The notes under the pieces: model-generated | The model's database searches: none | What the model saw: the letters and a program-made list of their open reading frames with translations, nothing else | Told to the model about the DNA's origin: nothing | Made by a program: the position numbers and the translations under genes | Shown here: piece after piece, positions 1-45,375 of the stretch | Layout of the letters: every line of letters begins with the position of its first letter | Position numbering within the stretch: the stretch's first letter is position 1 | NCBI GenBank assembly: GCA_016212215.1 | Contig: JACRGV010000139.1 | Coordinates: forward strand, 1-45,375 | Length of the DNA: 45,375 nt | Source of the DNA: Nitrospirota bacterium | Lineage (GTDB): Bacteria; Nitrospirota; 9FT-COMBO-42-15; HDB-SIOI813 | Reading direction: 5' to 3'

Positions 1-242
1 CCCCCCCAAGCCCCCCCTTGTTAAGGGGGGGAAAGTTCCTTTGGTGCTCAATGGCCAACGGCAATCCCCCCCTTTGTTCAAGGGGGGGCATGGGGGGGTT
101 ATTTTCGGATGAACCGTCATGAGCGGGGCGCTCACAAAGGGCCATGAAAATCAGCGGGACAAGAAAGTCCCGCCTATCCTCGTAGATATGGATAGGCGGG
201 GTTTTCCAACCCCGCCGGAGGTTATTTTCGGATGAACCGCAA
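1..242. repeat. Composite palindromic repeat (poly-C core + head + sulfur-free 'GCGGGAC' core)
   Basis: The 290 bases before the first gene are mostly repeat. Positions 1-98 are a poly-C/poly-G double hairpin (core c), cut by the window edge. Positions 99-160 hold the conserved head module with a GAGCG/CGCTC stem at 121-133. Positions 160-220 hold core a, whose arms GCGGGAC/GTCCCGC and GGCGGGG/CCCCGCC pair. The element ends at about 242 with GGAG (217-220) and an ATG (232-234), so it carries a portable start-site look-alike. 243-290 is AT-rich unique sequence with the ribosome site of the first gene. The reverse complement of 1-150 recurs at 45200-45331. Confidence 0.9.
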
Positions 243-290
243 ATTATAGCGTTTTGATAAACTTATTATTGAAAAAAGGAGGATTGAAAA

Positions 291-596
291 ATGGAATGTA
301 CAATCAGAGAGAACAACGGCAAGGCATTAGTTGAAGTACATGGAGACCTGGATAATGATGATGCTGCAAGGAAATTCAGGGAGACCATGTATGAGGTACT
401 GACCTCAGGGAAAAAAGAGGCGATCATTGACATGAATGCAGTAGAAAGCATCAACAGCCACGGTATTGGAAAACTGCTTTTATTTTACAAAAAGTTCAAA
501 GACATCGGCGGTGATCTCAGGATAACCTCTACCCACGGGCATGTAAAAGAGGTATTTGAGACATTGATGCTGGATAGGTTGTTTAAGATTGAATAG
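291..596 (+). CDS. STAS-domain protein (anti-sigma-factor antagonist type)
   Basis: 101 residues, essentially one STAS domain. The stretch DMNAVESINSHGIGKLL aligns with the phosphorylation loop of SpoIIAA-type antagonists; the phosphorylatable Ser appears kept (Ser56) while the preceding Asp is Asn. The start is supported by AAAGGAGG seven bases upstream of the ATG. It sits 11 bases ahead of a receiver gene and at the head of a chemotaxis operon, so a role as a small phospho-switch partner of the kinase/receiver genes is likelier than sigma-factor control, since no anti-sigma kinase is visible nearby. Family is clear; partner is inferred. Confidence 0.85.
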   Translation: MECTIRENNGKALVEVHGDLDNDDAARKFRETMYEVLTSGKKEAIIDMNAVESINSHGIGKLLLFYKKFKDIGGDLRITSTHGHVKEVFETLMLDRLFKIE

Positions 597-607
597 GAGG
601 TTAATTA

Positions 608-973
608 ATGGCAAAAAGCATTCTCGCGGTTGATGACTCAGTAACTATGCGGCAGACAATAGCAACAACCCTTGAAAAAGAGGGTTATAACGTAGTACTT
701 GCAAATGACGGCAAGGATGCCGTGTCAAAATTAAACGGCAGCAGGTTTAACCTGATTATCACAGATATTAATATGCCGAATATGGATGGGATCAGCCTGA
801 TTAAAGAGATAAAGAAACAGGCATCACACAAATTCACACCAATAATAGTTTTAACTACAGAATCACAGCCTGAGAAAAAGGAAGAAGGGAAATCCGCCGG
901 GGCAACCGGCTGGATCATAAAACCGTTTAAACCAGAACAATTAATTGCTGTGGTGAAGAAGGTATGCCCGTAA
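608..973 (+). CDS. CheY-like single-domain response regulator
   Basis: 121 residues, a stand-alone receiver with no output domain. Seen: acidic pair in AVDDSVTMRQ, phospho-acceptor Asp in LIITDINMPNMDG, Thr in VLTTES and Lys in IIKPFKPEQL. An AGGAGG motif lies seven bases before the ATG. It lies between the STAS gene and cheA, the place expected for a regulator phosphorylated by that CheA. Whether it reaches the flagellar switch or acts as a phosphate sink cannot be read from sequence; a second, more classical CheY is at 19415-19798. Confidence 0.92.
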   Translation: MAKSILAVDDSVTMRQTIATTLEKEGYNVVLANDGKDAVSKLNGSRFNLIITDINMPNMDGISLIKEIKKQASHKFTPIIVLTTESQPEKKEEGKSAGATGWIIKPFKPEQLIAVVKKVCP

Positions 974-1130
974 AGACAGTGGATAGTGAATGGTGAATAG
1001 TTAATAGAATTTAGGAACAAGACACATAAGACCCCCTCACCCGCCAGGGGAGAGGGTGCTAAGTTTATTCCCTCCCCTTCAAGGGGAGGGTTAGGGTGGG
1101 GATGGGGTTGTTTTCGAGGAAAGATTCAGG
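974..1130. repeat. Heptanucleotide run plus core-b double hairpin
   Basis: Directly after the receiver gene, 976-1008 is an imperfect 7-base tandem run of the tgaatgg/tgaatag type. Positions 1027-1113 are core b: CCCTCACC arm, an inner CCCTCCCC-TTCAA-GGGGAGGG hairpin (1070-1091) and the closing GGGTGGGGATGGGG arm. The remaining bases up to 1139 carry the AGGAAAGG ribosome site of cheA. Confidence 0.85.
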
Positions 1131-1139
1131 AAAGGCACT

Positions 1140-3857
1140 ATGGAAGATATTGAAAAATTAAAAGAGACTTTTTATTCAGAGGCGGATGACATATTAAGCA
1201 ATCTGGATGAACTCCTGCTCCAGCTTGAACACAACCCCGGTGATAAAGAGACGCTGGATGCCATCTTCAGGAGTATGCACACACTGAAGGGGACATCCAG
1301 TATATTTGAATTCCACTCTATTGAGAAACTTGCACACGCATGTGAAGACCTTCTTGATCTCATGAGGAAGGAGGAGGTTGGTGAGGTAACATCTGAAAAG
1401 ATGATAGATACACTTTTCACAGGTTCTGACCAAATAAAAGAGATTATCACTAATATCCAGAACGGCAGTGAACAGAATAATGTTAATTATGAAAATACAG
1501 TAAACGAAATACGGGCATTACTTCCGAAAAAAGAACATATTGAAGTAGTCCAGAAAAAGGCATCTGATGAGGGGATGAACCGGGCGTTTATCAGGACATT
1601 GGGGAAAGATGAACGAAGCACCATCATTAACCAAATAAGAGAAGGCAGGCAGGTATATCAGATTTCTATCGCACTTAGTAAATATTGTTTCTATAAAGGT
1701 ATGGACCCGCTTGTGCTCCTGAAAAACCTGACGTTCGGCGGTGAGGTGCTGTTAGTCAGGTGTACAACTGAACACATCCCATCCCTTGAAGAAATTAATC
1801 CTTATATGCTCTATCTTGATGATATCTGGATGGTATTCTCTACTACGGAAACCATAGATTTTTTGAATGATATATTCGAGTTCGCACTTGCAATAGGTGA
1901 TATAACAGTACATTTATTAACAGAAGAAGAATTGACCTCTGTAACCCCTATAGAATCTAAAAGCCCCGCAAATAAAGAAGATGAATGGGGCATGTCAGAC
2001 GATAGCAGAGAAGTTGAATCCGGCCTGCATGAAACTGTGACATCCTCCATTGGGCTAAAGAATATATTCCTTGAATTCATGGAAGAGTCTAATTCGTATA
2101 TCGAAGACATTGAATCTTCCATTTTAAAATTAGAAAAGGATAAGACAAACCTTATAATTGTTAATGACATATTCAGACCATTCCATACTATAAAAGGAAA
2201 TTGCGGGTACCTCGGATTTAAGGAGCTGGGCCATTTATGCCATTCTGTTGAGACACTCCTCGATAATATTAGAAACAGTACCATTGCCGTCAATCAGATA
2301 ATCATTGATACCTTACTTGAAACAGTGGATGCGGTTAAAAAGCTCCGTCTAAACCTGCCGCAAGGTATATCTGCAAAATTTGGACTTACGGATATTGAAT
2401 TAAGCAAATATCCGGCACAGGAATCAATAAGCACAAAACCCTTATTGCACAGGATTAATTTCTTATCGAATCTTAATTCTGCCCAGCATATAAAAGAAAA
2501 CACCCCTAAACTCGGAGAAATCCTGCTTGCAACCGGGGACATTAGTGAAGAGCAGTTAAATAAGGCCCTGCGTCTTCAGGAAAGAAAACTTGGTGAGATA
2601 TTAGTTGATGAAGGTATTTTACCTGAAGATAAGGTAAAGAGTGCATTAGAGATACAGGAGCTCCAGAAGGCAGGCACAAAAGGTCCGGCAAATGCAATAA
2701 AGGTTGACATAGAGAAGGTAGACTGCCTTGTAAATCTGGTAGGTGAACTTGTAATAACCCAGACATTGATAAGCCAGAACTCTTCAATCACACAACTGTC
2801 AGGGCAGAGCGTCAGCAAAGACATTGCCCATCTTGGGAAGATTACCAGAGACATTCAGGACCATGTTATGTCAATGCGTATGATGCCTTTAAATCAGACC
2901 TTCCAGAAGATGATGAGGGTTGTAAGAGATACGGCAAAAAAGGCAGGTAAGAATGTAGAACTTATAATATCAGGGGAAGATACAGAATTAGATAAGACTG
3001 TGATAGAGGAGGTAAGCGATCCGCTTGTACACATATTGAGAAACTCTGTTGACCATGGAATAGAAACACCTGAAGCGAGAAAGAATAAAGGGAAACCTGA
3101 GAAGGGGACTGTGCATCTCAATGCATTCCACAGGGGCGGGAATATTGTTATAGAAATAAAGGATGATGGAAAGGGATTAAACAGGGAAAGGATAATTGAA
3201 AAGGCCATTGAGCGTGGTTTGATAAATGATCCTACGGATGTATCTGAACAGCAGATATACCAACTGATATTCTATCCCGGATTTTCAACAGCAGAGAAGG
3301 TCACGGACATTTCAGGAAGAGGTGTCGGGATGGATGTGGTACGGAAAAACATAGATAAACTCCGAGGCCGTATAGATATACAGAGCAAAGAAGACCAGGG
3401 GACAACCATCTCTATAACACTTCCGCTTACACTCGCAATTATAGACGGAATGGTTGTCCAGACCGGAATAGAAAGATATATAATCCCCACACTTTCTATA
3501 GAAGAATCATTAAGACCTAAAAAGGAAGAGATAATTACGGTTCAGGAAAAAGGTGAGTTGTGCAATCTCAGGGGGGCATTGTTACCGATATTGAGGCTTA
3601 ACAACCTTTACAATAAAAAAGATGACCATAAAAATCCATGCGATGCACTGCTGGTTGTTGTAGAGAATGATGGAATGCGTGCATGTATCCTGGTAGATGA
3701 GCTGATAGGACAACAGCAGGTCGTTATCAAGACTCTTGGTGACACATTCAAGAATGTAAGAGGCATTGCAGGAGGCGCCATTCTTGGTGACGGCAAGGTA
3801 GGGCTTATTTTGGATGTACGTGGGCTGATAGAAGCTTCTTTATATGCAAAACGATAA
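1140..3857 (+). CDS. cheA: CheA histidine kinase, two Hpt domains, with tandem MshEN-like motif
   Basis: 905 residues, longer than a typical CheA (about 650-700). Order: Hpt1 with His47 (HTLKGTSS); a ferredoxin-like/P2-like region at about 145-265; Hpt2 with His349 (HTIKGNCG); a tandem 24-residue motif at 457-480 and 483-506 (KLGEILLATG..., KLGEILVDEG...); dimerisation domain about 515-590; ATPase with N box HILRNSVDHG (631-640), DDGKG G1 box and GRGVGMDVV; C-terminal CheW-like domain about 770-905. It phosphorylates CheY and CheB, and couples to MCPs through CheW. It is followed by mcp, cheW, cheR and cheB. The tandem motif resembles the c-di-GMP-binding MshEN domain, with Lys for Arg and a 2-residue rather than 5-residue spacer. 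Confidence 0.95.
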   Translation: MEDIEKLKETFYSEADDILSNLDELLLQLEHNPGDKETLDAIFRSMHTLKGTSSIFEFHSIEKLAHACEDLLDLMRKEEVGEVTSEKMIDTLFTGSDQIKEIITNIQNGSEQNNVNYENTVNEIRALLPKKEHIEVVQKKASDEGMNRAFIRTLGKDERSTIINQIREGRQVYQISIALSKYCFYKGMDPLVLLKNLTFGGEVLLVRCTTEHIPSLEEINPYMLYLDDIWMVFSTTETIDFLNDIFEFALAIGDITVHLLTEEELTSVTPIESKSPANKEDEWGMSDDSREVESGLHETVTSSIGLKNIFLEFMEESNSYIEDIESSILKLEKDKTNLIIVNDIFRPFHTIKGNCGYLGFKELGHLCHSVETLLDNIRNSTIAVNQIIIDTLLETVDAVKKLRLNLPQGISAKFGLTDIELSKYPAQESISTKPLLHRINFLSNLNSAQHIKENTPKLGEILLATGDISEEQLNKALRLQERKLGEILVDEGILPEDKVKSALEIQELQKAGTKGPANAIKVDIEKVDCLVNLVGELVITQTLISQNSSITQLSGQSVSKDIAHLGKITRDIQDHVMSMRMMPLNQTFQKMMRVVRDTAKKAGKNVELIISGEDTELDKTVIEEVSDPLVHILRNSVDHGIETPEARKNKGKPEKGTVHLNAFHRGGNIVIEIKDDGKGLNRERIIEKAIERGLINDPTDVSEQQIYQLIFYPGFSTAEKVTDISGRGVGMDVVRKNIDKLRGRIDIQSKEDQGTTISITLPLTLAIIDGMVVQTGIERYIIPTLSIEESLRPKKEEIITVQEKGELCNLRGALLPILRLNNLYNKKDDHKNPCDALLVVVENDGMRACILVDELIGQQQVVIKTLGDTFKNVRGIAGGAILGDGKVGLILDVRGLIEASLYAKR

Positions 3858-3879
3858 TAACTAAGAGGAGGGTAAGAAG

Positions 3880-5526
3880 ATGCAGATGACAGTAGGAAAA
3901 AAACTCATATTAGGCTTTGGGAGTCTTGTACTCCTGATGGCCATCATAGGTATCGTAACAACTATTATGGTATCAAAGACTGGTAAAATCACCGAGGAAA
4001 CCCTGGACGTACGTTACCCAACTGTACTCAACTCATCCGAAGTCTTAACTCATTTGGAAGGATCATTGGCCGGATTGAGGGGATACCTGTTAACAGGAAA
4101 TCCTCAATTCAAGGAAGACAGGGGAACTGCTGTTAAAGAGATGACAAACCATTTGAAAAAACTTGATACATTCTCACTAAACTGGACTGTCCAGGCGAAT
4201 AAAGACAGACTAAACAAGATAAAAGACATGACAGAAGATTTTATTACAATCCAGAAAGAGGTAGAGACAATTGCACATACAGACGCCGGAAACAGGCTTG
4301 TTGATAATAATGGGAAAAATATGAAATATGATGTATTTTTACTGGCAACCAAGGCTGCACCGCTTGCAAAGCAGATACGTGAAAACCTGAATGAGATGAT
4401 TGATAACCAGCAGACACTTATGGAGCAGGATAAGAAGGCTACCCTTGCCCTATCTAATAAAACCGAATTCCTCGCAATTCTATTTTCAATAATTGGTATA
4501 GTAGTCGGTTGTGCAAGCGCACTCTTGTTATATAAGAACATCAGGAGGCTGCTCTCAACCACTGTTAATGACCTTACTGACACTGCTAACCAGATGTCAT
4601 CTGCATCTTCTCAGGTCTCCTCCTCCAGTCAGTCGGTTGCTCAGGGTGCAACAGAACAGGCGTCATCACTGCAGGAGACCTCAGCTACACTTGAGGAATT
4701 GGCCTCTATGTCAAGACAGAATGCTGATAATGCAAAACAGGCCAATCAGCTTGCGCAGGAGACCAGAAGCTCTGCTAATGAAGGTGCAAAGTCAATGACA
4801 GAATTAGAAGGGGCAATGTCTGCCATTAATGATAGTTCAGACAAGATCTCAAAGATTATAAAGGTTATTGAAGAGATCGCATTCCAGACAAATCTGCTCG
4901 CACTAAATGCTGCAGTAGAGGCGGCAAGGGCCGGTGAGCATGGAAAAGGATTTGCTGTGGTTGCAGAAGAGGTCAGGAACCTTGCACAGAGGAGTGCATC
5001 TGCGGCAAAAGATACCGCATCTCTTATTGAAGAAAGCGTAGACAAGATAACTAACGGGACAGAGATTACAAAAAAGGTAAGCGACTCTCTCAATAATATT
5101 GTTACCAATGTAAAGAGGGTAACAGACCTTGTGGCAGAGATTGCAGCAGCGAGCCAGGAACAGGCTGAAGGTGTTAATCAGATGAATACTGCCGTTAACC
5201 AGATGGACCAGGTTACACAGCAGAATGCAAGTTCAGCAGAACAGTCTGCTGCTGCAAGCGAAGAGTTGTCGGCACAGGCAGAGAGCCTGACAAAGATAGT
5301 GGATGACCTATCTCAAATAGTTGGGGTATCAGATGAGGGGACAACCCATAAATATAAAGGATTAACCCAATCATTTACAAAGAAAAAACAGCATGAAAAA
5401 CATGCCTTTGCAGGCACATCATCACGGAGTGAACATTCTCAGCATAAATCTGCAAAAAAGGCATTACATGATAACACTCAAACAGATACTATCCCAATGG
5501 ATGACGAATCATTCAAGGGATTTTAA
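3880..5526 (+). CDS. mcp: Methyl-accepting chemotaxis protein, apparently without HAMP
   Basis: 548 residues. Seen: N-terminal membrane segment (about 9-31), a periplasmic helical segment of about 150 residues of four-helix-bundle type, second membrane segment near 195-217 ([20 protein letters not shown]), then directly a coiled-coil signalling domain with the hairpin tip [23 protein letters not shown] do not see a HAMP domain between the second membrane segment and the signalling helices. The tail after about residue 485 is Lys/His/Ser-rich and ends ESFKGF; no NWETF-like CheR tether is present. Gene follows cheA by 22 bases with a GAGGAGGG ribosome site. Confidence 0.95.
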
Positions 5527-5541
5527 TAAGGGGGATAATAC

Positions 5542-6030
5542 ATGGATACTGCATTAGAAAAGACCAACAGCTCAGATGTCTCAGCCCTTGAAGGAAAGTA
5601 TCTGACATTTGTGTTGAATCATGAAGAGTACGGGCTGGAGATACTGAGGGTTCGGGAAATAATCGGACTCATGGATATAACACCGGTCCCGCAGGTACCA
5701 CATTTTATAAAGGGTATTATAAACCTGAGGGGAAAGGTTATTCCTGTAGTTGATTTAAGGCTTAAATTCGGGATGCCTGAGATAGAGTATACAAAAGAGA
5801 CTTGCACCATAGTTGTTGACATAGAGAATCGCTTAATGGGCATTGTTGTTGACACTGTCTCAGAGGTACTTGATATAACTGCTAAAGATATAGAACCAAC
5901 CCCTTCCCTCGGAAGCACAATTAAAACAGACTTTATACTCGGAATGGGTAAGGTTAAAGGGAAAGTAAAGATACTGCTTGATATAGATAAGGTGCTTACA
6001 CTTGATGAGTTGGGTGTGGTGAATACTTAA
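5542..6030 (+). CDS. cheW: Chemotaxis coupling protein CheW
   Basis: 162 residues, a single CheW beta-barrel domain. Typical motifs: YLTFVLNHEEYGLEILRV, PQVPHFIKGIINLRGKVIPV, and LDIDKVLTLDEL at the end. It bridges MCPs and the CheA of the same operon. The gene starts 15 bases after mcp with a GGGGG/GGGAT-type ribosome site and is the last gene before a 236-base repeat-filled gap that precedes cheR. Confidence 0.95.
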   Translation: MDTALEKTNSSDVSALEGKYLTFVLNHEEYGLEILRVREIIGLMDITPVPQVPHFIKGIINLRGKVIPVVDLRLKFGMPEIEYTKETCTIVVDIENRLMGIVVDTVSEVLDITAKDIEPTPSLGSTIKTDFILGMGKVKGKVKILLDIDKVLTLDELGVVNT

Positions 6031-6263
6031 TAGTAAGCAGTAAACAGTAAGCAATGAGCAGTAAAAGGCAGGTATAAATCTGCTACCTGCTTACAGCTCA
6101 CTGCTAACTGGAGATTATTTTCAAATGAACCGGCATGAGCATTCGGTTCACAAAGGGCAATGAAAACCCCACCCTCACCCGGACCCTCTCCCTGAGGGAG
6201 AGGGAGCTATGTTGATTCCCTCCCCTTCAAGGGGAGGGGTAGGGTGGGGATGGGGTTGATTCT
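6031..6263. repeat. Heptanucleotide array + head hairpin + core-b double hairpin
   Basis: This gap has three parts. 6030-6110 is an imperfect heptamer array (agtaagc, agtaaac, agtgagc types) on both strands around tctgctacctgctta. 6110-6165 is the head module, with a GAGC/GTTC stem that needs one G-T wobble (6137-6149). 6165-6258 is core b with inner hairpins CTCTCCC-TGA-GGGAGAG and CCCTCCCC-TTCAA-GGGGAGGG enclosed by CCCCACCCT/AGGGTGGGG. The element ends immediately before the cheR start codon. Confidence 0.88.
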
Positions 6264-6266
6264 CAC

Positions 6267-7163
6267 ATGAAAACATTTGATCAAATAATTAAACCTGCAA
6301 TATCAAATTTTGAATGTTTCTCTGATCATATAGAAATATCTGATCAGGAATTCGAGATGTTCAGGGGCTTTATCTACTCTAACGCCGGAATCAACCTGAA
6401 TTCTACAAAGAAAAACCTTTTGCAGACACGCCTGATTAAACGATTGAAACAAACTGAATGTGAGTCTTTCTCCCAGTATTTTAGATTGATCAAGAATGAC
6501 TCTACCGGTGAAGAGCTGATTGCAATGCTTAATGCAATCTCAACAAATCTTACTAGGTTCTTCAGAGAGGAAGAACATTTTAAATTCCTTAAACAGACAG
6601 TACTCCCTGCCATTATAGCAAACAAACGGAAAAAAGATGATCGCCGGATAAGGATATGGAGCGCGGCATGCTCCTCAGGCGAAGAGCCATACACACTTGG
6701 GCTTACCCTCCTTCCACTAATTGAAAATCCCCTTGGATGGGACATTAAGATACTTGCAACTGACATATCAACAGATATCCTGAAGAAGGCTTCTGAGGGC
6801 ATATACGAGGAAGAAAAAGTAAGTGATATCCCGAAAAACCTGCTTGAAACTTTTTTTACTAAAGAAAAGATTGAAAATAAAACCTGTTATTATGTGAAAC
6901 CGTTGCTCCATAATATTATAACCTTCCGCAGATTAAACCTGATCCAGGATAATTATCCATTTAAGGGAAAATTTGATTTTATATTCTGCAGAAATGTAAT
7001 GATATATTTTGACAAAAAGACACAAGAAGGAATCGTTAATAAGTTTTACAATTATCTTGAAGACGGCGGCTACCTGTTTATCGGTCACTCTGAAAGCCTG
7101 AATGGGGTTAAATCTCCTTTTAAATATATAAAGCCTGCTGTTTATAAAAAAGGAGGAGAGTAA
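6267..7163 (+). CDS. cheR: Chemotaxis protein methyltransferase CheR
   Basis: 298 residues. It methylates glutamates on MCPs using S-adenosylmethionine. Seen: N-terminal helical domain (about 20-90), NLTRFFREEEHF, the SAM-binding stretch RIWSAACSSGEEPY, and FCRNVMIYFDKKTQ near the end. There is no TPR extension. The ATG lies only a few bases from the end of a palindromic repeat and has no clear ribosome site, so the repeat end seems to form its leader. Two bases separate it from cheB, implying coupling. Confidence 0.94.
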   Translation: MKTFDQIIKPAISNFECFSDHIEISDQEFEMFRGFIYSNAGINLNSTKKNLLQTRLIKRLKQTECESFSQYFRLIKNDSTGEELIAMLNAISTNLTRFFREEEHFKFLKQTVLPAIIANKRKKDDRRIRIWSAACSSGEEPYTLGLTLLPLIENPLGWDIKILATDISTDILKKASEGIYEEEKVSDIPKNLLETFFTKEKIENKTCYYVKPLLHNIITFRRLNLIQDNYPFKGKFDFIFCRNVMIYFDKKTQEGIVNKFYNYLEDGGYLFIGHSESLNGVKSPFKYIKPAVYKKGGE

Positions 7164-7165
7164 GT

Positions 7166-8257
7166 ATGTTAACCGGTATGAATTCAGTCAGAAAGATTAA
7201 GGTGTTGGTGGTTGATGACTCTGCTGTTGCGAGAAATATTCTTGTAAACGGGTTACGTCAGTTTCCATTTATAGATGTAGTAGGTTCAGCCCCTGACCCG
7301 TATGTTGCAAAGGACAAGATTATACAATTGCTGCCGGATGTATTAACCCTTGATGTAGAGATGCCGAGGATGGACGGGCTTACCTTTCTAAAAAAGATTA
7401 TGGAACACCGCCCCATGCCTGTGGTAATGGTAAGCTCTCTTACCAAACGCGGCGGAGATTTAACTATAAGCTGTCTTGAGTCAGGGGCGATTGACTTTAT
7501 CACCAAACCTGAGATTGACGTCTCTGATGGGATTGAAAAGATGGTAAGCACTCTTGCTGAAAAGATAAAATTTGCATCAAAGGTCAAAGTAAAAAAGGTT
7601 GGGGCATCTGAAAATAAAATGGGTCAGGTAAAACCTGTTGTCTCTTGTGCAATGATTGAGACGACAAATAAGATTATTGCTATCGGGGCATCAACCGGCG
7701 GCACAGAGGCAATAAAGCATGTCCTTGAAAGAATGCCTGCTGATTCACCAGGGATTGTAATTACACAACACATGCCGGAAAAATTTACAAAATCCTTTGC
7801 AGAAAGGTTAAACAGACTCTGCCATATTGAGGTTAGGGAGGCTGTACATGGTGACAGCGTGATCCCAGGTCTTGCACTTATTGCCCCTGGAAACTTTCAC
7901 ATGCAGTTAAAAAGAAGCGGGGCAAGATATTTCATAGAGACACAACAATCCCCGCAGGTAAACGGCCACCGTCCTTCAGTTGATGTTATGTTTGAATCAG
8001 TAGCCAAATATGCCGGCAGTAATGCTGTCGGTGTTATCCTTACAGGAATGGGTGCTGACGGTGCAAAAGGCCTGCTGGCAATGAGAGAAAACGGTGCAAG
8101 AACCATTGCACAGGATGAGGAAACAAGTGTGGTATTTGGTATGCCTAAGGAAGCAATACTTCTTAATGCCGCTGAAAGCATCTCCCCAATTCAGAACATT
8201 GCAGATGAAATATTTAAACTGCTTAGTAAAGGGATTCCGGTGGCTGTGGGGGCATAG
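7166..8257 (+). CDS. cheB: Chemotaxis methylesterase/deamidase CheB
   Basis: 363 residues: receiver (about 8-125; VVDDSAVAR, phospho-Asp in LTLDVEMPRMDG, KPEIDV) followed by the methylesterase domain (about 168-355). Catalytic triad motifs are visible: Ser in IGASTGGTEA, His in TQHMPEKFTKSFAERL, Asp in ILTGMGADGAKG. It removes methyl groups from MCPs when phosphorylated by CheA. AAAGGAGGAG 7-10 bases ahead supports the ATG at 7166; an in-frame ATG at 7178 is an alternative. Last gene before the core-d repeat. Confidence 0.95.
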   Translation: MLTGMNSVRKIKVLVVDDSAVARNILVNGLRQFPFIDVVGSAPDPYVAKDKIIQLLPDVLTLDVEMPRMDGLTFLKKIMEHRPMPVVMVSSLTKRGGDLTISCLESGAIDFITKPEIDVSDGIEKMVSTLAEKIKFASKVKVKKVGASENKMGQVKPVVSCAMIETTNKIIAIGASTGGTEAIKHVLERMPADSPGIVITQHMPEKFTKSFAERLNRLCHIEVREAVHGDSVIPGLALIAPGNFHMQLKRSGARYFIETQQSPQVNGHRPSVDVMFESVAKYAGSNAVGVILTGMGADGAKGLLAMRENGARTIAQDEETSVVFGMPKEAILLNAAESISPIQNIADEIFKLLSKGIPVAVGA

Positions 8258-8470
8258 TATGGCCTATCATGAGCCTCCAGCACTCAAAGGATGATGAAAA
8301 TAAGGCCCCCTCACCGTGCCCCCCTCCTGCCTCCCCCCGCAAAGGAGGGGGGAGGAATTTGGTAGGAATTTAATTGCAGCTCTCCCGCCGGGGGAGAGGG
8401 AGGCAAACGTTTATTCCCCCTCCCTTGACGGGAGGGGGTTAGTGGGAGGGTGAGCTATGGAGATTGTTGG
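8258..8470. repeat. Core-d palindromic repeat, plus orientation
   Basis: A degenerate head module (8265-8300) is followed by core d: CCTCCCCCCGC-AAAG-GAGGGGGGAGG, CTCTCCCGCCGGGGGAGAG and CCCCCTCCC-TTGACG-GGAGGGGG hairpins, closing with tgagctatggagatt just before the next start codon. Its close reverse complement lies at 14640-14805, so the two copies bracket 8.47-14.63 kb as an inverted pair. Confidence 0.88.
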
Positions 8471-10258
8471 ATGAACCTTGACAAATACCGCCAGATTTTC
8501 TTTGATGAGACCTCAGAGGAACTCAATTCCCTTGAGAGCCTTGTCCTTGAGACTGAGAAAACACCTTTTGATATAGACGCGATAAACTCCATCTTCCGTC
8601 TGTTTCACCGCTTAAAATCTTCATCAGCAATGATGGGACTTCATAATTTCAGTGAACTATCTCATCAGGCAGAAGATTTATTATCAATTATTAAAGAAGG
8701 TAAAATCTCTGCAGACAAGACCGTTATAAGCATCCTTCTTTCTGTTATTGATGCTATGCGAAAGCTTATTAATATGGCAGAATCAGGGAATTTAGCAGGT
8801 TTTCAACCTGATGAGCTTATATCTCAATTAAATGAAATATGTACAGTTGCTGAGAATAAACCCCACCCTCACCTTAATCCTCTCCCTGAGGGAGAGGAAA
8901 TTTCCCTCCCGGATACTGATTTGAGGAGGAACAGTGTACCGCTCATAAAGGACATCGAAAATTCCCTCCCCTTCAAGGGGAGGGTCAGGGTGGGGATGGG
9001 GTCAGCGCCGGATGAAGTATCAATAACACAGCCGCACCACGGCCTGAATGTCATCAGAATTGATGAATCTGAGCTTAATGATCTGATTGATATGGCAGGT
9101 GACCTGATTTCCACGATATCAGAATTGGATAGAATAACTGATTATATTGACCGGATATCTTCAAATAAAGAGATACAGGATGTTAATCACAGGATTAATT
9201 ATGTAAAAAGGAAGGCAGATAAGCTTTCAATAAACATACATAACAGGCTATTGGGAACCAAGATGGTACCTGCAGGTGATATGTTTGAACGGCTTAAACG
9301 TGTTATACACGACCTTTCAATTAAAACAAATAAGTGCATTCAGGTGCTTATAAACGGTGCAGAGATAGAATTAGACAGGGCAATTGTTGATAAACTATTC
9401 AATCCATTGCTTCATATTGTTAGAAATGCAGTAGATCATGGAATTGAAGATGATGAAGTACGAATCAAGAGCGGTAAAACTCCCATTGCTGTAATTACAC
9501 TGTCTGCATCACTTGAAGGACATTTTGTAACTATAACAGTTGAGGATGACGGCAAAGGGATTGATATAGAAAAGGTTAAAAATGAATTAATAAAAAGGGG
9601 AATTGCTGATAAAAATGAGATAGATAAAATAAGTGAGAAAGAGATTATAGATTACCTGTTCATACCTGGATTCAGTACAAAAGAAGAGGCAACAGATATA
9701 TCCGGCAGAGGAATGGGGCTTGATATTGTAAAAGAGAATGTAAAAGAATTAAAGGGAGAGATAGCAATAATCCCTGTAAAAGCCAAGGGAACTACAGTTA
9801 AGATTACCATACCACAGACCTTGTCAATTATTCGGTGTCTACAGGTTTGTATAGGTAAAGAGACTTATTCCATACCATCTGAATCAATTATGGAGATTAT
9901 ACCTTTCAGGGAAAAGGAATTTATGACTGTTAAGGGCCGGCCATTATTACTATACAGGGGATCACCTGTTCCGGTAGCAGACATAGATAACATACTTAAT
10001 ATAAAATCTGATGACAAATCAATATCATCTCATGTAATCATCAGCAAAGAAGAGGTGAAAGCGGCAATACCTGTAAGCAACATCATAGGTGAACAGGATA
10101 TCCTGATAAAACACCTTGGACAATCATTTTCAGGAGTTGTAGGTATATTGGGTGTCGGTATTTTAGCAGGGGGCAGATTATCATTAATTATGGACACTGA
10201 TTTCCTCCTGCGAATATATCTTAAAAAAGGGGTGCCTGATGACAGAATCCATGCTTAA
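8471..10258 (+). CDS. cheA: CheA-type histidine kinase with repeat-encoded linker
   Basis: 595 residues. Hpt with His46 (FHRLKSSSAMMG), no recognisable P2, dimerisation about 190-275, ATPase with HIVRNAVDHGIED, EDDGKGID and GRGMGLDIV, then a CheW-like C-terminus. A GTG at 8450 would add seven residues from the repeat; I prefer the ATG at 8471 because MNLDKYRQIFFDE is the usual CheA opening and GGAG lies eight bases ahead, itself inside the repeat end. Residues about 130-178 are encoded by an inserted core-b repeat, replacing the P1-P3 linker. The 3' end overlaps cheC by 20 bases, implying coupling with the adaptation phosphatase/deamidase genes. Confidence 0.93.
   Translation: MNLDKYRQIFFDETSEELNSLESLVLETEKTPFDIDAINSIFRLFHRLKSSSAMMGLHNFSELSHQAEDLLSIIKEGKISADKTVISILLSVIDAMRKLINMAESGNLAGFQPDELISQLNEICTVAENKPHPHLNPLPEGEEISLPDTDLRRNSVPLIKDIENSLPFKGRVRVGMGSAPDEVSITQPHHGLNVIRIDESELNDLIDMAGDLISTISELDRITDYIDRISSNKEIQDVNHRINYVKRKADKLSINIHNRLLGTKMVPAGDMFERLKRVIHDLSIKTNKCIQVLINGAEIELDRAIVDKLFNPLLHIVRNAVDHGIEDDEVRIKSGKTPIAVITLSASLEGHFVTITVEDDGKGIDIEKVKNELIKRGIADKNEIDKISEKEIIDYLFIPGFSTKEEATDISGRGMGLDIVKENVKELKGEIAIIPVKAKGTTVKITIPQTLSIIRCLQVCIGKETYSIPSESIMEIIPFREKEFMTVKGRPLLLYRGSPVPVADIDNILNIKSDDKSISSHVIISKEEVKAAIPVSNIIGEQDILIKHLGQSFSGVVGILGVGILAGGRLSLIMDTDFLLRIYLKKGVPDDRIHA
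8858..9003. repeat. Core-b repeat inserted in frame within cheA
   Basis: Inside the coding region are CCTCTCCC-TGA-GGGAGAGG (8879-8897) and CCCTCCCC-TTCAA-GGGGAGGG (8964-8984), enclosed by CCCCACCCT (8861) and AGGGTGGGGATGGGG (8989-9001). This is the same core as the intergenic copies at 6165-6258 and 31006-31105. It keeps the reading frame open and encodes Pro/Gly/Glu-rich sequence (PHPHLNPLPEGEE, LPFKGRVRVGMG). Confidence 0.93.
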
Positions 10259-10832
10259 TAATAATGGCATAGCCAGGTTAGACATGATTGCAAAGGTTGG
10301 GGCTGATAAGACTGCCGGTGCACTTTCCAAATGGACAGGAATGAGAATAAAGGCAACAAGCTCCAGTGCATCAATAGTCCATTATTCAAAACTTCTTGAA
10401 CCGTCATTCTCTCCTGAGGATATTGTTACAGCAATACTTATCCGGGTCTCCGGCAGTATGGAAGGTTACCTTATATTCCTTTTTGATGAAAGGAGTGTAC
10501 TGACCATTGTTAAGAAAATCCTCCATAAAGAGATTGACACTGTATTGGATTCAGATAATCTGACAATCTCTGTTATAGAAGAAACAGGAAATATAATAGG
10601 TACAGCATTTTTAAATACTATTGCGGCAAATTATAATCTTGAAATGTATCCTTCATCTCCGGTCACAGCATCTGACTTGTGTGGTGCAATATTGGAATCT
10701 GTAATCGCACAATTTGCAATCAGAGGAGAACACGCATTAAGCTGTCAGATCTCATTCAGTTCAGATGATGAGGAAATAAAAGGTATATTCTCAATGCTGC
10801 CGGACGATATTAACGCGTGGAATTCAATATGA
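10239..10832 (+). CDS. cheC: CheY-P phosphatase CheC
   Basis: 197 residues, CheC/CheX/FliY family. The phosphatase signature Ser/Asp-x3-Glu-x2-Asn-x22-Pro is met by Ser111, Glu115, Asn118 and Pro141 (SVIEETGNIIGTAFLNT...YPSSP). The second half has ASDLCGAILESVIAQF, and no clear second active site, so it may have one functional centre. Overlap with cheA (20 bases) and ATGA overlap with cheD show a tight cheA-cheC-cheD unit, matching the known CheC-CheD binding. AAGGGG precedes the ATG at 10239; a second in-frame ATG is at 10251. Confidence 0.88.
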   Translation: MTESMLNNNGIARLDMIAKVGADKTAGALSKWTGMRIKATSSSASIVHYSKLLEPSFSPEDIVTAILIRVSGSMEGYLIFLFDERSVLTIVKKILHKEIDTVLDSDNLTISVIEETGNIIGTAFLNTIAANYNLEMYPSSPVTASDLCGAILESVIAQFAIRGEHALSCQISFSSDDEEIKGIFSMLPDDINAWNSI

Positions 10833-11317
10833 AAATTATTAACATTGGCGTTGGTGAACTTGCTGTTTCAACTGAACCCGCTGTCTTCAAGACTATACTT
10901 GGTTCCTGTGTAGGTGTTGCGCTATATGCAAACCAGGAAAGGCTCGGCGGATTAATCCATATTTTTTTACCCCGGATGCCAAGGATGAACAACCAGGACG
11001 GTAACAGGGCAAAATATGCCGATACAGGTATCCCTCTGTTGATAACTACGATTGAGAACAGATATGGGGTTGCCAAAAATAAACTTGTTGCAAAGATAGC
11101 AGGCGGTGCAAATATGTTCCCGTTTAAGAAAATCACATCGCCATTACTGGATATAGGCTCAAACAATATAACAATAGTTAAGGAAACACTTGACCGGCTG
11201 AGGATACCAATAATCGAGGAGGATGTCGGGGCGACTTACGGAAGGCGGATAGAGTTTCATCTTGATACCGGGAAATTTATTATATTTAGTGCAAACATGC
11301 AGGGGGTATTAAAATGA
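10829..11317 (+). CDS. cheD: Chemoreceptor glutamine deamidase CheD
   Basis: 162 residues. CheD deamidates receptor glutamines and binds CheC. Catalytic residues in the family positions: Cys27 (ILGSCVGV) and His45 (GGLIHIFLP), with Thr22 and YADTGIP also conserved. The AGGGAN-type segment AKIAGGANMF is present. I start at the ATG at 10829 because it overlaps the cheC stop as ATGA and gives the canonical MKIINIGVGE opening; the upstream GTG at 10817 is less likely. The gene overlaps the next receiver gene by four bases. Confidence 0.93.
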   Translation: MKIINIGVGELAVSTEPAVFKTILGSCVGVALYANQERLGGLIHIFLPRMPRMNNQDGNRAKYADTGIPLLITTIENRYGVAKNKLVAKIAGGANMFPFKKITSPLLDIGSNNITIVKETLDRLRIPIIEEDVGATYGRRIEFHLDTGKFIIFSANMQGVLK

Positions 11318-11682
11318 AGAACAGGATACTTATAGTAGATGATGCAATGCTTATAAGGATGATGTTAAAGGATATCATGGAGAATAACGGATATATAGTA
11401 GTGGGGGAGGCTGATGATGCTGACCAGGCTTTTGATGTCTACCAGGAAACACAACCTGACCTTGTTACAATGGATATTACCCTTACATCATCCAGCGGCA
11501 TAGATGCCATCCGCAATATTTTAAATTATGATAATAATGCAAGGATTGTAGTAATTTCCGCACTTGAACAGAAAAAGGTGATTATGGAGGCTTTGAAGTA
11601 CGGCGCCAAGGATTTTATTATTAAGCCTTTTGAGGAAGACCGGGTAATAAACTCTGTGAAAAACCTATTGTCGTATGCTTGA
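11314..11682 (+). CDS. CheY-like single-domain response regulator
   Basis: 122 residues, receiver only. Seen: IVDDAMLIRMMLKDIME, phospho-Asp in LVTMDITLTSSSG, Ser/Ala switch in VVISALEQ, Lys in IIKPFEED. The opening and the KDIMENNGY stretch resemble the CheY of Gram-positive and CheC/CheD-type systems. It overlaps the cheD stop by four bases (ATGA) and closes the plus-strand chemotaxis run. It is the natural substrate candidate for the adjacent CheC. Confidence 0.92.
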   Translation: MKNRILIVDDAMLIRMMLKDIMENNGYIVVGEADDADQAFDVYQETQPDLVTMDITLTSSSGIDAIRNILNYDNNARIVVISALEQKKVIMEALKYGAKDFIIKPFEEDRVINSVKNLLSYA

Positions 11683-11692
11683 ACGAGTCATA

Positions 11693-11804
11693 CGAAAATC
11701 ACCCCCCCAGCCCCCCCTTGAACAAAGGGGGGATTGCCGTTGGCCTTTGTGAACATCAGGAACTTCCCCCCCCTTACTAAGGGGGGGATGGGGGGTGATT
11801 TTCC
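11693..11804. terminator. Core-c palindrome between convergent genes, possible bidirectional terminator
   Basis: Two adjacent poly-C/poly-G hairpins, CCCCCC-TTGAACAAA-GGGGGG (11712-11733) and CCCCCCC-TTACTAA-GGGGGGG (11767-11788), enclosed by outer CCCCCCC/GGGGGGG arms. The element fills the gap between the plus-strand receiver gene and the minus-strand run, where a two-way terminator would be useful. There is only a weak T-tract (gatttt) beyond the stem, so termination is inferred. It is the same core as at the two window ends and near fliN. Confidence 0.6.
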
Positions 11805-12107
11805 TCACACACTTATATCAATATGATGTTTTTGTTCTGAAGGGTCATTCTTTTCTTTTTCATCTTCTTCCTGCTTTTCTTTGTTGCTCTGCTCTTCATT
11901 TTTTTGCCTGTCATATTTTACACTAATATCCACTTTGTCTGAAGGAGCAATATCCTCAATCTTTTTAGTCTTTTTTTCTGATGCTTTCTGGTTTTGATGT
12001 TCGAGGCGGGACTGTTCTATCTGTGCATAATGCTGTTGAACCTGTTGAACCTTTTCAACACTTGATATGTTTGTAAGTATCTGGTGTATATTGTTTACGT
12101 TCGACAT
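11805..12107 (-). CDS. Small charged protein of unknown function, MCP-linked
   Basis: 100 residues. I do not recognise a named domain. The first half is Gln-rich and probably helical (SSVEKVQQVQQHYAQIEQSR); the second half is very rich in Lys, Glu and Asp and likely disordered. No signal peptide or membrane segment. The start overlaps the mcp stop as TAATG, so it is translated with the MCP. Similar short Gln/Lys/Glu proteins beginning MSN-Asn occur in flagellar and chemotaxis clusters of deltaproteobacteria, from memory; homology is not tested here. Its coding 3' end abuts the core-c repeat. Confidence 0.7.
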   Translation of the reverse strand: MSNVNNIHQILTNISSVEKVQQVQQHYAQIEQSRLEHQNQKASEKKTKKIEDIAPSDKVDISVKYDRQKNEEQSNKEKQEEDEKEKNDPSEQKHHIDISV

Positions 12108-13780
12108 TATAGCTTAAACTGGCTTGTCATGGCCTGAAGCTCAGAGGCGATCTTTGAAAGCTCATGTGCAGCACTGCTTGTCTCACTTACACTGGAGTAT
12201 GCCTCTTTTGTTACAGTAGATATGCCCTCCATATTCGCCGACACTTCTCCGGCAGCAGCAGACTGTTCTTCTGTAGCTGCTGCTATCTGCTGTATCATAT
12301 CAGAGACATTTTTAACCATATCAATTATGGCATTAAGGCTCTCACCTGCCTCTGAGGCAAGGCCAACACCTTCTTCAACATCCTTTCTACCGCTATTCAT
12401 TGAATCTACTGCACCGGATGTCCTTTTCTGAATAACATCTATCTTGGTTTTAATCTCTTTTGTTGCCTTTGTAGTCCTCTCAGCAAGTTTTCTTACCTCA
12501 TCTGCAACTACAGCAAAACCCTTGCCGTGTACCCCTGCCCTTGCCGCCTCGATAGCGGCATTTAATGCAAGGAGATTTGTCTGATCAGCAATATCATTGA
12601 TTACCGTTACTATCTCTCCGATCTGATCAGAGCTCTTTCCAAGCTCTCCAATTGTAACAGCAGATTCTTCTACTGACTTTGCAATATTCCTCATCCCCCC
12701 TACTGTCTCTGATACTATGTTGCCTCCTTTTACTGCCATATCAGATGCCTTTTTGGAAAAATCGGCTGCCTTACCTGCATTCTTTGCAACCTCTACTACT
12801 GTTGCACTCATCTGTTCAATTGCTGAGGCTACCTGTGTAACCTGAATATTCTGATTCTGTGTACCTTTTGAAATCTGCTCCGCTGTGGCAGACAACTGCA
12901 TGGCAGAAAAACCTACCTTTTGAGTCAATTCAACAACCTTTATTAAAACCGATGATAGTTTATCAACAAACTTATTAAACCCTTGTGATACCTCCCCTAT
13001 TTCATCGTTACGGTCTGTATCTAATCTACGCCTGAGATCTCCTTCACCGCTTGCAATGTCTTTAAAAACACCTGAGAGCTGCTGCAATGGTTTTATAACT
13101 GCATTGATAATCATAAAAGCCATTGCAATGCAAACCAAAACAGCGGCTAATATCATTACATTTATTACCAACCCATTCTTCTTTGCATTTTTACCTATAC
13201 CATCAATAGCAGTCTTGAACATAGCTTCTTCATTGTTGATGTATGTTTCAAGTTCCTGATTAAGCCTTGATGAAATATTGCTGAATTCTCTTTGTTCATA
13301 AGAAAAGCCTCGCAGCTCACCCCCGCCCTGACCCTCCCCCATCAAGGGGGAGGGATATATTTTTGTACCCTGATCCTCCTTTGTCATTTGAAATTGTGAG
13401 GATAGAATAAGCTTGGCACCCTGTTTATAAAAATCATTATATAACCTATCAATGCGATCAATTCTATTTAAATGTTCAGGGTTATCATTCTCACTGCCTC
13501 TTATCTTAGTTAATAGGGATAAGAAATGCCTGTTCAGTTCATCAGTTTTTGAAAGTCTTCTGCTATCCGACATAGCCGCTGCATTAGAAAACTGTTCACT
13601 GATAGATTTGAAGTCTTCCATTAAACTCTTAGAATCCTGCATATTGACATAAGCGGTATTTTTCAGAAAATTGGACTCAAGCAGGGTATTTCTGTTAGAA
13701 ACGAAAGAATAAATTCCTGTTGCAATCAATAATATTGCAATTATACTGAAACTTAATAGTATCTTATTTTTAATTTTCAT
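12107..13780 (-). CDS. mcp: Methyl-accepting chemotaxis protein with HAMP and repeat-encoded insert
   Basis: 557 residues. N-terminal membrane segment (about 7-27), periplasmic domain about 28-205, second membrane segment about 206-227, HAMP about 228-280 ([21 protein letters not shown]...[11 protein letters not shown]), then the signalling coiled coil with tip [21 protein letters not shown]. Residues 139-163 ([18 protein letters not shown]) come from an inserted palindromic repeat in the ligand-binding region. TAATG overlaps join it to the HDOD gene upstream and to the small charged gene downstream, so all three are probably co-translated. Confidence 0.94.
13292..13366. repeat. Palindromic repeat inserted in frame within an MCP gene
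   Basis: Plus-strand CAGCTCACCCCCGCCCTGACC followed by the hairpin CCCTCCCCC-ATCAA-GGGGGAGGG (13332-13353). The same unit with the same right edge is in fliK (44376-44420) and in the intergenic gap at 31156-31196. Read on the minus strand it encodes [15 protein letters not shown]. Confidence 0.9.
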
Positions 13781-14634
13781 TAATACCAGAACTTTTCTTT
13801 TTCAGCCTGATAATTATTATAAACAACATCAACCAGATTTTTTAATTTGTCTTCAGAAAGTTTAAGCAATAACGCAGACTCTGAATTAACAATATCAATC
13901 TCCTCGATAGGTTTCCTGGTTCCAATCCCCATTTTAAGACACAACAAATCAGCAAGATTTACTATTAGAGATATTTTTCCGGCGTAGAAAGGATACTCTT
14001 TTAAAGTCACCATATAACCTTTGTGATGGTATCTTATTGCATTCTCCAGTTCTTCAGACAACTTCCATTTTTTAACTACCAGTGCACCGACCTCAGTATG
14101 ATTAAAACCGAATAACTGTTCCTCTGCAGTATAAAAAGGTACGCTGTCATTATAATTTTTCTCTATAACCTGCATGTATTTTTCAGGGTCATGATTATTA
14201 AGTATCTGCTTTCCAATGTCATGCAAAAGACCGGCTAAGAATGCCTCTTCAGGGTCAGGAGAGTGTATCTCCTTTGCGACTAAGAACGAGGCAGTAGAAA
14301 CACCTACGGCATGTTCCCACATCATTGCCTCAGTCAGCCCGACCTTTCTGTTTATTGATTTGGTCACAACTGCAAGGACTATATTCCTTATCATGCCGAA
14401 TCCGAGTATCATGATGGCTGTTGAAAGGGTTCTGATAGTACGCGGAACTCCATAAAAAGGGGAGTTTGCAATCTTAAGTATCCTCGTTGCAAGTGCCTGG
14501 TCTACAGATATGGCCTTCTGAAGTTTCTCAGATGTGGTATTAGGGTCGGCAACCATTACCAGTATCTGATGTGCAACATTCGGCATCGGCGGGATCTCAC
14601 AACTGCTGAGTATAACATCATCTACAGTAGTCAT
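13780..14634 (-). CDS. HDOD-domain signalling protein
   Basis: 284 residues from the ATG at 14634. The HDOD domain (about 10-210) is shown by LPPMPNV-like [48 protein letters not shown] and [15 protein letters not shown] proteins are HD-superfamily regulators without certain catalytic activity and occur in chemotaxis and motility loci. An upstream GTG at 14655 is in the repeat; the ATG at 14634 has GGAG eight bases ahead and is itself the end of the core-d repeat. It is translationally coupled to the MCP by TAATG. Confidence 0.9.
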
Positions 14635-14811
14635 ACGAAAATCTCCATAGCCCACCCTCCCCCTAACCCCCTCCCGTCAAGGGAGGGGGAATATTCTATG
14701 TACCCTCTCCCCTGGCGGGAGAGCTGCAATTAAATTCCTAACAAATTCCTCCCCCCTCCTTTGCGGGGGGAGGCAGGAGGGGGGCCGGGTGAGGGGGAAT
14801 TTCTATTATTT
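14635..14811. repeat. Core-d palindromic repeat, minus orientation
   Basis: This is the reverse complement of the 8285-8470 element, sharing the aattaaattcctaacaaattcc spacer, the CTCTCCC/GGGAGAG hairpin and the CCTCCCCCCT/AGGAGGGGGG arms. The side facing the HDOD gene ends in the ctatggagatttt leader with that gene's start codon. Confidence 0.88.
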
Positions 14812-14812
14812 T

Positions 14813-15259
14813 TTATGGCAATTTAAGCAGGTTATCAAGGTTTAAAACTGTAATCAGTCTTTCTTCCTGTTTTCCGACACCGGTAATATAATCAGAACTT
14901 TTTGAACTGTCTATTGAAGGACATGGTTCAATAAAATCCCTGTTTAATATAATTACATCAATTACAATATCAACTACCAAGCCTGCTAACCTCCCTCCGG
15001 CATCTACAATAATTATCCTCGATGCCTCTGTGATCGAGGTTACGTTTTTTCCCATCCTCTTCCTTAAATCTATTATTGGAATAATCTTCCCTCTGAGATT
15101 TACAACTCCGTCTACATAAGAAGGGGCCTTGGGGACTTTAACAGCATCTATTACCCTGATAATCTCCTGTACTCTCATTATATGGATCCCATAATCCTCA
15201 TTACCGACACGGAAGGTTACTAACTGTAAATTGTTTTCTATAAGGGTTTCTGTTTTCAT
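14813..15259 (-). CDS. cheW: Chemotaxis coupling protein CheW
   Basis: 148 residues, a single CheW domain: QLVTFRVGNEDYGIHIMRVQEIIR, PKAPSYVDGVVNLRGKIIPIIDLRKRMG, TGVGKQEERLITVLNLDNLLKL. The gene lies 40 bases downstream of cheB in the minus-strand chemosensory set and is its last gene before the core-d repeat. It most likely serves the CheA at 16366-18228. Confidence 0.95.
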   Translation of the reverse strand: MKTETLIENNLQLVTFRVGNEDYGIHIMRVQEIIRVIDAVKVPKAPSYVDGVVNLRGKIIPIIDLRKRMGKNVTSITEASRIIIVDAGGRLAGLVVDIVIDVIILNRDFIEPCPSIDSSKSSDYITGVGKQEERLITVLNLDNLLKLP

Positions 15260-15299
15260 ATAGTTCTAATCTCCTGAATCACAGTTCTAATCTACAAAC

Positions 15300-16346
15300 T
15301 CATAATGCATTTACTATCTCTTCAGCCATCTTTCCAAGCGGCACTATCTTATCTACACATCCGCTGTCAATTGCCGCCTTAGGCATCCCGAATATAACTG
15401 AGGTTTCCTCATCCTGTGCAAGTGTCCTGCCCTTTGCCTTTCTGACAGCCATAATGCCTTCTTTTCCATCCTGTCCCATCCCTGTCAATATTACACCGAG
15501 TGTATGTTCATTATATGCCTCAACAACAGAGGTGATTCCAATGTCAACAGAAGGCATGTGAAGCATAGGCGGCTCTTTACTTAATTTTACACAAACCTCA
15601 TCCCCAATCCTCCTCCTGACTGTAAGATGAAAACCTCCAGGCGATATCAAAACCAGACCGGGCTTTACTATATCACCCTCCTTTGCCTCTCTAACCTCTA
15701 TCTGACTTATCTCATTCATCCTCTCTGCAAAGGATGCTGTAAACAAAGGAAGCATGTGCTGAATTAACAATACACCGCAAGGTAAATTTTTAGGCAGCCT
15801 CGGTATTACCTCCTGCAGGGACTTTGGGCCTCCTGTAGAGGCACCGATTACAACCACTTTTATTTTACTCCTGCTTTGTGAAGATGGACGTTCTATTGTT
15901 GAATATGGTTTAACAGCTCCTGAGGTCTGAGTTATTTTTATCTTTTTTACACCAAGGGCTTTTATCTTTCTGATAAGTTCCTCTTTAATATTAATTATGC
16001 CTGCAATATTTCCTGTAATATGTTTTGGAATATAATCCACTGCACCGTATTCAAGTGCCTTGATTGTCTCTTTAGCGCCTTCTTCAGTAAGAGAGCTTAT
16101 CATTATTACAGGTATTGGGTTCTCTTTCATTATCACTTTCAGGGCCTCAAGCCCTGTCATAACCGGCATTTCTATATCCATTGTAATAATGTCCGGCTGT
16201 AATGTCTTAATCTTTTTTAATGCATCTGCGCCATTTATAGCCTCACCTGCCACCTGTATAGCAGGGTCAGCATTCAGCATCCCTACAATTGCCCTCCGCA
16301 TAAATGCAGAGTCATCCACTACCATTACTTTTATCGGGTTAGTCAT
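15300..16346 (-). CDS. cheB: Chemotaxis methylesterase/deamidase CheB
   Basis: 348 residues. Receiver about 5-120 (MVVDDSAFMRRAI, phospho-Asp in ITMDIEMPVMTG) and methylesterase about 165-345 with Ser in IGASTGGPKS, His in IQHMLPLFTASFAERM and Asp in ILTGMGQDGKEG. Second CheB of the window, paired with the CheA and CheR of the minus-strand set. AGAGG lies about nine bases before the ATG; the upstream cheA ends 19 bases away. Confidence 0.95.
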   Translation of the reverse strand: MTNPIKVMVVDDSAFMRRAIVGMLNADPAIQVAGEAINGADALKKIKTLQPDIITMDIEMPVMTGLEALKVIMKENPIPVIMISSLTEEGAKETIKALEYGAVDYIPKHITGNIAGIINIKEELIRKIKALGVKKIKITQTSGAVKPYSTIERPSSQSRSKIKVVVIGASTGGPKSLQEVIPRLPKNLPCGVLLIQHMLPLFTASFAERMNEISQIEVREAKEGDIVKPGLVLISPGGFHLTVRRRIGDEVCVKLSKEPPMLHMPSVDIGITSVVEAYNEHTLGVILTGMGQDGKEGIMAVRKAKGRTLAQDEETSVIFGMPKAAIDSGCVDKIVPLGKMAEEIVNAL

Positions 16347-16365
16347 CTGAGTAAACCTCTATTTA

Positions 16366-18228
16366 TTAAACTTTTGATAAATTCTGGTGCTGATTTATAA
16401 GGGAACCGGGATCTAATATCAGTCCAACCTTGCCGTCCCCTGTAATTGTCGCGCCTGAGATCTCTTTAATATCTGAGAAATATGAACCTACTGATTTAAT
16501 AACCACCTCTTCCTGATGACACAACTCATCTACAATAATACCTATCCTCTTTTCCGCAATTGCCATAAGGACAACATAAACCAAATCCTTTTTATTCCTG
16601 TCCATCTCTATATCCAATACTTCACTCAACCTCACAAGCGGTATCAGGCGGTCTCTGACATTCAATATTTCCTGACCGTCAATTGTCTTAATACAATCCC
16701 TCGTAACCCTGACTGTTTCTAAAATACAGGAAAGGGGCAATGCGTATATCTCACCGTTTGTCTTTACCATTAATACCTGAATAATTGCTAGGGTTAAAGG
16801 AATCTTCAGATTAATCTTTGTTCCTTTACCGACTTCGGAACTTACATCAATTATTCCATTGATGCGGCCAAGGTTAGTTTTAACCACATCCATTCCAACA
16901 CCTCTCCCTGAAATGTCGGTAATCTTTTCTGCTGTACTGAACCCAGGTTCAAAAATAAAACTTATGATCTCTTTTGAAGAAAGACGTGTATCTTTTGATG
17001 TTATAAGGCCTTTTTCTCTTGCCTTTTTCTCGACAACAACAGGGTCAATCCCTTTTCCGTCATCAGATATCTCTATAACAATATAGTTCCCCTCCTGATA
17101 TGCACCAAGTGTTATTGTGCCGGTATCAGGTTTACCCTTTTTTATCCTTTCCGACGGGTGTTCAACCCCGTGATCTATCGAATTTCTGACAATATGCACC
17201 AAGGGATCAGCAATCTCTTCTATAACTGATTTATCAACTTCAGTCGCTTCACCATAAATTCTTAAATCAATCTTTTTATCAGCCTTTCTTGCAATATCCC
17301 GAACCAGCCTTGGGAATTTATTAAACACCTTTCTGATTGGCACCATCCGCATCTTCATAACTGATAATTGAAGGTCAGTTGTAATAAGATTCAGGTTTGA
17401 TGCTGTTTCAATTAGTGACTTAATTTTATCATCTCCATCATACAATTGCTCTATCTCAGAGAGTATTTTGCTCAGCCTGTTTCTGCTTAGAACCAGTTCT
17501 CCGACAAGGTCCATTACCTGATCCAATCTCTCTGTATCAATCCTTAGAGTCTTATCCTTTTCATGATCCCCTGATTTCTCCTCAGTCTCCGGTTTTTGTT
17601 TAGATTCGCTTTTGTTTAATATGCCTTGTTCTTCTTTCTCACTTCTAACTTCTTGCTTCTGACTTCTATCTTCTGTTTCTTGCTTCTCACTTCTTGCATC
17701 TTCCGTCTGACTTCTTGCTTCTTGCTTCTGACTTTCGACTTCTTCCTTCTTGCTTCTCACTTCTTGCATCTTACTTCTAACTTCTGTTGTCTCTACTGCC
17801 TCACTCCCGCTTTTAGCAGTACATGAATATTCCAGCAAAAGTGATAACTTCATTTTAATTGGTTCAATATTTATTAAAGTTCCACCGGAACTCTCTTTTA
17901 TCTCTTTCATCAGGGACTTTAAGACATCAACTGCCTCAAGGATTATATCAATAGTCTCAGGGGTAGCCTGCATCTCCTTCTGCCGCATTTTATTCAATAC
18001 ATTTTCAGCCTGATGAGCTACATCTACGAGGCGGTTAAATCCGAGGAATCCGGCTGACCCTTTTACACTGTGGACTGCCCTGAATATCTCATTAATTAAG
18101 GAAAGGTCTCCGGGAGTCTCTTCAAGTTTTAGAAAAAACTGATCAAGCCCTTCTAACATCTCATCTGTCTCAGCAATAAATTCATTAATCAGTTCCTGCA
18201 TCTCATCCTGCGGCAGTGAATCTTCCAT
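16366..18228 (-). CDS. cheA: CheA histidine kinase with heptad linker from a heptanucleotide array
   Basis: 620 residues. Hpt with His53 (AVHSVKGSAGFLGF), a linker at 148-200, dimerisation about 228-310, ATPase (HIVRNSIDHGVEHP, SDDGKGID, GRGVGMDVVKTN), C-terminal CheW-like domain about 480-615. There is no P2 domain. The linker is a run of seven-residue repeats of EVRSKKQ type, highly charged and probably helical, encoded by a seven-base tandem repeat. GGAGG lies just before the ATG. It is the third CheA in the window and probably the one that drives the neighbouring CheW-CheZ, CheY and CheB. Confidence 0.95.
   Translation of the reverse strand: MEDSLPQDEMQELINEFIAETDEMLEGLDQFFLKLEETPGDLSLINEIFRAVHSVKGSAGFLGFNRLVDVAHQAENVLNKMRQKEMQATPETIDIILEAVDVLKSLMKEIKESSGGTLINIEPIKMKLSLLLEYSCTAKSGSEAVETTEVRSKMQEVRSKKEEVESQKQEARSQTEDARSEKQETEDRSQKQEVRSEKEEQGILNKSESKQKPETEEKSGDHEKDKTLRIDTERLDQVMDLVGELVLSRNRLSKILSEIEQLYDGDDKIKSLIETASNLNLITTDLQLSVMKMRMVPIRKVFNKFPRLVRDIARKADKKIDLRIYGEATEVDKSVIEEIADPLVHIVRNSIDHGVEHPSERIKKGKPDTGTITLGAYQEGNYIVIEISDDGKGIDPVVVEKKAREKGLITSKDTRLSSKEIISFIFEPGFSTAEKITDISGRGVGMDVVKTNLGRINGIIDVSSEVGKGTKINLKIPLTLAIIQVLMVKTNGEIYALPLSCILETVRVTRDCIKTIDGQEILNVRDRLIPLVRLSEVLDIEMDRNKKDLVYVVLMAIAEKRIGIIVDELCHQEEVVIKSVGSYFSDIKEISGATITGDGKVGLILDPGSLINQHQNLSKV
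17629..17787. repeat. In-frame heptanucleotide array in cheA
   Basis: About 22 imperfect copies of a 7-base unit (plus strand acttctt, gcttctg, acttcta). Since 7 is one more than a multiple of 3, three units make 21 bases or seven codons, so the protein shows a seven-residue period. Intergenic copies of the same array occur at 24465-24515, 31208-31265, 34700-34750, 36765-36835, 37120-37148 and 42860-42966. Confidence 0.92.
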
Positions 18229-18242
18229 TATTCCTCCAATGT

Positions 18243-19394
18243 TTAGACAAAACCGAATTCTTTTAAAATACTCTCAACATCATCCTGTTTTAATGTAGTA
18301 TTATCCTTAAATTCAATCTGCTGGATATTTTCTTCAACATTATCTTTTGATTTAAGACCAAAGGCTACAATAAGCTGAAGTATCCTCTTTTCAACCTCTT
18401 CAATAAGCCCCACAATTACTTTTATCTTCTGACCGGTAAGGTCCTGAAAAGACAGACCGGTTATAATATCCATCATCGCCTCTTTGTTATCCATCACTAT
18501 TTGTTTAATTTCACCGGCCGCCTTTTTTACATCTCCCCCTTTTTCTAATCCCTCAATGTGATTGAGTATTGAGTCCTGACTATCGAGTACCTGTTCTACC
18601 TGCCCCATTACAGTATGCGTAGCTTGTTCTGTAAATTTTGAGATCTCAGATAACTGGAGAGATGCCTCCGGGATTTTATCGGAAACCGAAGCAATATTAG
18701 GTTCAACAGCCTGTAGTTTCTTAATAGTAGAATTAATATATTTTGCCAACTCTCCTATCTGACCATACAGGTTCTCGTTTAACTCCTGATGAAAATCGCC
18801 CTCAGCCATTGCCTTAGTCACTTCAACTATCTTATTAATTACATCATTATTTTGAACATCATTATTTTGGACTTCGTGCACAATATTATCCTGATGAGGT
18901 CGGTTAATTTCTTCTGGGGAGAACTGCGGTTGTTCAGAGAATATGGAGAAAGATTCTTTAAATAATCTTGGAAGGTCAAGGACAATAATGAGCTGTTTGT
19001 TATTCCTTATAATACCGCAGATATACTCTGAATTAAGGCTCCTGAATACAGACGGCGGTTTTTCAAGGCTTTCTATTGATGTACGGATTACCTCTGAGAC
19101 GCCATCAACAAGAATGCCTATTTTATCTCCATTAAATCCGACAATGATAATCCTTGTGTCTTTGGAAATATCCTGATTCTGTATCCCAAGCTTATCTGCA
19201 AGATTGACGACAGGTATCACAGCCCCCCTCAAATCTATTACACCAAGAAAATGAGGCGGCATATCAGGTATCCTGTTAATATGTTCAAACCTGTTTATCT
19301 CATGAATATCCGATATCTCAATTGCAAACTTATCTTCACCGACAGTAAAACTTACAAGCTGTTTAATATTTCCATTCTCCTTCTGGGCCTGCAT
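18243..19394 (-). CDS. CheW-HAMP-like-CheZ fusion protein
   Basis: 383 residues joining coupling and phosphatase functions. Residues 8-147 are a CheW domain (QLVSFTVGEDKFAIEISDI, HFLGVIDLRGAVIPVVNLADKLG). Residues about 185-228 look like the second half of a HAMP (VTKAMAEGDFHQEL, GQIGELAKYINSTIKKLQ). Residues about 230-345 are a CheZ helical hairpin with SFQDLTGQKIK; Asp318 and Gln322 match the catalytic Asp143/Gln147 of enteric CheZ. The C-terminus QDDVESILKEFGF matches the CheZ CheY-binding tail. GGAGG nine bases ahead supports the start. It lies 20 bases from cheY. A continuous open frame is seen, so I do not think this is an assembly join, but I cannot exclude it without reads. Confidence 0.92.
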   Translation of the reverse strand: MQAQKENGNIKQLVSFTVGEDKFAIEISDIHEINRFEHINRIPDMPPHFLGVIDLRGAVIPVVNLADKLGIQNQDISKDTRIIIVGFNGDKIGILVDGVSEVIRTSIESLEKPPSVFRSLNSEYICGIIRNNKQLIIVLDLPRLFKESFSIFSEQPQFSPEEINRPHQDNIVHEVQNNDVQNNDVINKIVEVTKAMAEGDFHQELNENLYGQIGELAKYINSTIKKLQAVEPNIASVSDKIPEASLQLSEISKFTEQATHTVMGQVEQVLDSQDSILNHIEGLEKGGDVKKAAGEIKQIVMDNKEAMMDIITGLSFQDLTGQKIKVIVGLIEEVEKRILQLIVAFGLKSKDNVEENIQQIEFKDNTTLKQDDVESILKEFGFV

Positions 19395-19414
19395 GATTTG
19401 GATCCTCCGGTAAG

Positions 19415-19798
19415 TTATCGCTTATCAAATATCTTTTCTATCTTGTCTTTTAATGTATCAGCAGTAAACGGTTTAACAACATAATTATTGACGCCTGCCT
19501 GAATAGCCTCAAGCACATTTTCTTTCTTTGCCTCTGCTGTTACCATAAGTACAGGCATATTATTAATTACACTATCAGAACGAATAGCTTTGAGGAGATC
19601 TAGTCCGGTCATATTCGGCATATTCCAGTCGGAAACAACCATATCAAACTTCTCCTGCTTTAATTTTAGTAATGCATTGTTACCGTCTTCTGCCTCGTCA
19701 ATATTTGAAAAACCTATCTGTTTCAGAATGTTTTTAACTATCCGGCGCATAGTAGAGAAATCATCTACCACCAATATCTTCATCTTTAGGTCCAGCAT
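19415..19798 (-). CDS. cheY: Chemotaxis response regulator CheY
   Basis: 127 residues and the most classical CheY here: [25 protein letters not shown], phospho-Asp in [17 protein letters not shown], Thr in VLMVTAEA, Lys in [11 protein letters not shown]. The SDWNMP motif is typical of the CheY that binds FliM and is cleared by CheZ, and the CheZ fusion is the next gene. GGGAGG seven bases before the ATG at 19798 favours that start over the internal Met at residue 6. Confidence 0.96.
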
Positions 19799-19800
19799 AA

Positions 19801-20181
19801 TTACCCTCCCTTAGCTCTTTCTAAGATCATATTTATCTCACTTACAAGTTTCTCCTTGGAAACAGGTTTATTCAGGAATGCTGATGCACCGTTATCTAAA
19901 CCTTTGGCCCTGCTTACGTCATCAATCTCTGTTGTCAATATTATAAGCGGTACATCCGGGATTGTTGAATTTGTACGAATCCATTTAGTAAATTCAATCC
20001 CATCCATCTGAGGCATGTTTAAATCTGTAATTATAAAGTCTACCTCTGTGTTCATCAGCTTCTCCACAGCATCAACTCCATTTGCCGCCATTACAGTCTT
20101 AAACCCCGCACTCTTTAGATAAAGCGAGATAATACTTCTTGTGGTCCTGCAATCGTCTACAATTAATATATTTTTTTCCAT
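19801..20181 (-). CDS. Single-domain response regulator
   Basis: 126 residues from the ATG at 20181. Receiver with [18 protein letters not shown], phospho-Asp in [13 protein letters not shown], Thr in ILTTEIDD and Lys in [11 protein letters not shown] longer reading to 20262 would overlap cheR and add a non-conserved stretch, so I reject it. It lies between cheR and cheY with gaps of a few bases, so it belongs to the same operon. Target unknown. Confidence 0.9.
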
Positions 20182-20185
20182 AGTT

Positions 20186-21040
20186 TTACTTTTGATATAC
20201 CAGTAAATTGTTAATATTAACCAGCTTAAAGGCCCTTGAGATATTAAATAACGATTCTGCATGCCCTATGAACAAATATCCCCCGGGCAACAATGAATCG
20301 TAGATACTATTAACAACCTTCTTTTTAGATGCTTCATCAAAATAGATAAGGACATTTCTGCAGAACACAATGTGCATTCCCTTGAATACACGCAGTTTCA
20401 TGCTATCAAACAAATTTACATTACTGAACTTTACCAGCTTCTTGACCTCCGGTTTGATGCTGTATTTTCCATTGCCGTTTTTACTGAAATATTTAGCCAG
20501 ATACTGTGGAGGAACATTGCGAATAGAATAATCATTGTAATCTCCTCTTCTTGCAGAATTTAAGACCCCTTCGCTTATGTCGGTTGCATGTATCTCAATA
20601 TCCCAATCGGAACTTAAACCGGTTTGAACCCGGTTTAATGTCTGCATCGCCATTGTATAAGGTTCTTCACCCGTAGAACATGCAGCGCTCCAGAGTCTAA
20701 GTTTTTTTACTCCGTTGCCCTCAATCTGTTTAATCAGTTTTGTTAAGATGCCGACCTCAAACACCTGCAATTGATTCATATCCCTGAAGAAACTGGTCTC
20801 ATTAGTCGTTATAATCTCAAATAGTACTGAAAGCTCCTGTTCCCTTTTAGGGTCACTCCTTAGAAAATCAACATACTTCTCAAAACTCTCAAATCCAGCG
20901 TCATCTACCCTCCTTACGAGCCTTGTCTCAAGCACATATTTTTTGTTGTCAGGGAAAAATATGCCGCTCTTTTGATATATAAGATCTCTTAAGGCAACAA
21001 ACACCTTCTCACTCATTTGAATATTCTTAGTTGCTATCAT
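20186..21040 (-). CDS. cheR: Chemotaxis protein methyltransferase CheR
   Basis: 284 residues. ETSFFRDMNQL, SAM-binding LRLWSAACSTGEEPYTMAM, ATDISEGVLNSAR, and FCRNVLIYFDEASKKK are seen. The second CheR of the window, paired with CheB at 15300. Its ATG lies two bases after the HEAT gene stop; a second in-frame ATG (residue 8) is possible. No TPR tail. The two CheR proteins are clearly different in sequence, so they are separate paralogues rather than a recent duplication. Confidence 0.94.
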   Translation of the reverse strand: MIATKNIQMSEKVFVALRDLIYQKSGIFFPDNKKYVLETRLVRRVDDAGFESFEKYVDFLRSDPKREQELSVLFEIITTNETSFFRDMNQLQVFEVGILTKLIKQIEGNGVKKLRLWSAACSTGEEPYTMAMQTLNRVQTGLSSDWDIEIHATDISEGVLNSARRGDYNDYSIRNVPPQYLAKYFSKNGNGKYSIKPEVKKLVKFSNVNLFDSMKLRVFKGMHIVFCRNVLIYFDEASKKKVVNSIYDSLLPGGYLFIGHAESLFNISRAFKLVNINNLLVYQK

Positions 21041-21041
21041 A

Positions 21042-22886
21042 TTATTTTTTACCTGATATCATGGAGATTGCTTCCTTTGCAGAGTTTCCTATAAAAGTGT
21101 CTCCGCTGCCGGACAGTTCCATTAAATACGGGATTGCCTTTTTTGCATTGAGTGAAACAAGCCCTTCGATGCTCTTCGTTATGATACGGCTATTTCTATC
21201 GGACAGAAGTGATATTAAAAGATCAACAGAACGATCCTCTGAATATTTTGCCGCCAGCTTTGCTGTTACCATCCTGACCTCATCCTTCTCATCTGAGACT
21301 CCGGCAATGAGTCCGTCAAATAATCCTTTACTATTTAACATGCACATAGCCTCAAGACACGCCTTTCTTACACGCCAGTTTTCATCATTAATCAGGGATT
21401 CTATATATTCTGATGCACTTTGATTACCTGAAACAGCCAGTGCATTTATTATTATCTCCCTTACAAAGGATTTCTCTGATGTCAGGTATGAAATAAAACC
21501 TTGTAAAATTGACGGTATATTATTTTTATTATTTATTGCTGTCAGGGCATTTACAATTTCTTCGACAACATCATGATATTCTTCCATGCCGATCCGTTTC
21601 ATCAGTATGTCTGTTGAATCCGGTGATGCTATAAGACCCAGCCCTCTTGCTGCTGCAGCGCGGATGTGACCTTCATCAAAAGAAACCATATCATGTAAGA
21701 ATTTTATTGATTCCTTTCCGCCTATCCCTGCTAATGCAGAAATAATTTCAATCTTGATATCACGGTCTGCCCTTTCAAATATCTCTATAATATTAGGAAC
21801 AGATTTTAATGATTTGATAATACCAAGTGCACGTAACGAAACCATAACCCCTGTATTACTCTCATTCTTTAATGCATGAATCAGTATGTCCTCATCATTT
21901 AACCCCTTTAATGCCTCAACTGATATGTCAACCAATTCTATATTTTCAGGATCTACATCAGACACCAATTTAAGTATGTATGTAGAACTATCGGATGTGT
22001 TCAATTTTGAGAGTGCCTGAATAAAATCGAATTTATGAACCAGGTCTGAAACTTCATTATGTTTTACAATATCAACTATATATTTTATCAGGCGGTCTTT
22101 ACCAATCTTTTCTGTAACCTTTTCTATATTTCCGTGTGTAATCTTTATAATGTTTTCAATTGCGGATTTGATGGCATCAAGCTGGATAGAATCAATTCCC
22201 GAAATCAGTGCAATTGCTGCATCTTCAGAACCTATCTGTCCCAGAGCCTCTATAGCAGTTATCTGTAAATCAACATCCGATGATTTTATAAATTCCAGTA
22301 AAGGCATTATTGCCCTGCTGTCTCCTATTTTACCAAGTGCCCCTGCTGCAAAAAATGCTACCCATGCCTCATCATTAAGTAATGTAATAAGATGACTCAC
22401 TGCTGTTGAATCTCCTACCCTTCCCAGCCCTTCTGCTGCTGAGCTTCTAACATTGCTGTTGTGGTCATTCAGCATTTCAAGCAGAATTGAACCGGCCTCC
22501 GGAACATTTAACTTTCCGAGAATATCTGCAATCATCTTCCTTACATTCTCATCCTTATCTTTAATATGCAGCCCTATAAGCCTTACTCCGGCAGCACCAA
22601 TCTTCTCCAATATCTCTTGTGCTATATTCCGTACATTTACACGACTGTCAAACAATAAAGGGAGAACGTTATAAACAGCAGCCTCGTCATCATAAGCAAT
22701 CAAGGCATCCATCGCAGCCTGCTGAATACCAATATCTTCATCCTGTAATGACTTGACCAGAGGATATAATATCCTCCCGTCTATAATCCCTGAGAGGGCT
22801 TCAATAGCCTCTCTCCGGATTGAACTATCTTCATCATTCATTTGTTCTAAATATTGTGTTATATCTGTATCTGTTATCATTGTCAT
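21042..22886 (-). CDS. HEAT-repeat (PBS-lyase-like) protein
   Basis: About 614 residues made of repeated helix pairs of 30-32 residues: SSIRREAIEALSGI, SNVRSSAAEGLGRVGDSTAV, EAWVAFFAAGALGKIGDSRA, VDLQITAIEALGQIGSEDA, GHIRAAAARGLGLIASPDS, ENWRVRKACLEAMCML, DEVRMVTAKLAAKYSEDRS. Such solenoids are protein-binding scaffolds; no catalytic motif is seen. The longest reading starts at 22964 inside the HD-GYP gene; ATGs at 22886 and 22880 avoid the overlap and begin MTMITDTDITQYLEQM, but no strong ribosome site decides. It sits directly ahead of cheR, so a scaffold role in the chemosensory array or signalling is inferred only. Confidence 0.85.
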   Translation of the reverse strand: MTMITDTDITQYLEQMNDEDSSIRREAIEALSGIIDGRILYPLVKSLQDEDIGIQQAAMDALIAYDDEAAVYNVLPLLFDSRVNVRNIAQEILEKIGAAGVRLIGLHIKDKDENVRKMIADILGKLNVPEAGSILLEMLNDHNSNVRSSAAEGLGRVGDSTAVSHLITLLNDEAWVAFFAAGALGKIGDSRAIMPLLEFIKSSDVDLQITAIEALGQIGSEDAAIALISGIDSIQLDAIKSAIENIIKITHGNIEKVTEKIGKDRLIKYIVDIVKHNEVSDLVHKFDFIQALSKLNTSDSSTYILKLVSDVDPENIELVDISVEALKGLNDEDILIHALKNESNTGVMVSLRALGIIKSLKSVPNIIEIFERADRDIKIEIISALAGIGGKESIKFLHDMVSFDEGHIRAAAARGLGLIASPDSTDILMKRIGMEEYHDVVEEIVNALTAINNKNNIPSILQGFISYLTSEKSFVREIIINALAVSGNQSASEYIESLINDENWRVRKACLEAMCMLNSKGLFDGLIAGVSDEKDEVRMVTAKLAAKYSEDRSVDLLISLLSDRNSRIITKSIEGLVSLNAKKAIPYLMELSGSGDTFIGNSAKEAISMISGKK

Positions 22887-22935
22887 GGCACTTGAATTAT
22901 CGGATTTGCATATCAGTTCTTTAATATAAAACCTA

Positions 22936-24231
22936 CTATTTTCTCTTATTTTGTAACACAGCAATCTTCATTACAACAGGATCAATTTTATGGAAATTCA
23001 AAATCCGGTTTAACAGTAGAGACTGAACAGTTTCACCCTTTGACATCAGCAGGAGTCCCCTTTTAGTCTTTATATCAGAGGCAAGCACCATCCCCTCTCT
23101 AAGTTCAGTAATATCAATCTCAATAATGTTACTCTCTATGCTTTCGTGTCTTACATCATGAAGCAGTCCGGCAAACTTAGTTACGAGAACAGGGTCAAAC
23201 CTGCTCCCTGCGCTGTTATCAAGGAGATGTATAACACGGTCAACTGATAATCGTTCGTTTGTATCCCGGGGATTTACCATTGAATCAAAATAATCAGTGA
23301 TAGCGATTATCCTGGCACCAACCGGAATATCGCCGCCTTTAAGATTATCAGGGAATCCATGGCCGTCGTAACTTTCATGATGATGTCTGATCAAAATCCC
23401 CACTGGATTGAGTTTTATTATATGCTGTAGTGCAGACTGCCCAAGTATGGGATGCTGGGACACAAGAGTTTTTTCAACATTATCAAGTTCATTCTCTCTC
23501 TTCTTTAACATCTTCTCAGGGAAACCGAGTGTCCCGATATCCTGGAGAAGTGAGGCTACCTCTATATTAAACACTTCCTCCGAAGACAGCCCGGCCTTTT
23601 CTGCAAGCCTGCGTGATAATGCAGCAACACGTTTTGAATGACCCCCAAGATACGGGCTTTTAAGTTCTATCATTCCTATAAATACCTTAACGAAATCGTA
23701 GAAGCTCTTCTCCAGATCTTTATACAGGAACTCTACCTCTTGTGTACGTTCAAGTACCTTCTGCTCAAGATTTGAATTCAGGTCTTTTAGTTGAATGTTT
23801 TGTTTTTGTGTCAATGCATGAAGTTCTTTATTCTCCTGAACTAATTCATAATGTCGTATGGCATCCCTGAGTATAAGTTTTATCTCTTCATCATTCCACG
23901 GTTTTGTGATAAACCTATATACCTGACCGGCGTTTATGGCGGCTACTACTGACTTCATGTCTGCATAGCCTGTAAGCATCATCCTCATGGTCTCCGGCGA
24001 CCTTCTTCTAACCTCTGTGAGAAATTCAACCCCTTCCATACCTGGCATCCTGTGGTCTGAGACAACCAGCGACACTCTCTCCCTGTCAACAATAGAGAGT
24101 CCTGCCTCACCGCCGGGCGCTGTTAATACCCTGTAGCCTTCTTTTCTGAGTGTCCTGTTCAGTGCATTCAGGATATTCTCTTCATCATCTACAAGCAGGA
24201 TTGTATGTCTTGGCAATATGTCTTCGTTCAT
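22936..24231 (-). CDS. Receiver-HD-GYP protein with degenerate HD motif
   Basis: 431 residues: receiver (about 9-125, phospho-Asp59 in VSDHRMPGMEG), coiled coil (about 130-175), HD-GYP-like domain (about 178-365) and a C-terminal extension. The metal-binding His-Asp pair is Gln230-Asp231 (SLLQDIGTLGFPEK) where the family has HDIGK, and the GYP motif reads DGHGFP. Later histidines HHES are kept. c-di-GMP hydrolysis is therefore doubtful and a binding or regulatory role is more likely. The start codon ATGAAC is the end of a core-a repeat, with GGAAGGG nine bases ahead also supplied by the repeat. Confidence 0.88.
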   Translation of the reverse strand: MNEDILPRHTILLVDDEENILNALNRTLRKEGYRVLTAPGGEAGLSIVDRERVSLVVSDHRMPGMEGVEFLTEVRRRSPETMRMMLTGYADMKSVVAAINAGQVYRFITKPWNDEEIKLILRDAIRHYELVQENKELHALTQKQNIQLKDLNSNLEQKVLERTQEVEFLYKDLEKSFYDFVKVFIGMIELKSPYLGGHSKRVAALSRRLAEKAGLSSEEVFNIEVASLLQDIGTLGFPEKMLKKRENELDNVEKTLVSQHPILGQSALQHIIKLNPVGILIRHHHESYDGHGFPDNLKGGDIPVGARIIAITDYFDSMVNPRDTNERLSVDRVIHLLDNSAGSRFDPVLVTKFAGLLHDVRHESIESNIIEIDITELREGMVLASDIKTKRGLLLMSKGETVQSLLLNRILNFHKIDPVVMKIAVLQNKRK

Positions 24232-24515
24232 CCGAAAATCCCTTCCGGCGGGGTAAGAAAGTCCCGCCTATCCATTTCTACGAGGATAGGCGGGACTTTC
24301 CTGTCCCGCTGATTTTCATGGCCCTTTGTGAACCCTTGGCTCATGAGGGTTCATCCTAAAATAACCCCATCCCCACCCTAACCCTCCCCTTGAAGGGGAG
24401 GGAATTTTGATGTTATACCTAACCCCCTCCCTTGTTTCCAAATTTTGGAGGGGGAATATTCTCGCTTCTAACTTCTTACTTCTCGCCTCTTGCTTCTACC
24501 TTCAGTCTTCAGCCT
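24232..24515. repeat. Core-a + head + core-b + heptamer composite repeat
   Basis: 24232-24290 is core a (GGCGGGG...CCCGCC and GGCGGGAC/GTCCCGC arms), 24295-24357 the head module with a GAACC/GGCTC stem, 24360-24455 core-b-like hairpins (CCCTCCCC-TTGAA-GGGGAGGG at 24383-24403, then CCCCCTCCC...GGAGGGGG at 24424-24454), and 24465-24515 a heptamer array (acttctt type) that runs into the 3' end of the next gene. No other gene is seen in this gap. Confidence 0.88.
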
Positions 24516-25553
24516 TCAGCCTTTCTCCTCCCCCAGCATCTCCAGAAATACATCTATTATCTCAGGGTCAAATTTCTTACCCCGCTCGTTCTTCAGGATT
24601 TTCATAATCTCATCAGGTTTCAGCGGGGGCCTGTATGGCCTGTAGCTTGTCAGGGAATCATACGCATCAACAAGATGAACTATCCTTGATAAAAGCGGGA
24701 TATCTTTCCCCTTCAATCCATCCGGATACCCGCTGCCGTCATAGTTCTCATGATGAGACTTTACTATCTCTGATATAGATTCATACCCTTTAAGAAAAGA
24801 TAATACCTTTCCGCCTATTGATGGATGTTTCTGAACCTCTTTCCATTCTTCAGGAGTAAGGGCAGCAGCCTTATTCAGGATGCAGGAGTCTATACCGACA
24901 TTCCCTATGTCATGAAGCCTGATGGCAATATTAAGATTCTTTATGTCATTGTCATCCAACCCCAGCCTTTTCCCAACCTCCCTGCCGATACTCGAAGCAT
25001 TATCAATATTACCCGGTAACTCAGAGCCCTTTGTCTTTGACAGATAAATCAGCATTTCAATTGTACTGATAATACTCTCCTGTATCTCATCCATTTTCTC
25101 TGAAAGCAACTGATTTACATTTTTCAGTATCTCATTCCTTCTTTTGACATCTTCTATCAGCCTGGCGTTCGTATTTTCAAGTTCTGACCTTTCCAACGCA
25201 TGCCTGACTTCAAGCTTTAACAGGTCATCATCCCATGGCTTTGTAAGAAACTTGAATATCCCTCCATTATTGATAGCGGAAATAATTACAGAGCTTTCAG
25301 CGTAACCGCTCAATATTATCCTGATTGCATCCGGTTGGATATTCATTGCCTCGTGCATAAATGCAACCCCATCCATCTCAGGCATACGGTAGTCGGACAA
25401 TATAAGGTGAACCTTATTATCTTTAAGTATATTCAATGCCTCTACCGGATTGTCGGATTTTAATATATCGTATCCTTCCTTCCTGAAGACCCTGTAAAGC
25501 GAGCTTAATATACTTGTCTCATCATCAACAAATAGAAGAGTATAGGAACCCAT
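24516..25553 (-). CDS. Receiver-HD-GYP c-di-GMP phosphodiesterase (RpfG type)
   Basis: 345 residues: receiver (about 4-120, phospho-Asp54 in LSDYRMPEMDG), linker helix, and HD-GYP domain (about 155-340). Both signature parts are intact: His214-Asp215 in IRLHDIGNVGID and HHENYDGSGYPDGLKGKDIP, followed by VDAYDSLTS. The family hydrolyses c-di-GMP to pGpG/GMP. It differs from its neighbour at 22936, which lost the His. It lies 22 bases downstream of a PAS histidine kinase that is a plausible phosphodonor. Confidence 0.93.
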   Translation of the reverse strand: MGSYTLLFVDDETSILSSLYRVFRKEGYDILKSDNPVEALNILKDNKVHLILSDYRMPEMDGVAFMHEAMNIQPDAIRIILSGYAESSVIISAINNGGIFKFLTKPWDDDLLKLEVRHALERSELENTNARLIEDVKRRNEILKNVNQLLSEKMDEIQESIISTIEMLIYLSKTKGSELPGNIDNASSIGREVGKRLGLDDNDIKNLNIAIRLHDIGNVGIDSCILNKAAALTPEEWKEVQKHPSIGGKVLSFLKGYESISEIVKSHHENYDGSGYPDGLKGKDIPLLSRIVHLVDAYDSLTSYRPYRPPLKPDEIMKILKNERGKKFDPEIIDVFLEMLGEEKG

Positions 25554-25574
25554 ATTTTATGCTGCCCTCACCAA

Positions 25575-26909
25575 TCATTTAATTAAGCGTTTTAGATTTT
25601 CACATTCAGGATGAATGTAAATCCTGAATGTTGTACCTTTCCCGACTTCACTTTCAACTTTAATCTCCCCGCAATGTTTCTGTACAATTGCATAAGTAAC
25701 AGCGAGCCCAAGCCCTGTACCTTTACCAACCGGCTTTGTTGTAAAAAAAGGTTCAAATATCCTCGACAAATTATCAGGCGGGATACCCTCCCCTGTATCA
25801 CTTACCTCTACAACTACAAACCCATCTTCAAACATGGTATTAACCTTTATCGTTCCTTTTTCCTTAATCGCATGTGCCGCATTAACGAGCAGGTTCATAA
25901 AGACCTGATTCAACTGCTGTGAATAACACAACACCTCCGGCACTTCTCCATATACAGTTATAACCTCTGCCTTATACTTAAGCTCATTCCATACTATATT
26001 AAGCGTACTCTCAAGCCCTTTATTGATATTTGCATATTCAGGTTTATCTGAGCCTGTATGTGAGAACTCTCTCAAATCCTTTACAATCTTTGTAATACGC
26101 TTAACCCCATCTGTGGTTTCATGAATGATCTGGTCTAAATCATTCAGAAGGAACGGTAGGTCTATTGCCTGCTTTTCATCCTCTACCCTCTTAATCTTTT
26201 CCTGAATATCTTTGTCAGCCACCTTCTCACATGACTTCACTACCTCTTCATATTCTGTGATTATCGCCTTTATATCTTTAAGATATTCCTCCATTGTCTT
26301 TACATTGCTTGAAACAAAACCTGTGGGATTATTTATCTCATGTGCAATACCGGCGGCAAGCTGACCTATTGAGGCCATCTTCTCACTCTGTACAAGCTGC
26401 CCCTGTATCTGCTGAAGTTCTTTAAATGCCTTCTCACTCTTATCTTTTGCTATTTGAAGCTCATCTGTACGCATCCTGACATGCTCTTCCAATTCTTCAT
26501 TCGCCACCATAAGTTCTGTAATAAGCTGATGAACATCCTTCATGTCCCTTGCCACCCATACCATTGCCTCGATCCTATTATCAGCATCCCTCTCTACCGT
26601 GCCGTTTAAAACCACTGGAAACTTCTCTCCATTTTTACACACCATATACAGACCGCAATTCCTTATCCTTCCGTAAGATAAAATATCCTTGATAAGCCCG
26701 AAGAATCTCATCTCACTGTCATCAAACAGTCTTCCTACCGTAATCCCCCTTATCTCCTCAATATTATATCCAAGAACGTCCAGTACAACCTGATTGGCAT
26801 ATCTTATAGTTGCATCCGGATTAGTTATGATAAGAAGGTCAACCATATTTCTTAGTACGTTTTCAAAGAATTTCGGTTTATAAATAACATCACTATCTGT
26901 TTGCGGCAT
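25575..26909 (-). CDS. PAS-domain sensor histidine kinase, cytosolic
   Basis: 444 residues, no membrane segment. PAS about 15-125 (DLLIITNPDATIRYANQVVLDVLGY), coiled coil about 125-180, dimerisation/phospho-acceptor His190 in LAAGIAHEINNPTGF, ATPase about 320-435 (NLLVNAAHAIKEKG, VSDTGEGIPPDNLSRIFEPF, GKGTGLGLAV). The HEINNP form is typical of NtrB-like kinases. Genes for an HD-GYP response regulator follow 22 bases downstream and a receiver lies six bases upstream, making likely cognate partners. Confidence 0.93.
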   Translation of the reverse strand: MPQTDSDVIYKPKFFENVLRNMVDLLIITNPDATIRYANQVVLDVLGYNIEEIRGITVGRLFDDSEMRFFGLIKDILSYGRIRNCGLYMVCKNGEKFPVVLNGTVERDADNRIEAMVWVARDMKDVHQLITELMVANEELEEHVRMRTDELQIAKDKSEKAFKELQQIQGQLVQSEKMASIGQLAAGIAHEINNPTGFVSSNVKTMEEYLKDIKAIITEYEEVVKSCEKVADKDIQEKIKRVEDEKQAIDLPFLLNDLDQIIHETTDGVKRITKIVKDLREFSHTGSDKPEYANINKGLESTLNIVWNELKYKAEVITVYGEVPEVLCYSQQLNQVFMNLLVNAAHAIKEKGTIKVNTMFEDGFVVVEVSDTGEGIPPDNLSRIFEPFFTTKPVGKGTGLGLAVTYAIVQKHCGEIKVESEVGKGTTFRIYIHPECENLKRLIK

Positions 26910-26915
26910 CTTATT

Positions 26916-27287
26916 TTATCCCCTTGTCTTGCATAAAATATCAGACATCATCTTTGCTGCATTAATAAAATCATCCCCCTTTGAGAAAAATCCATTTACT
27001 CCAATCTGTTCAGCCTCTTTTTTCTTTTCTTCTGTTGAGTATGCTGTAATCATAATTACAGGAATATCCTGAAATTCCATTCGAATCTTCCGCAGGGTTG
27101 TCACACCATCCATTTCCGGCATCTGCATATCAAGAAACACAACATCCGGCAAATTTTCTCCCATAGCATTTAAACCTTCCTCACCTGACCCGGCGATTCT
27201 GACGGAATAACCATGTGCCATAAGCCAGAACCCCATCATCTCAGAATAATCAGCCTCATCATCAATCAACAGGATATTAATTGCCAT
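26916..27287 (-). CDS. Single-domain response regulator
   Basis: 123 residues from the ATG at 27287. Receiver with INILLIDDEADYSEMM, phospho-Asp in VVFLDMQMPEMDG, Thr in MITAYSTEE and a Lys in FFSKGDDFI where the family usually has KP. An upstream ATG at 27359 lies within the preceding kinase gene and adds an unrelated stretch, so I reject it. It overlaps that kinase gene by 11 bases, which suggests coupled translation. Confidence 0.9.
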   Translation of the reverse strand: MAINILLIDDEADYSEMMGFWLMAHGYSVRIAGSGEEGLNAMGENLPDVVFLDMQMPEMDGVTTLRKIRMEFQDIPVIMITAYSTEEKKKEAEQIGVNGFFSKGDDFINAAKMMSDILCKTRG

Positions 27288-29094
27288 CTGCAAACCCCAG
27301 TCTTTGCCATAGGCCTTTTTTCTGTACATGCGTTGGTTTCTCTTCATACACTGCAACAAGATTTCTCATCTCAACTTCTGTATACAGAGGGAGCGAAAAA
27401 GTAAATTTACTCCCAATCCCCAATTGACTCTCTACCCAAATCTTTCCTCCATGAATCTCTACAAGTGATTTAACAATAGAAAGACCTAAACCGCTCCCCT
27501 TAATATCCGTAGAATCTTTATTCCCTGCCTGCTCAAATTTCTCAAAAATTCTGTCAATATCCTCTATTGCTATACCTCGTCCGTTATCTATGACAGAAAC
27601 CTTCAGAAATTTATTCATTTCTTCTTTTAGCTTTACATTGCTGACATTAATACTTACCCTTCCCCCCCTGCCTGTAAACTTGACTGCATTGCCGACAAGA
27701 TTAGTGAGTATCTGTACAACCCTGTCTGAATCAGCATAAACAGAGGGTAAGGATTCAGGTGAAACAACAGTAAGCTCTATCCCCTGATGAGATGCCCACG
27801 GTGATAAACTCTGGACTACATCATTAACTACTGCACGGATATCCATAGCAGCCTGATGAACTGATAGCTTTCCTGACTCAATCTTATCCATATCAAGCAG
27901 GTCATTGATAAACTTAGAGAGCCTCTCTATATTACGCTTCATAAGATGCAACATCTTCTCCTGCTGTTCATTTACAGCACCGGAGGTTTTATCAACCATA
28001 AGAGATAACGCCTGTTTAATTGCCACAAGCGGTGTCCTTAATTCATGCGTTACATGGGATACAAAATCCTTCTTTAGTCTGTCCAATTCCTTCTGTTTGG
28101 TTATATCAGTAAGAACCGAGATCATTCCCACAACCTTGCCGGCCGGATTATGGACAAGGGCTGTGCTTGATTTAAGTACATGCCCTGTATCATCAACTGC
28201 CTTTAACTCCACCTCCTTTTCCATACCTTCCTTCATAGCAGATGATAAATCTTTTGAGAGTGCCAGCAGATGTCCTTCGCCGATCCCTTCTGTAATATGT
28301 TTTCCTGCTTTATCTTTAAGGGTTTTCCCGAAAATTGCCTCAGCAGTTTCATTCATCATAAGAATCCTGCCGCTGTCATCAACCATTATCATACCGTCAG
28401 CCACATGGGACAGAACCATCTCCGTACGTTCCTTGTCATAAGTTATCTGTCTCTTTTCAGCCTCAAGCGTCATTGTTGCTGCTTTAACCTTCTCTTCGAT
28501 CTCATATTCAAGCTGTTTCAAAATGATAGAAAAAATCTTTTTCCGGTCTTCAGGGGACTTCACAACCTTACTGATAATCTTCATTATGGACGATTCAAGA
28601 CTGCCTTTATTCAGGCCATCCACCCATGTGCAATCTTCAATCCCGGATTCACCGGAGTTGCCGGAGTTAGATGATATGACTTCCCCCTCCTTAACCTTAG
28701 CGTAATAAACATTATTTACCTTTATGTGAATAACCCCATTATCAGAAAGAAACCTGACTGTATCAGGCTGTCTTGTTGTAAGCGAAGTGCACATCAGCCT
28801 TAACTCATCAACAGAAACACCTGTTTCTATTGTAATGCCTGCAATGCCTGCCTTTTCCAATAATTCAATAAACTCATGTTCTTTCAGGCCGGGATCTTCA
28901 ACAGAATAATCCCCTACAATAAGCCTGTGTTCAGCAACACCTATTGTTAATTCAGGATTGGCTGAAAGATATTCATTGATGTTATTGATTGTAGACGATA
29001 ATGCCTGGCCGACTGCCGGATGGTTATTGGAATAGAGATTCATCAACCCAATCAGTTTGCCGATTGACCTGGTTAAGATTGCCGGTTCAGTCAT
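27277..29094 (-). CDS. Sensor histidine kinase with unknown N-terminal domain, coupled to fliA
   Basis: 605 residues, soluble. The first about 150 residues (LMNLYSNNHPAVGQAL, GVAEHRLIVGDYSVEDPG) form a domain I cannot name; similar stretches precede HD or HEAT domains in other signalling proteins, from memory. Then a PAS domain (about 225-338), HisKA with His350 in SHVTHELRTPL, and an ATPase (about 440-570; NLVGNAVKFTGRGG, DNGRGI, GSGLGLSIV). Its ATG overlaps the fliA stop as ATGA, so it is made together with sigma-28. It may sense a motility-related state; that is inference. Confidence 0.92.
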   Translation of the reverse strand: MTEPAILTRSIGKLIGLMNLYSNNHPAVGQALSSTINNINEYLSANPELTIGVAEHRLIVGDYSVEDPGLKEHEFIELLEKAGIAGITIETGVSVDELRLMCTSLTTRQPDTVRFLSDNGVIHIKVNNVYYAKVKEGEVISSNSGNSGESGIEDCTWVDGLNKGSLESSIMKIISKVVKSPEDRKKIFSIILKQLEYEIEEKVKAATMTLEAEKRQITYDKERTEMVLSHVADGMIMVDDSGRILMMNETAEAIFGKTLKDKAGKHITEGIGEGHLLALSKDLSSAMKEGMEKEVELKAVDDTGHVLKSSTALVHNPAGKVVGMISVLTDITKQKELDRLKKDFVSHVTHELRTPLVAIKQALSLMVDKTSGAVNEQQEKMLHLMKRNIERLSKFINDLLDMDKIESGKLSVHQAAMDIRAVVNDVVQSLSPWASHQGIELTVVSPESLPSVYADSDRVVQILTNLVGNAVKFTGRGGRVSINVSNVKLKEEMNKFLKVSVIDNGRGIAIEDIDRIFEKFEQAGNKDSTDIKGSGLGLSIVKSLVEIHGGKIWVESQLGIGSKFTFSLPLYTEVEMRNLVAVYEEKPTHVQKKGLWQRLGFADGN

Positions 29095-29867
29095 CCGTTT
29101 GTTTCCTGTAATTTCCCCTTGAGCCTGAGCATGGCCTGCGTATGGAGCTGGGAGACGCGCGACTCAGTTACCTCAAGGGCAGCGCCAATCTCTTTCATAG
29201 TAAGTTCATTATAATAGTACATGGAGATTACCTTTCGCTCTTTTTCAGGAAGTTTTTCTATAGCGATGACAAGCGATTTCTTTGTATCCTTTTTGAGGAG
29301 AAGCGATAATGGGTCACGGCCTTCTGCAGCTCCTATATATTCAAACACGTCCCTGTCATTATCAAGATTAACCCCTAAATCCTCTATGCTGATCATCGAA
29401 GATGCATGTGCCTGTGTAAGAAAGTCCTGATATTCAGCAATTGACATATTTAACTGAGATGATATCTCTTCTTCAGATGGCGGCCTGCCGAGCCTCTTTT
29501 CCAATTCAAGAATAGTCTTGTACAGTAATCCTGATTTCTCTTTAACTGACCTCGGTACCCAGTCCATTGCACGTATCTCATCCAGCATCGCTCCCCTAAT
29601 CCTGAATTCTGCATAAGTCTTAAACAGTGTCTCTTTCCCGGGGTCGTATTTATCCATAGCATCCATGAGACCAATAATGCCCGCACTCATAAGGTCATCT
29701 ATGTCAATATCAGGTTGTAGCCTGTATGAGAGCCTGTAGGCCATATATTTTATCTTTGGCCCGTATTCCTGAATCAGCTTATCCCTGGTCGCCGGATCAA
29801 TAATCCCTTTCTTAATCTTTCCAGCCTTCTTCTTGTACTGCTCTATCTTATTCAGTGTCTTTTCCAT
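29091..29867 (-). CDS. fliA: Flagellar sigma factor FliA (sigma-28)
   Basis: 258 residues, typical for FliA. Region 2 (DIDDLMSAGIIGLMDAMDKYDP, FKTYAEFRIRGAMLDEIRAMDWVPRSV), region 3 (LGRPPSEEEISSQLNMS) and region 4 helix-turn-helix (LTMKEIGAALEVTESRVSQLHTQAMLRLK) are all present. It directs late flagellar and chemotaxis transcription. AAAGGAG precedes the ATG. It lies downstream of flhF-flhG, the common order, and overlaps the next kinase gene. No anti-sigma FlgM gene is seen in the window. Confidence 0.96.
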   Translation of the reverse strand: MEKTLNKIEQYKKKAGKIKKGIIDPATRDKLIQEYGPKIKYMAYRLSYRLQPDIDIDDLMSAGIIGLMDAMDKYDPGKETLFKTYAEFRIRGAMLDEIRAMDWVPRSVKEKSGLLYKTILELEKRLGRPPSEEEISSQLNMSIAEYQDFLTQAHASSMISIEDLGVNLDNDRDVFEYIGAAEGRDPLSLLLKKDTKKSLVIAIEKLPEKERKVISMYYYNELTMKEIGAALEVTESRVSQLHTQAMLRLKGKLQETNG

Positions 29868-29904
29868 GACATCACTCCTTTTGTTTTAGAGGACGTTAAT
29901 CATC

Positions 29905-30091
29905 CCCTTATTCATCCGAAAATCAACCCCATCCCCACCCTAACCCTCCCCTTGAAGGGGAGGGAATAAACTAAGTACCCTCTCCCTCAGGGAGAGGGTC
30001 CGGGTGAGGGTGGGGTTTTCATTGTCCTTTGTGAACCCTCGGTTCATGTCTTTCCTGCTTACGGCTACCTGCTCACTGCTACCTGTTTTTA
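29905..30091. repeat. Core-b + head repeat between fliA and flhG
   Basis: 29910-30020 is core b with inner hairpins CCCTCCCC-TTGAA-GGGGAGGG and CTCTCCC-TCA-GGGAGAG inside CCCCATCCCCACCCT/AGGGTGGGG arms. 30021-30048 is the head module with a perfect GAACC-CTC-GGTTC stem (30033-30045). 30055-30085 is a heptamer-like tail (tacctgc/tgcttac). It is nearly identical to, and in the same orientation as, 30990-31131, so the two flank flhG as direct repeats. Confidence 0.9.
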
Positions 30092-30982
30092 TCATATCTT
30101 GCTCCAGTCCGTCTGCCCCATCAGCCTCTTCCACATAAACTGTATATTTCCTTTCAGCTTTGTATTTGCAGGCCATTCGTTTATCTTTCTTGCAAGTTCA
30201 ATAAAACACCTGCCGGCATTGGACCATGGATAAAGGTCAAGCACGGGTCTCTGTTCCATCACCGACATTACAACGTGTTTATCCTTCAGGACGTAACCCA
30301 GATAATCAATCGAGATGTTAAGAAAACGGTCTGCAGCAGTACTGAGTTTTTTAAAAACCTCCTTCCCTTCTGAAGAGTCACTGACCATATTTACCAATAG
30401 CTTAAAATGACATTCCCCATACTTTGTATGTAATACCTTCATTACAGCATAAGCATCCGTCAGAGAGGTCGGCTCAGGAGAGGCAACCACAATAATATCC
30501 TGGGCTGCACTGTTAAAATACATAACATTACTTGAAATGCCTGCAGCCGTGTCAATGAGCATTATGTCAATCGAATTATCTAATGTGTCGAATTCTGAAA
30601 GCAGGGTTAATTTTTGCTGAGCCGTAAGTTCAGAAAGCTCCTGCACACCTGAACTTGCCGGAAGAATCATCATACCGCCGGGGCCTTTTGTTATTACATC
30701 TGAAATGCGGTTCTCCCCATTGATCACATGCTGAAGGTTATATACAGGTGTAAGCCCTAACATAACATCAAGGTTTCCCAGACCCATATCAGCATCCAGC
30801 ACAAGAACCCTTTTACCGAGTTTAATCAATGCAAGTGCAAGGTTCACAACTACATTTGTCTTTCCCACCCCGCCCTTGCCGCTGGTAACAGAAATTACCT
30901 TTACCCTGTTATGAGTTACATCCGCCTCAGTGTTCACAATCTTCTTATTCATCATCTCTTTTAACGAAATCGCCTGATCCAT
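30092..30982 (-). CDS. flhG: Flagellar number regulator FlhG (FleN, MinD-like ATPase)
   Basis: 296 residues. Deviant Walker A SVTSGKGGVGKTN with the signature Lys, LVLDADMGLGNLDVMLGL, DIMLIDTAAGISS, and ASPEPTSLTDAYAVMK. It starts MDQAISLK, matching the N-terminal DQAxxL motif by which FlhG stimulates the FlhF GTPase. A C-terminal amphipathic stretch (about 275-290) fits membrane binding. GGAGG is just ahead of the ATG. It lies between flhF and fliA and is flanked on both sides by near-identical direct repeats. Confidence 0.95.
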   Translation of the reverse strand: MDQAISLKEMMNKKIVNTEADVTHNRVKVISVTSGKGGVGKTNVVVNLALALIKLGKRVLVLDADMGLGNLDVMLGLTPVYNLQHVINGENRISDVITKGPGGMMILPASSGVQELSELTAQQKLTLLSEFDTLDNSIDIMLIDTAAGISSNVMYFNSAAQDIIVVASPEPTSLTDAYAVMKVLHTKYGECHFKLLVNMVSDSSEGKEVFKKLSTAADRFLNISIDYLGYVLKDKHVVMSVMEQRPVLDLYPWSNAGRCFIELARKINEWPANTKLKGNIQFMWKRLMGQTDWSKI

Positions 30983-31265
30983 TTAGCCTCCGATTCATCT
31001 GAGAATAAACCCCATCCCCACCCTGACCCTCCCCTTGAAGGGGAGGGAATAAACTTGGCACCCTCTCCCTCAGGGAGAGGGTCCGGGTGAGGGTGGGGTT
31101 TTCATTGCCCTTTGTGTACCAACAGTTCATGTGGGTTCATCATAAAATCTCCATAGCTCACCCCCACCCTGACCCTCCCCCCTCAAGGGGGAGGGAATAA
31201 TCTTTAGCGGGTTTCTTGCTTCTAACTTCTTACTTCTTACTTCTTGCACCTGCTACCTGCTACCT
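30983..31265. repeat. Composite repeat between flhG and flhF
   Basis: 30990-31105 is core b, 31106-31135 a head module whose stem is broken (GTACC/GTTC), 31140-31196 a second unit with CTCACCCCCACCCTGACC and hairpin CCCTCCCCC-CTCAA-GGGGGAGGG, and 31208-31265 a heptamer array (acttctt, then cctgcta). No gene or promoter is recognised in this gap. Confidence 0.88.
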
Positions 31266-31268
31266 TTC

Positions 31269-32495
31269 TCAATGGCTGTTTACCCCTTCCATCCCAAGTA
31301 TTAATCTGCTTAACCGCTGGGCCTCTGCCGGCTCTATATCCTCCGGCACTCTCTGGCCTGTTGTAAAATATGATAATGGTTTCTGGGCCTTTATCATTGC
31401 ATTGAATATTATTCCGAATTTCTCTGCCTCATCTAACTTAGTAAATAATAATCCGCTAACCGGTATCTCTCTGAACCTGTTGATCACATCAGTCAGTACC
31501 TCATTACTGCTTGTTGATGCAAGCACAAGATAACAATCCGGTTTGAGCCTGTGTGACCACATTGCTTTTATCTCTTTAATATAATCTCTATCCTTATGAT
31601 TCCTGCCTGCTGTATCTATCAGGATAATATCAGCGTCCCTCCTCTTTTCCACGACCTCGGGTAATTCATCAGGGGTCAGCACAACATCAACCGGAAGTCC
31701 TATTATCTTTGCATAAATCTTCAACTGTTCAATTGCCCCAATCCTGAAGGTATCAAAGGTAACAAGGGCTACCTTCTTTTTGTCTACTAATGTATATTTC
31801 GCTGCAATCTTTGCGATAGTCGTTGTCTTGCCGACACCTGTGGGGCCGACAAACACTGCAATCTTCTGTCCCTTTTCAATATTGTATACCGGGCCGGATA
31901 CCTTCACCTGCTTTTGAATTAATTCATAACCGAGCCTGTTAATCTGCTCAAAATTATTTTTTTGTTCTTCAGAAAGCTTACTGTCAAGGATCCTGACTAT
32001 ACGGCCCGAAAGTGTGACATCAATGCCCTCTGAAACAAGCTTCCTGTAAAATATAACGAGTTTATCAGGAAGACCCTTTAATTGTTCATCTTCCCCGGTT
32101 CGCAGTAATTCCTGAACATAGCTCTTGAGTACCCCTATCTCTGTTTTTACTTCCCTGAGTTCAACAGGAGTAGCACCAAAATCAGCCTTTATCCTGTTAA
32201 TCTCTTCCTTCAACAGGTCTTCTGATAACCCCTCACCCTTACCCTCTCCGACATTTATAAAGGGGGGAGAGGGGTGGGTGAGGGGGGAATACGCTGCAAT
32301 TGCCTTATCTTTTACCTTCTCAGAATAATCTCTGGCAGCGGTGACCTCTACCACCTGCCTGCTGAACATGCCGAATATTCCGTTCCCCTTTTTTATCTCT
32401 CTTGTAGACAAAATTACTGCATCAGGGCCGAGGTCCCTTTTTATAAGTTTTAATGCCTCCTGCATATCTACTGCCTCATATTTTTTAATCTGCAT
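31269..32495 (-). CDS. flhF: Flagellar placement GTPase FlhF
   Basis: 408 residues. N-terminal B domain (1-60, MQIKKYEAVDMQEALKLIKRDLG), variable linker, then the SRP-type NG domain: P-loop FVGPTGVGKTTTIAK, VTFDTFRIGAIEQLK, ADIILIDTAGRNHKD, FTKLDEAEKFG. It localises the first flagellar parts at the membrane. Residues 68-90 (SPLTHPSPPFINVGEGKGEG) are from an inserted palindrome in the linker. The 5' end overlaps flhA by 11 bases, implying coupled translation. The C-terminus ends near a heptamer array. Confidence 0.95.
   Translation of the reverse strand: MQIKKYEAVDMQEALKLIKRDLGPDAVILSTREIKKGNGIFGMFSRQVVEVTAARDYSEKVKDKAIAAYSPLTHPSPPFINVGEGKGEGLSEDLLKEEINRIKADFGATPVELREVKTEIGVLKSYVQELLRTGEDEQLKGLPDKLVIFYRKLVSEGIDVTLSGRIVRILDSKLSEEQKNNFEQINRLGYELIQKQVKVSGPVYNIEKGQKIAVFVGPTGVGKTTTIAKIAAKYTLVDKKKVALVTFDTFRIGAIEQLKIYAKIIGLPVDVVLTPDELPEVVEKRRDADIILIDTAGRNHKDRDYIKEIKAMWSHRLKPDCYLVLASTSSNEVLTDVINRFREIPVSGLLFTKLDEAEKFGIIFNAMIKAQKPLSYFTTGQRVPEDIEPAEAQRLSRLILGMEGVNSH
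32226..32294. repeat. Palindromic repeat inserted in frame within flhF
   Basis: Plus-strand CCCCTCACCC...CCCTCTCC (32230-32250), a short loop, then GGGGGGAGAGGGGTGGGTGAGGGG (32262-32286, read in parts), forming one long hairpin. It encodes a Pro/Gly-rich linker piece between the B and NG domains and leaves the frame open. Confidence 0.88.
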
Positions 32496-34620
32496 CGCTA
32501 TACCTCACTATATTAACCGGTTGTAAACCCACAACAGAAGAGACCTCGCTTGAAGACATAACAACTACATTAGGGATGAATTTTTCAAGGAACTTTCTTA
32601 AAGAACTTCTGATCGCCGGTGAAGTGAGCAGCACCGGATATACACCTTTTCTGTTTGCCGCCTCTATGCTCCCCTTGACCTGATTGATAAAATTATGGGC
32701 AATCCTCGGTTCCATTGAAATATACATTCCCTGCGAGGTCTGACGAACAGATGCACCTATCTTCTCTTCTAATACAGGGTCAATCGTTATTACATGAAGA
32801 TTATTTTCATTCTGATACTGCATTGTTATGGCCCTCGACATGCAGGTGCGAACGTATTCTGTTAGTATCTCAGGGTCTTTTGTCAGAGATGCATAATCAG
32901 CAAGTGTCTCCAGTATTGTACGAAAATCCCTTACCGGAACACGCTCTTTTAAGAGGTTCTGAAGGACCCTTACAACTATCCCAAGCGGAAGCAGATTCGG
33001 GACGAGTTCTTCAACTACCTTGGGATATTTCTTAGCAAAGTTGTCGAGTAAAAGCTGGATCTCCTGCCTTCCGATTAACTCGTGAGCATGAGACCTTATA
33101 ACTTCTGTAAGATGTGTGGCAATAACTGTAGACGGATCAACAACTGTAAATCCTGAAAGCTCGGCCCTCTCTTTATCCTGAGATAATATCCAAAGGGCAG
33201 GGAGTCCGAATGACGGCTCCTGTGTAGGTATCCCCTGTACCCCTTTGTCCGTGCCGGATGGATTCAGTGCAAGGAAGCGTTCAGGGATGATATCACCACC
33301 AGCAACCATTGAACCTTTGATGAGTATAGCATATTTGTTCGACTCAAGCTGGAAGCTGTCTCTTATATGAATAGGGGGAATCAATATCCCCATTTCAGAT
33401 GCAAACTGCTGCCTCACTGCCTTAATCCTCTCTACTAATTCACCCTTCTGTTCAGGGTCAGCGAGAGGGATGAGTCCATATCCAAGGTTTAATTCCATAA
33501 TATCAAGCGGGGGGATCATATCATGGTCTTCTTTTGGCGGCTCAGCCTTCTCCTCATTCTCCGGTTTAATCTTTTTCCCTGTTGTCTGCCCGTCTGTCCA
33601 TACACCATCTACCATCAATGTCTTCTTCATATTATTGGAGAGATATGCTATTCCCCCGGTAATCATAGCAAATATTATGAATGGTATATGTGGAAGTCCC
33701 GGTATTAATCCAAAGAAGAATATGATACCTGCGCTGATTGCTATTGCCTTGGGATGAACAAGGAATTGTCTTGTAATCTCAGTCCCAAGATTTGCATCAG
33801 AGGCCGCACGTGTAACTATGATACCGGCTGAGGTAGAGATTATGAGTGCCGGTATCTGGCTGACAAGTCCGTCTCCAATGGTAAGCAATGTGTAATTCTG
33901 TGCCGCGACACTTATGTTTAAGCCATGCTGTAATACCCCAATGACAAGACCACCGACAATATTTATCAACGTAATAATAATACCGGCAATAGCATCACCG
34001 CGTACAAATTTACTTGCACCATCCATTGCCCCGTAGAATTCAGCTTCTCTTGAAACCGCTGTCCTTCGCTTCCTTGCCTCCACCTCGTCTATCTGGCCTG
34101 CATTAAGGTCTGCGTCAATACTCATCTGCTTTCCGGGCATTGCATCGAGTGTAAATCTTGCAGCCACCTCAGCAATACGGCCTGCGCCTTTTGTAATAAC
34201 AACAAAATTTATTACAACTAGTATTACAAAGATAATTATTCCGACTGCATAATTGCCCCCAACAACAAAATTCCCGAACGCCCTTATAACCTTTCCTGCA
34301 GCGTCTGACCCCTCATGCCCTTTCAGCAATATAAGCCTTGTAGTTGCCACATTAATTGACAACCTTGCAAGAGTAGCTACAAGAAGCACTGATGGAAAAA
34401 CAGAGAACTCAATCGGCTTCAATATATACATTGAAACAAGCATAATCACGATAGAAAATGTAATACTGAATGACAGCAAAAGGTCCATGATAAATGAAGG
34501 TATAGGGATAATCATTACAACCACTATGCCCAAAACAAGCAGGCCTAAAGCCATGTCACTGTTTTTAGCCAGTGTAATGATTATGTTATTCGGTTGAGTC
34601 TCAGTTGCTGCTGCTGCCAT
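32485..34620 (-). CDS. flhA: Flagellar export gate protein FlhA
   Basis: 711 residues, usual length. About eight membrane segments in the first 330 residues, with the family loop KGAGRIAEVAARFTLDAMPGKQMSIDADLNAG (read in parts) and the FHIPEP-type cytoplasmic region. The C-terminal half (about 360-711) is the cytosolic nonamer-ring domain: LNLGYGLIPLAD, HLTEVIRSHAHELIGRQEIQLLL, LLPLGIVVRVLQNLLKERVPVRDFRTILE. GGAG seven bases ahead supports the start. It is followed by flhF with an 11-base overlap. Confidence 0.97.
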   Translation of the reverse strand: MAAAATETQPNNIIITLAKNSDMALGLLVLGIVVVMIIPIPSFIMDLLLSFSITFSIVIMLVSMYILKPIEFSVFPSVLLVATLARLSINVATTRLILLKGHEGSDAAGKVIRAFGNFVVGGNYAVGIIIFVILVVINFVVITKGAGRIAEVAARFTLDAMPGKQMSIDADLNAGQIDEVEARKRRTAVSREAEFYGAMDGASKFVRGDAIAGIIITLINIVGGLVIGVLQHGLNISVAAQNYTLLTIGDGLVSQIPALIISTSAGIIVTRAASDANLGTEITRQFLVHPKAIAISAGIIFFFGLIPGLPHIPFIIFAMITGGIAYLSNNMKKTLMVDGVWTDGQTTGKKIKPENEEKAEPPKEDHDMIPPLDIMELNLGYGLIPLADPEQKGELVERIKAVRQQFASEMGILIPPIHIRDSFQLESNKYAILIKGSMVAGGDIIPERFLALNPSGTDKGVQGIPTQEPSFGLPALWILSQDKERAELSGFTVVDPSTVIATHLTEVIRSHAHELIGRQEIQLLLDNFAKKYPKVVEELVPNLLPLGIVVRVLQNLLKERVPVRDFRTILETLADYASLTKDPEILTEYVRTCMSRAITMQYQNENNLHVITIDPVLEEKIGASVRQTSQGMYISMEPRIAHNFINQVKGSIEAANRKGVYPVLLTSPAIRSSLRKFLEKFIPNVVVMSSSEVSSVVGLQPVNIVRYSDAD

Positions 34621-34635
34621 AAGTTATCTCCGTTT

Positions 34636-34774
34636 TCCTTATAAAACCCCATCCCCACCCTACCCCTCCCCTTGAAGGGGAGGGAATTGGTAGAAGTGGT
34701 TCTACTCTTATTTCTAACTTCTTACTTCTTACCTCTAATATCTTGCTTCAACCTTCAACCTTCGGCCTATACAC
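34636..34774. repeat. Core-b half plus heptamer array
   Basis: 34643-34685 has AACCCCATCCCCACCC and the hairpin CCCTCCCC-TTGAA-GGGGAGGG (34662-34683); the second inner hairpin of core b is missing. 34706-34750 is an acttctt/accttca array. This sits between flhB (downstream end) and flhA. Confidence 0.82.
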
Positions 34775-35836
34775 CTATACTTTTCTCTTCAACCTATACA
34801 CATAAGCCAATATCTCTGCAACTGCCTTATAAAGGTTTCCCGGTATCTCTTCTCCTATCTCCACTACCTTGAAAAGTGTACGTGCAAGGGGTTTGTTCTC
34901 AACAACCACGACGCCGTTTGCCTTTGCTATCTCTTTTATCTTTTCTGCGACAAGCCCTGCCCCCTTTGCAATTACCTTAGGTGCTCCCATATTTTCACGT
35001 TTGTATTCAATTGCAACGGCAATATGAGTCGGGTTTGTTATTACAACATCCGCCTTTGGAACGTTTGCCATCATACGCTTTCTTGCCATCTGAATCTGGA
35101 GTGTCCTGATCCTTGACTTTACATTAGGGTCGCCTTCCGACTGTCTGAATTCCTCTTTAATCTCTTCCTTTGTCATCTTCATACTCTTTACGTGCTGCCA
35201 TTTTTTAAACCCGAAATCTATTGCCGCAAGTATTGCCAGCACTGTACCTGTCCATGTAAAAAGCCTTATCACAAGCATCCCGGAGTAGGACATTATATAT
35301 GGGACATCTGTTTCAATAAGTACCGGGAAATTAAAGAACTCCCGTTTAATAAGCAGGTAGGATGTATAACCTACTACAGTTATCTTTAAAAATGCCTTTA
35401 CCAGTTCTGCAAAAATGGTCAGCGAGAATATCCTCGACAGCCCTTCGATTGGATTGATGCGGGAGAACTTAACCTCCATAGCCTTGGAGGAAAACATAAA
35501 ACCTATCTGGAGGACATTGGATGCAACCCCCACTGCAACTACCATAAATAAGAATGGAGACAGAACAAAAAATACCCTTTTGATTATATTAATGCCTAAG
35601 GGATAAATATTCTCTGTAGTCAATTCCATAGTACCGCTTACAGAAAGTATGCCTGTGGTCATGTCGAGGAAATTTGCATATATCCTTGGAAATATATAAT
35701 AGAGCACCATTGTCCCCATTAATAGGACTGCAACAGCAGGTATCTCGTTGCTCCTTGCAATCTGCCCTTTCTCGCGTGCCTCCTCCTCATGCTTGGGCGT
35801 CGCCTGTTCAGTCTTCTCCATATCCTGCTCAGCCAT
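34775..35836 (-). CDS. flhB: Flagellar export gate protein FlhB
   Basis: 353 residues from the ATG at 35836, chosen because AGAGGAG lies six bases ahead and MAEQDMEKTEQATPKHEEEAREKGQ is the standard opening; a longer reading enters the repeat. Four membrane segments (about 35-55, 85-110, 150-170, 185-210), then the cytosolic switch domain. The autocleavage site Asn268-Pro-Thr-His is intact (VVITNPTHIAVAIEYK). FlhB switches export from hook to filament proteins together with FliK. Confidence 0.96.
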   Translation of the reverse strand: MAEQDMEKTEQATPKHEEEAREKGQIARSNEIPAVAVLLMGTMVLYYIFPRIYANFLDMTTGILSVSGTMELTTENIYPLGINIIKRVFFVLSPFLFMVVAVGVASNVLQIGFMFSSKAMEVKFSRINPIEGLSRIFSLTIFAELVKAFLKITVVGYTSYLLIKREFFNFPVLIETDVPYIMSYSGMLVIRLFTWTGTVLAILAAIDFGFKKWQHVKSMKMTKEEIKEEFRQSEGDPNVKSRIRTLQIQMARKRMMANVPKADVVITNPTHIAVAIEYKRENMGAPKVIAKGAGLVAEKIKEIAKANGVVVVENKPLARTLFKVVEIGEEIPGNLYKAVAEILAYVYRLKRKV

Positions 35837-35844
35837 CTTATCTC

Positions 35845-35900
35845 CTCTAACCCCCCCCACCCTACCCCTCCCCCGTCAAGGGGGAGGGAATAAAATCTCC
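35845..35900. repeat. Short palindrome between fliR and flhB
   Basis: CCCCCCCCCACCCTACCCC followed by the hairpin CCCTCCCCC-GTCAA-GGGGGAGGG (35867-35888). It is a partial core and ends at the 3' end of fliR. Confidence 0.8.
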
Positions 35901-36665
35901 TTATCTCCTCATTACACTCAATATATCCAGTAAATTTCCCTGCATGTCTGTAAATACCCTGTCAATAAGAAAAGCAAATAGCGGTAAAGAGAGGCCCATT
36001 ATTATTAATCCGACCGTAATCGTTATTGGGAAACCTACTGCCATTATATTCATCTGGGGCATGGTCTTTGATACTATACTCATGGCCACATTGGTAATAA
36101 GCAGCGCCACCATTACCGGCGCGCCTATCTTAATGGCAAGCACAAATATCTCTCCCAGAAATTTAACAATCGCGTTTAATAGATCACCTGAAAGCCCGAA
36201 CCGTAATGGCGGTATGATGTTAAAGCTCTCTGCAAGGGCCGCAAGAAAATAGTGGTGACCGTTAATTGACAGGAATATCAGCGCACACAGGATTGACTGG
36301 AACGTCCCGACAATGGGAACCTGTGAACTTGTCTGCGGGTCAATTACATTAACTATTGAAAACCCCATCTGAAAACCCATTACATCACCTGCAATATCAA
36401 CTGCTGTAAATATAAGCTTTGCAAGGAGACCTATTATAAATCCGATCAGAAATTCCCCGCCTATCCCCATAACCATCACAGAAATATCAGCAGGCATTAT
36501 ACTTTTATCAATATTAACTACCTGAATTAAAATCAGTGTGATAAAAAAGCCAAGCCCAATCTTATACCCCTTAGGCACATTCTTCGCCCCAAGGACAGGT
36601 ATGCTTATAAGCATTGATAAAACCCTTGAGAATATTAATATGAATGAGTTAATGTTTAAGTCCAT
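35901..36665 (-). CDS. fliR: Flagellar export gate protein FliR
   Basis: 254 residues from the ATG at 36665 (MDLNINSFILIFSRVLSMLISIPVLG, the usual FliR opening); the longer reading to 36716 is a Gly-rich translation of the repeat. About six hydrophobic segments; LLAKLIFTAVDIAGDVMGFQMGFSIVNVIDP is the conserved part (read in two pieces). FliR sits with FliP and FliQ in the export gate. The start codon lies at the very end of a repeat (ttattttagaATG) and lacks a clear ribosome site. Confidence 0.95.
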   Translation of the reverse strand: MDLNINSFILIFSRVLSMLISIPVLGAKNVPKGYKIGLGFFITLILIQVVNIDKSIMPADISVMVMGIGGEFLIGFIIGLLAKLIFTAVDIAGDVMGFQMGFSIVNVIDPQTSSQVPIVGTFQSILCALIFLSINGHHYFLAALAESFNIIPPLRFGLSGDLLNAIVKFLGEIFVLAIKIGAPVMVALLITNVAMSIVSKTMPQMNIMAVGFPITITVGLIIMGLSLPLFAFLIDRVFTDMQGNLLDILSVMRR

Positions 36666-36834
36666 TCTAAAATAACCCCACCCTGGCCCACCCTCCCCCT
36701 GCCCCCCTCCCCTCAAGGGAGGGGGAATTCTATGGGGGAGAGAGTTTTCCCGATGTTTCTCCCATTACTTCTGACTTCTTGCTTCTGACTTCTTACTTCT
36801 TGCTTCAGTCTTCAGCCTATCTACCTTCAGCCTC
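36666..36834. repeat. Palindromic core plus heptamer array between fliQ and fliR
   Basis: 36676-36727 carries CCCCACCCTGG, CCACCCTCCCCCTGCC and the hairpin CCCCTCCC-CTCAA-GGGAGGGG (36707-36725). 36766-36834 is an acttctg/gcttctt array changing to cttcagc units just before the fliQ stop. Confidence 0.85.
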
Positions 36835-37104
36835 TCACCTCACATACATTGGTATATTCGTAAATAAGGTAGAAGTAAATCCGAGCATTATCCTGAGCAT
36901 CCAGGGGAAAAAGATAAGTAAGGCTAGGAACGTTACAATTATCTTGGGGACAAATGTTAATGTTGCCTCATTAATCTGCGTTACAGCCTGAAATATGCTT
37001 ATTAATATCCCTACTACGAGACTCAGCAACAGCATGGGGGCTGATATTAATATTGCCGTCTCAAGGGCATTTCTGCCAATGGTGATAACAAGTTCAGGCG
37101 TCAT
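36835..37104 (-). CDS. fliQ: Flagellar export gate protein FliQ
   Basis: 89 residues, the normal size. Two membrane helices (about 15-40 and 52-76). Family motif SLVVGILISIFQAVTQINEATLTFVPKI (read in two pieces) is clear. It lies between fliP and fliR. The 3' end runs into a heptamer array, and the short upstream gap to fliP is another one. Confidence 0.95.
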   Translation of the reverse strand: MTPELVITIGRNALETAILISAPMLLLSLVVGILISIFQAVTQINEATLTFVPKIIVTFLALLIFFPWMLRIMLGFTSTLFTNIPMYVR

Positions 37105-37165
37105 AGTTTTAAATACATTATTATCTTACTTCTTACTTCTTACTTCTGGATTCCAATATCTTTTA
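37105..37165. repeat. Short heptamer array between fliP and fliQ
   Basis: Plus-strand units ttactt-c repeated at 37124-37148 (tacttcttacttcttacttctg), part of the same heptanucleotide family as in cheA. Confidence 0.75.
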
Positions 37166-37966
37166 TCATCCAAAGCTCTTAACAATTGAACCTACTATAA
37201 GGTACCATCCGTCTACGAGTACAAACAACATCAGCTTAAATGGGAGGGATATCATTACAGGAGGAAGCATCATCATACCCATTGACATAAGTACACTTGC
37301 CACTACCATATCAAGAACAAGAAATGGGATATACATCAGGAAGCCTATCTGAAAAGCGGTTTTCAGCTCACTTATCATAAAGGCCGGGATTACCACATAA
37401 GTCGGGACCTCAGAGACATTCTTTGGCTCTTTTATCTTAGCCATATCAATAAAAAGGGCGAGGTCCTTTTCCCTTACCTGTTTTAACATAAAGCCTCTGA
37501 TAGGGACTATAGCCCTGTCATAAGCAACAGACTGGCTTATTTCATTAGACATAAGAGGTTGAACAGCCTCAGTATTGATCTTATTCCATACCGGGGACAT
37601 TATGAAGAATGTTAGAAAGAGGGAAAGGCTTATGATAACCTGATTAGGAGGAATCTGCTGTGTACCGAGCGCCTGGCGTAGCAGTGAAAGTACAACTGCA
37701 ATCCTGGTAAAGGATGTTACCATAACTATAATTGCCGGGGCAAGGGATAGTATTGTCAGTAGAAACAATATCTGGACAGTAACAGCAGTACCTCCGGTAC
37801 CCTGATTACCTCCGATGCTTATATTGATATTAGGTAAAGGCAATCCGCCCCCTGCGGCCTCTGCTGCAAATACCATCCTTGCAGGATACAAATAGGCAGA
37901 GAAGGCCATGACTGCCGTCACTAATATATGTTTTATATAGTTATGCCTTTTCCCAAAGCTCATCAT
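37166..37966 (-). CDS. fliP: Flagellar export gate protein FliP
   Basis: 266 residues. N-terminal signal peptide (about 10-36), then four membrane segments. Conserved FliP motifs: [39 protein letters not shown] (in pieces), [54 protein letters not shown]. The overlap with fliO (about 25 bases) implies coupling. A TTG at 37975 and ATGs at 37966 and 37963 are all possible; I use 37966. Confidence 0.95.
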
Positions 37967-38984
37967 TAATTTCAACCTTTTTGTCTGTTGTGTTATTCAA
38001 AGCTACCCCATCCCCGCCCCGGCCCTCCCCTTGAAGGGGAGGGAGACTGAACATAGCACCCTCTCCCCCAAGGGGAGAGGGTCCGGGTGAGGGGGCGCCA
38101 TGTACATTATCATCTGTCACTGTTGATACCTGTTCGTTTAAGACCTCATGAAATTCCATATCTTTACTCACTTTTGTTAGCATTGAGATATTGTCAGGGG
38201 TAATTCCGACAACAATTCTCTCACCTGCTACCTCAACAAGGGCTATTGACTTTTTTGGACCTACATAAGCGCTTGTAATAACCTTGATACCATCTTCCTT
38301 ACCGCCCTTTCCGATCTTTTTCCAGAGATACTTTTTAACAACATACAGCACAACAAGGAGTAGCGCTATCAGTATCCCGAGGACGACAATCATCTTAACA
38401 AATGAACCGAATATCTCCGGGGCGGCTGATGGTATGGGAGTCAGGTGCCGTGCGGCGGCATCTTCCTTAACTCCGCCTGCTAATACCCGATTCTCAGAAT
38501 TGTTATCAGCACTGCTTTCAGAATGTTCAGCAGTAGCATCTCCCTGAACATTCTGCGCAACCGGTACTGCTGATTGGACTCCTGATACATTGTAAGTTAC
38601 AACGATACTGTCATTTTCATTCGTGAATTTAATCTTGTCCTGAAGATTTATTGCATTTCCGTTTGTGTAAAATCTCGCACGAACAGTCTTATCATCAAAT
38701 TGATATACAAAGATATTCTTGAAAAACCCGTCTTTTACATTAATCCACTGTTTTGGAGGAATGACTGATGTATTATTAAGCTCTACCTGAACAAACTCTT
38801 CACGATAAGAAGGGACAAATTCATTTGGTACACCATCAAACTTCAATTCAACCTTTTTAACTTCAGCAGTTGATGTAACTTCTACATTCTTTAAAAGCAC
38901 CAGAGCCGGAGACTCTGCTATTGAATATTCCACCCAGCCTGCCGGCATAACCAACAATATCAACAACAGTATAATTCTTTTCAT
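37941..38984 (-). CDS. fliO: FliO with N-terminal AMIN-like domain
   Basis: 347 residues, about three times the size of enteric FliO. Signal peptide (1-23, [17 protein letters not shown]), an AMIN-like beta domain at about 25-135 ([33 protein letters not shown]), a low-complexity stretch, membrane segment about 194-220, and the FliO cytosolic domain ([30 protein letters not shown]). Residues about 297-330 ([26 protein letters not shown]) are encoded by an inserted core-b repeat. GGAGGG seven bases before 38984 fixes the start. FliO stabilises FliP during export-gate assembly; the extra periplasmic domain may bind peptidoglycan or an envelope partner. Confidence 0.9.
37997..38098. repeat. Core-b repeat inserted in frame within fliO
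   Basis: CCCCATCCCCGCCCC arm, CCCTCCCC-TTGAA-GGGGAGGG (38023-38043), CCCTCTCCCC-CAA-GGGGAGAGGG (38060-38083 region) and a GGGTGAGGGGG arm. It lies close to the 3' end of fliO and stays open in the fliO frame. Confidence 0.92.
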
Positions 38985-39109
38985 ACTTGTACCCTCCATA
39001 ACCCCCCCCTTGCCCCCCCCTTGTTAAGGGGGGGAGTCTGGGGGTCATTTTAATTGCTCCACTCATTTCCTGCCTTAACTATCAATCCATTGCCTTGTGA
39101 GTCGGGGGG
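38985..39109. repeat. Core-c half between fliO and fliN
   Basis: CCCCCCC-TTGTTAA-GGGGGGG (39014-39034 region) with outer CCCCCCCC and GGGGG arms. The end reads gggggtcattttaa, and the same ggggggtcattttaa occurs again at 39105-39118 across the fliN stop, so the last codons of fliN coincide with a repeat end. The 60 bases in between show no gene. Confidence 0.75.
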
Positions 39110-39514
39110 TCATTTTAACTGTTCTACACGTTCCGTAGGACTCATAATATCCGTCAGCCTTATCCCGAACTTATCATTAACTACTACTACCTCGCCTCTT
39201 GCAATAAGTCTGTCATTTACCAGGACGTCCATTGGTTCTCCGGCGATCTTGTTAAGTTCTATTATTGATCCCTGGCCTAATTGCAGCAGGTCTTTTATCA
39301 GCATCCTTGTTGAGCCTATGTTTACTGAGAGGTTAAGTGAGACATCGAGGAGGAAATCAAGATTGTTCATTCCGGGGGCGACACCGGCGGCCTTCAACGG
39401 TGCAAAGCCGGCAACCTTTGTATTTTCAGGCTCAGGTTGCTTTTCCTGACCCATGTTAGCTGACTCTTCCTCTAACTGTTGAGCCCATTGTGCCGCTAAA
39501 TCTTCATCATCCAT
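39110..39514 (-). CDS. fliN: Flagellar motor switch protein FliN
   Basis: 134 residues. C-terminal SpoA (surface presentation of antigens) domain, about 55-134: LDFLLDVSLNLSVNIGSTRMLIKDLL, GSIIELNKIAGEPMDVLVN, LIARGEVVVVNDKFGIRLTDI. The acidic N-terminus is usual. GGGGAG before the ATG at 39514 supports that start over an upstream one in a repeat. FliN forms the C-ring with FliM and FliG. Its final Lys-stop (AAATGA) overlaps a repeat terminus. Confidence 0.95.
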   Translation of the reverse strand: MDDEDLAAQWAQQLEEESANMGQEKQPEPENTKVAGFAPLKAAGVAPGMNNLDFLLDVSLNLSVNIGSTRMLIKDLLQLGQGSIIELNKIAGEPMDVLVNDRLIARGEVVVVNDKFGIRLTDIMSPTERVEQLK

Positions 39515-39519
39515 GTTCT

Positions 39520-39600
39520 TCTCCCCCGCTCTTCTTACCCCCCACCCTTCCCTCCCCCACAAGGGGGGAGGGTAAATTATTGGGGAAATTATTTAAATGT
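39520..39600. repeat. Short palindrome between fliN and fliM
   Basis: ACCCCCCACCCTTCC with the hairpin CCCTCCCCC-ACAA-GGGGGGAGGG (39551-39572), followed by AT-rich sequence to the fliM stop. Confidence 0.75.
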
Positions 39601-39601
39601 T

Positions 39602-40570
39602 TTAACCCTGTGACAATATCTGAAAGGCAAGGTTTCCGCGGAATTGTCCCGGCCTTCCATGAAACTTAGGTAATTTTTCTACTTTTGCTATAATGAATTC
39701 CTCTGCAGGCTGGTCAAGCACAATAACATCACCGACTGACAGGTTCAGGATATCCCTGACCTTTATATTTGTATGTCCAAGCTCCACGGATATATTCAAT
39801 GAACACTCAAACAACTGCTCCCTGAACCTGTCTAACCATCTGCCGTCAACCTCGTACTGGTCACTCTGATAACCGGCCTGGAGTTTCTCTTTAATAGGTT
39901 CAATGGTAGGATAGGGGATGCACAGAAGTAATTTCCCCGGTGATGATTCAATCTCCACACTGAATTCTACTGTTACAACAACCTCTGTAGGTGTAACGAT
40001 TGAAGCAAACTGTGGATTTATCTCTGTGCGATTGAGGAGCACAGAAACAGGATGAACAGGTTTCCATGCCTTTTCAGTATCCTTTAATGCAAGGCCCACA
40101 ATCCTGTTGATTATCTTGTGCTCAATAGCAGTAAAATCCCTGCCTTCAACCTTTACATGGGTCTGACCCGTCCCGCCGAAAAAATGGTCTATCAATAGAT
40201 ACACCATCCTTGGGTCAATAATAAGCAGACTGAAACCTTTCAAAGGGTCTAGCTTGATAACATTGATACAGGATGGCAGGGGGATGTGTTTCATAAAATC
40301 CCCAAACTTTACAACTTCAACAGACACAAGCTGTACATCCACGACCTTCTTTAAAGTGGCCGACATGCTTATCTGGAATATCCTTGCAAAACGTTCACTA
40401 ATAATCTCAAGCGAGGGCATCCTGCCGCGGACAACCCGGTCATGACTGGTAAGGTCATACTGCTGTGCCCCATCTTTATCATCAGAATCACCGGAATGAG
40501 TATTTACATCACCACTCTCTATACCCCTAAGTAATGCATTAACCTCATCCTGTGAAAGTATCTTTTCCAT
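39602..40570 (-). CDS. fliM: Flagellar motor switch protein FliM
   Basis: 322 residues. The N-terminus MEKILSQDEVNALLRGI is the CheY-P-binding motif. Middle CheC-like domain about 40-230 with LIDHFFGGTGQ; C-terminal SpoA domain about 245-320 (LNISVELGHTNIKVRDILNLSVGDVI). It receives CheY-P and changes rotation direction together with FliN. It lies downstream of fliL across a heptamer-filled 77-base gap. Confidence 0.96.
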   Translation of the reverse strand: MEKILSQDEVNALLRGIESGDVNTHSGDSDDKDGAQQYDLTSHDRVVRGRMPSLEIISERFARIFQISMSATLKKVVDVQLVSVEVVKFGDFMKHIPLPSCINVIKLDPLKGFSLLIIDPRMVYLLIDHFFGGTGQTHVKVEGRDFTAIEHKIINRIVGLALKDTEKAWKPVHPVSVLLNRTEINPQFASIVTPTEVVVTVEFSVEIESSPGKLLLCIPYPTIEPIKEKLQAGYQSDQYEVDGRWLDRFREQLFECSLNISVELGHTNIKVRDILNLSVGDVIVLDQPAEEFIIAKVEKLPKFHGRPGQFRGNLAFQILSQG

Positions 40571-40584
40571 CTGAAAGTATGTAT

Positions 40585-40647
40585 CCCCCCTCTTTCTAAC
40601 TTCTAACTGCTTACTGCTTACTATTCACTATTTACTATTCACTGTCT
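40585..40647. repeat. Heptamer array between fliM and fliL
   Basis: Plus-strand units tctaact, gcttact, attcact, atttact, attcact: about eight imperfect seven-base copies, the gcttact type also seen at 6031-6110 and 45108-45178. Confidence 0.82.
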
Positions 40648-41175
40648 TTATTGCATTACAAATTCCGTAAAATAAACTGACTTAACCTTCCCAACCGATA
40701 AATTATGATTAATTCGTGAAACCATTTCATCCTGTAACTTTAATTTTCCACCGACATCTTTTACATCTTCAGATGTCTTGCTTGTCATCAACATCAATAT
40801 CGTATCCCTGATCTGCGGCATCCTGTTTGTTGCCTCCTCTTTAACCTTTTCCGAATCAACCTCAAGATTAATAGTAATCTTGAGATACTTTATATCCTCG
40901 TCCGCAAGATTAATCACAAATGGGTCAAGAGCAATCATTTGCCCCGGTTCATGCTTTTCCTTCTCTTCCTTTGCCAATTCCCCTTTCTCAGGACCATGTT
41001 CCTTTTTTGAGAAAACTTTATAGCCGAAAAAACCTCCGCCCATCAGCATTAATGCAACAACTGCTATTATCACTAATTTTATTAACCCAGGCTTCCCGCC
41101 TTTACCCTTTGCCTGAGCGACATCCGCTTTTTTGTTTTCATCTTCTGATTTAACATCTTCGTTTTCTTTTGCCAT
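40648..41175 (-). CDS. fliL: Flagellar basal-body protein FliL
   Basis: 175 residues. Charged cytosolic N-terminus (1-28), one membrane segment (about 31-52, LIKLVIIAVVALMLMGGGFF), and a periplasmic FliL domain (ALDPFVINLADEDIKYLKITINLEV...VYFTEFVMQ). It is a stator-associated protein. It is the first gene after the unique, non-repeat gap that contains a clear sigma-54-type promoter, so it probably heads the fliLMNOPQR-flhBAFG transcript. Confidence 0.94.
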   Translation of the reverse strand: MAKENEDVKSEDENKKADVAQAKGKGGKPGLIKLVIIAVVALMLMGGGFFGYKVFSKKEHGPEKGELAKEEKEKHEPGQMIALDPFVINLADEDIKYLKITINLEVDSEKVKEEATNRMPQIRDTILMLMTSKTSEDVKDVGGKLKLQDEMVSRINHNLSVGKVKSVYFTEFVMQ

Positions 41176-41497
41176 AATCCCCTCTCTTAATAAATTTCAG
41201 AATTATTTATTCAGCTTATAATATAGTTTTGCAATGAATATGCCAGCAAATTAAACTATTTTTGAAATAATATTACCTTATAAATCAATTAGTTATAAAT
41301 ATCCATACAAAGCAGGAGACATTGATTACGTCAAAACAAAATTTGAGATGTCATGGGATTGACGGGTGAACCGTCATGAGCGAGGCGCTCACAAGGGACA
41401 TGAAAATCAGCGGGACAGGAATGTCCCGCCTATCCTCATAGAACATGGATAGGCGGGGTTTTCTTACCCCGCCGGAGGGTATTTTTGAGTGAACCCA
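41176..41497. other. Intergenic region fliL-flgE: promoter region plus core-a repeat
   Basis: 41176-41340 is unique AT-rich sequence holding the sigma-54-type site. 41358-41497 is a repeat: head module with a perfect GAGCG-AGG-CGCTC stem (41378-41390) and core a (GCGGGAC/GTCCCGC; GGCGGGG/CCCCGCC), ending close to the flgE stop. No coding sequence is seen. Confidence 0.85.
41230..41246 (-). promoter_or_regulatory. Sigma-54 (-24/-12) promoter upstream of fliL
   Basis: On the minus strand the sequence reads CTGGCATATTCATTGCA. This matches the YTGGCACGNNNNTTGCW consensus with the invariant GG and GC exactly ten bases apart. The -12 GC is about 55 bases before the fliL ATG, which puts the start of transcription near 41220. 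The surrounding region 41176-41335 is AT-rich and free of repeats. No sigma-54 activator gene is in the window. Confidence 0.78.
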
Positions 41498-42844
41498 TTA
41501 TCTCTTCAGATTAATAAGGTCATTCAGCATCTCATCAGTGGTAGTGATTACCTTTGAGTTAGCCTGGAATCCACGCTGAATTGTTATTAGTTTTATGAAT
41601 TCTTCTGCGAGGTCTACATTGGAGAGTTCAAGCGAGCTGGATAGAAGCCTTCCCCTGCCTCCTTTATCCGGGGCGCCATTTATCACCTGTCCGGAATCAT
41701 AAGACTCTGCAAAAAGATTTTTACCCATTTTGATAAGTCCCTGGGGATTATTAAACATTCCAAGTGCCACCTGTCCTACAACCCTGGTCTGGCCATTCGT
41801 ATAAAGTCCGCTGATAGTACCGTTCTGATTTACGTTCAGGCTCTTTAAAGACCCTGATGAGTACCCATCCTGTGTCTGGAAAAGGGTAACGGATGCTGTC
41901 CCGAATTGGGTTGTACCGTCGAGTCCGGATCCGCCATTTGCAGTCCCTGTTCCAAAATCAAAAGTTATCGGCTGACCCTGTGTAACACCGCCATTAAAAT
42001 TGAAACTGGAGATAGGGTCAGGAAAATCTACCCCTGTAGGATTAGTTACACCTGGAGGGTCATTAAGCGTTATGTCCATATCAGCAATATTTTCTGCAAC
42101 TAAAGCCCCTGTCGGATCAAACTGCAGATACCCCCTTGCCATAACAGAAGTCCCGCCGACACCATCAGCAACACCATTCCATTGCCAGTAATTTCCTGTC
42201 TCACCGGCTGTATCTTCATATATCTTTGTAAAATATACAGATACGACATGTTCATTACCGAGTGAGTCATAAACACTTAATGCTGTTGAAAAATGACTTG
42301 TATCGGTTATGTTGTTTATGTCAAAACCATCTGCAACAGGAGATACCGTGGAATCCATGTTTGCAGTAATCTGGATAGCTGAAGTAATGTTTGGTGATGT
42401 TGTATTGGACGAAATGTTTATATTATCAATAGTACCTGAAACATTACCGGCTGAATCTGTCTGATACCCCTGAAGGTGAAGCCCTTCATTATTAACTACT
42501 AACCCTTCCTTGTCTATGCTGAACTGTCCGGCCCTTGAATAGAACTGCGAGCCTGAAGAATCCCTGACAAGGAAAAAACCATCACCATCAATACCGAGGT
42601 CCAGTCCATTGGATGTAACCTCAAGTGAACCCTGAGTAAATGTTGAAGACACGTCACTCAGATATGTCCCCCTTCCTATCTGTATATCCCCTGCTGCACC
42701 ATTTAAAACATCTGCAAAGGATGCCCTGCTCGCCTTAAATCCGACAGTATTTACATTAGCAATATTATTACCTATTACAGACAACGCAGCACCATTTGCA
42801 TTCAAACCGCTGATACCTGAATATAAAGATGTTAAAACCGCCAT
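41498..42844 (-). CDS. flgE: Flagellar hook protein FlgE
   Basis: 448 residues. N-terminal rod/hook motif MAVLTSLYSGISGLNANGAALSVIGNNIANVNTVGFKASRASFADVL (in pieces), middle variable hook domains, and C-terminal DLAEEFIKLITIQRGFQANSKVITTTDEMLNDLINLKR (in pieces), both ends being the conserved coiled-coil parts. Transcribed after flgD. FlgE polymerises into the hook with FlgD as cap and FliK as length control. Confidence 0.96.
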   Translation of the reverse strand: MAVLTSLYSGISGLNANGAALSVIGNNIANVNTVGFKASRASFADVLNGAAGDIQIGRGTYLSDVSSTFTQGSLEVTSNGLDLGIDGDGFFLVRDSSGSQFYSRAGQFSIDKEGLVVNNEGLHLQGYQTDSAGNVSGTIDNINISSNTTSPNITSAIQITANMDSTVSPVADGFDINNITDTSHFSTALSVYDSLGNEHVVSVYFTKIYEDTAGETGNYWQWNGVADGVGGTSVMARGYLQFDPTGALVAENIADMDITLNDPPGVTNPTGVDFPDPISSFNFNGGVTQGQPITFDFGTGTANGGSGLDGTTQFGTASVTLFQTQDGYSSGSLKSLNVNQNGTISGLYTNGQTRVVGQVALGMFNNPQGLIKMGKNLFAESYDSGQVINGAPDKGGRGRLLSSSLELSNVDLAEEFIKLITIQRGFQANSKVITTTDEMLNDLINLKR

Positions 42845-42849
42845 AATAT

Positions 42850-42966
42850 CACCTCTTGTTGTTTAGAATTCTTGCTTCTGTTTTTTCTTGCTTCTTGCTT
42901 CTTGCTTCTGCCTTCTTCTTGTTTCTGTCTTATTCTTGCTTCTTACTTCTAACTTCTGCCTACTCT
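42850..42966. repeat. Heptamer array between flgE and flgD
   Basis: About fourteen imperfect seven-base units of the ttcttgc/ttctgac type (42866-42965) fill nearly the whole gap. No palindromic core is present here. Confidence 0.85.
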
Positions 42967-43635
42967 TTACTTTTTCACCTCCTTCACCTCATTAACATCT
43001 GTCACCATGATTCGTGTTTCCCCGACCTGAAGATAAGGCACATTATTCTCAAACGAAACACCCGTAACAATACCTGAAATATTTGTCGGGACCTCAGATT
43101 CCTTTCCATTGATGTCAACAGCAGAGATAGAAAATCCGTACTCACCGGATGAAACCATATTGCCGGAATTATTCCTGCCGTCCCAGTCAATGTTATGCCC
43201 CCCTGCATCCTGCGGCCCTGCCTTAATAGTCCTGACAATATTCCCGTCTTTATCAGTGATGTTAACTTTAATGTTTGAAACATCATCAGAGAGGTTGTAA
43301 CCTATTACTACAGAGGACTTATCCTTTCCAATATAAACCTTGTTTCCAGAGGCTTTTACTTCCTTTCCAATAAAGTCCACAGCCTGAACACTGTTTGCCC
43401 CTCCTTTTTCCGATAGTTTCTTCATCCCGTCGTTTATGGAAAAAAGCTGATCAAGGCTCGAGAACTGAGCCAATTGTGCAGTAAATTCTGTATGCTCCAT
43501 AGGTTTCAAAGGGTCCTGAAACTGCATCTGTGTTACAAGCAGTTTCATAAAGTCATCCTTACCAAGTGCCTTCTTTGCCTCCCTCTTTGTCGTATCAGTT
43601 GAGTATGTATCAAATTTGTTTACTGATGTAATCAT
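42967..43635 (-). CDS. flgD: Flagellar hook cap protein FlgD
   Basis: 222 residues. Conserved N-terminal segment LGKDDFMKLLVTQMQFQDPLKPMEHTEFTAQLAQFSSLDQL (in pieces) and a C-terminal FlgD Ig-like/Tudor domain (ISDKDG-like NITDKDGNIVRTIKAGPQDAGGHNIDWDGRNNSG). I start at the ATG at 43635 because AAGGAGGGG lies six bases ahead; an ATG at 43656 overlaps the fliK stop (ATGA) and is an alternative. It lies between fliK and flgE. Confidence 0.95.
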   Translation of the reverse strand: MITSVNKFDTYSTDTTKREAKKALGKDDFMKLLVTQMQFQDPLKPMEHTEFTAQLAQFSSLDQLFSINDGMKKLSEKGGANSVQAVDFIGKEVKASGNKVYIGKDKSSVVIGYNLSDDVSNIKVNITDKDGNIVRTIKAGPQDAGGHNIDWDGRNNSGNMVSSGEYGFSISAVDINGKESEVPTNISGIVTGVSFENNVPYLQVGETRIMVTDVNEVKEVKK

Positions 43636-43652
43636 CTTGTCCCCTCCTTGTT

Positions 43653-44951
43653 TCATGCAAATATGCTAATGCCTCCCTTTACCCCGATTCCAAATAAAGC
43701 AGGCATCATTAACGGATGTTCCGTGCTGCCGGTATTTTTACCCGCAATAATGTTTTCCCATTTATTTGAACCTTTTTCATTCCTTTCATACAGTGATTTA
43801 AAATTATCCATGAAATCATCTTTTTGTATCTCTACACTAAACTGCTCTACATTAAGGCCCTGATTTTTTAAATCATCCCTGAGACTATTAAAGCCGGATT
43901 CAACCATCTTTTTTATCTCCTCATTCTCAACGACAATAAGGGCCTTTACATTCTTATCAGCTACAGATATATCAAGGCGGAGATCCCCAAGTTCAGCCGG
44001 TCTGAGACTGATCTTTGCAGTATGTGTCCCGACATGAGATGCATGGATAATCTGCTGTGACATATACTGGACCAGATTTCCCTGATCCGCATATCTGTAA
44101 ACTGATTGCGAACTTATATTATTACCATCTGTATTAACAGGCGTCCCTTTAACAGCAGTAACAAGCATACCGTTGTCATTGAGCAATTTATTATTGTCTA
44201 AGTTTTCGATTTGTGGATTAACAATACTATCTGGAAGAATATCCACAGGTAATTTAAAATCAGTAGTGGTATCAACTCCCCCCTCGCCACTCTTTTCTAA
44301 CAGTGTAAATAGAAGGGGATTTTCGTTGTTCTTTGTAATTTCATGGCTCATTAAAGGTTCACACGAAGATACTCGCAGCTCACCCCCACCCTGACTCTCC
44401 CCCCTCAAGGGGGAGGGAATTTCGAGGATTCGCCTCCCTTTGAAGAGGATAGGCGGGACATTCTTGTCCCCTTGATTTTCATGCCCCTTTGTGAGCGCCC
44501 CGTTCATGTCCGGTTCACCCGAAAAAGACCCCATCCCCACCCTGCCCCTCCCCTTTAAAGGGAGAGAAATTTCCTCTCCCTCAGGGAGAGGATTAAAGCT
44601 TGCCCCCGAAGTAGTAACGGGGGGGTGAGGGTTGGGGTTTTCATTATCCTTTGTTAGCGGCATACTCATAGACGTTTCACTTGAACCCTTGGCCACTTGA
44701 ACCCTTGAACCCTTCATTTTATTTTCATCATCACTGCCTTCTTTTTTATCTGCGGCCTTAGCAGGCTTTTCATTCTCTGTGTTTTTTTCTGCAAGACCGG
44801 TGTCTTTTATTTGTTGATTGGCAATATTCAATGAAAGAGAAAGGAGTGTTGAGAACATATCTTCACCTTTGCCGGACTGCCTTTCAGTTTTTTTGACCGG
44901 CCCTGTCTTTTTTATATGTTCCGGTTTTACAGTAACCTGCTGAATTGCCAA
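43653..44951 (-). CDS. fliK: Flagellar hook-length control protein FliK with repeat-derived middle
   Basis: 432 residues. The C-terminal FliK/Flg_hook domain is clear (about 320-410: ISLRPAELGDLRLDISVADKNVKALIVVENEEIKKMV in pieces, GLNVEQFSVEIQ). The N-terminal about 90 residues are charged and flexible. Residues about 96-215 are encoded by several stacked palindromic repeats: LTKDNENPNPH, PLPEGEEISLPLKGRGRVGMG, LTKGHENQGDK, PSPLRGESQGGGELR, ITKNNENPLLF. The start appears to be TTG at 44951 with AAAGGA about ten bases ahead. FliK measures hook length and acts on FlhB, so the insert lengthens the ruler region. Confidence 0.9.
   Translation of the reverse strand: MAIQQVTVKPEHIKKTGPVKKTERQSGKGEDMFSTLLSLSLNIANQQIKDTGLAEKNTENEKPAKAADKKEGSDDENKMKGSRVQVAKGSSETSMSMPLTKDNENPNPHPPVTTSGASFNPLPEGEEISLPLKGRGRVGMGSFSGEPDMNGALTKGHENQGDKNVPPILFKGRRILEIPSPLRGESQGGGELRVSSCEPLMSHEITKNNENPLLFTLLEKSGEGGVDTTTDFKLPVDILPDSIVNPQIENLDNNKLLNDNGMLVTAVKGTPVNTDGNNISSQSVYRYADQGNLVQYMSQQIIHASHVGTHTAKISLRPAELGDLRLDISVADKNVKALIVVENEEIKKMVESGFNSLRDDLKNQGLNVEQFSVEIQKDDFMDNFKSLYERNEKGSNKWENIIAGKNTGSTEHPLMMPALFGIGVKGGISIFA
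44307..44666. repeat. Stacked palindromic repeats inside fliK
   Basis: Three head-type pieces (near 44320-44350, 44470-44520 and 44637-44660) alternate with a CCCTCCCCC/GGGGGAGGG hairpin (44396-44417), part of core a (44440-44470) and core b (44528-44636). All stay open in the fliK frame. This is the longest in-gene repeat stretch in the window. Confidence 0.92.
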
Positions 44952-45375
44952 CTTAGATAGTTCCTTTCATCTGAAATTACCTCCGGCGGGGTAAGAAAAC
45001 CCCGCCTATCCATATCTATGAGGATAGGCGGGACATTCCTGTCCCGCTGATTTTCATGGCCCTTTGTGAACCCTCGGTTCATGGGAGTTCATCCGAAAAT
45101 AACCCCAAGTAAGCAGTAAGCGGTAAGCAGTTAGCAGATAAAGACTGCCTTTCCTGTTTACTGCTCACTGTTTACTATTTTCATTTCCCTTTGTGAGCGC
45201 CCCGCTCATGACGGTTCATCCGAAAATGACCCCCCATGCCCCCCCTTGAACAAAGGGGGGGATTGCCGTTGGCCATTGAGCACCAAAGGAACTTTCCCCC
45301 CCTTAACAAGGGGGGGCTTGGGGGGGTGGTTTTCATCCTCCTTTGTGAAACCTCCGTTTCATGACGGTTCATCCG
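44952..45375. repeat. Composite repeat block upstream of fliK, to window end
   Basis: 44985-45050 is core a; 45051-45098 a head module with a perfect GAACC-CTC-GGTTC stem (45068-45080); 45108-45178 heptamers (agtaagc, then ttactgc on the other side of aagactgcctttcctg); 45180-45228 a head with GAGCG-CCC-CGCTC (45195-45207); 45229-45331 core c; 45335-45375 a third head with GAAAC/GTTTC (45347-45360). No gene is supported here; open frames in this stretch are Pro/Gly repeat translations. It may contain the fliK promoter but I could not recognise one. Confidence 0.9.

Follow-up and report, generated by a model that had tools for sequence, protein, structure and literature searches.

A single gene in a flagellar and chemotaxis region of a Nitrospirota bacterium encodes a CheW adaptor domain and a CheZ phosphatase domain on one polypeptide. 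The gene lies within a contig stretch of 45,375 nucleotides, referred to below as the window. Its frame on the minus strand (18243-19394) runs uninterrupted for 383 codons from ATG to TAA with no internal stops, and four further genomes of its family contain full-length collinear orthologues. Because CheW and CheZ are on one polypeptide, the off-switch of the pathway is probably an integral part of the sensory array and not recruited to it. The protein is likely to be a bifunctional adaptor that tethers a CheY-P phosphatase to the array, in place of recruitment by a short form of CheA. Array docking, CheZ dimerisation and phosphatase activity would be expected of it from its family memberships. 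The features of the gene and its neighbours are collected in Table 1.

Table 1. Features of the CheW-CheZ gene and the surrounding operon (positions in the window)
Feature	Position	Strand	Basis
CheW-CheZ fusion protein, 383 aa	18243..19394	-	single ORF; full-length orthologues
Shine-Dalgarno GGAGG, 9 nt before the fusion ATG	19404..19408	-	sequence and Shine-Dalgarno scan
CheW domain, residues 12-147; Arg56 in DLRG conserved	18954..19361	-	PF01584, E 1.1e-36
Linker, residues 148-184, mostly disordered	18843..18953	-	structure model and orthologue comparison
HAMP-like helix pair, residues 185-228, part of the CheZ N-terminus	18711..18842	-	HAMP score; stand-alone CheZ L025; predicted helices
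CheZ domain, residues 208-382	18249..18773	-	PF04344, E 2.7e-21; 1kmi_Z
Catalytic motif DLTGQ (Asp318, Gln322)	18429..18443	-	aligned with E. coli CheZ Asp143/Gln147
Predicted C-terminal CheY-binding helix (QDDVESILKEFGF)	18249..18287	-	predicted helix 370-379; alignment with E. coli CheZ C-terminus
CheR	20186..21040	-	domain match
Second single-domain receiver protein, possible alternative substrate	19801..20262	-	PF00072
CheY, likely substrate, directly upstream of the fusion	19415..19798	-	PF00072; also adjoins the fusion or CheZ gene in G064, G017 and further type A loci
CheA kinase, directly downstream of the fusion, 14 bp gap	16366..18228	-	Hpt, dimerisation, ATPase and CheW domains
CheB	15300..16346	-	domain match
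Separate stand-alone CheW, same operon as the fusion	14813..15259	-	PF01584, E 8e-36

Domains and predicted structure

A preliminary description of the window had read a CheW domain, a CheZ hairpin with a DLTGQ motif and a CheY-binding tail in one open frame. Profile searches with Pfam and alignment to the E. coli CheZ structure (PDB 1kmi) bear this out. The CheW half scores 125.9 bits (PF01584 cut-off 23.5) and the CheZ half 76.8 bits (PF04344 cut-off 30.7), the latter match extending over residues 208-382 with E 2.7e-21. The CheW half keeps the equivalents of Glu38, Ile39, Gly57, Arg62, Gly99 and Gly133 (E. coli CheW numbering), and Arg56 within its DLRG corresponds to the NLRG arginine, Arg62 in E. 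coli. In an AlphaFold2 model built on 55 window and locus sequences, the CheW domain has the beta-barrel typical of the family and is modelled at a pLDDT of about 95. Foldseek matches it best to solved CheW structures, among them 8c5v_E, which is CheW in a core signalling unit from E. coli (TMt 0.88), and 2qdl_A (rmsd 1.6).

In the C-terminal half, residues 316-322 read FQDLTGQ, which aligns Asp318 with Asp143 and Gln322 with Gln147 of the E. coli protein in 1kmi. This motif is invariant across 24 aligned homologues, and Gln370, Leu377 and Gly381 of the C-terminal CheZ motif are likewise invariant among aligned homologues. A long CheZ-like hairpin is predicted at residues 241-284 and 289-348, followed by a C-terminal helix at 370-379. 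The apical loop of the hairpin, IEGLEKGGDVKKAAGEI, contains no aromatic residues in the sequence or in the 1kmi alignment. Chain 1kmi_Z is the top PDB match for this half both by sequence and by fold; the fold-search scores are modest (E 1e-3, probability 1.00), as is usual for long helices. A search of a viral structure library returned zero matches. Profile, motif and fold together exclude a chance match as the source of the CheZ assignment.

The segment between the linker and the hairpin had been described as HAMP-like. The helix pair itself is predicted (residues 183-197 and 207-230), but the HAMP match at 186-228 reaches 20.9 bits, below the PF00672 cut-off of 25, and the CheZ family match starts at residue 208, within the segment. 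A stand-alone CheZ from another family (L025, family f7), at 40% identity closer than any other CheZ apart from the f1 fusions, opens with the same segment and there scores 31.6 bits for HAMP, above the cut-off. Fusions of a second type (type B, below) carry a different helical stretch at this position. The segment therefore belongs to this particular CheZ lineage and not to the join, and a HAMP domain serving as a separate linker is ruled out.

The operon and other chemotaxis genes of the genome

In order of transcription, the minus strand of the window carries flagellar genes, FliA, regulators, a HEAT-repeat protein, CheR, a receiver, CheY, CheW-CheZ, CheA, CheB, CheW, an HDOD protein and a receptor; apart from FliM, the flagellar gene names were assigned by reading translations. 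The end of cheY is separated from the start of the fusion by 20 bp. Inside the CheA gene, imperfect 7/14-nt repeats form an array (17622-17803) that codes for a charged linker (EVRSKKEEVESQKQEARSQ), and these same repeats recur at 24443-24536, 31206-31276, 34698-34782, 36748-36832 and 42871-42964. A palindromic element (core CCCTCCCCTTGAAGGGGAGGG) is dispersed through the window in at least 15 copies, for example at 8844-9016, 13294-13364, 24348-24408, 29910-30071, 30993-31154 and 44357-44427; some copies lie in frame within genes (the CheA-like 8450-10258, the receptor 12107-13780, and 43653-44951). The two ends of the contig (1-97 and 45230-45326) are perfect inverted copies of one another, and assembly therefore probably ended at a repeat.

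A whole-genome profile search found the fusion to be the sole CheZ match above the family cut-off. Two weaker matches elsewhere fall below it, L003 (G000:C5:73183-73560, E 2e-5) and L004 (G000:C98:9170-9547, E 4e-4); L003 is a receptor-like protein in which ALQFQDITRQ, with a CheZ-like DxxxQ motif, follows the MCP signalling domain. The source genome contains several stand-alone CheW genes. The fusion as the only CheW of the cell is ruled out by the stand-alone CheW in its own operon and by CheW-length frames in other complete genomes searched. Given this second CheW, the fused CheW domain could have diverged in its choice of partner.

As an alternative to the adaptor-phosphatase reading, the protein might be a CheV-like regulator, its main job being to tune receptor-CheA coupling. 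The CheZ part would then mostly dock CheY-P or sense phosphate and thereby modify the adaptor, and would not be the signal-terminating phosphatase of the cell. CheV is a known precedent in which CheW is joined to a domain linked to phosphorylation (PMC4742279), and ordinary coupling is available here from the separate CheW. We regard this reading as unlikely, however, since the genome has no other CheZ above cut-off and since both catalytic residues are invariant in every aligned homologue. Pfam found no Response_reg domain in the fusion, which accordingly does not have the CheV architecture.

If the CheZ half is a phosphatase, the adjacent CheY is its likely substrate. The window encodes several receiver proteins, and the substrate could conceivably be the second receiver (19801-20262), which is kept beside CheY in G064, G017 and G006, or else CheB or a receiver of other che clusters. 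That assignment is quite improbable, because cheY directly adjoins the CheZ gene in both fused and stand-alone loci of type A, and because CheY and the CheZ half were lost together in the genome G008 described below. A second che cluster on the plus strand (608-11682) has its own CheA genes, CheW, CheR, CheB and apparently CheD. It also contains a CheX-like phosphatase, just under the cut-off, at 10239-10832 on the same strand, so two phosphatase families are possibly in use and may serve two pathways in the source genome.

Orthologues, distribution and origin

The four full-length orthologues are 66% (G064), 60% (G026), 59% (G017) and 58% (G035) identical to the window protein over its whole length. 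Taken separately, the CheW half is 65-74% identical to that of the window gene and the HAMP-like segment plus CheZ hairpin 62-73%, with synonymous sites near or at saturation. The linker, in which residues 156-182 are disordered in the AlphaFold2 model, is 7-17% identical between orthologues, yet all four keep it in frame. Purifying selection on both halves is strong, whereas the linker drifts without losing the frame. With halves 62-74% identical at near-saturated synonymous sites and a linker that stays in frame, both the halves and their linkage are selected.

Two further readings concern the integrity of the gene. One is that an internal start yields free CheZ besides the fusion, much as CheA yields a short form; a GTG at residue 172 with a weak AGGA 7 nt upstream would be the candidate, but this GTG is missing in orthologues L036 and L039 and the positions are irregular elsewhere. 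A start that is not conserved among orthologues makes the two-product reading very improbable, and it was rejected. The other, that two separate genes were merged through an assembly or sequencing error in a genome fragmented into 164 contigs, has a negligible probability: four more genomes of the family have the fusion with its parts in the same order, as do many families besides, which rules out a frameshift or chimeric join. The region of 18900-18960, which runs from the end of CheW into the linker and which the preliminary description had wanted confirmed with reads, is in frame in all four orthologues, although its linker sequence is unconserved.

Relatives were surveyed in samples of genomes, and the loci read were the longest or best matches only. 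Within these samples, 177 of 296 Nitrospirota genomes have a CheZ match. Reading of loci placed CheW and CheZ in one frame in 13 family-level groups of the phylum (f1, f2, f6, f11, f12, f16, f17, f19, f20, f21, f23, f26 and f36) and found stand-alone CheZ in f7, f9, f25 and one f2 genome. In the CheZ proteins of f10 (L157-L161), the N-terminal region can be read at most as a degenerate CheW and lacks the NLRG arginine; these proteins are possibly former CheW-CheZ fusions. Among Thermodesulfobacteriota, the phylum of G298, CheZ matches occur in 68 of 247 genomes, and the loci read there include three fusions (L191, L192 and L196). CheZ matches were found in 97 of 299 sampled Pseudomonadota genomes, and the ten longest CheZ frames retrieved from those 97 contain no CheW. 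CheW-CheZ thus seems to be common in Nitrospirota and not peculiar to one genome. The preliminary description had not recognised the combination as a standard architecture. No account of it was found in the literature searched, which lay outside subscription papers and architecture databases, where it may be listed.

Other variations on CheZ were seen among the loci from the phylum of G298. In L210-L215, L223 and L224, an insertion of about 100-310 residues splits the two halves of the hairpin, and the three inserts scanned gave no Pfam match. L181, L183, L184 and L187-L189 carry an N-terminal extension of about 230-280 aa, which in L181 is weakly Hpt-like.

The fusions occur in two ARRANGEMENTS: type A (f1 and f2) has the order CheY, CheW-CheZ, CheA, and in type B (f19, f23 and others) the order is CheA, fusion, CheB or similar. 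The two types of fusion fall in different clades of the CheZ tree, with stand-alone CheZ within each, and a single clade of all fused CheZ is rejected (p 1e-6). A single clade of all fusions is not rejected on the CheW tree, which was built from 140 columns (p 0.52). At least two lineages of CheZ contain the fusion, and it occupies two operon positions. The join may have arisen two or more times, or it may be ancient, with repeated loss of CheW; the CheZ-tree result fits multiple fusions as well as one old fusion with CheW losses, so the pairing was either kept or remade.

One member of the family has lost the CheZ half. In G008, whose genome is 95% complete, what is left of the gene encodes a CheW of 162 aa that ends in the linker, and the locus is without CheZ, CheY and the neighbouring CheA. 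FliM was not found in the G008 genome, and it is also absent from six other CheZ-less genomes of other families. That G008 lost the CheZ half together with flagella and kept the CheW half links the CheZ half to the flagellar CheY. In G042 of the same family (77% complete), CheZ was not found, and contig ends interrupt the CheW portion of the gene (L041 and L045); this may be a second loss of CheZ in the family.

Proposed function and comparison with known systems

In the function that we propose, the N-terminal CheW domain would occupy a position normally held by CheW in the array of receptors and CheA, and a dimeric CheZ hairpin would hang beneath it on a flexible linker of about 30 residues. 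The C-terminal CheZ helix would catch CheY-P, and Gln322 and Asp318 would drive its dephosphorylation. CheA, encoded by the next gene, and the fused phosphatase could then act at one place on the CheY encoded upstream, without a short CheA. The preliminary description had likewise proposed an array-bound phosphatase, and would have it fixed there permanently. The separate CheW of the operon would let just part of the CheW places carry the phosphatase. Fast local termination of the signal and a fixed kinase-to-phosphatase ratio would be the expected benefits.

HAMP domains elsewhere are signal-passing elements. A more ambitious version of the proposal would have the CheW domain relay the state of the array to the CheZ bundle by way of the HAMP-like helices, so that receptors would control both the production and the destruction of CheY-P; that CheW and CheZ were joined repeatedly, in different lineages of CheZ, would then reflect selection for such control. 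We consider this extension doubtful.

In E. coli, a short CheA brings CheZ to the array through aromatic residues at the tip of the CheZ hairpin (PMC7750401), as the preliminary description had stated for enteric bacteria. It has been argued that even a minor share of the phosphatase, if located at the receptor cluster, alters the dose-response in E. coli. Why some bacteria place CheZ at the array, and how strongly this affects gain and speed, has been discussed on the basis of data and models for E. coli (PMC2673030). A protein in which adaptor and phosphatase are inseparable makes the role of that placement directly testable, and it would give CheZ a route to array localisation without the docking site of a short CheA, in a phylum, Nitrospirota, where the fusion seems to be a common arrangement.

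The fusion shares with E. coli CheZ the DxxxQ active site, the C-terminal CheY-binding helix and, in the structure model, the hairpin fold. It differs from the E. coli CheZ/CheA-S pair in that the proposed tether is a covalent CheW domain and in that the apical loop with two aromatic residues is absent. Like CheV, it combines a CheW adaptor domain with another signalling domain in a single polypeptide (PMC4742279), but that second domain is a phosphatase, whereas in CheV it is a receiver. The CheA-CheC/CheX fusions of Leptospirae also place a CheY phosphatase on a core protein of the array, and a dual role has been proposed for them (PMC10782961); there, however, the phosphatase is of another family and is joined to the kinase and not to the adaptor. 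Stand-alone CheZ proteins of other Nitrospirota, for example L025/L079 and L164, include the closest CheZ relative outside the family (40% identity). They share the HAMP-like N-terminus, and L164 occupies the same operon position as the fusion, between cheY and cheA, but in all of them the CheW domain is absent.
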